A stretch of DNA of 64,000 bases from Lepisosteus oculatus. Its lineage: Eukaryota; Chordata; Actinopteri; Semionotiformes; Lepisosteidae. The stretch's first letter is position 1. The number at the start of each line of letters is the position of its first letter. Below, piece after piece: positions 1-64,000 of this stretch. The notes under the pieces are model-generated. The model was not told the DNA's origin, searched no databases, and saw only the letters and a program-made list of their open reading frames with translations. The stretch lies in NCBI RefSeq assembly GCF_040954835.1, contig NC_090706.1, positions 38,449,148-38,513,147 on the forward strand. The letters are read 5' to 3'. A program made the position numbers and the translations under genes.

Positions 1-55
1 TACCGGGAAGAGGAGCAGATAGTGGACTCGGCTGACTTTCGGATCCTCAAGAAGA
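1..55 (+). CDS. MYOT: MYOT upstream exon, middle of an N-terminal Ig domain (partial)
   Basis: Reads from base 1 in frame as YREEEQIVDSADFRILKK plus one base, followed by a GTAAGC donor at 56. This is the middle strand region of an I-set Ig domain; the cysteine and tryptophan of its first half must lie before base 1. The hanging A joins AG at 535 to make Lys. Confidence 0.75.
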
Positions 56-3000
56 GTAAGCAGGATCACTGAACCTGATTGTGCCCTCCGAAACACAGGC
101 TGGCTGACTAGTTGGTTGGTTGGTTGGTTGGCTGGCTGGCTGGTTGATTGGTTAGCTAGTTGTGAGGTTTAACAAGCAATTACTATTTCCAGTGTGTTAA
201 AATATCCAAATGAAATTATTCTTATCAGTTGTGAAAGCCCCTCAATCAGAGCTTTCTGCCAAAGCTGGTTTGGTATTAAACACAGTGACCTCTCTCCTCT
301 TTTTCAGAAGCCAGTTCTGTATCGGTACCTGGTGAGTGAGCATCACAATTTTTTCTCAAAAATATCGAGGGAAACAAAATGGGGAATATGATCCAATCAG
401 CTGGTGATTTGACACCTTGAGGTGTCTATGATGAGGTCTTGGATAAAATCAACATTTTGTTTTTAAATTGTACATTAGCATTGTGCTAAAAGGGTTATGC
501 ATCCAGCTCATAGCGTCTCTGTTTCTGTCCCCAGAGGAGGTCTGCACTCTGGTTATTACAGAGGCTTTCCCAGAGGACTCTGGGATGTTTAAGTGTGTGG
601 CAGGCAATCAGTATGGCACAGTGTCCTGCAGTGCGCTGCTGGATGTCTACTCAGGTAAATACAGGCCCTCTCTGCTCATTGGTATTGAACTGCTAACTCC
701 TCTGTGTAAAGTCAGCAGCTATGGCAGTCTTCTGTATACAGTATACTGTACATGTCCAGCTGATTAATACTTCAGCTTTTTCCAGAAAAATATGTTAAAC
801 TTCCAAATATTATAACCTGTCTTTTCCTAAAACATCCCAGACTTGCTGCCTTAGATATTAACAAATCCACCCTTCGCATGCAATTAGAGTCTACTATATA
901 CATCTGTTGTGTGAGTTTAGAGTGAACTGTACACATCGTTGCTGAAATCACATTTGCTTACAACATAAGAGCAGGAAATATTATACCGGAAATATCTACT
1001 GTTTTGTTTTATTTGGAATGCAGTTACAAGTTCTTTCATCATTTACACTACTTTTTGCTCAGGAAATACATTTCTCTAGCATATCGCAGCACATAAATCA
1101 CACTAGTGAATCAAAACTAGAACTGTAATATATATATATATGCCTGTCTTACTTCATACTTTACAAAATGCTGGCAAAAAGGTTTTGATGAGTGGATGAT
1201 GTTGATATTAATAGTTTATGCTTTGTGTTAGTGTTGTAGGATAGGGGTTACAGGTTAGGGTTGTTCCATGTACTATTAATTGGATCAGCCTAACTTGCTT
1301 TGTACTGACTGACACCCTCTCTCTCAGGACAGCAGTTCTATTGACCAAGAATCTCTGCTTTCCAGGGCTATTTGAGTCTCTTTTACGTGAAAAGCCCACA
1401 TGAAATTACTCTCAGTGTCTGAAAAACGATTGTGTGTGAGTTGAGCTCGTGTCGCGGGGAGGAAAGAGCCCTGCTGCGCTCCAGACCTGTCTGTGTGATC
1501 GCCCACAGGCCTGGAGGAGGTGCTGGCCCACGAGGAGACCACCAGCTCTCCTGCAGAACCTCTCCCCGACACCCTGCCCTCCTTCCCGCATGGCGCAGTG
1601 GAGATCCCGCCCCCAGAGTGGCCAGACAGCCCCGAGGAGGACAGCGAGCCCTGTGCGGACCCCTGCTCGGAAGGGTGAGACCACCGGCCTGATTCCCCGT
1701 GGCGCGCGCTGGTACCTCTGCAGGGGAGCTGGGTGCCTCCTCAGTACAGTACAGAGTTCCAGGTGTAACCCTGGCCCCCACCCTGTCCTCAGCAGCGACC
1801 AGAGAGTCCGCTGCTCCGGGAGCATTGTTCTGTTGCAATCAGAAGGATGTCCAGACCAGTGCGCCAGTGTATTGCCAGTGGACACGGGGCTGCAGGCGGT
1901 GCCTTCTTTGTAAAGAGAAGTTAAATAGAGGTCCTGAATATTTGGCGATGAATGCATAGTTTGTTAGAGTAGGGCTATTAACTCCAGTGTCCTGGTTAAA
2001 TTGAATGCTGCGATCAGGTGCCCCCTTAATCCAATTGGTAACGCAAATTCTCGTTTCTCCACGGGGTTCTGCTCTGCACTGAGGCTGCTGGTGCGGAGAG
2101 GTTCCGGCCCGCGGTTCTGTGGTGGATGAAACTGGCTCTTTGGAATGAAGGACGCTGTTTACCTGCGAGGAATTACGTGTTTACCGGATCGGCCCGTAGT
2201 TTTGTAGTGTTGCCAGAAGAGGGAGCCACTAAAACACATCTGAAGAGTGAAATTACTTTCTGCGAGAGATATAGCAATCGGTTTCCCTGGTACTGCTCAT
2301 GTCAGGAATAGAACACCCACCCATTTTCAGTCCACTTTTCCTGGTGGGTTTTTCGTACAAATTAAAAATGCAAAACTCTATAACCGTTCATTGTTGATTC
2401 AATTCAATATAAAGTAACGAACTATGTGAACATAGTAAGAGGCAAGACTTTGCCTCTTGACTGCGTTTTAAAAATACATTACGTAAATTTAAATTTAATA
2501 CATTTTTTTCTCGTCAAGCGGTATTGTGTCTGTATTGAAAATGAGCTACAGTCACTAATGTGCTAAATATCAAAGGAAAGAAAATGGTTAAAGCTAATTA
2601 TCATTAAGGGTGTGTTATCAGTTAAAATCTTTATGCCTTGTGTACTTCATACCACAGTGTACACATAATGATGTAAAAATTTTAGTGGAGTTTTATTTGA
2701 AAAATTCCCTATTTTCCCCACAATCACTTTCTGTTTGAAGAACTGAAAGCGTAGTTGGGAATTAACCTGGAACTGATACCAGAGAAACCACTTTTATGGT
2801 TTCAATAGAAAGACGAAATATCTGCCTTGTCTTGGTATCGGTTTGTCTGAGAGAGTGCTCACTGTTCGGATTTGAAATGGCCAGAAGAATAACTAACACA
2901 TTGAACACGGCATGTGCGCAACAATGTTGGGAAATTGAAAAGCTATTTCTGATTTAAGTTACGAAACTAAACAAGTACGTCAGGACCTAATATTATTAAT

Positions 3001-6000
3001 AAGAGTACTAGTATTTTATTACTGTTAAGTACTAGTACTATTCGCAATGAAAGTAACAGCACAGCTAGGTTACCCTAGGTTTTAGACTAACCTAAAATGC
3101 AGTGAAACAACTTGTTTTTTTTTATCTGACTGATTATTTCTAAAAGCAATTAAGAGGGGGTGCGGCTAGCGACCTGTTGGGTGATGTTGCAAAGTAAACG
3201 ATACACGTATAAATAGATCATCCACATTGAGCTGACGGCGTGCGAAGACGCCTCCTGAGCTCAGAAAACTGGAGAACGACGTGGGTATCAGCGGGTGTCC
3301 CCCTCCCACGTCACCACCCGAGCTGCAGCGAATAAGAGGAGCAGAGTCGGGGCTGTCCGACCGCCTATCCACCCAGCTGCTGTGAGCTCGTCCGAGCTGC
3401 AGCGCTTCATGCTTTGTTCGTCCAGACGCGCTAGCTGTTGTTAGCAGAGTATCCGCGGAGGTGAGCTCAGGTAAGCCGGTGTGTTGGTTCTTCAACCAGT
3501 GTGCTCACAGAGGGAGGGATAAGCGGATCGCTGGAGAGCAGACTGTAGTGTTTCCTGCGTGAACAGGTGGTCTTGGATTGATCTCTGTTCTCTTCGGATA
3601 CTTGCAGGGGGAAAAGTGAACAAGTTCACCGATTGAATGGTGGGTCCCTTGTCTGCAATGTTTTTGAGGCTTGAAGGTGTTCAGTGTCGGCTTTCTGGGT
3701 ATTTTCGGAACTTGTTTTGAAACAAGTGTTGAGCACTTCAAGGACCTTCTTGGGGAAAGTAATGCTGCCTTTTTTGAAAAAATCGAATCCATTATCGGCT
3801 TTCACTGTGATAATGGGATGGTGGACAAACTTTCGCGTGTCGCGCCAAATTGCGGGAGATGTTCAGGCTTCACAGTTAACTGGACCGGGCGATGTTCTTG
3901 TTTTTGGAAATTGGAGCAATTTCATTTGCTAAATTGCTGTCGTACAGTAGTCTTCTGAAAACTCATACCGTGCAGTTTAAACATTTATCTTTTTGAAAAT
4001 GACTCAGAGTATTTTTCTTAAGCAATTGGATTCGAAATCGTTCAAAATGATAAATAAGGATTAATACAAAAGGCAGCGGTCTATTCCAGGACCGTCTTCT
4101 ATTTAACACCGTCTAGTTTGCACAGCGGTCAGTGAGTGTGAATAGGTGCTTGCAGCGCTCTGGAATGCGTGATGTCATGGAATTGTGTGTCTTCCAGTCT
4201 TTTCATTCCCCTAGCGCAGTTCCCAGAACAGAACTGGACGTATTATTTCCTAGGTATGTGATACAGTCATTGTTATAAGCTCTCGCTAGACAGGCGTTCT
4301 CGGATTTCCTCGTGTGTTGATTTTTTTTTGTTTGTACTTGTAGCTAGTAAATCCCGAAACCCGGGTTCAAACTGAAGGGCAACACATCTTATTCTCATTC
4401 CTGCACATCCGTTAGGCCTGGGAGAGTCCGAGTCAGGTCTGTGCTAAGGGCAGTGGACTCTACTCTTTGAAATAAAGGCACATGCAGAGGCTACTACTGT
4501 ACTTGTCACTACCGAGAATTAAACCTTGGTGTGGCGTTTCTCTGGATGCCGCAGTCTTCTGAGAGCTCCGAGTCTGTGCCACCTCTCCAGTCCTGCTGCT
4601 GTACAGTATATAGAACCTGCCTTGGCTAGACTCCTGTCGCTGTGGTCACTGGTCAGAGAAGAGAATCTACAGGTCTTTCCCTGGCTAGGGGATTTCATCT
4701 TGGGGCTCCATCTCGGTTTGTTTTGGTCGCCGGAGAAAGGCGCAGGGAGTGTGTGTGTCTGGAGAAGGGGCTGGGTGGGCTTCCTGGGAGAGAACGGGGT
4801 AGACCCTAGGGAGGAGCTGTAAGGAATACCAGCGGTAGCTCAGTCTCTTTCAATAGAGCCAGTGTCTGTGTTCTGTGCTCTCTGTTTCCCAGGCATTCTC
4901 TGCCCCAGTTGCATAAATGGGTACACGGGGTTTGTGTGAGACAGCAGGAGCTCCTGCTATTCTGTCGGGACCTTTTGTGTCGGCTGCAAGCCTGGGATAA
5001 AGACCCTGTGTTTTCTCCCTTGCCTGTTTTCAGAGACTTTGTTCAGTTTTAATTGATAAGATGAGAGACCTAGTGCCTTTTTGGTTGTGTGTAAACTCTG
5101 GTTGGACCAAATGAAGATCCATAGCATTTACCCTTAAATGCATAACGATGTTTTTGGTTTCTTGATTCTATCCTGTGTCATGTTAAACGCTTCAGAATTC
5201 AGCATTAAGGGCACATGACAAACATATGTGCACTGTACCTTACAAACTCCCATCTCATCGTCTTTCAGCACGCAGGCGTATTAAGTTTAGTGATGTAACT
5301 GAAATGCACAGGGATTTAGGAAACATTTCTGTCCCCCCGGGTTGGCTTAGGCTACAATTACAGGTTCGATGCAAGGGGATCAAAGTGTGTAGTTTGCTTT
5401 TACCCACAATCCCCCGGTGTCAGAGCAGTGTGCGTCATACAGGACCACTGAGATGGTCTGCACCTGCTGGGCACTGTCAGATGCCTTTCCTGGCTCCACT
5501 AAAGTGCCATAGGCTCTAAAAAGGGATATGAACATTTCTTTCCGTTCCTGGTGCTTTTTTTTTTCCCCCTCCCAGTGCTCACTCATTGTTTCGTGCCCAT
5601 GAAATAAAGGGGATATTTATGAACTGCAGCCAACATAACCCGCTGACAGATTAGAGCCTGAATTACTTGAGATTCTTCCGTTTTCAATTCCCAGATATCC
5701 TATACATGTCCTGCACCCCCGGTGCCATCTGGGTTTTTCATCCAGATCGCTTTTTTTATTCTATAATTATTTACTTTAAAACATTTTTTCTAAAGCACAC
5801 TTAAGAACGTACTGTAAGACAGACTGCTGACGAGATGGAGCGGGCACTTTCGGCAGTGCTCACTTGGTGGTTAATTAGCTACTCCTCCCTTTTGTGTATC
5901 CTCTGCCAGTTTTGATGTGGCTGTAACAGAAGCTAGACCATTGGTACTGATCAGAAACAAATACCTAGACATGCATGCCTTACCTTGAATTCTTATGGCT

Positions 6001-9000
6001 TGTACTTTGTGGATTAACCTTTTTGCAAGGGACTTTATCAAAGGATTTCTGGAATTCTCAGAAATGTCAGACTTAAGTGGTATCCTCTTCCTTGTTGCTT
6101 GTTTAACTTGCAGAAATTCTATTACAATACTTTTGTTTCTAGATCCATGTTGTAGAGAATGTCCGTGTCTGACACAAGATGAAGCTCTGTAGATTCCAAA
6201 GGTTCCCAAAGTACTCCTTTTGTAACAGCAAACCAATGCCATCCTCCAGTGGAGTGCAGCACCCACCTGGATAATAGATTAGTTATTTTGCACCAGCAGC
6301 CCCACTGCACAGTAGATCAGGGGGAAGCCTATTGAATTAAGGGGAAACGCTAGGGAGTACAGGTCAGGTTAAGGTGTATCTAGGATACCAGAGTTAACAA
6401 CCCTTGTGAACGTACTGTAAATGATGGGGTGTTGGTTGAAGCGCAATCCAGATTGGTTTTGGAATAGGAGTCCCACGTACCGTCTTCCGGTTTTCAGTCA
6501 CAGATGTGTGCTATAATTGCCTATGAAAGAATTGTGGGATTGTTGTCTCCACAGGTGTACAGAGCAGTGGCAGTGCACTGGTACCCCAGCAGAAGAGCAG
6601 CACCGCCCTGCCCTCGGTGAAAGCAGGGTACCTCCCCCAGCCTGCACGCTACCCTCACAGCGGGCCGAGGAGCCAGCCAGCCCCCGCCACCCCAGCAGCC
6701 AGCGAGACCCTCCGGGCGACATGAGCATGGCCGACTTCCCCTCATTCTCCCCCACATCCTACCCGCCCAGCGCCTTCAACTACGAACGGCCGCGCCACTT
6801 CATCCAGGCTCAGCCGAGGTTCCAGGCCCCGTCCTACGAGAGCCTGCAGCCCCGCCCCCCCCAAGCCTCCGCCGCCTTCCCCAACGGGCACAGGGCCTCC
6901 CCCTCGTCCTCCACCCTCAGCTCTCCCGTCTCCACGCCGTCCTCCTCCCTCGGCTCTCCCCGAGAGCCCCCCGCGCCCCGGCCGGCCTCCCCGTCTCGTG
7001 GCCCCATGAAGTCCAGCATCACCCTGGTGCCCAGGGTCTGCGCTGGTGCCCCCTCTCAGTCTCCAGCTGCCTTCATCAGCTCTGTCCTGCCTTGTCCGGC
7101 AGCTTCCCAGTCCATGCCAGCCTCCGTCCCCCCACCGAGACCCCCTTCCCCTGCGTACTCTCCGCGCTCTCCCACTCCCCCAAGACTCTCCCCTCCTGTG
7201 CCCCAGAGTGCCTCTGGCCAGCCTGCGTCCTTGCCCGCTAATCACAGACCAGCTCCAGCAGTGGAAACGTAAGTAGTGCCTCTCCTCTCCTCTCCTTTGC
7301 ATGCTTTCGTGCTCACTGCTCGGTGTTAGAAGTGCCAGGCATCAGAATCTGTTCCTGTTCCGTGATTTTTAAACCGTCTGCCACTCCCGATCCGGAAGTC
7401 CGACCTGGGGTGTGCTTATCTGGGTTTCAGAACTCCTCTGTGGACTTGACCTAGAGGTGATCTGGTTGTCCCTTCGGTCACCGGTAACCTCTGGCCTGTC
7501 TACCCCCCCCCCCCATCCCTCCGTATAGCTTCCCAAGACAGATCCTGAAGAAGAAGAGCCCCCGGCCTGCCTCCCACACTACGGACGAGGAGATCCAGGG
7601 TTCCAAGGACGCCCTGATCCAGGACCTGGAGAAGAAACTGCGCTGCAAGGAGGCGCGGAGAAGGAACGGCAGCCAGGTGCGTCCTCTCCCTGCCCTCCGC
7701 CCGCCCCTCCTCGTTCTTCCCCATCTTCCCATGCGAGTGGGTCATTTTCCGGTGCTTTTCCCAAGTGCCCACTATCCCACGTCCTACGTAAAGCGTTGAT
7801 GTTCTCAAGCTGGTCAAATTAATCGTTTCTGTACAAAAAAAACAATGTGGTTTTGCTAGTATTCAATTTTGCAGTTTTCCTCATTGAAATTAATCTTTAA
7901 ACATTTTAGGGGAGTATATTCTTGGTGGGCTGACTCTTACTTTGCTTTCAGTGCTGATGTTTAGCGAAAGCGTACAACCCACAATCATCAGTACCAGCTC
8001 AGCAAAGAGCAAACTACAAGATGTCTCTGAAATCTGATCTCTCAAACCCTGTCCTTGTTGTGCTAAGTGGGCTCCAGCTGACTTGGCAGTGCTCTTGAGT
8101 GCTTTCATTTTTTCCTGGTTTCTCTGTTGTGGACTTGAATGGCAGTGAGAGTAACCTAGCCTGTGCCCTAGGCTGTAGAGCAGCCGAATGACCTTTTCGG
8201 CAGCTGTCCTTGCCTCCCACCGGTCAGCGGGTCAAGGGGGGTATCCGTGCAGGCCCTGACCTGGTCTTCGCTGTCCCCTGACAGAAGCTGACCTATGAGG
8301 AACGGATGGCGCGCCGGCTGCTGGGTCCGGACAGCGCTGCCTCCGTGTTTGACATCGAGGGCTCCCAGGACTCGCAGACAGAGGTACAGTAGGGAGATGT
8401 CCCTCCTGCCGGCAGTGGTCTGGTCAGAATGGAATCGCAGAAGAATGTGACGACAGTCTTGACAGGTTTTTCAGGATTGTTGAGAGACTGGACTGCAATA
8501 CTTCAAATACTGTGTGTTTTCAGGCTCAGTGTGGGTAGAAGCCCTTTATGGTTAAATATATGCCATAAAGAATAGCAAGATCATTTTTATTGTCCCTCAG
8601 CATGAAGTTTTTTATGGACGCTCATTGCTTCTGTACTTCTGAATGCGTAAGGTTATTGGGATGTCTTTATCTCTTAGAATCCGGTCAGGTAAAATTGCTA
8701 CTTTTGCTCAGTAGCTGGGTAGGTAGTTCACATACAGTACGATGGTGCTTTGCATGCATCCAGCTGACATTTTTATACCTTTTCTCACTCTTGTTTCTAC
8801 AGCAAAATTCACCAGACAGAAAACACACCAGCCAAGGACAACAGCGGTAAATGTTTACCTGTTTATTACTTGCCTCATAATTGCAAAAGGGGCGATTTTT
8901 TTAAAAATCTGTATCCAATTCAGGGTAATCTGTTCTTGACAACGATGCCAACAGTTTTTTATTAAAAATAATTGTAAGTCGAGGCACATTTTTGCAGGAC

Positions 9001-12000
9001 AACTTTTTTTTTTGTATCAAGCCAAGTGGAGCAAGAAATACAATTCCCATTGCACAGCAGTTTGGCTCGGAGTGCGGGCTATGTAGTGATCTCCACTTCA
9101 CGTCCAGAGGGCCACAGTCTGCCAGATTTGATAAGAAACCTGTAGAAAAGTAAAGAGCTGGATGCGTTGGTAATACGGGCAAAGTTTAGCGAACAGTGAG
9201 CTTTTAAAAACCCTTCTGGTCCGGGACTGTTGCCACCTTCTGTTTGTCTTGTGCATGTTGTACCTAATCGAGTGGGGGGAATGGCAAAAAATTCAAGTTA
9301 AAACTATATAACTATCGAGGAGTAACTACTCCACATGTGACAATAAGCCTGAATTATCCAGAGCTTGCGGGTGGCATTGACGCACAGGCCTCCAAACACT
9401 CTGCAGGTGGATCTGATACACTGCAGGACTGTAATCCTCTCCTCCTTCTGGAGCGCCGAAGCCCTAAAGGCTTTAGGGGGAACTCGGGCTCCTCAAAGGT
9501 TAAAAATTTGGGATACCAAGCCAGAACACCCTGCAGCTCTCCAGGACTGGGGGTCACGGCTATAGGGCCTTTCCCCCCTCCCCGCATGTCTAAAGGTATA
9601 ACGCGCTGATCCTCTTCTCCAGTTGCAAGCTGGGCTCCTCTCCATGGCTGGCAGTACTGCAGCCCTATTGCGCTGCTGCCATTAGACGTCACTGGCTCCA
9701 TTCCCTGAGCAGAGATGTAACCTCGACAATTATAGAACAGTAAAATGACCCACTGTGACCTCTCTAGTCTCACTGTAAGACACTTGAGAAGTCGTCAATA
9801 ACACTTGATAAACAGTGTCCCTCTCGTTTGCAGTGTGCAGGAGGGTTTTCTTGAACTGTGCCTGCCATGCTGTCAGTATCCAAAAACCTTTCCTTTTATT
9901 AGTTCTAAAAATAGTTTGCACTTATTCTGCCCTGTTTATTTGTATGACTGCAAACCGTGTTATACGATGTGTTGTGAGGTTACCAGGCTTTCACAGTGTG
10001 CCCAACTAAGGTTTACAAGGAAACCAGTAAAGTAGAGGCTAATTGCACTCTGAAAAGCTGATGCAGACTGCTGAGCCTTCACCTTTAGGTGTGCAAAAGA
10101 GAAAAGCAGATAAATGTACGTTTATGCTCATCATCCGTTTACCCTTCAAGAGCAGCAGTCAGACAGTCTTAAAATCGGATTTAGAAGAGGGGCTGGTTTC
10201 TCAATACAGGATTTGGGGTGAAACCCTGGGTGACCCCTGTTAAAACTCCCGGTGTGGGCCAGATGGGTTCTTCCAGAGGCCTGTCGTGATCCTGCTGCAC
10301 AATCAACAGATTAACTTGTGTTACTCAGTACCTATTTTCACTAGTGCAGCAGGACAGGGGAACCATTTGTGAAGAGAAGGGTCTCAAATTCTGTTTCTCA
10401 AGAATCTAGTCTTTTTTTTTTTTTTTTTCCCTGAGCAGTCAATTAACCCGATTATACATCTATAGAAAATATAGGATTTTTTGTCAAGTTCTTTTATGGG
10501 TGATTACTTGAAACATTCATATCCATTACATGTACAGCTACCTGTAAAATGCCTCTTGGTGTTGGAAGTAAAGAGTTTTGGACTAACTGCTGTACGGAAG
10601 GAAGGCTTGAGTTGAAGCTCTAAGCTCCTTCTTCCCGGCACAGGAACATGCCCGAGTCGGGGTCGGAGGACCCCGAGACTGCCTCCATCCAGGAGAAGTG
10701 CTATGCACCCCGCTTCCTGCAGGTGCCCCAAGACCTCACTGTGGAAGAGGGCCGCTTCTGCAGAATTGATTTCAAGGTAGGCCTGGCCCGCTGCCTTCGT
10801 GTGAAGTTTCTCAGTGTTTTGCCGTGAAGTGTTGAAGGGTGTGAGGCACCAAGCAGCACCAAGCATGTTGAAATGGGTGCCCTGCGGGAGGAAGCATTTT
10901 CATCTTTAATGTTTGAATTCACTCTTCATGCATTTCTTCTCTTCAGTACCTGATCTGCATCTAGTCCTTCCTCCATCTGCCATTAACTCTGTCCGTCCGC
11001 TGACGGCCAGTCGCCCCAAATCTGCAGCTGATTCCTGTGGTGTGTGGAAAGAGCAGTAAGGAATTAACTTTGGAAGGGCTTCCTAGAACAAAAGATCAGG
11101 AGAGAGGAGAATCCTCATACCATGCTTACAGAGCAGAATAAAGTGAATGCATGCTTTGTGAGAAGCAGAATTTTCTAATGTGTTAGATTTGGCAAAAGAG
11201 ATCTGCAGGGGACGTTGGCTGTATCCCTGTAAGGGAACAACTAGGGCAGTGGTCCCCGATCCTGGCCTGGTGACCCACACTCCTGCCGGTTTTCATTCCA
11301 GCCCACCTTCATCAGAGCTTTGGAGCATTAATTCACCAAGCGGGTTGTCTGAATATTTGTAAGTTTGGCATTTCATGTTTCTTGTGAAATCTAATTGTTA
11401 AAGACCACCCCCAACATGTTGAACGGAACCTAGCAGGAGTGTGGACCTCCAGGAGCCTCATCAGGAAGCCCCGCAGTAGAGACAGCGCCCCCTCCTGGAC
11501 CAGCGCTGGTCTAACAGGGGTGGTTTGCTTGCAGGTGGGGGGGCTGCCCACCCCAGACGTGTCCTGGTATTTAAACGGGAAGCTCATTGGCCCTGACGAC
11601 TACCACAAGATGCTGGTGTGCGAGAAGGGCGTGCACTCCTTCATCATCGAGATCGTGACCGTGCACCACGCCGGCGAGTACGAGTGTGTGGCCCGAAACC
11701 GCGCAGGGGAGAGCCGCTTCACCCTGCACCTCAGCGTCATCGGTGAGCCGCTCGCTGGGGTCCGTTGTCCACATCCTCGCCCCGTACAGCGCTGCCTTTA
11801 TACTCTCATTCTAGTGATCGGGGTATGCTCTAGTAGGCCCTGCAATATGAAGTATCATACCACCGTACACCTTTCTCTTCTGTATGTTTTAAGCTTGTTT
11901 GTATTTGTAGTATAGTTAGGGTCTTTATTTTTTCCTCCCATGACATTCCTTTGGCCATTTCAGATTCCCACTAAAGTGCTCTTAATTACATAGAGTTAAG

Positions 12001-15000
12001 GCCTGAGCTGCTTCTTTCTTGACAACACAGCTGCTGACTGTTTTGCTTCATCAGTTAACCCTGGCAGAGTTTCCAGGAGGTGTTGGTCACAGAGCCTGTT
12101 CAAGTTGCATTTCAGTCCTGCTGTATACCGCTGTACTGTACATGGGGCATTGCTTGTCCTATGATGTAGTCTGACAAAATTGTTTTCACCAGAACACAGC
12201 TGGTATACGCCTGTGTTTCTACATAGGGAACTAGTGAGGACGCAGCGTATGTTGATTGTATTTTAATGGGATGATGTAAATACAGAAGATTCTGTAATAC
12301 AGAAGATTCAAGAGAAATAAAGTGAAAGCAGCATGCAAAAGATCAAGCCTGTTTAGCATGAAATGTATTTCCAGGCAGAATTAATCATAGATTTTTCAAT
12401 GTGTGCTTTTTTGGTGGGGAGGGGGGGGGATTAGATTGTGTGCTATTCGCCTTAATCTCATTTCAGTAGGTTGACTAACCATAGTGAATCATGTAGCCAC
12501 TCGCAAAGTAATCCCGTGTTTTAAAAACCTCAGCCACAATTTGTTCTGCTAAATCGGCGGTGTTTGTCTGGGGTTAGTGGAGCGTGGCACTGCCGCTCTG
12601 AAAGACAAAGCAAACCAGTTGAAAAGTTCACGGAGATCTGCTCTCCGAGTGGCTTGTCGAAAGCTGTTGCCATTCCACTGGCTGACGGGGATGCTGGGAA
12701 ATAAGGTTGGCCCGCTCCTTAAAGGAAACTGTGATGTGAGAGAGCTGTCCTGGCCCTGTGCTAGATAACGGCTATAGCAGTAACAATTTACTGCTGCTGC
12801 ATGAACAGAAACATTAAGAGGGTCTTTAGCAATTGGTTGACGTCTGAACTGGTTCCAGAACCATCCCCTGTGAATTGGGAGCTCTCGTTTCCTTCATCTT
12901 CCAGCCTGCAGCCATTAACTTCCCCATCGCAGGGGCAGTCTTTTCTGGAGCAGAGCTTCGCCTGGGCCCCGCGACGCCCCTCTGACGTTGCCGCGGGTCT
13001 GTCTTTGCCCCCAGCCCAGGAGCTGCAGCGCCCCCCAGTGTTCGTCCGGAAGATGCAGAACTCGCGGGCTCTGGAGGGGGACTCCGTGAGGCTGGAGTGC
13101 CAGGTCTCTGCTTCCCCGCCACCCCAGCTCTACTGGAAGAAGGACAAGGAGATGATGCGCGTGGATCCGGGCAGAATGAGGTCGGTGAGGACACCCCGGT
13201 CCCAATGAGCTGCCACACTCTCATACACCAGCCCTGCTTAGAGGACTCCGCTGCATTCACTGCAGACTCTGTGCTTTGTAGAGGCACAGCCTTCCCACTC
13301 TGCCTCAGCAGGAATCTTTGACTACAAGTGTCCAAAGCATGTTCTCAGTCTTAAGCCTCTTTTAACCCTTTAAGCACACGGAGCCCCCCAGTCAGATTGT
13401 TTTAACACTTTCAATAACAAGGGATTGCACCGACGCAATCCTAGGTATCGTTTTGTCATCAACTACAGCATCCAGGACAAGACGACTTCTGATTCTGTTG
13501 ATCTAATGAAATTAATTGTCGCGTGACTGAAATTCTACCTGGAAGGGTGTCTGCACAGGACGACTGCAGGCAACGAACGGGCTAAATTTGGAAATATTTG
13601 CAAAAGCAGTCCAAGAAATGCATCCCCATCATCAGCATTGAATTTGACTTCTGGTTTTGAAAGCACCAGTCTGACGGTGGCCCAGAAGCTTCTAGTGGCC
13701 AAAGTAACTGAATTGCTCTTTGGAGCCCCGTATTCTAATTTACAGGGTGAATGTAACATCTTGCTTCTCTTTATTAGCAGGAGCACAACACAAAGAAACA
13801 TGTTAACGATATGAAGCCTTTATTAATGGTGTAAAGCACCATTCACATAATGGGAGGGCAGGGCAGGGGAATGCTTTCTTAGTGCAAAAACATTTAGACA
13901 AGCGCCTGCAGTAGTCTGCAAAGCTGCCACCAATGGTACAGTACACCATGAAAGCAGCTCCTTTCCTTTCGCAGTCTTGGTAGAGCGATGAACCTATTAC
14001 TGCAGATGGGGTACGAGTTGGCCACATTGCAGTTGAGGGAGCACACGAGAACTCTCTTTTGTTTAAGGGGGGATTTGAGGGATGGAAGACTAGTGGTGGA
14101 TGTGACCCTCCTTTCAAAGATCAAGCAGTAAAGTTTAAAAAAAAAAAAAGAGGAAAGGAGTTTTTGCTCGTGCAGGGTGGCTTGGAAAAGGTACGTGCCC
14201 AGCTGAAAAGGGTGGAGAAATTAACATTTCTGGCTGTGTGTTGCAGCTTATATCAGGATAACTCCGGGCGCCTCTGCTTGCTGATCGACCGTGTGGAGAA
14301 GGCCGACGCAGGCTGGTACACCGTGTCGGCCATCAACGAGGCCGGCATGTCTACCTGCAATGCCAGACTGGATGTGGGGAGTAAGTAGAGCACAGCTCCT
14401 CCTTTACGTGCCTGGAGTGACCTAAGACCTCGAAGGGCGATTGGGCTTCAGCTGTTTTATGTGCAGCTCAGTCTTGCTGACATCTGAGGGGGGTCCCCCG
14501 AAAAAAGGGTGGGAGAAATGTTTTGATCCAGTGTCTCCAATCAGTCAAGACGGATCTTTTCTTTTCAAGCTTTTTCCCATCCCCACCGATGCATGCGAAA
14601 AGCATCCTCAGACCTGCCTGTCTTGCCTGTAAATGCCTACCTTTGTAAAGCGCAGCATCAGCGACTGTGAAGAATTATACAGCGCCTGATCGGAGATGAG
14701 GGGTGTCATACGACAGAGTGCTGATGGCTCTGCTGGTTTTAACAATTAAAAACACTGACGAGGCAGACTCTGCGCCTAATTTGTAGAGTATGTAAATAAA
14801 AGGGTCGTTTAGCCTTCCATTTGCTCCTGGCTCGGGCTGGTGTTATTGCTAGATTAAATTGCTATAATGAGCCAAAGCAGACGCCAGAGAGCATGACTAC
14901 TGCTGGGAAAAATGTGCTGTATAGTGCTGGGCAAGAGATTGACAACGATTCAGTTCCTTCTGTGATCAGGTGTCAACCTTCCAGACGTACTGCAGTAGTT

Positions 15001-15904
15001 ACTGTTAACGTGGTCTCTGCTGACTTAATCAGAATGATAATTTCAATGCCTGAAGTAGACAAAAAATTGGGCGTTTCAAGGAACGTTTTTCTTTGGAAAT
15101 CTATAACCCCTTCTTATTCCTGCCAAGGATCCTTTTGGCTTTTTAACTGAGGGTGTTGTTTCAAACAGGACTCTGGACATGCACTCTGAGCACAGGGAAG
15201 GATTGCCTTCCCAACCAGCAGGGTTTCAGCTGTAACTGGAGCCGTGCTCAATGTGGCAGCCTCTCTGGCTCGGGAATAGAGGAGTGACCACACATGCCTG
15301 TCTAGTAGCACATGAAACCTTATGCGATCGCCTCCGTGGTGGCGTCAGACGGGTTATAAATCTGCTCTGGATTGGGGCATCCCACCCTAAAGGACCGATT
15401 GTGAAGCGACTCCTATGTTTGTCTACTGGACTGCTAAGTCCAGCCGTGGGGACGAGCCGAGAGTTATGACAAAGCACTGGATCTTTCTCACTGAAGCACG
15501 TGTGTGAATGGATCCAGCCCTGACCAATCTTGCTGTGGTTCCTGACCCAGTTAAAGTCAGCATTTTTAGTGAGGATTGTTGTGCTTCTGTTGATTTAAAG
15601 CACTTGCCCCTGAAACGCTTTCTAAGCCCTCCCATCTGTCTACCGGGGCAGCTCTGTAGGTGGAGGCGTCGGGAGTCCTCCATTTCTGCCTTGTCGACTG
15701 TGCCCTCCAGTCGCCCCCCTGTGGTTACTGGCGGTCCTGACGTGTTGTGTTCCGTTTTGTTCTCCAGCTCGCTTGACCAAGGCCGCCACCGTCGCCAAGC
15801 CCCTGAAAGTGCGCCCCACGTTCAGCCAGGGCCCAGCGCTGGCCGGGCAGGGGGCTGGCGGACCGCGGCAGCAGGCTCCCCTGTGCGAGAGCGAGGAGCT
15901 GTAA
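1..15904 (+). CDS. MYOT: Myotilin (MYOT), long palladin-like gene model, 5' partial
   Basis: Sarcomeric Z-disc protein of the myotilin/palladin/myopalladin family, which binds alpha-actinin, filamin and actin. Coding exons: (1)-55, 535-654, 1509-1674, 6555-7268, 7529-7676, 8285-8383, 8803-8846, 10644-10776, 11535-11742, 13015-13180, 14247-14380, 15768-15904. The body from 6721 is unmistakable myotilin: FNYERPRHFIQ near the start, the DEEIQGSKDALIQDLE and LTYEERMARRLLGP motifs, two C-terminal Ig domains, the KVRPTF motif and a terminal ESEEL, the class III PDZ-ligand type known for this family. Starting at Met 6721 gives 538 aa (human about 498). The three upstream exons add half of another Ig domain and an acidic linker, and their phases (1, 1, 2) fit the 6555 acceptor. 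No palladin-type third Ig sits between 8846 and 10644, which supports MYOT rather than PALLD or MYPN. The long form is inferred from phase only; the short form is secure. Confidence 0.93.
111..164. repeat. (TTGG/CTGG)n simple repeat
   Basis: A degenerate tetranucleotide run of GGTT, then GGCT, then GGTT units lies 55 bases into the MYOT intron. Confidence 0.85.
535..654 (+). CDS. MYOT: MYOT upstream exon, C-terminal half of the N-terminal Ig domain
   Basis: Preceded by a CCCCAG acceptor and followed by GTAAAT. Encodes EVCTLVITEAF, then PEDSGMFKCVA and GNQYGTVSCSALLDVYS, the D-x-G-x-[YF]-x-C hallmark of an I-set Ig domain. It resembles the N-terminal Ig of palladin and myopalladin, which human myotilin lacks. 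It ends in phase 1. Confidence 0.85.
1509..1674 (+). CDS. MYOT: MYOT upstream exon, acidic proline-rich linker
   Basis: A CCCACAG acceptor precedes a 54-codon open frame beginning LEEVLAHEETTSSPAEP and ending EEDSEPCADPCSE, followed by GTGAGA. The frame has no ATG and only appears when the 535-654 exon phase is carried through. The two hanging G bases complete Gly with the first base at 6555. Composition (Glu, Asp, Pro) suits a disordered linker. Confidence 0.72.
3208..3215 (+). promoter_or_regulatory. MYOT: TATA box of an internal MYOT promoter
   Basis: A perfect TATAAATA stands about 30 bases upstream of a sharp change from AT-rich DNA to a GC-rich block (about 3238-3470) that ends in strong splice donors. 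An E-box (CAGCTG) lies at 3374-3379. It is placed to drive a myotilin form that starts after the upstream Ig exons. Inference from position and motif only. Confidence 0.6.
3240..3470 (+). other. MYOT: Candidate untranslated first exon of short MYOT
   Basis: GC-rich stretch between the TATA box and two overlapping donors, GAG|GTGAGC at 3461 and CAG|GTAAGC at 3471. Spliced to 6555, the first ATG met in the next exon is 6721, the natural start of the myotilin body. The exon carries a 12-codon upstream ORF (3409-3444) and a 13-base direct repeat at 3318 and 3392. The transcription start is estimated from TATA spacing. Confidence 0.5.
6555..7268 (+). CDS. MYOT: MYOT exon with Ser/Pro-rich region and short-form start
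   Basis: Acceptor CCACAG, donor GTAAGT. Before 6721 the frame is open (linker in the long form). From Met 6721 (MSMADFP) it encodes FNYERPRHFIQAQPRF, the family signature found at the start of human myotilin, followed by about 150 residues very rich in Ser, Pro and Ala. A second ATG at 6727 has the better Kozak context. Ends in phase 2. Confidence 0.93.
7529..7676 (+). CDS. MYOT: MYOT exon, DEEIQGSKDALIQDLE motif
   Basis: Encodes a Lys/Arg-rich lead, then DEEIQGSKDALIQDLE and KKLRCKEARRRNGSQ, closely matching the human myotilin segment before its first Ig. The acceptor pyrimidine tract contains an unbroken C12 run at 7503-7514. Ends in phase 0. Confidence 0.93.
8285..8383 (+). CDS. MYOT: MYOT exon, LTYEERMARRLLGP motif
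   Basis: 33 codons, phase 0 on both sides. KLTYEERMARRLLGPDSA is the most conserved non-Ig motif of the myotilin/palladin family; the exon ends DIEGSQDSQTE. Confidence 0.94.
8803..8846 (+). CDS. MYOT: MYOT small linker exon
   Basis: 44 bases, TTTCTACAG acceptor and CG|GTAAAT donor, encoding QNSPDRKHTSQGQQ plus a split Arg. It is needed to restore phase between 8383 (phase 0) and 10644 (phase 2). It corresponds to the variable linker before the first C-terminal Ig. Confidence 0.85.
10644..10776 (+). CDS. MYOT: MYOT exon, start of first C-terminal Ig
   Basis: Encodes an acidic lead, then IQEKCYAPRFLQVPQDL and TVEEGRFCRIDFK, the A to B strands of the first C-terminal Ig including its first cysteine (about residues 302-324 of the short form). 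Confidence 0.94.
11243..11470. repeat. Palindromic MITE-like element in a MYOT intron
   Basis: The left end (GCAGTGGTCCCCGATCCTGG then CACTCCTGCCGGTTTTCATTCC) and right end (GAACGGAACCTAGCAGGAGT then GTGGACCTCCAGGAG) are degenerate inverted copies of each other. I recognise this as a common fish interspersed repeat type. A related partial copy lies at 38150-38330. Boundaries are approximate. Confidence 0.55.
11535..11742 (+). CDS. MYOT: MYOT exon, rest of first C-terminal Ig
   Basis: 69 codons plus one base. Encodes VGGLPTPDVSWYLNGK with the core tryptophan, then HHAGEYECVARNRAGES with the second cysteine. It completes the Ig at about residues 302-393 and is nearly superimposable on human myotilin. 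Confidence 0.95.
13015..13180 (+). CDS. MYOT: MYOT exon, start of second C-terminal Ig
   Basis: Encodes QRPPVFVRKMQNSRALEG and LECQVSASPPPQLYWKKDKE. The donor is the weak GAG|GTCGGT at 13181: only this site gives phase 2, which joins C at 14247 to form Ser in the family motif SLYQDN. A better-looking GTGAGG four bases on would shift the frame. Confidence 0.93.
14247..14380 (+). CDS. MYOT: MYOT exon, end of second C-terminal Ig
   Basis: Encodes LYQDNSGRLCLLIDRVEK and ADAGWYTVSAINEAG, the F-G strands of the last Ig. GTAAGT donor, phase 1 out. Confidence 0.95.
15768..15904 (+). CDS. MYOT: MYOT last coding exon, C-terminal PDZ ligand
   Basis: Encodes a basic tail with KPLKVRPTFS and ends LCESEEL, stop at 15902-15904. 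The KVRPTF and SEEL features match the human C-terminus; the segment between them is shorter and Gly-rich here. Confidence 0.94.
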
Positions 15905-16423
15905 AGACGACGCTAGATGCTAGAGTCACGCCAGGGCTTGGATTTGTAGGTTCGTGGGCGTGCTGGGGGGGGATCCTGGGAGTGGCTCCCTCCAGGAGGT
16001 GTACACCAATGGCCCGTCTCTCTGCCCTGTTGCCACTGATCGACCCGCTATCAGAACACAAATGAGTTCTCCCCCCCCATCCCCTCCACCACTGGGAACT
16101 GAGAAATGTTTTAAATTTCTCCCTTTACAAAGTGTTTCGCAAGACAGAACTTAATAATGGTTAGAAATTAGAGAGCTGTCTTGTATGTATGTTTTGAGTC
16201 ATGTTTTTATTATACAGAGCCAGATTTATTTCTATCAAAATAATTTAAAAAAATTCTAATATAAGCTATTTAATAGGAAACTGGTACTGGAATATTTAGT
16301 AACATCTCTCAGAAAGCCTTCTTTACTTAAAAGGGTTGTCTTTCTTTCTGCCACTAAAAATGTGAAGCCACAGACTTGGAAACACACACTTGAATTGTAT
16401 CTGTAAGAGTTTAAAACCTAAGC

Positions 16424-16429
16424 AATAAA
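16424..16429 (+). terminator. MYOT: MYOT polyadenylation signal
   Basis: AATAAA, 520 bases after the stop, followed within 30 bases by T-rich sequence. First canonical hexamer in the 3' UTR. Confidence 0.6.
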
Positions 16430-16891
16430 GTTTTCTTGAATACTTCCGTTTCCTACTCGCAATTGTACAAGGTGGGGTAGACAATATGGATCATAAAGGA
16501 TTTTGACTTAAGAAATAATGAATTTGTTGAAATTTTACTGTCCAGAAATCAGCCAGGCATGTTTCACATCTAGCATGTGTCAAAACCTCTTCACAAGTAC
16601 CTGAAAACAGAAGAGCTATTAGCTGCATGCTTAGTGCTATTGCTGTCCATTTAAAAGTGGTTTTTGAGTGGTTTGCACATTAGAAAAATCCTTTTACAAA
16701 TGGTTAAAAAGAACTGAATCTGACTTCTGCCAGTCGACATTTCATTAAAAGGTAAAATTGCTTTTCTATGGTGTGGATTTAGCAAAATAAACATCATTAC
16801 CTCTTGGTTTCAACCAGCCTAAGCTTTGTGTGGCAGTCAAATATCAATCACAGAGGAGACTAATGTATTTAAAAGAGCCTATAAGGGTTGA

Positions 16892-16897
16892 TTTATT
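16892..16897 (-). terminator. HDAC3: Possible HDAC3 polyadenylation signal
   Basis: TTTATT on + is AATAAA on -, about 655 bases after the HDAC3 stop. If used, HDAC3 and MYOT transcripts would end about 430 bases apart without overlapping. Confidence 0.4.
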
Positions 16898-16936
16898 CGA
16901 TTTTCATTTGCACTTGCTTACAAAACTCCTGTCCCT

Positions 16937-16957
16937 AAAAAAAAAAAAAAAAAAAAA
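16937..16957. repeat. A21 homopolymer between MYOT and HDAC3 ends
   Basis: 21 uninterrupted A residues on the + strand, in the interval between the two convergent 3' ends. Confidence 0.9.
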
Positions 16958-17552
16958 GCACAAGGTTTTCAGAACATTGAATACATATACTTTGTCCAAA
17001 ACCCAATGTAAACTGTTCTCACTCTCATCCTAGGGGATCACATTTTGGGGTCAACCCCAGCATCACCTGGGTGCTTGCACCCTGCCTGTAACTGACAAGA
17101 GACATGATTCAGGGAGACAGCTGCTCCCCTCTTAAAACACGCAACGGCTATTTCACCTTTCCTTTTTAAACACTCTGCGCTGGGTAACGCAAAGCTTCCA
17201 CCACAATAATCGACACAGCATGCTCTGCAATGGCTCCTGCTTTTTTAAAAGCGCTAGCTTCTTGATGCTGCTGTTGCACGGCTGAGAACGTAGCTAGGCA
17301 AAGGTCAGCATCCAAGGAAAAAAAAAACAGGTTCTTTGCTGTGCCATGGGAGTTATTTTTAAGGTGAGTGAATCTGGACTATGGTTACAAAAACGCATGT
17401 TCTGGTCAGCATCAATCCTAATTCATGTCGCAGGATGGAGGATGGTGGCAGCTCTGTCATCGCAGCCTGTGTCCTGTGTGTGCAGTGATGGCTGCTGCAT
17501 GACCGCTTCCCAGGCTGCCCAGTAACTCCGCCTCTTCCGCACAGCTGACCAA

Positions 17553-26830
<9,278 letters not shown>

Positions 26831-26957
26831 CACAGCGGAAAACGAACAGAGAGTGTCGTCCAGACAGCAGTGAAGGCAGTCCTTCTTTTTTGTACTTAAT
26901 TTTCAAGCAGGATTTCTAATTCACTCTAATTCAGCTTTCTTTTTAATTTACCAAATC

Positions 26958-27063
26958 GCCGCCATAGTAAAACACGGGAGACCTGTGCGGGACGTCATCA
27001 GAAACAGCAGATGGTGTACTACGTCACGAATATGCGTACGTATGTTTATGTGACGTAGACGTC
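26958..27063 (-). promoter_or_regulatory. HDAC3: HDAC3 promoter region: YY1-like site and CRE-like cluster
   Basis: No TATA box. GCCGCCAT at 26958-26965 reads ATGGCGGC on the gene strand, a YY1-type element often found at TATA-less starts. Upstream are four CRE-like motifs: GACGTCAT 26991-26998, TACGTCAC 27020-27027, TGACGTAG 27051-27058 and GACGTC 27058-27063. Transcription probably starts near 26900-26970; the exact start is not visible. Confidence 0.55.
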
Positions 27064-28910
27064 GAAAGTGGCGGGGTCTCGTATTAAGGAACTTTCATTT
27101 CTATTCATGTTTAAAATTGCGATTAAGCGTTTAAACATCTTTGCCTCGATTACCGAATATAGAATAAAAATAATTTCTGATATCGGAAATATTTCAAATC
27201 GTATTCTTATCGGTATTTTATTTTTTTCATGAGAAATTCCGTTTTTATCGTTGCGCGTCAATATGTCAATATTTGATATATCAAATATTGATATCCGCGT
27301 GTTAAAACATATTGAAATCAAAATCTGGATATCAAAAAGCACAGGTGATGATTAGTTCATATAGAAACACCATACCCAAATATGTTCACACGGCAGATCT
27401 GAAGAAAGTTATAATCGCACCAATCTACTATAAGAAATCGATTTTTTTACATCGATAAACGAGTATTACATTTTATAACGACGTGTAATGTGAAATGAGT
27501 ATAAATTCATATGAATCTTCAATCATATCTGACCATACTATCTTCTACATTTGTTCCCCACCCCCACGACCCTTGGTGCAAAGACATGCCTCCCGTGTCA
27601 CGGTTTTAGCTGCTTTGCCACGTAGTTTTTACTCGTGTCCCCCGATTCGTGTTTCACTGTTCATTGTGAAGAAATGTTTTGGTTTACTTTTTCCAGCGCC
27701 TTTCACGATTTCGAGTGTCGGGTCCTCCTGTATTCCTGTATGTTTCAGAATGTGTTGTTCAAGTCTCTCTATAATATTATACTATATATGCTAACAAATT
27801 CTGTAACAAGACTTCGCTTACTGGTTGTATTTACATAACTTTTAAAGAACCAGGCAGCCCATCACTTCCTTGAATCGGACAAAGTTTAAATTCCGACTTT
27901 AAAAACGCACAGCTTAAAAAAGACACAGGTCCTGCGTCCCCCCTGTTCGAAGTCATTCTGAGGATAATAACTGTTAGGGGAGTCCCGTGAAGAATTTTGT
28001 TTTGCTCCTTACAATCTAGAACATGTTATCTCGGTGTAGTGGGGTCTAAAATAAGCGAAACCACCCAGATTTCACATAGCTGCAGCTACAGTAATATTAC
28101 CAATTCAGTCTTGCACAGCAACTACAGTGCTGATAATAAACAACACAGCTGCCACCCTGAGAATGACAGAGATACTATCCTCTATCCTTTATGGTAAGGG
28201 GTTTTAAACTTCCAGGGGTGAATGAAACTGCCTTCTCTATTGATATATTTCTATGCTGTTACAATGTTTTCAAGTCGTTTTAAAGCTCTCCCTTATAGAG
28301 CTGGTCTGTGTATCGTCTAGTCAGGGCGAAAGTGCCACTACGTTTCCCATCGGGCGTATGACATTTAAACGAGTATTGTGTGTATTTATTGTGTGTGTGT
28401 GTGTATTTATGAGCAAGCAAAATATTTATGGAAAAATGAAAATGAAATGGTGAAAGGGAAAGAAACTGTCTTCAGGTGTCAAAATATGTATGGTTCATTC
28501 CTTAACCCTAAAAAAAAAAAACTACTTTTTAGACCACGCTGGATGTACACTTTTTGTGTAAGAGTGAGTCCCCCCCTTTTCATATAACGAAGCAAAAAAA
28601 AACATTAACTTGAAATGCTATCTTTTTCTTTACATGAATAAACTCTTTTAAACACGGAGCAATACCGATGTAGTCGATACATTCCAAAAAGGGCAGTTTT
28701 TCGTTTCAGAAGGAGACTGATCTCACAGTGCACGCTGAGGTTCATTTACAGTGAAACGGTAAAGCGAGACCAAAGCACAATATATGATGATAGATACGAC
28801 CGGTGATGAAATCGTTTCTGAAGTGAGGGGGTTTGCATATCACAGAAATTGAAAGAGGGGCAGCTGGCCGCGTGTCTCCTTCCGCACGCAGCACTCCCAT
28901 CCAAAGCTTT
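27064..28910. other. HDAC3-RELL2 intergenic spacer
   Basis: AT-rich, no recognisable coding exon. Holds the 26-bp palindrome and a (GT)7 run at 28391-28404. The open frame at 27046-27342 on - is low-complexity Ile/Asn-rich and is not a gene. Confidence 0.55.
27266..27291. repeat. Perfect 26-bp palindrome
   Basis: TCAATATTTGATA followed by its exact reverse complement, with no spacer, in the AT-rich spacer between the divergent HDAC3 and RELL2 genes. Confidence 0.95.
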
Positions 28911-28921
28911 GAGGTTTTTTC

Positions 28922-29054
28922 CCTTTAAATAACTTGCAGGAGATTCTCTCCCTCCCTCGGTGCGCCTTCAGAGCAGCGCTCGTCCGGATCTCGGGAGCAC
29001 CGCGCCGCTGGATGGTCCCGCACAGGAGCAGCGCCGTCCAGTTGTAAGCACCCG
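28922..29054 (+). promoter_or_regulatory. RELL2: Candidate RELL2 promoter and untranslated first exon
   Basis: A TTTAAATA element at about 28923-28930 precedes a CpG-rich block that ends at a strong donor, CCCG|GTAAGC (29055). RELL2's first coding exon begins with a splice acceptor (34911), so an upstream noncoding exon is required unless transcription starts just before the coding exon. The link is inferred, not shown. Confidence 0.4.
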
Positions 29055-32000
29055 GTAAGCGCAGGTTCCTCCTCTCTTAATCTGCCGTTAGGACGAAAGG
29101 GGCGACTAGGGGGCTTCACTGAACAGCAGCCACTTGATCGGCGAGGCCAGCGGGCGTGCGGGGAAGGTGGGCGGATGAGAGAGCTGGGTGCCTTGGCTAG
29201 TGTTTGTGATGCGGGGCTGCAGGAGCAGGGAGAGACGGCTGTGTTCGTGAAGCAGAGGGCTCGTCTTGCAGTTCCGTCTCATCTCATCTTCGGGGCAGCA
29301 AACGACCATTAAGCATACTGTACTGCCTTTCCTATGACGTTCTTACGCCCCTCAGACTGAGATTTTTTTTAAAAAATATATATATATTTATAGGATTGTT
29401 TATTTTGAGTGGGAATGGAGAATGCTATTAATATTGAATTATACCCCCCCCACACACACGCAAACCATCCCACACTTCGCAGAGATAAAAAGAAACATGT
29501 TGAAACGGGCTTATTGGTGAGACATTGTGCCCGTATTTGTGACTGTCTTGCCACGGTATTAGACGGCTTTCAGCAGCGCCCTACTGATGCAGCCCACGGT
29601 GTCCCCGGAGTCTGACTCCAAGCCCAAGGGCAGGTGTGTCACCGGCCGCGCTGGGCCCACCAGATCATTATCAGGGATCAGAAACTTGGAAAAGATGCAG
29701 GCTGCAGCCTGCATCTCCCTAGACCCGCGCACGGTGTTGTTTTTCCTTCTCTTCCCACCCCTGGAGTCTCTCTCTCTCTTTTTTTTTTGTCATGGCGACG
29801 CGAGGTATTGGAAAGCAGTTAAGTGACAGGAAAACCTTTTTCTTTTTAAATAAAAAGACCTTGAACACCGTTTTCGTGTGACATCAGGGCGCGGAAATTA
29901 GGAGCGTGTCAGTGTGTGTGTGTGTGGTGGTGGGGGGCGGTGTATGTGAAACATTTAACAAACAAGGGTGGTTTTAGTGCAGAAGGGAGAAAGTTAACCC
30001 TTTCGATTTAATCTTCATTGAAAAGCAACGAAGCTAGATTCTCCGCAATTCGTGACGCCCGTAGCAAACAAATCATGAATTTGTACATAAAGATTTACGG
30101 TAATATTGTTTAAAATTAAACTGCCTGTTAATTTTATTATTATTAATAATAATAATAAATGACACATTGTAGCATTTATTATTTTCCAGTTGCATAACTC
30201 ACAATGCAACTCTAGAATGAAGTTATTTCTCGCATTAGGGATTGATGGAATTTTTCCACAGCTGGCCACTGTGGTTGTCATGTGGATACTGTATTAAATC
30301 AAGGAACCAGACAAATTCTCATTTCCCAAGAATCCCTGACCGCTAACAGTCCTCACATGAGAAAAAGTACAGAGCAGACGGGATGCTGACCCCAGTCCAT
30401 TCAGGCATTTTCAATTGGTGCCTGTGTGTCGTTTTTTTTAAATAATGATTTCAACTTTGCGTCTTAATGTTCACTAGGAGTGGAGGGTGTGGTTACAGTT
30501 GACTCCGGTTTGTACCTGCTTAGCCGCCTCCGTCTACTCTAAAGCATTCAGGATGTGATTTGAGAATACATTCTTCCTTACCCGTTTTGTTTGTGATTTG
30601 GTATACGACCATCATCAGTACGCTAAACGCGCCGAAAATATGTTTTACAAGGGCCGTGGGTTCATTTGGAAAATAATGCTGTTGTGCTCCAGGTACAGTA
30701 CAGTACAGGCGGTTAGCCACGCCAGGCAATATAACACTTAAAACCCAAGGTCACCATTACTGGCACAACAACACATGCAAGTGTGCTTTATCGAAAGCCT
30801 GCGAAGATGTTTACAGGAGAAGCAATCTAATGCATCTGTATCTTTTGCACGGGCAGGGAGCTGCTGTAACTTTGCTTGGTTACAGTGTTTACTGTTACAG
30901 AGTTCTACTTCTCCAGCTGTATAGAATCTTACATGAGGACGAGGCACAGTCACAGGGAGCTCAAATGCTTACCATTTACCCTACAGTTGCTTAGACACCT
31001 CTGCACATTATGAAGCATTAATGAGCAGACTTCAGTGTTTCACAGCAACAGTAATTATGGTCGAGCCAGGACAGACAAGGGCAAACAGTGCTACCCCGAG
31101 GCCAGGCTGTGAAAGCTGAGCCCTGAAGGACAGACGCAGCTAAATCAGTTCATTAGAGATAAGAAGAACTGCTGTACATGCTGGGCAGTACTTAGCAAGA
31201 CTTCATAATTAGCTCACTTACTGCTGGATATTTTATATTTTCAAATACAGGTGTAAAAAACAGTTTTCTGTTTTTAACCTTGGCTATAGAGGATGATGTT
31301 GCAATCTAACCTCTTGCTGTGGCAGTAATAATATCATCGTGATCACCCTCATCATCGACATCATGAACGCGTTTATTCCAGACAACGTCAGGGGCACACT
31401 GTTTCTGTTTTGGGACGAAATGTGTTGAACATGCAATCATTTCAGAACGGTAACGGTTTTCTGTGTCTTTTTACAAGCAGCGATTCAAAACTCTTTCCAA
31501 AAACGTTTGGTTCCCCGAAAGGTGCAGAACCCCAGAGGGTGGCACAGTGGGGTGACAGGTCACGTGCTCTGTGCTGTCTAACTCACAGCCGGGAGCTGTT
31601 TCAGCGAGTAGCACATGAAGGAGCAAGCTGGGGCGGTGCGTGCCGCAGATGTTTGTGTGCGGGAGTGTTTTGAAGGCCCGGGCTGCTCCCTCTCGCTGTT
31701 TCAGGGAAACAAGGCTGTTTTTCTTCCTACGGGTCAGACAGGGATCAAAGGGTGGAGAGGGGAGGGGGGAGAAGGCAGTGGCGTTGGGGGCCTTTCTCTT
31801 CTCCGCGGTGTCGCAATCAGCGTATCGCTCATATCACCCGCCCCTGATGCGTGCGATTGCAGAGCAGCTGGGTGCAGTTACAGCGAGTGGAGCCAGCTGC
31901 ATCATCTATCTGCTCACGCAGCCCTGAATAACTCCCCAGCGGTGCAGGATTCGTGCCCGACGTGAGTCTGCTGTTTGAGCCCGCTTGCACCCTGGCTGCG

Positions 32001-32383
32001 GTGCTGGTTTCGTGACATTACCTGCTCACCAGCCAGTGGATTGCCAGCCTCCGAGTCAGACGAACCGAGTCTCTCAGCAATGGGCACAGCGCACAAGACA
32101 AACACTTCCGCCACCTGTCCTGGCCTTGTTGAACACTGCTGAAACTGCTGGACATGCAGAGCAGCCCAGCATCCCAGCGTGCTCGACAGAGCCTCGAGTC
32201 GACACAGTCCTGCTGGAAGAAGGGGTGGGATTGGGCTGCAGAGAGTTCAAAACCTTCTGAATTCAGCCTTCAAGCCATCACACGTTCCAGAAGATTGGAA
32301 TAATGTCAACGAATACTGGATCCTAGTTTCAGACCTCTGGAACTCCTTCAAAACTGTCATATACTTAAGAGCAATTTTTATCC

Positions 32384-32695
32384 ATCCGTTTTCTAACTAC
32401 TTGATCCAATTTAGGGTTGGGGGAGGAGGCAGATCCTGTCCTGGCAAGCAACAGGATCCCAGTCCATCACAGGACGCACGACACGCACACACCCCCACCA
32501 GAGCCGATTTTCCCAGAAGCCATTTAACCTCCCCGTATGTCTTTGGCCCCTGGGAAGAAACCAGAGCACCCAGAGGAAACCCACGTCAACCCAGTGAGAA
32601 CATACGAGTTCCACACAGACAACACCCGAGGTCCGGGATTGAACCCAGGGCCCCATGGCTGCAAGGCAATCTCTGTGTCACCAAGCCACCCAGCA
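32384..32695 (-). mobile_element. tRNA-derived SINE, near full length
   Basis: On the - strand: a head with GGGTGGCTTGGTGACACAGA and the box B GGGTTCAATCCCG, a body with GTCTGTGTGGAACTCGTATG and GGTTTCTTCCCAGG, then AGTTAGAAAACGGATGGATA as tail. Same family as 24760-25035 but with the GGATGGAT tail intact. Confidence 0.82.
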
Positions 32696-34087
32696 AGTTT
32701 TATAATTACACTGGATAGAAGTTACGTACGATATAGTATCTAACAGCCTGAAGATGCCCTTTGTAAGGGGAGTCATCTCCAGGTGCTGCAGTTGTTGGCT
32801 GTGAAATGATTCCCATCTTAGTTCACTTGACAAAAGAGTAACCGGTTCTTAAGATCTGGCGTCGGGCGGGTGCTGGTGTGTTTTTCGCCGTGTGCAGTAT
32901 ATCCGTGCGCGTCAGTCCCACGAGCCCTCGATTTCCTCCCCCCTCAGCTGAGTTGACTCCCAGGAATGCAGTTTCTTCAGATTCGAGAGAAGTGTGTTTG
33001 TTCCCCCTCTGTTGAGTTTGTTCTGGTCACTGAAGAGCCTGCAGAGTTCAAGAAAGACAATGCTAATACTTTGTGTAAATAAACGGGGGGGAGATGAGCT
33101 CATTTGTTTGTTGACCATCAACACAAACGTGCTCCCTGTCCACAATTCTTTGTGAGAATTGAAGTTATCGTCATGCTCTGTTGGTCCTACAGCGGACTAG
33201 GCTGCCTTTGTCTGAACACCAGGTTTGTGCAGGAAAACAACAGATTTTTGTTTATGCCGTGAGCATGCCACAGGGCTCACCAAGGAGACAGAGTTGTCTC
33301 TGTGTGAGAACAAGAGAAAATTTAGAATTTGCAGCGGAGTGGGATAAACAAGATAAAAGGGGCAAGGGGAGTGAGAGGTCTACGTTTTTCGTTTTCTGGC
33401 TTTTTCTGTCTGAAAACTAAAAACGGTCCCTAGTGTCTCTCATTATTTATGTGAGATCTTTACAGGATGAAGGGTCACTGGATCTTCACTCTGGACTCAG
33501 GAAATGTCATGTCATTGGTTGCCAGAAAAACATCCTAGGTCTTTGAAAGTGTTTCAAGAAAATAAAACATATTTCCAGCTCTGAAAAAGATGGGATGTTA
33601 CACAGCTTGATATCTGTGTTAAGAGCAGCTTTCTATCAGTTAAAGTTCAAGAGCCAGGCAGTTATATGGAATATTAGTTAAAGGAAATGCTGGTTTAATA
33701 GAGTAAAATGTAGGTGTTCAAATTGTGGTCTTCTTTTAGGTCCATATGTGAGTAACAGAAGTGTAGAACAACAATCACATCACTTTCCTCCCCATTTGTC
33801 CTTTTTGTGCTTTGTTGAGGTGGCAGGAGAGTGAACTGTTCACTGTAAATGATATATTGGGAATGTGCTTTTACCATTTTACTGCATAAACACTGAAAGC
33901 AAAGCTTTTCAGGAAGGAAACATCACGCTTAGTTCTAGGGAGGCTTCATTGTCTTCTGATTTTGACACCATCTGGATTCCTCATTAGCTGCTGCTGTAGG
34001 TGGCGTTGGTGGACCAATAGGTGGTGCTCTCCCCTCTGAACCACAGTTCATCCGTTTCATATCATTGTGATCCCCAGTTCAGTGTCC

Positions 34088-34395
34088 AGGGACACTGTGC
34101 AAAAGGAGGTGCTGTCCTTTCGATGAGATGTCATTAAAGGACCCACAACACTGTTTGTAAGAGTGCTAACCCCAGTGTTTTGTCTCCATGTGGATTTGCC
34201 AGTGTGGCCAATTGATATTTCCCCTTAGTTCAAATGATGAAGTGATTTTTTCTCAGCCTTGTCTGCTGGGTAGTGGGGCTAAAGGGTTTGTTGTGGCTGC
34301 TGCCGGCTGTCTCCTCCACAGGGGCTGCGCTTCACTGCAGGATGCAGTGCATGATATGTAGAGCACATCGAGATCCACTTCTTGCTTCTTATTAT
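34088..34395 (+). mobile_element. SINE-like element, divergent relative of the 5S-SINE body
   Basis: Contains GGTGCTGTCCTTTCGATGAG, a CATTAAAGGACCCAC segment and a GAGATCCACTTCTTGCTTCT tail, matching in degenerate form the reverse complement of the 22036 and 53806 elements. Limits are uncertain. Confidence 0.5.
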
Positions 34396-34822
34396 GTTTT
34401 ACTTTAACAGCATCAATGGTGAACAAAAAAAATCTGAAAATGTGAATTTGTGCAGCTGGCCGAATGAACAGGTTTAACGCAGTTACTGAGAGCTGAGCGG
34501 AGTCAAGTCAGTGAGTTGACTTTCACCGATGGGGTGGCATTCGAACAACCCCTTGAATCAGCGGTAGAATCTGCTGTTCTGTTCTCATGGTGGAAAACAG
34601 CAGTGGGTGTGGGTGAACCCCTAGCACAGGAGCTCGGAGACGCTCCCCCAGAAGCCCAGCTGCTGGGGGAGATAAAACCCGTCTGCTTAATCTCCTGCTG
34701 TACAGGATCATGGGTTGGGTGGGTTATCCGCCCAACGCAAGAAGCTTCAGTCCAGGAGACAAGTGTTTTGGGGCAAACACGCCAGCGGGACAGAGGGAAC
34801 TCCTGGCGTTCTGTCGTGGATG

Positions 34823-34843
34823 TGACGTCAAGGGCTGACGTCG
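34823..34843 (+). promoter_or_regulatory. RELL2: CRE pair just upstream of RELL2 coding exon
   Basis: A perfect palindromic CRE, TGACGTCA (34823-34830), and TGACGTCG (34836-34843) lie about 75 bases before the acceptor of the RELL2 start exon. They could mark an alternative promoter that skips the distant first exon. Confidence 0.4.
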
Positions 34844-34952
34844 CTCGCGAACGGGCCTGGATAAATGACAGACACGCTCACACGCGCTGACACGCGCCTC
34901 TGCTGTTTCAGGACCTCGCTCCGGCTCCGGCTCCGGCTCTGGGGAGACAGGG

Positions 34953-35145
34953 ATGGCGGACCAGGAGACCCCGCCTGGGGGGGAAGCCCCTCCAAACTAC
35001 ATGATCTTCATCCTGGTCCTCTTCTTCTTCCTCACGGGCCTGTTGGGCTTCCTGATCTGCCACGTGCTGAAGAAGAAGGGATACCGCTGCCGCACAGGAG
35101 AGCCAGAGGAGGAGTGCGAGGACAAGCTGGCCGGGGGCACAGGAG
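34953..35145 (+). CDS. RELL2: RELL2 exon with start codon and transmembrane segment
   Basis: The exon starts at acceptor TTTCAG|G (34912); ATG at 34953 follows 41 untranslated bases. It encodes a short Pro/Glu-rich N-terminus without a signal peptide, the membrane span YMIFILVLFFFLTGLLGFL, then HVLKKKGYRCRT. Ends in phase 1 at GTGGGC. Confidence 0.95.
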
Positions 35146-38100
35146 GTGGGCAAGGGAACTCGGAGACGACAGGCCAGCATTTTACTACTAATAATAATAC
35201 TACTGCTGCTACCACAACTAATAATACTACTACTGCTGCTACCACACTAATAATACTACTACTGCTGCTGCTGCCACACTAATAATACTACTACTGCTGC
35301 CACACTAATAATACTACTGCTGCTGCTGCCACACTAATAATACTACTACTGCTGCCACACTAATAATACTGCTGCTGCTGCTGCCACACTAATAATACTA
35401 CTACTGCTGCTGCTGCCACACTAATAATACTACTACTGCTGCCACACTAATAATACTACTGCTGCTGCTGCCACACTAATAATACTACTACTGCTGCCAC
35501 ACTAATAATACTGCTGCTGCTGCTGCCACACTAATAATACTACTACTGCTGCCACACTAATAATACTGCTGCTGCTGCTGCCACACTAATAATACTGCTG
35601 CTGCTGCTGCCACACTAATAATACTACTGCTGCTGATAATACACTAATAATACTACTACTGCTGCTGATAATACACTAATAATACTACTACTGCTGCTGA
35701 TAATACACTAATAATACTACTACTGCTGCTACCACACTAATAATACTACTGCTGCTACTACTGATAATAATACTTGCAAGTTACATTTCTATATGTTACA
35801 CAGTGCTATTGCTAGAAAACGACTGCAGATTATTGGTTTGTTTAGATATACATGGGAATATTAGCATTTCTGTCTTATTCTAACCCCCTGCTGTAACCAT
35901 CTGCCTCCATTGCGTTGAAAGACACGAAAAGGTCAGATTTAAATGTGGGATTGTGATTCAGCCAGTGATGGCGAGAAAACAAGGGCCCAGAAGCAACAGG
36001 CAAAGCCACCAAGTCTAGGCAGGGAGGTACTTTATTCACCTCATTCAAGTGCTACAGCAGCCAGGCACAGAACATCAGCACAGAACATCAGCACAGAACA
36101 GCACAAATATAGTAATATGATAAATAAATGTACAGAACACAAGGAAGATGTAATACACAGTATAGATATTGCACACTCCCAAGCATATTGGACAGAGTAG
36201 GTAACTAGTGCAACTATCGCACAGTTGTGAATAATCAATAAATTGCCCATGTCAGTTCCACGTATCGCACTTCCATAAACCAGATGTAGACAGAACACCA
36301 GTAAGACAGAGCACCAATTGTTACAGAGGTATACATTTATTTGGTCAATAAAGTTATCTGCTTTTTTGACTGTGTTTCTCAAAAGATGAGACGGAACTAC
36401 GGTATGCCAGAACAGGATTGCGTGAAGTTTGTGATTGTTAAAGATCTGGATACAGTGCCACATTCTGTCTTACATGACAGTCAATAAACCAATAACAATC
36501 GATATGGTAAAGCCGGCAATTCAATAAATTACTCATTTATTGTATTGATTGCATGTAAGTGTCAGCCTCTCTGAACAGTAATAAAAATCAGTGAAGCCAC
36601 TAATAAGCTATAAAGCTCCTTGCTTCATGAAGGCTGGAATCTGATTTTTGGAAAGGCATGGTTACATTTTGCATTGGCAGTTTGTTCCTTTGTGGGTATT
36701 TCAGCAGTGCAATGATGTATGTAGAACACTCTTCTTACTTAGCCAGATGTGTCTTTAGCAATTTAACCTATATTTATTCTTTCTTAATTGTTCCCAGCAG
36801 GATGGCATTAAGAGAGCTTGTTTTCAAGAGTGTCCTTGCCATGACCTGTCAAGCGCAGTTCTCAGCTGAAACACCTGTTCAAAGCCTTTAAATGTCAAAG
36901 TAACCACGTGGCCATTAAAGCACCCTCTCGGTTTCCATGACTCAAGAGAATATGAATAGACTTGTTACTGGCTGATTCTCTTTTCTGAGGCCCTCCGTTC
37001 TCCCCCTTGTCTTTCAGAGGAGGAAGCAGAAGATCCTAACCAGGACACAGTGGAGCAGATCTTGAAGTGCATCATTGAAAACGAAGGCAAGTGATGCAAT
37101 ATTCCGGCTGTGCAGCACACTTCTGCGGAAAACCGCTGCGTTGTTATCTGCTACCAGACGTTAGATAGAGATCACTAATGTTGCCTAATTGTTATGTTGT
37201 TTTTAAAAGCTATTTTTCGCCCCGGCAGCTTACATGTTTATTCAATTCATCACAGAATCTTTGCATCTGAATTATTTTCTTCGAGCGTGGGTGTTTTCTT
37301 AGCCCTTCGAGTTGACTTTTACGGAAGGGGTGTCGTTAAATAAATGTAGCTGTTGTTTTTTCTGTTGTGATGAGTTTGTGAGACTTTCCCCTACTTCCTG
37401 CAGGTGCAGGAGACAAAACAAACTCCTCTGCCCTAGGCACATCACCCCTTAGGGACCTCATGTTTTTGAAGGAGTTTTGAAACATTAGGGTATGATGGTG
37501 GTGGTGATCTTCCTCAGAGCTCCAGGGTCCAAGGTCCCATTCCTGTCTAGGTTGCCTGTCTGTGTGGAGTTTGCATGTCTCCATGATTTGTGTGTGAGAT
37601 TGTTAACATCATTATTGTCTCTCCTTGTAGCAAATGTAGAAGCCCTGAAGGAGATGTTGGTAAACCAGAATGTACCAGATCACATGGACCAAAGGTACAA
37701 ATTAAAGTCGTCGGCGTGCGTATGAACATAAGCATGTGTGTTTTAAAGGTCCATCTAATACCTGACCCCCTTGAAAATTTTTAACTCAGTATGTTTCTTG
37801 TGCCAGTAATGTTGCAGAAGTTTCAAACAGTGCCACAGTAGTTCGGAGGGTGCAGAGTTGCTGCTCAAAAGTATAGTAAATAAACGTTATAAGCTTGTTA
37901 TTTAGGTTAGAACAGACAAATTCTCTCTGAGCTCCTAGAACTGATTATTTATGCAATCATTGTCAGGGATGACATTTTATATAAATGTAACCACTCACAG
38001 ATTTGATACCTTTATGTTTGTGAGCCCAGGTAATATATTGTCTGGGACTTCTAGCCTGTTCCACTTCTGTTTTCCATCATCTGGCACAGACCTGGCCAAC

Positions 38101-41053
38101 CAACCTCTGCATGTGCTTCATGACGATTGCACCGTGAGATCAGACACTATCTAAGGCAGCGGAACCCAATCCAGTTAGTCTTATAGGACTCCTGTTTCTG
38201 TGGATTGGCAACACCTATTTAGATATTGATGAACCAAGCCAGTCACCTGATCAGTTCAGAGAGGGCTAAAGAGCAATTGGATCTGAGGTGTCCAGCCCTG
38301 GTCACGGAGAGCCCCAGTCCAGTTGGCCTTGTGGGTCGCCTGCTTCCAAGGACTGTCAGTCCCTGGTGGGCTCCCTACAAAGCTCAGCAAGGGTGTCCTT
38401 GCAGAGGCAGGGAACCGGAACCCCAGTGAGATGCTAAGATGTCCTTCTGAAGGTTTCTCAACAGAAGATATTAACTGTGTGAATCCTCTGTAGTTCCAGA
38501 AACAAAACAACAACAGATACAGTACGTAGGGTAGTCTGTGACGGTCGTTTTCAGTATTTGCAATTTATCTTGGGAGAGTACCACTCATGTCCTCCGTCAC
38601 CGCTGACACGCAGCTGTTAAAGCACTCTGGGAGTTTTCTCGGTTCCTCAGACCAGGGCAGCTCTGGGCATGGGTTGTTTTTTTTTAAGCCAAACGTGCGA
38701 TTGAATTGATTGAGTACAACAGAGCTCAGCCTGCCCATTGGCATTCTGCCTGCATATGCCCTGGCTCATATCTGCAGCGTCTTCAGCGGCCTGCTCCAGG
38801 AGACAGAGCCCTGACACACAGCTAGAGAGAAGGAGAGGGAGGGGGTGGAGGAAAATGTACAGCCGGGATCATCCATCGCCGATTCTATTTCTCACTTTCA
38901 AGGTTCTCAATCAGATCCTGTCTTACTGCCAGAGTCCGACGCAGTATCATTGATTCATTTTTTTTTCTGTAATGTCAGGAGCTGCCATTGAAATTTATGC
39001 AGTACGGAGCTGGAGGCAAGGAATTGAGCAGATTACAAAAAGGCACCAGGTCTCAGCCAAGAACAGGCTTTAGTTTACCAGCTGCTGTGGAACAGAAGGG
39101 TATGTCTCCAGGCCTAGTGTACAGCTTTCTAGGACTTCAACATGGGACATAATCATAAGACACTGATAACGATAGTCTGCTGTTTTCTCCTGACGTGTAA
39201 AAATGACAGAGAATTGATGGTGAGCTTCATGGTGCTAAGTCAACAGCAATGATGAGCCGCCTGCACTGCTCATACACGGTGGGACTCTCTGAGGCACTGT
39301 GGGATACCGCAACTATAACCGGCATCAGATTTGTTAAAAAACGCAGCGTTTTCCTGTGGTACCAGCTTTCAGTCGCCATTAAAGGGGAGTTTATTTCGTG
39401 AGGGGGAATGAATAACCTGCCTGAGAAACTGGGACTGCAGGTCCCCCCTGAAACAGGCCGCGTGTCTGACCCATGTGCTCCTGTGTGTCCCCCTCCCTCA
39501 CAGACTGCCGCGCAAGGAGAGCGCCGGCACCCTGCCGCCCCACCACCACACCGTGCACTCGGGCAGCGATCGCAATGCCTGCCTCCACTGCGTCCAGGGC
39601 CGCACCAGGAAGGCCCGCGGCCGGAGCCGGGTGGCCAGGAGCAAGGCCCGGCCCGGAGAGCACACGGTCTTCTCAGTGGGGAGGTGAGGCCTGCAGTTCT
39701 GCGCAGGGGCGTAGCCACCCTGACTGGTCCTAGGCCTACCCCTTCGGCCCAAAGTTTTTAAAGATTTTTTTCCCTTGTTTCGGTACATGATTTACTTTTT
39801 AATTTTACGTGTTTGATTTTTTCCATCGGATGTGATTTGCTGTTGGCTCGCTGTACATTTTGTGACCGTTAAGATGATGTCAATGTAGTGGGCATGCCTA
39901 GCCATAGCCTAATGGGCTATCGCTGTCGTCAGATGCTCTTTTGCGTTTAGCTGACGAGAGAAACCTATATGATGATTTATCTTTTTATTGTCTCGCCTCC
40001 TCTGCTATACTGCAGTTATTTGTTTTAGTTTTTAATTGCCTCTCGTCTTTTTGGTATAACCTGAAGTATTTGGATTAAACCAGGTAGTTTTATTTGCGAA
40101 ACGTTTGCTAGCCCTTTGCAGATGGAGCCACCCAAACAGCTTTGAAAATGTCATGACCCAAAGAACAGTAACAAACATGGAACACCATCAAACTGTTTCC
40201 AGTGCCGTCCTGTTAGACTTCCAACTAGACGTTTGCATTTTAACAGGAAATGCACAGCTTGGCTGTTTTTCAGTGGGTTGACACAACTAGCCTTCTCCTG
40301 GACACCACGGTTTCATCAACATAGGCCTGAAGTCCAGTTTTCCTAACAATCCTGTCTCTTTTCTTCAGGTTCAGAGTCACTTACGTTGGTAAGAAGAACA
40401 GCATTACAGAAACCACCAACCCACCCACCACGGAGCAACAGCCCGCTGACCAGTCAGAGAGCACCGACCATCACAGCCCCCAAGCAGAGGGGGAGCCCGA
40501 CCCGTCACAGTGCAAGGGGCAAGAGGCATACAATCTGAGGAGCATGTTCAAAGACGTCAGCCCAGAGGTGAACGACGGCGTGGCTCAGACCAGAGCCCAG
40601 CAGGTGGAAGACGTGGCCAAGAAGACTCAGTCAGAGACAGGGGGCGCTGACAGCTGCGCACCTGCCTCAGCTCCAGAGAAGAGCCCCGCGGCTCGAGAAG
40701 ATGGCGTGGTCGAGGGGACCACCATCAGAGAAGGTGCTCTTAACGGCACCTGCGCGGTCCCGGGCATCCACTCCAGCCCAGGGCCGATGGAGGACATCGT
40801 TCTCCTGAGTGCGGCGCCGGGCCGGCGGAGGGAATACGCCGTCCTCCAGATGGAGGACTTCGGGGACGACGCGGCGCAAATGGAGGACGGGAAGGACGAC
40901 ATGGTGGAAATGGAGGACATCAAGGACTGCAGGGTGAGCCGGGAGCTGGAAGGGGAGGAGGTCTTGCGCAGCCTGAGAGCCGCGGGGCACGGGGCTCAGT
41001 CTGGGGAGGGCAAGAGGAGGTCGATCGTGGTGCACACGCAGCACAAGTGGTAA
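34953..41053 (+). CDS. RELL2: RELT-like protein 2, complete coding region
   Basis: Single-pass membrane adaptor of the RELT family (RELT, RELL1, RELL2), members of which bind one another and the kinase OXSR1. Coding exons 34953-35145, 37018-37086, 37631-37694, 39504-39683 and 40369-41053 sum to 1191 bases, 396 aa (human about 303). Family features in order: the transmembrane segment at about residues 17-39, KKKGYRCRT just after it, a DTVEQILKCIIENE segment, EALKEML, PPHHHTVHSG, TVFSVGRFRVTY, and a long polar tail. RFRV (residues 169-172) matches the RFxV docking motif for OXSR1/SPAK kinases. The intron after 37086 is GC-AG. The tail has an unusual run of MED-containing acidic repeats. RELL2 rather than RELL1 is chosen by similarity and by its place between HDAC3 and FCHSD1. 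Confidence 0.95.
35183..35773. repeat. Triplet-rich minisatellite in RELL2 first coding intron
   Basis: About 590 bases of tandem units of the form CACACTAATAATACTACTAC TGCTGC, 23-29 bases long, differing mainly in the number of CTG and CTA triplets. It starts 37 bases after the exon end. Confidence 0.95.
36064..36102. repeat. 13-bp tandem repeat, three copies
   Basis: GCACAGAACATCA repeated nearly three times in the RELL2 intron. Confidence 0.85.
37018..37086 (+). CDS. RELL2: RELL2 exon followed by a GC donor
   Basis: Encodes EEEAEDPNQDTVEQILKC then IIENE. The donor is AAG|GCAAGT, a non-GT site with otherwise perfect consensus; only this site keeps phase with 37631 to give the family sequence E-A-N. 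Confidence 0.92.
37486..37580 (+). mobile_element. tRNA-SINE 5' fragment
   Basis: GATGGTGGTGGTGATCTTCC through TGTCTGTGTGGAGTTTGCAT resembles the head and start of the body of the 24760 family. The rest is missing. Confidence 0.5.
37631..37694 (+). CDS. RELL2: RELL2 small exon
   Basis: Encodes NVEALKEMLVNQNVPDHM then DQ, with the family EALKEML motif. TTGTAG acceptor, AG|GTACAA donor, phase 2 out. Confidence 0.92.
38150..38330. repeat. Interspersed repeat related to the 11243 element
   Basis: Contains GGCAGCGGAACCCAATCCAG and CCAGCCCTGGTCACGGAGAG CCCC, variants of the same end sequences. It appears to hold two partial copies head to tail. Confidence 0.4.
39504..39683 (+). CDS. RELL2: RELL2 exon, His-rich and TVFSVGR motifs
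   Basis: Encodes LPRKESAGTLPPHHHTVHSG, a CLHC pair, an Arg/Lys-rich stretch, then GEHTVFSVG and a split Arg. Both PHHHTVH and TVFSVGR are RELT-family hallmarks. Confidence 0.94.
40369..41053 (+). CDS. RELL2: RELL2 last exon, RFRV and acidic tail
   Basis: Begins FRVTYVGKKNSITETT (with the split Arg, RFRV). The 226-residue tail is Glu/Asp/Ser-rich, with MEDI at 40788 and QMEDF, QMEDG and EMEDI between about 40848 and 40920. It ends VVHTQHKW, stop 41051-41053. The length well exceeds the human tail. Confidence 0.93.
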
Positions 41054-42105
41054 AGAAGAACGTGATGCCAGGAGGGGCGGGAGAGCAGCCAAGAAGGGCA
41101 GTGGATCAGAGACACCCGGGTCACCCGGACTGCACTGGGTCATTGGCAGCCTCACTGGGGCTGAAGCCGTGATCCATTGTCAGATTTTACTGTCAGGAAT
41201 ACATCGGCCAAGAAATACTGATCCAGCATTATCTCTCCTGTGGTTGAACCAGCACTTGCATAAAGCTTAGTGACCACTGGTTAAAATGTTACCTTGATGA
41301 TCGCAGATAAAGAGCTGTTTGCCTTGGGCCACCACTCCTTGGGCTACCAGCTAGAGGGTAATAGGAGATCTCACAACTAGACCAGTGTTTAATCCTCGTG
41401 GCTCTTTCTGACAAGATTGTACAAGAGCCTCCTTTTCCTCATTAAATAGTTGCCCTGCCCTGTGAGGGATTGTTAGCTCAGATATTTCAGTCTGTCTCTA
41501 GCCTCTTACACTTTCATTGCCACACAGTGTGTTATCCTAACAATGCCTTCTGAGGACTACAAACAAAATCAAGGGGAAGGAACTTGATTATTTTAAACTG
41601 CTTCTGAAAATAACTTTTGAAATCTGAGGCCAATAATTATGCGACACTCTGGATACCTTATGCATTACTTACTGCACTTCTGTCTGAGATAGGCTGTAAA
41701 AAAAGACAAGAAAGTTACAGATATTATTTTTCATTTTACAGATGAAGCCAAACTTAAATACGTAACCACACAACTGGCAGCACTGTTTTAGGAGCCCAGT
41801 TCTAAGCACATTGGAGAGAATTAGCTCCTCTCTGTAGCGCAATATTATATGTAGCATGCAAGACAGCACTGCTGCAACTAGAATTTCATTAGCAGAATGA
41901 TCTCGTTTGCACTGCAGCTAACATCTCTGCTGCAGCCCAACAGAAAGACCACTTTCTCCTCCCCAGCTGGTCCTGATGTGCTGTTTCTCCCACACACACA
42001 AAAATCCCTCGACTCAGTAGGAATTGATTTTTTTTCTCTGTTGCCACTGTCCATATACTACAGATTAGTTTGTGGAAGTGGAGGCGGGGGGGGTCGAGAA
42101 ATAAA
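41054..42105 (+). other. RELL2: RELL2 3' untranslated region (probable extent)
   Basis: Candidate polyadenylation hexamers are ATTAAA at 41441-41446 and AATAAA at 42100-42105. No coding frame of interest; open frames near 41889-42495 have no recognisable family. Confidence 0.45.
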
Positions 42106-45100
42106 ACGCTGTCCGTTGGGTTCGAGACCCGCCTGGCTGCAGACAATCCTCTGCACACAGGGGGCGCACGTTCAGGAGCAGCCAAACGGGAGATTAGGAT
42201 TTCATTACAGTTACAGTTCGTAATCCCCTCCTGCCCCTTCACCGCCTTAATCAGAGGGGTGGGCTCTGTACATCCGTACATTGATGCCGCCTTGCTTTTC
42301 AGTGCCAAGTGTCGTACAACTAATGAAGACAATCCCTTAAACAGCGTGACCAAAAGATGCAGCCAGTGTACGCCAGAGCAGGGACATGAGGAGCAGACCA
42401 TGCAGGACCACAGAAAACCTGTTCTCAAAGTCGCCAGCAGGAGCTCTCCTGCATACATTACATTATTCAAAGATAACCCGTGTGCTTATGCGTAATAGAA
42501 AATCATTGTAAATCTCCATTTTTAAGCAAGCCTTCACAGGTCATTTCTTACACCTGGGAGATGCAAACTAACACTCTGTGGAGGGGGAAGGGCCAGTAGT
42601 TTAAACAGTCTGACTCTTCCCAATGTCCTGCTCTGAGCATCTTAGTTCCAGAACAGACGGATGTCTCTTTTAAATTCTTTTAAGATGATTTGACAGCTAT
42701 CCCGGCTCTTCTGTATCTCTAGACTTTTACGCCGGGCATTAAATCTCAGTGTTGAACTTGGCTCATTTCCATTCTGAGCACACAGTAATGGCCACCAATA
42801 CAGATTTTGCTGCAGCTGCAGCCTCACAGAATGTTGGCGCTGGATTATCACCTTCTGGGTGCCAGACGAAACTGATAGACCAATATGTTAATTTACTCAG
42901 CACCTTCTAGACGAACCCTTACAACCTATCTCTTACTCTGCCTTTCGGAAATTCTACTGGTAATCTCTAGGATCTTCCTACATTGCAGATGTAGCATAAT
43001 GCAACCCTACAGTACGTCCGATTTCTTCAACCACCTTTGATTTGATTTCGGTTCCAAATAAGAATGTTTGATACCCTGAAAATCGATCGGCGGCAAAGAC
43101 ATCACTCAGCTTGGAGTCAGTGAGCAAATAAGATTTAAGTTTTATTCTATTTTATCACTTTGTAAGAAAGTATTGATATATACAGTAATATTTTCTATTT
43201 TTAATAATGGTTGTAGGCTGTTTTGTTGTCAGCAATTTGTGTAAAGGGAAAGGTTTGCATTGCTGAACATTTTCCGTACAAAAACACACTTTGATGCAAC
43301 GCACTTAGCTCTGATGAGCGACAAAATCACGATAATAAAAAATAATCAATGGTGAAAAGACAAGGTCAGAAGTCTTCTTGCTGGAAATGTCCTGACTGCT
43401 TTGAGCATTAAGGCCCCCTGGTGGACAAAATCATGAATACACCTAGAGGTAGTCAGGGGAAGGTACTGGCTAAGGGGGTCAGAAATTTTAGAGCAGCTCC
43501 TGACAGAATTTCTGCTGATCTCGGCTGAAGAAAAATATCCCGGGATATCTCTGCTCACTGTACACAGTACGGTCACAGGAGTCACGAACCATTGCAGTGG
43601 GAATTGAGCAGGAAGTGAAGTAGCTTTAGCACAAAAGGAATCGTGAGGAAGGCTCCCTCACCCAGAAAAATATTTTGCACAAATCCTTACCTTCAGCAGT
43701 GCTCACTATCAATATCCTACGTAGAAACGTCTGAGACCTATTTCAACAATAAATAGGTAAGGCTTAGTTTTAGGGGCCAAGGTCTCAAGAGCTATTAACT
43801 TATTCCAGAAAAAAAGACTTCTCAGGATGCCCTTTGATAATCTGCATTGCCTTTCAGTAATCCTGGCATTAACATTGGAAATCCTCAATAAGACAAAAAC
43901 TGTGTCTGGCGCATTTAAGAGTTTAGATTGATCAATTCAGTTCAGTAAAATATCAAACCTTTTTAGAGAAATAGTTTTAAAACGAATGAGCCTTTTTAAC
44001 TTTATAAGGAAGCAAATCTGAATGTTAAAATTGTCAAATTCGCTCTCGGCTTTCTGAGCTGTACAATTTTCAAGGTTCAGATTTATCAGGAGGCAGCATA
44101 GCTTTAAAGTAGAGAATTTTATTTTTTCATACACTTCTAGAGTTTAAGATTGACTAGGTGAAAAGTTAAACAGCCACAGAGAATTTTGTGTAGGAGTAAA
44201 CAGCTTGAAAGTTGCTTCAGGTGTGTACAGTAGAGTACAGTACGAGAGGCCACTAACTGGCCATAATTGTAAAATACAATTAAAAGGTATTCCTTCAAAC
44301 AATTAATGAACCCGTTAATAATATTACTAATATCCAATTACGGGGTTTGATTTTTGAGGGAGTGTACTTTAAAGGTCAGTATTTTTTGGAGTTTACTCAA
44401 TTCAGTTTAAAAAAACAACAAACCTTTTGTACAATGATCGCACATCCACAAGCGTGTCACCAGCAGACTGAGTATATGCACATGTGAAACAAGCCCACTG
44501 TGGAGTATGGTTCCACCATGAAGCACGCCTGTTGTTGTAGAAAAACGGTAGTTCTGGGGATCAAGTCTGTCTTAAAGAGGCTCCACCAATCGGAAGGCAT
44601 CCTTCACTGGGTCAAAGGTGCTGCTGAATTCGAGTATCCATCACCTAGACTGAATACCCAGTGCCGACCATGACAGCTTCATCCCAGGAGCGACACCAGA
44701 GTCCGTCTCTCACAAGCAGCCTGTCACTTCCGTCAAGTGTAACAACAGCAACAAAACATATATGTATGTGTGTGTGTGTGTATAGTGGCCTTAACAAGTA
44801 ACAATGGTATATACTGCATGCATCTACATTGGAAAAATCAATCTAGAAATACCTGTAGCAAAAACAAAAAACGTATTTGTACAGTATATATTATATATGC
44901 TGGGTTCATGAAAGTAGAAATAATATTCAAGCCTTGAACTTGGAAATGCAATCAATACAAATAATGTACTGTAAATGAAATTGTACTCTGCAGTTTTAAA
45001 TTAAATAAAAAATCAAAACTATGCATTTTTAACAATGGGTGAGCTGGTGCATCGTCTTTTAGAACTGTAGCTGAAGCGTAAATGTGGCTGATTTCGAATC

Positions 45101-45470
45101 CTTTCCCTCTGCCATTTTGCTATTCTAAAATACACATTCCTATTGTTGTCTTTTCACTATTAACTGACTGCTTCACATCAGGTAGCTGGCCAGGACGATG
45201 TTCATTCTACTGACTCCTACAAAGCCTCCAGCAACACTCCAAAGCTTGATTAAATAGCAGTTGAACAACCACAGGAATCATATATCCACACTGACCAGTT
45301 TTGCCACGATTCGCTTTTCGTGTAGCCGATCACTTTTACACCTCTGTCACGTTTTGCTCCTCATAAAAAGAAGAAAGATGTTTTTAAAAAGTGCAGTAGT
45401 TCACACTAAGCAGGAGACGTCCTGTTAAGAGCTGATTGCAGTTCCATGCTAACTACTGTACCCACACAGC
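42106..45470. other. Gene-free interval
   Basis: No recognisable exon, RNA gene or mobile element; includes a (TG)n run near 44766-44780. Confidence 0.5.
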
Positions 45471-45474
45471 TTCT

Positions 45475-45718
45475 TGCCAGAGGACACAAGAGGAAACTAT
45501 ATGGAAGTGGGTATTCAAACAAGAACAGGAGACACTTCTTTACCCAGAGGGTTGTGGGTGTATGGAACAAGCTAACCAGCCATGCTGTTGAAGCCCATGC
45601 CCCAGCTTCTTTCAATGGCTGGATGACATTCTTGGATCAATTAACTACAAATTAAGAAAAATGGGCCAGATGGGCCAAAATAGCCTCCTCTTGTTTGTAA
45701 ACCTTCTGATGTTCTATT
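45475..45718 (+). mobile_element. LINE-type 3' tail fragment (SINE or CR1/L2-like)
   Basis: Translates as RRHFFTQRVVGVWNKL and continues with AVEAHAPASFNGWMTFLD, a pattern found at the C-terminal end of CR1/L2-type reverse transcriptase ORFs. It ends GATGGGCCAAAATAGCCTCC TCTTGTTTGTAAAC, the common 3' end of this repeat. A second copy is at 47627-47850. Confidence 0.7.
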
Positions 45719-47526
45719 GCGTCTTCAAGCTATACAGTTTTCCCTCTTCAGAAACCATGTATCAATGGCCTCTAGGTGATGTCCATGATCCCCCCCAACA
45801 GCTACTGCAGGTGTAGCCCGCAGTCGACACGCTGGAGAGAGGAACTGGCACACAGACCACGGTACCACGCTCAAACTAGTGTTATTTTTTATTTGTGCAG
45901 CAATGCATATACAAATGACAGCCTTGCATAGTTGAAACAAACTGCTATTTTTCACATTACTAAGGGCATTAAAAGAAACCTTGCTGCATCACTCTGGTCA
46001 CAGGGTAGACTGCATCTGTCCCTCACACCAGATGCAAACTAACAAAACCCGAAAACAATCCACTTGCCCATTCCAATTCCAAGAAGGTACAATAATAAAA
46101 CATACACTGAGCAGGACTCCCAATACAGCTGGGTAATTCTTCTTCTTAAGAGCACCAAAGTCAGTTCGCTCTAAGTAGGTTTTTCTCTTATCGAGAGATG
46201 TAATTAAATATTGTTACATGAATTTGATCACATATCTTTTTCTTCCAGCAATGTACAAGACTGTAATACTGTTACATTTGCATTATGCTCCCATGAATAA
46301 AGATATTCCAGTTTTAGCCTTTTACTTACTTTCTGTCCTTTGAAAATCTCAAGGATCTGTCACTGAGCAGAATATTTCAGCCGTCTCACATGAATTAAGA
46401 GCCAAGCTGTGCAAACAATTGTTCTCCAACATCACTGTATAATTTACATTCTAAGTAGCAGCGAGAGTTTGAAATGAAAGGAAAATATTTGAAATGAATA
46501 ACAAAATATATTACATATAAAAGTAATTAAAATTAAATAGTTTTGCTATAAAGAATTTAATAAATAAAAATAACAACACAGAGACCGAGTTAAGCTGGAG
46601 CATCTCTAAACCTTTAGGATTGTGAGGGATGCTTTGCCGAGGCATAAGTCAGGACCAAGAGTATTGACGCGCAGACAACTCTCGGATTTAGGTTGAAAAT
46701 TTAGAACCGGCAATAAAATACAAACATAATGCTGATAAAACTTGCTCACATTACATCGGAAAGGGACTAGCCTTCTTCAGTGGAAATCTGGCTCAAGGTG
46801 CCCAATTAAATTTCCCAGATCTCACAGCATCACGAACAAAACAAAGGAAAGAATGCACGCTTCAGCAAATATTTTAGAAATGGGCTTTGTTTGACAAATG
46901 ATAGTTTGCCACCTGACACGGACAGAGAACAGCTGATCAAAACTGCTTGCTGTCCTTCAAATCCCTGTTTTGACTGACTGGAGTACAAGCGTCTCACCCT
47001 CCTGTTATTAAAACGTTACTGTGACATACTACAACCGCCCATAGATACACATTGAAGAAGTGAGTTTAACTAAAGACTAAAGACCTTTAGACCCAAAATG
47101 CTGATGCAGAACACGAATTCTTTATAGAAAACAGTGAAGATATAATGGAGTGGGAACGACCAGCCCACCGTGTTTCTGAACAGCACTTCTGTTGGGCTGA
47201 GTGGTAGTTCCCCCGTGCCACAGACAGCCACCAGGGGGCAGCACTGTTGCCGAAGAGCGCAGTCAAGAGTCCGGGGTGCGTCGGCTGGAGGTAGTGCCCG
47301 GTCCCGTCATGCTGTGAGGCAGACAGGTTGCGGACCACCCAGCAGAGGGAGAGACCGACGCCTGCCTGGTCTCTGCTCGTGTCTTCATCCCTCGTCTCCT
47401 CAGGGCGCCGGGGAGCGCCTGTGTGCGGGGGGCAGGGGGGGGGCGCGCATCTGTGGCAACCAGACAGCAGCTCGTAAAACTGTACCCCTGGAGGGACACA
47501 CGGCTGAGCCCGGCGGCCGCTGTCAC

Positions 47527-47608
47527 GCAGTCGCGGCTGAGAGTTCAAGCCGATGGGACTAGAAACCCACTAAGGTCTCCTTGCGCGGGTTCGAATCCTG
47601 CACACTAC
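47527..47608 (+). pseudogene. tRNA-Ser(AGA)-like head of a SINE
   Basis: Aligns end to end with vertebrate tRNA-Ser-AGA: GCAGTCGCGGCTGAGAG, then GGGACTAGAAACCCAC (anticodon loop CTAGAAA), then GGTCTCCTTGCGCGGGTTCG AATCC with a perfect B box. The acceptor stem has three mismatches and the anticodon arm an extra base, so it is not a working tRNA. Confidence 0.75.
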
Positions 47609-47850
47609 TACCGCTTCAGCAACTTCTACTGCTGGTGCGAGAGCACAAGAGGAAACGACATGGAAGTGCATTTAAATCCGAGAACAGGGGGGTACTGCTT
47701 TACCCAGAGGGTTGGGGGGGTGTGGAACAAGCTACCCAGCCATGATGTTGAAGCGGATACCCTTGTTTCTTTTGAAAAACATCTGGATGAGATCCCCAGA
47801 TCAATTAAGTACCAAACAGTCTAGATGGCCTCTCATTTCTAACCCTTCTC
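47609..47850 (+). mobile_element. LINE-like tail joined to the tRNA-Ser head
   Basis: Directly follows the tRNA-like head. Encodes GGYCFTQRVGGVWNKLPSHD and EADTLVSFEKHLDEIP, homologous to the 45475 element, and ends AGATGGCCTCTCATTTCTAA. Head plus tail make a composite SINE of about 320 bases. Confidence 0.7.
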
Positions 47851-48132
47851 ATGGTTTTTATCTGTACAGACACTGTGCGTTGCAAGTCCTCCCTGGATCT
47901 TCAGCAGTCACATTATTAAAAATGAACTGCATGAAGACCAAGTGTAAAAATCTGAAAAGCTCAGACTGCAGGATTTGGCTCCCCTACCCAACATACATCA
48001 ACTCTTTTCCCGAAAGCAACACTTTCCTTGAAAGTAGTTGGCTTTGAGAAATAATTAGCTAAAATAAAAATAATTTCCCATTAATTAAAGGAAACTATGA
48101 TATTTTATATTAACTATAATGTACTGTATTAT

Positions 48133-48147
48133 ACTATATGTAATAAT
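48133..48147. repeat. Target-site duplication, left copy
   Basis: ACTATATGTAATAAT, identical to 48330-48344. Confidence 0.88.
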
Positions 48148-48329
48148 AAGGAACAGTTAACAGGTTTATTCCATGCTGAAAAGAAAAGAATGGAAACACA
48201 ATGTTTCGGCTCACACCTGAAGAAGGCTTCACAGCCTAAACGTTGTTTCCTTTCTTTCCTTTTCAGCGTGGAATAAACCTTTACTTGTTCCTTTGCAGCC
48301 TACGCATGCTGACGCTGCTCCCTACTTGA
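48148..48329. mobile_element. Fold-back element with long inverted arms
   Basis: Arms 48148-48209 and 48235-48296 are imperfect inverted repeats of about 60 bases around a 25-base loop. A unique 33-base right end follows (GCAGCCTACGCATGCTGACG CTGCTCC...). It is flanked on both sides by the same 15 bases. Confidence 0.8.
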
Positions 48330-48344
48330 ACTATATGTAATAAT
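48330..48344. repeat. Target-site duplication, right copy
   Basis: ACTATATGTAATAAT, identical to 48133-48147. Confidence 0.88.
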
Positions 48345-49400
48345 TTTATTTATTACAACCAAACATAACAAGTTAAAATAATGTAAAAAGGGGGGACAAA
48401 AAGACCAAAAGTGAAAAATAAAATGATCAGGTGCTATTCACTTGCTGGTCTATTTTACATCTTGACTTGAGGTACAACACATACCAGTAAGTTAAACACT
48501 GTATGTTTTAGAAAGGCAGATACATGGACACTAACCCTAACCCACCCTGTCTGTGTGTCTCATGGAGAGCAGGTTGGGGTATGTGAAAAGACAAATTCCT
48601 AATACAAGAAATTGTAACTGGCCAATACAGTGATCTTATCTATCTTATCTGATGACAGATCAGTGATGACACTGGTTTAGGCCACGATTAGAGCTCGTGA
48701 CAGAACTTGTTCTGGGGGAGGGGAACCTAAATAAGTGAAAATAAAACATCGTATTAGCATTTCCGATCCCTTCTGCAGGGCTGGTGAGTGTAAACCTAAA
48801 ATAAAGCTTGAGAGGTCTATTGAGCCAGCGAACGTGAAAATAAACGACAAGCTCTGGTACGTGCAGAAGGAACTCCTTTCCAGGTTTGGCACAACACCTA
48901 CCGGGCGAATCCTGCGCGCTGAGACTTCCGGGGAGCTGTGAGCACTGCTTCCGCTCTCTGGAGAAGGACAGAACAGGAGAGAGCTCAGGCCCCACGGTCG
49001 CAAATAAATCGGATTTTTCAGAATTTACCCCCGACCTCTCCCGCATTACAACTCGCACAATTCATGTAGAAATCTCAAGTCTTTCTGGATTCACACAGTT
49101 ATCCTTGAGGAATTCCTTATCTCTGTCCTGCAGCATATTTAGCTTTGAAGGGGGGCAAAACCAACCCCAGTCATGTGCAATTCAAATGCATCCAACTGAA
49201 TACCAAAGAAATACTTTGAACAGCTAGATGAAAATCAATTGCTGGAATTTGGCCTTTGTGAGCCGCTACGATAAGCGATTCTCATATCAAAGGTGTGACA
49301 GGTTCTTCCACAATTAGCAAGGGCAGGTCAGTTGAACTCTAACAGGGATTCTTTGGAAGTACAGTACTGCAGGTTCTGAAGGTCACAGCTCAAGAGGATA
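48345..49400 (-). other. FCHSD1: FCHSD1 3' untranslated region (probable)
   Basis: Downstream of the FCHSD1 stop on the - strand. TTTATT at about 48346-48351 would be an AATAAA on the gene strand. No coding frame with a recognisable family. Confidence 0.35.
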
Positions 49401-62918
<13,518 letters not shown>

Positions 62919-64000
62919 CTGAAGAGAGGCGAGCAGTTAGCAACATGCAATCCGAAGTCATTTACAAAATCAGTTCTGAGCAAAGGACAGAGTCAAGTTG
63001 CAGTAGTGCCCTATGGCAGTACAATAACCAGCAAAGGCTCTCGACACAGTCCCGCCTCACCCTCTGCTAACCTCTCCATTGAATTATGCTGAATTGGTAT
63101 TTATGGGTTTTAGGAACATCTGTACATGCCAGCGCTTGTCTAAAATAAAGGAAGAAGTCTTTTTGCTTACACATCAAAGACACAGGGAATACAGGTCTCC
63201 ACCGGGCAGTTCACACTGCTAGACAGCCTGTTGAACAACAGATCCCTGCCTTATAGAAATGAGCACAAATGAGCAGCCTGTATTCAGTGGCAATATGTGT
63301 AACTCTAAAGTGTGACAACTAAAAAAAAAAACAGAATGGAGAAGATGTCATCACATCTGCCCTTATCGCCCACATGCAGAAGCACTATGCAGTTTGATGC
63401 AGTTTCCCCATTTTATAGATCTACGGGAAGTATAACAGAGGTCTGCATTTTCAAACACTGGCTTCCTGTTAAAACCAGACAGGGGTCTTCTGTTTTTTGT
63501 TGGGACTGCAATTTGCAAACTTGAGATGTCAACCCCAAGAAATATTCTATGGTGGTCTGTGATCTCTGGGAAATTCAGGGTTATGCTAACACACATCTCA
63601 CGGAAGGATAAATCCCAGCGTCCCTGCCTATGCTGGATGAAAGGAAGTGTCACACAATCTCTGAAGGGCTTTAGCGTTGTCATCTCCTCCCCACCCTGGA
63701 CTAGACCCCCGGAGCACTCCCAGCGCTGGCTGCTGCAGCCCCTGTCTCCCCAGCTGCCTCAGGTCTGGGCCTCGGACACTTGTGAGTTGTTTGTTGTTTC
63801 CCATAAATTAAGACAGAACTCCAGGATCAGGAGAGGCAGAATCGATGGGGGAGAGAGGTTCCTACACCGCACTCACAAAGCAAAGGGAAGAACTGGGCAC
63901 GATTCTGGTTGTTAAAGGCGTGAGGACCTCCTGGGGTTTGACTTGCCCATGTTGCCCATTTTCTTAGAGGTTGATTTTTTAGGGGTCTACACAACCGGCA
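62919..64000 (-). other. FCHSD1: FCHSD1 intron, upstream exons not in window
   Basis: I looked for an F-BAR exon ending with two hanging bases and saw none. Open frames at 63363-63683 and 63526-63915 have no family resemblance. Confidence 0.5.

What the first reader, a model, noticed from the sequence alone, without database searches (positions are those of the whole stretch)
1..7268. Myotilin gene with an extra N-terminal palladin-type Ig domain
Three upstream exons (end of an Ig domain, then an acidic linker) connect by exact phase (1, 1, 2) to the classic myotilin body. Human myotilin has only the two C-terminal Ig domains; palladin and myopalladin have N-terminal ones. This fish locus may preserve the ancestral family layout, with the N-terminal Ig lost later in other lineages. 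The third exon's frame contains no ATG, so ATG-based ORF calling misses it.
Basis: partly seen in the sequence, partly recalled or inferred. Interest (0 to 1): 0.78.

Follow-up and report, generated by a model that had tools for sequence, protein, structure and literature searches.

The report
Myotilin gene with extra N-terminal Ig
Upstream of an otherwise ordinary myotilin gene, probably from a fish, lie intact exons for part of an extra immunoglobulin domain like those of palladin, which suggests a longer muscle protein that human myotilin seems to have lost, though no RNA was available to prove that the parts are joined.

Summary
The window has four upstream coding exons, not three: 1-55 (cut by the window edge), 308-331 (24 nt), 535-654 and 1509-1674. 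The first three give the C-terminal half of an I-set Ig domain. It aligns without gaps to palladin's second N-terminal Ig (35 of 58 identical; palladin letters recalled). All join in one open frame to nine myotilin exons ending in ESEEL (715 codons). The body is myotilin by its Ig domains (PDB 2kdg, 2kkq).

My reading is a palladin-like nested gene. A long transcript carries the N-terminal Ig. An internal promoter (TATAAATA at 3208, non-coding exon ending at 3470) makes classic 538-residue myotilin. Exon 1509-1674 would set the frame: included, it leads into myotilin; skipped, it gives a stop overlapping the myotilin start codon.

Limits: the join 1674 to 6555 is unproven, and 6555-6720 does not look clearly coding in the required frame. 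No palladin-like Ig3 was found, so the layout is not fully ancestral. No related genome could be searched; the species is unknown. Published passages that I read describe a two-Ig, single-isoform protein.

The parts
1..55 (+). Upstream exon (5' end cut by the window): YREEEQIVDSADFRILKK, mid part of an I-set Ig domain; donor GTAAGC
308..331 (+). 24-nt exon, phase 1 to 1, part of the same Ig domain
535..654 (+). Exon with the C-terminal strands of the Ig domain (EEVCTLVITEAFPEDSGMFKCVAGNQYGTVSCSALLDVYS), phase 1 to 1
   Evidence: codon test 0 of 400 (24); second-best exon candidate in 1-16500 (25)
1509..1674 (+). 166-nt acidic linker exon, phase 1 to 2; proposed frame-setting cassette exon
   Evidence: 0 of 400; best candidate in 655-6554; 11 of 300 shuffles match; donor third best of 412 in 656-6554 (35)
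3208..3215 (+). TATAAATA, candidate TATA box of an internal promoter
   Evidence: Only TATAAAWR match in 1675-6555 on either strand; about half a match expected there from the window-wide chance rate
3238..3470 (+). Candidate non-coding first exon of the classic myotilin transcript (start inferred from the TATA box), donor CAG|GTAAGC
   Evidence: Best donor of 412 in 656-6554, but 98 of 300 shuffles hold one as good (45); joined to 6555 the first long ORF starts at ATG 6721 (41)
6555..7268 (+). Myotilin exon with FNYERPRHFIQAQ; 6555-6720 is 5'UTR of the short form or linker of the long form; ATG 6721
7529..7676 (+). Myotilin exon
8285..8383 (+). Myotilin exon (LTYEERMARRLLG)
8803..8846 (+). 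Short myotilin exon
   Evidence: codon test not supportive (P 0.65)
10644..10776 (+). Myotilin exon, start of the first C-terminal Ig
11535..11742 (+). Myotilin exon, rest of the first C-terminal Ig
13015..13180 (+). Myotilin exon, start of the second C-terminal Ig
14247..14380 (+). Myotilin exon, rest of the second C-terminal Ig
15768..15904 (+). Last coding exon, ends ESEEL and stop

Best explanation
This is a myotilin gene that still carries the palladin-type N-terminal part of the family. A long transcript starts upstream of the window and encodes at least one N-terminal Ig domain (only its C-terminal half is visible here), an acidic linker exon (1509-1674) and then the whole myotilin body. 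An internal promoter near 3208 starts a second transcript with a non-coding exon (about 3238-3470) that encodes only classic 538-residue myotilin. In function the N-terminal Ig would add a second attachment point, by analogy with palladin Ig1-Ig2 (reported to bind CARP/Ankrd1 and FHOD1), to a protein whose C-terminal Igs bind F-actin and whose ESEEL tail binds ZASP. Shown by sequence: exons, phases, open frame, Ig homology, myotilin identity of the body. Inferred: the splice 1674 to 6555, the internal promoter, the upstream Ig1, the binding partners, and loss of the N-terminal part in human myotilin.
Against: 6555-6720 is not clearly coding in the required frame (P 0.06; the competing frame 0.04). 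With codon usage of the body the required frame scores -6.7 against off-frame reading and the competing frame +2.95. A phase match alone has a one in three chance. Exon 535-654 scores -3.0 against introns with that codon table, though +11.3 against off-frame reading. The linker exon does not match the recalled palladin linker; the competing frame of 6555-6720 just reaches its shuffled 95th percentile (49 against 49). The donor at 3470 and the TATA box are not significant one by one, and high CpG is not confined to 3200-3599. No RNA and no orthologue could be examined; viral and prokaryote contigs gave no relative, as expected.
Confidence: 0.66

Rival explanations
1. The upstream exons are a separate transcript unit that ends before the myotilin body: a short N-terminal-only Ig protein, by read-through of the 1674 donor (stop TGA at 1676) or by skipping exon 1509-1674 (stop TGA at 6722, overlapping ATG 6721).
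For: Both stops are real and give a clean end; with exon 1509-1674 skipped, 6555-6720 is read in the frame that scores slightly better and that just reaches the shuffled 95th percentile against the recalled palladin linker. Palladin is reported to have early termination and potential truncated N-terminal transcripts (PMC10069870, passages). A polyA-like hexamer lies at 2361.
Against: A stop at a phase-2 GTGA donor is automatic and carries no information. The phase-consistent path into the body is open.
Confidence: 0.17
2. The upstream exons are relics: the long form is no longer made and only the short myotilin transcript from the internal promoter is expressed.
For: 6555-6720 looks like untranslated sequence; a promoter-like block lies between the two parts.
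Against: Exons 1-55, 308-331, 535-654 and 1509-1674 have no in-frame stop and keep splice sites, and the three that were tested have codon-like content, which points to selection still acting.
Confidence: 0.1
3. The upstream exons belong to a neighbouring palladin-type gene or were placed here by misassembly.
For: The exons run off the window edge, so their own start is unseen.
Against: Same strand, right order and compatible phases for long palladin architecture; the exon scan gave no better candidate on either strand between them and the body.
Confidence: 0.07

Closest known systems
Human myotilin (MYOT)
   Same: N-terminal part with FNYERP-like start (recalled), two C-terminal Ig domains, ESEEL tail
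   Different: Human myotilin is described as two-Ig (PMC5479843, PMC8062120, passages) and single-isoform (PMC10069870, passages); here upstream exons add part of a further Ig and a linker
Palladin (PALLD), 200-kDa isoform
   Same: N-terminal Ig, linker, FNY-RP body and two C-terminal Igs in the same order (body order recalled); nested promoters in the literature
   Different: No Ig3 found in the window locus; linker exon not alignable; the first C-terminal Ig is closer to myotilin than to palladin
Myopalladin (MYPN)
   Different: Not compared directly: no myopalladin chain appeared in the PDB tables shown and its letters were not typed

Membership tests
Myotilin (MYOT) | Two C-terminal I-set Ig domains closest to myotilin Ig1 and Ig2 | tested here: met
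   First: 2kdg 136.5 bits against 2dm3 121. Second: 2kkq 135.9 bits, the best single-domain chain; titin 3b43 ranks above it by summing six domains, and no palladin chain is among the 22 listed, so this domain was not set against palladin
Myotilin (MYOT) | C-terminal ESEEL motif | tested here: met
   Model ends CESEEL*; motif from PMC5479843 (passages)
Myotilin (MYOT) | Alpha-actinin-binding hydrophobic motif in the N-terminal region | tested here: inconclusive
   PAAFISSVLP present in the translation; its equation with the human motif is recalled
Myotilin (MYOT) | Only two Ig domains | tested here: not met
   Upstream in-frame exons with half an Ig domain, if they are part of the transcript; for the short form the feature is met
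Myotilin (MYOT) | Position on the 5q31-type synteny block | tested here: inconclusive
   RELT-family domain (84.5 bits) and an SH3 gene found; one HDAC-like piece is below the Pfam cut-off (16.6 against 27.9 bits) and the other has no match; names RELL2, FCHSD1, HDAC3 and the human order are recalled
Long palladin / myopalladin architecture | N-terminal Ig of palladin type upstream of the proline-rich body | tested here: met
   35 of 58 identical, no gaps, against recalled palladin letters; only half the domain is visible
Long palladin / myopalladin architecture | Third Ig (Ig3) before the C-terminal pair | tested here: not met
   tblastn with palladin Ig3 (checked against 2dm2): 7 hits in the window, of which E 1.2e-6 (13035-13145) and 0.005 (543-647) fall in other Ig exons and the other five have E 1.9 or more; none lies between 7268 and 10644. 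A strongly diverged Ig3 could be missed
Long palladin / myopalladin architecture | First N-terminal Ig (Ig1) | not testable with these tools
   Would lie upstream of window base 1
Long palladin / myopalladin architecture | One transcript joins N-terminal Igs to the body | not testable with these tools
   Needs RNA; phases are compatible

The most novel reading that the evidence does not exclude
Myotilin began as a long palladin-like protein and shrank in two independent steps: Ig3 was lost first, and the N-terminal Igs later and only in some lineages, when the upstream promoter was dropped and an internal promoter took over. In this lineage the long form survives and a 166-nt exon acts as a frame switch: inclusion gives an N-terminal-Ig myotilin that could link the Z-disc to CARP/titin, and skipping gives an N-terminal-only Ig protein whose stop codon overlaps the myotilin start codon.
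Probability: 0.4. Interest if true: 0.62.

Novelty: new variant of a known kind. Interest (0 to 1): 0.48.

Why it matters
Myotilin mutations are associated with myofibrillar myopathy (PMC8062120, passages), and the protein is described as having two Ig domains (PMC5479843, PMC8062120, passages) and a single isoform (PMC10069870, passages). A surviving long form would show which parts of the family are ancestral, would make the order of domain losses testable in gar, bowfin, sturgeon and shark genomes, and would predict a myotilin able to use palladin's N-terminal partners. It would also explain human myotilin as the product of an internal promoter.

Tried and rejected
Ig3 search: tblastn with palladin Ig3 over the whole window found only other Ig exons at E below 1, so a complete five-Ig layout was rejected. 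Alternative acceptors inside exon 6555-7268 in the right phase are weak (6627, 6696, 6699: scores 0.1 to 0.7). Further linker exons between 655 and 6554: no independent candidate scored above 3.0, with lengths of 50-500 nt, acceptor at least 2 and donor at least 3. Minus-strand exons opposite 1-6555: one candidate, score 2.6. A recalled palladin linker had no tblastn match in the window at E up to 1; of three stretches compared with it, exon 1509-1674 and the required frame of 6555-6720 stay below their shuffled 95th percentile and the competing frame of 6555-6720 equals it. Pfam on the joined model: I-set in two stretches, the best being the first C-terminal Ig; the position of the other is not shown; a V-set match at the N-terminal half is below cut-off (14.5 bits). 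Related loci in viral and prokaryote collections: none confirmed (2 and 78 pattern matches). Paper searches for a long or N-terminal-Ig myotilin: (20 of 20 listed; 25 of 79; 15 of 1330; 15 of 61): no listed title or shown start of an abstract described one. Searches (20 of 268; 12 of 1474), on the structure of the human gene, returned mostly unrelated papers, so the statement that human MYOT has a non-coding first exon remains recalled.

Papers: PMC5479843, PMC8062120, PMC10069870, PMC7333403, PMC1851013 and PMC2859948 were seen as passages only; the others only in listings.
Full report
What is there. The + strand of 1-15904 holds a gene model of 13 coding exons that join in a single open frame of 715 codons, cut at its 5' end by the window. 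The last nine exons (6555-15904) are myotilin. The first C-terminal Ig matches PDB myotilin 2kdg at 136.5 bits against 121 for 2dm3, labelled KIAA0992 and palladin by recall. The second matches myotilin 2kkq at 135.9 bits; titin 3b43 ranks above it through the sum of six domains, and no palladin chain is among the 22 listed. The protein ends in ESEEL, the ZASP-binding end of myotilin in PMC5479843 (passages). The ATG at 6721 gives 538 residues.

Is it more than chance? With a recalled human codon table and 400 dinucleotide shuffles per exon, 3, 0 and 0 shuffles reached the observed score for 1-55, 535-654 and 1509-1674 in their predicted frames. As a yardstick, eight of the nine body segments tested in the same call (6721-7268 and the eight exons from 7529 on) reach P 0.0075 or less; the short exon 8803-8846 does not (P 0.65). 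With the codon table of the body instead, 535-654 scores +11.3 against off-frame reading but -3.0 against introns, and 1509-1674 scores +15.9 and +31.9. In a scan for exon candidates with recalled splice weights, 535-654 ranks second in 1-16500, and 1509-1674 in its phase-compatible frame is the best between 655 and 6554, at 9.2 against 3.0 for the next independent one. Against block-wise shuffles of that stretch, 103 of 300 contain some candidate as good and 11 of 300 a phase-compatible one of at least 100 nt. Exon 1509-1674 is therefore well but not overwhelmingly supported.

The weak joint. In 6555-6720, the part between the acceptor and the myotilin ATG, neither candidate frame is clearly coding: the frame needed for the long form has P 0.06 and the frame reached by skipping exon 1509-1674 has P 0.04. 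With the codon usage of the body, the needed frame scores -6.7 and the other +2.95 against off-frame reading. This is what a 5' untranslated stretch would look like, and it weakens the claim that phase alone proves the join. If exon 1509-1674 is skipped, translation stops at TGA 6722, overlapping ATG 6721; if its donor is read through, it stops at TGA 1676. The second stop is automatic for a GTGA donor in phase 2.

Internal promoter. Within the 4.9-kb intron lie TATAAATA at 3208, the only TATAAAWR match on either strand in 1675-6555, and at 3470 the best donor of 412 in 656-6554; the second best is at 3460 and the third is the donor of exon 1509-1674. CpG observed/expected is 0.92 and 0.81 in the two blocks of 3200-3599, against a window median of 0.47, but it is as high or higher in 2800-2999 and 3800-4399. 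Singly these are not significant: 98 of 300 shuffles hold a donor as good, and the TATA pattern has about 6.8 chance matches in the window (12 found). Together they fit a non-coding first exon at about 3238-3470. Joined to 6555 it has one upstream ATG with an 11-codon reading frame and then the 538-codon frame at 6721.

Mechanism. Palladin is described as a nested gene with alternative promoters in all vertebrates (PMC2859948, passages), with four alternative promoters and early termination, while MYOT and MYPN are described as single-isoform (PMC10069870, passages). Promoter regions of its three main isoforms were tested by reporter assay, the authors noting that the predicted elements themselves were not proven (PMC7333403, passages). 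I infer that this myotilin locus keeps the same plan. The long form would carry the N-terminal Ig. In palladin the Ig1-Ig2 region was found to bind CARP/Ankrd1 and FHOD1 by yeast two-hybrid screening, so the long myotilin may do likewise; this is analogy only.

Evolution. Palladin Ig3, searched by tblastn over the whole window, has hits below E 1 only in exons 13015-13180 and 535-654 and none between 7268 and 10644. If the family ancestor had five Igs, as palladin and myopalladin have, this locus lost Ig3 and kept at least one N-terminal Ig. Whether other vertebrates share it was not testable: five calls to the genome search did not complete, and the viral and prokaryote collections gave no relative. 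The published survey of 85 vertebrate myotilins from Chondrichthyes to Mammalia, in the passages that I read, mentions no N-terminal Ig in myotilin, but its sequences were filtered by hand, so long models may have been set aside (PMC5479843). Public genome annotations may already hold a long model; I could not look.

Surroundings. Further along the window lie an HDAC-like gene on the minus strand (one piece 16.6 bits in Pfam, below cut-off; the other piece without a match), a RELT-family gene (84.5 bits) and a minus-strand SH3 gene. I recall HDAC3, RELL2 and FCHSD1 as neighbours on human 5q31, near MYOT, which fits.

Noticed in passing
6721-6724: ATGA: the myotilin start codon overlaps the TGA that would end a transcript skipping exon 1509-1674.
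   Followed up: partly
6555-6720: The stretch is open in two frames; neither is clearly coding, and the one not used by the long form scores slightly better.
   Followed up: partly
35183-35762: Tandem array (29-bp unit, score 750) that begins inside the open frame of the RELT-family gene.
   Followed up: no
40850-40927: 30-bp tandem repeat inside a 240-codon open frame (40331-41053) giving repeated acidic MED-type units; no Pfam match at E up to 0.1.
   Followed up: no
51229-51600: Minus-strand SH3 domain (Pfam SH3_9, 50.2 bits), FCHSD1-like by recall.
   Followed up: partly
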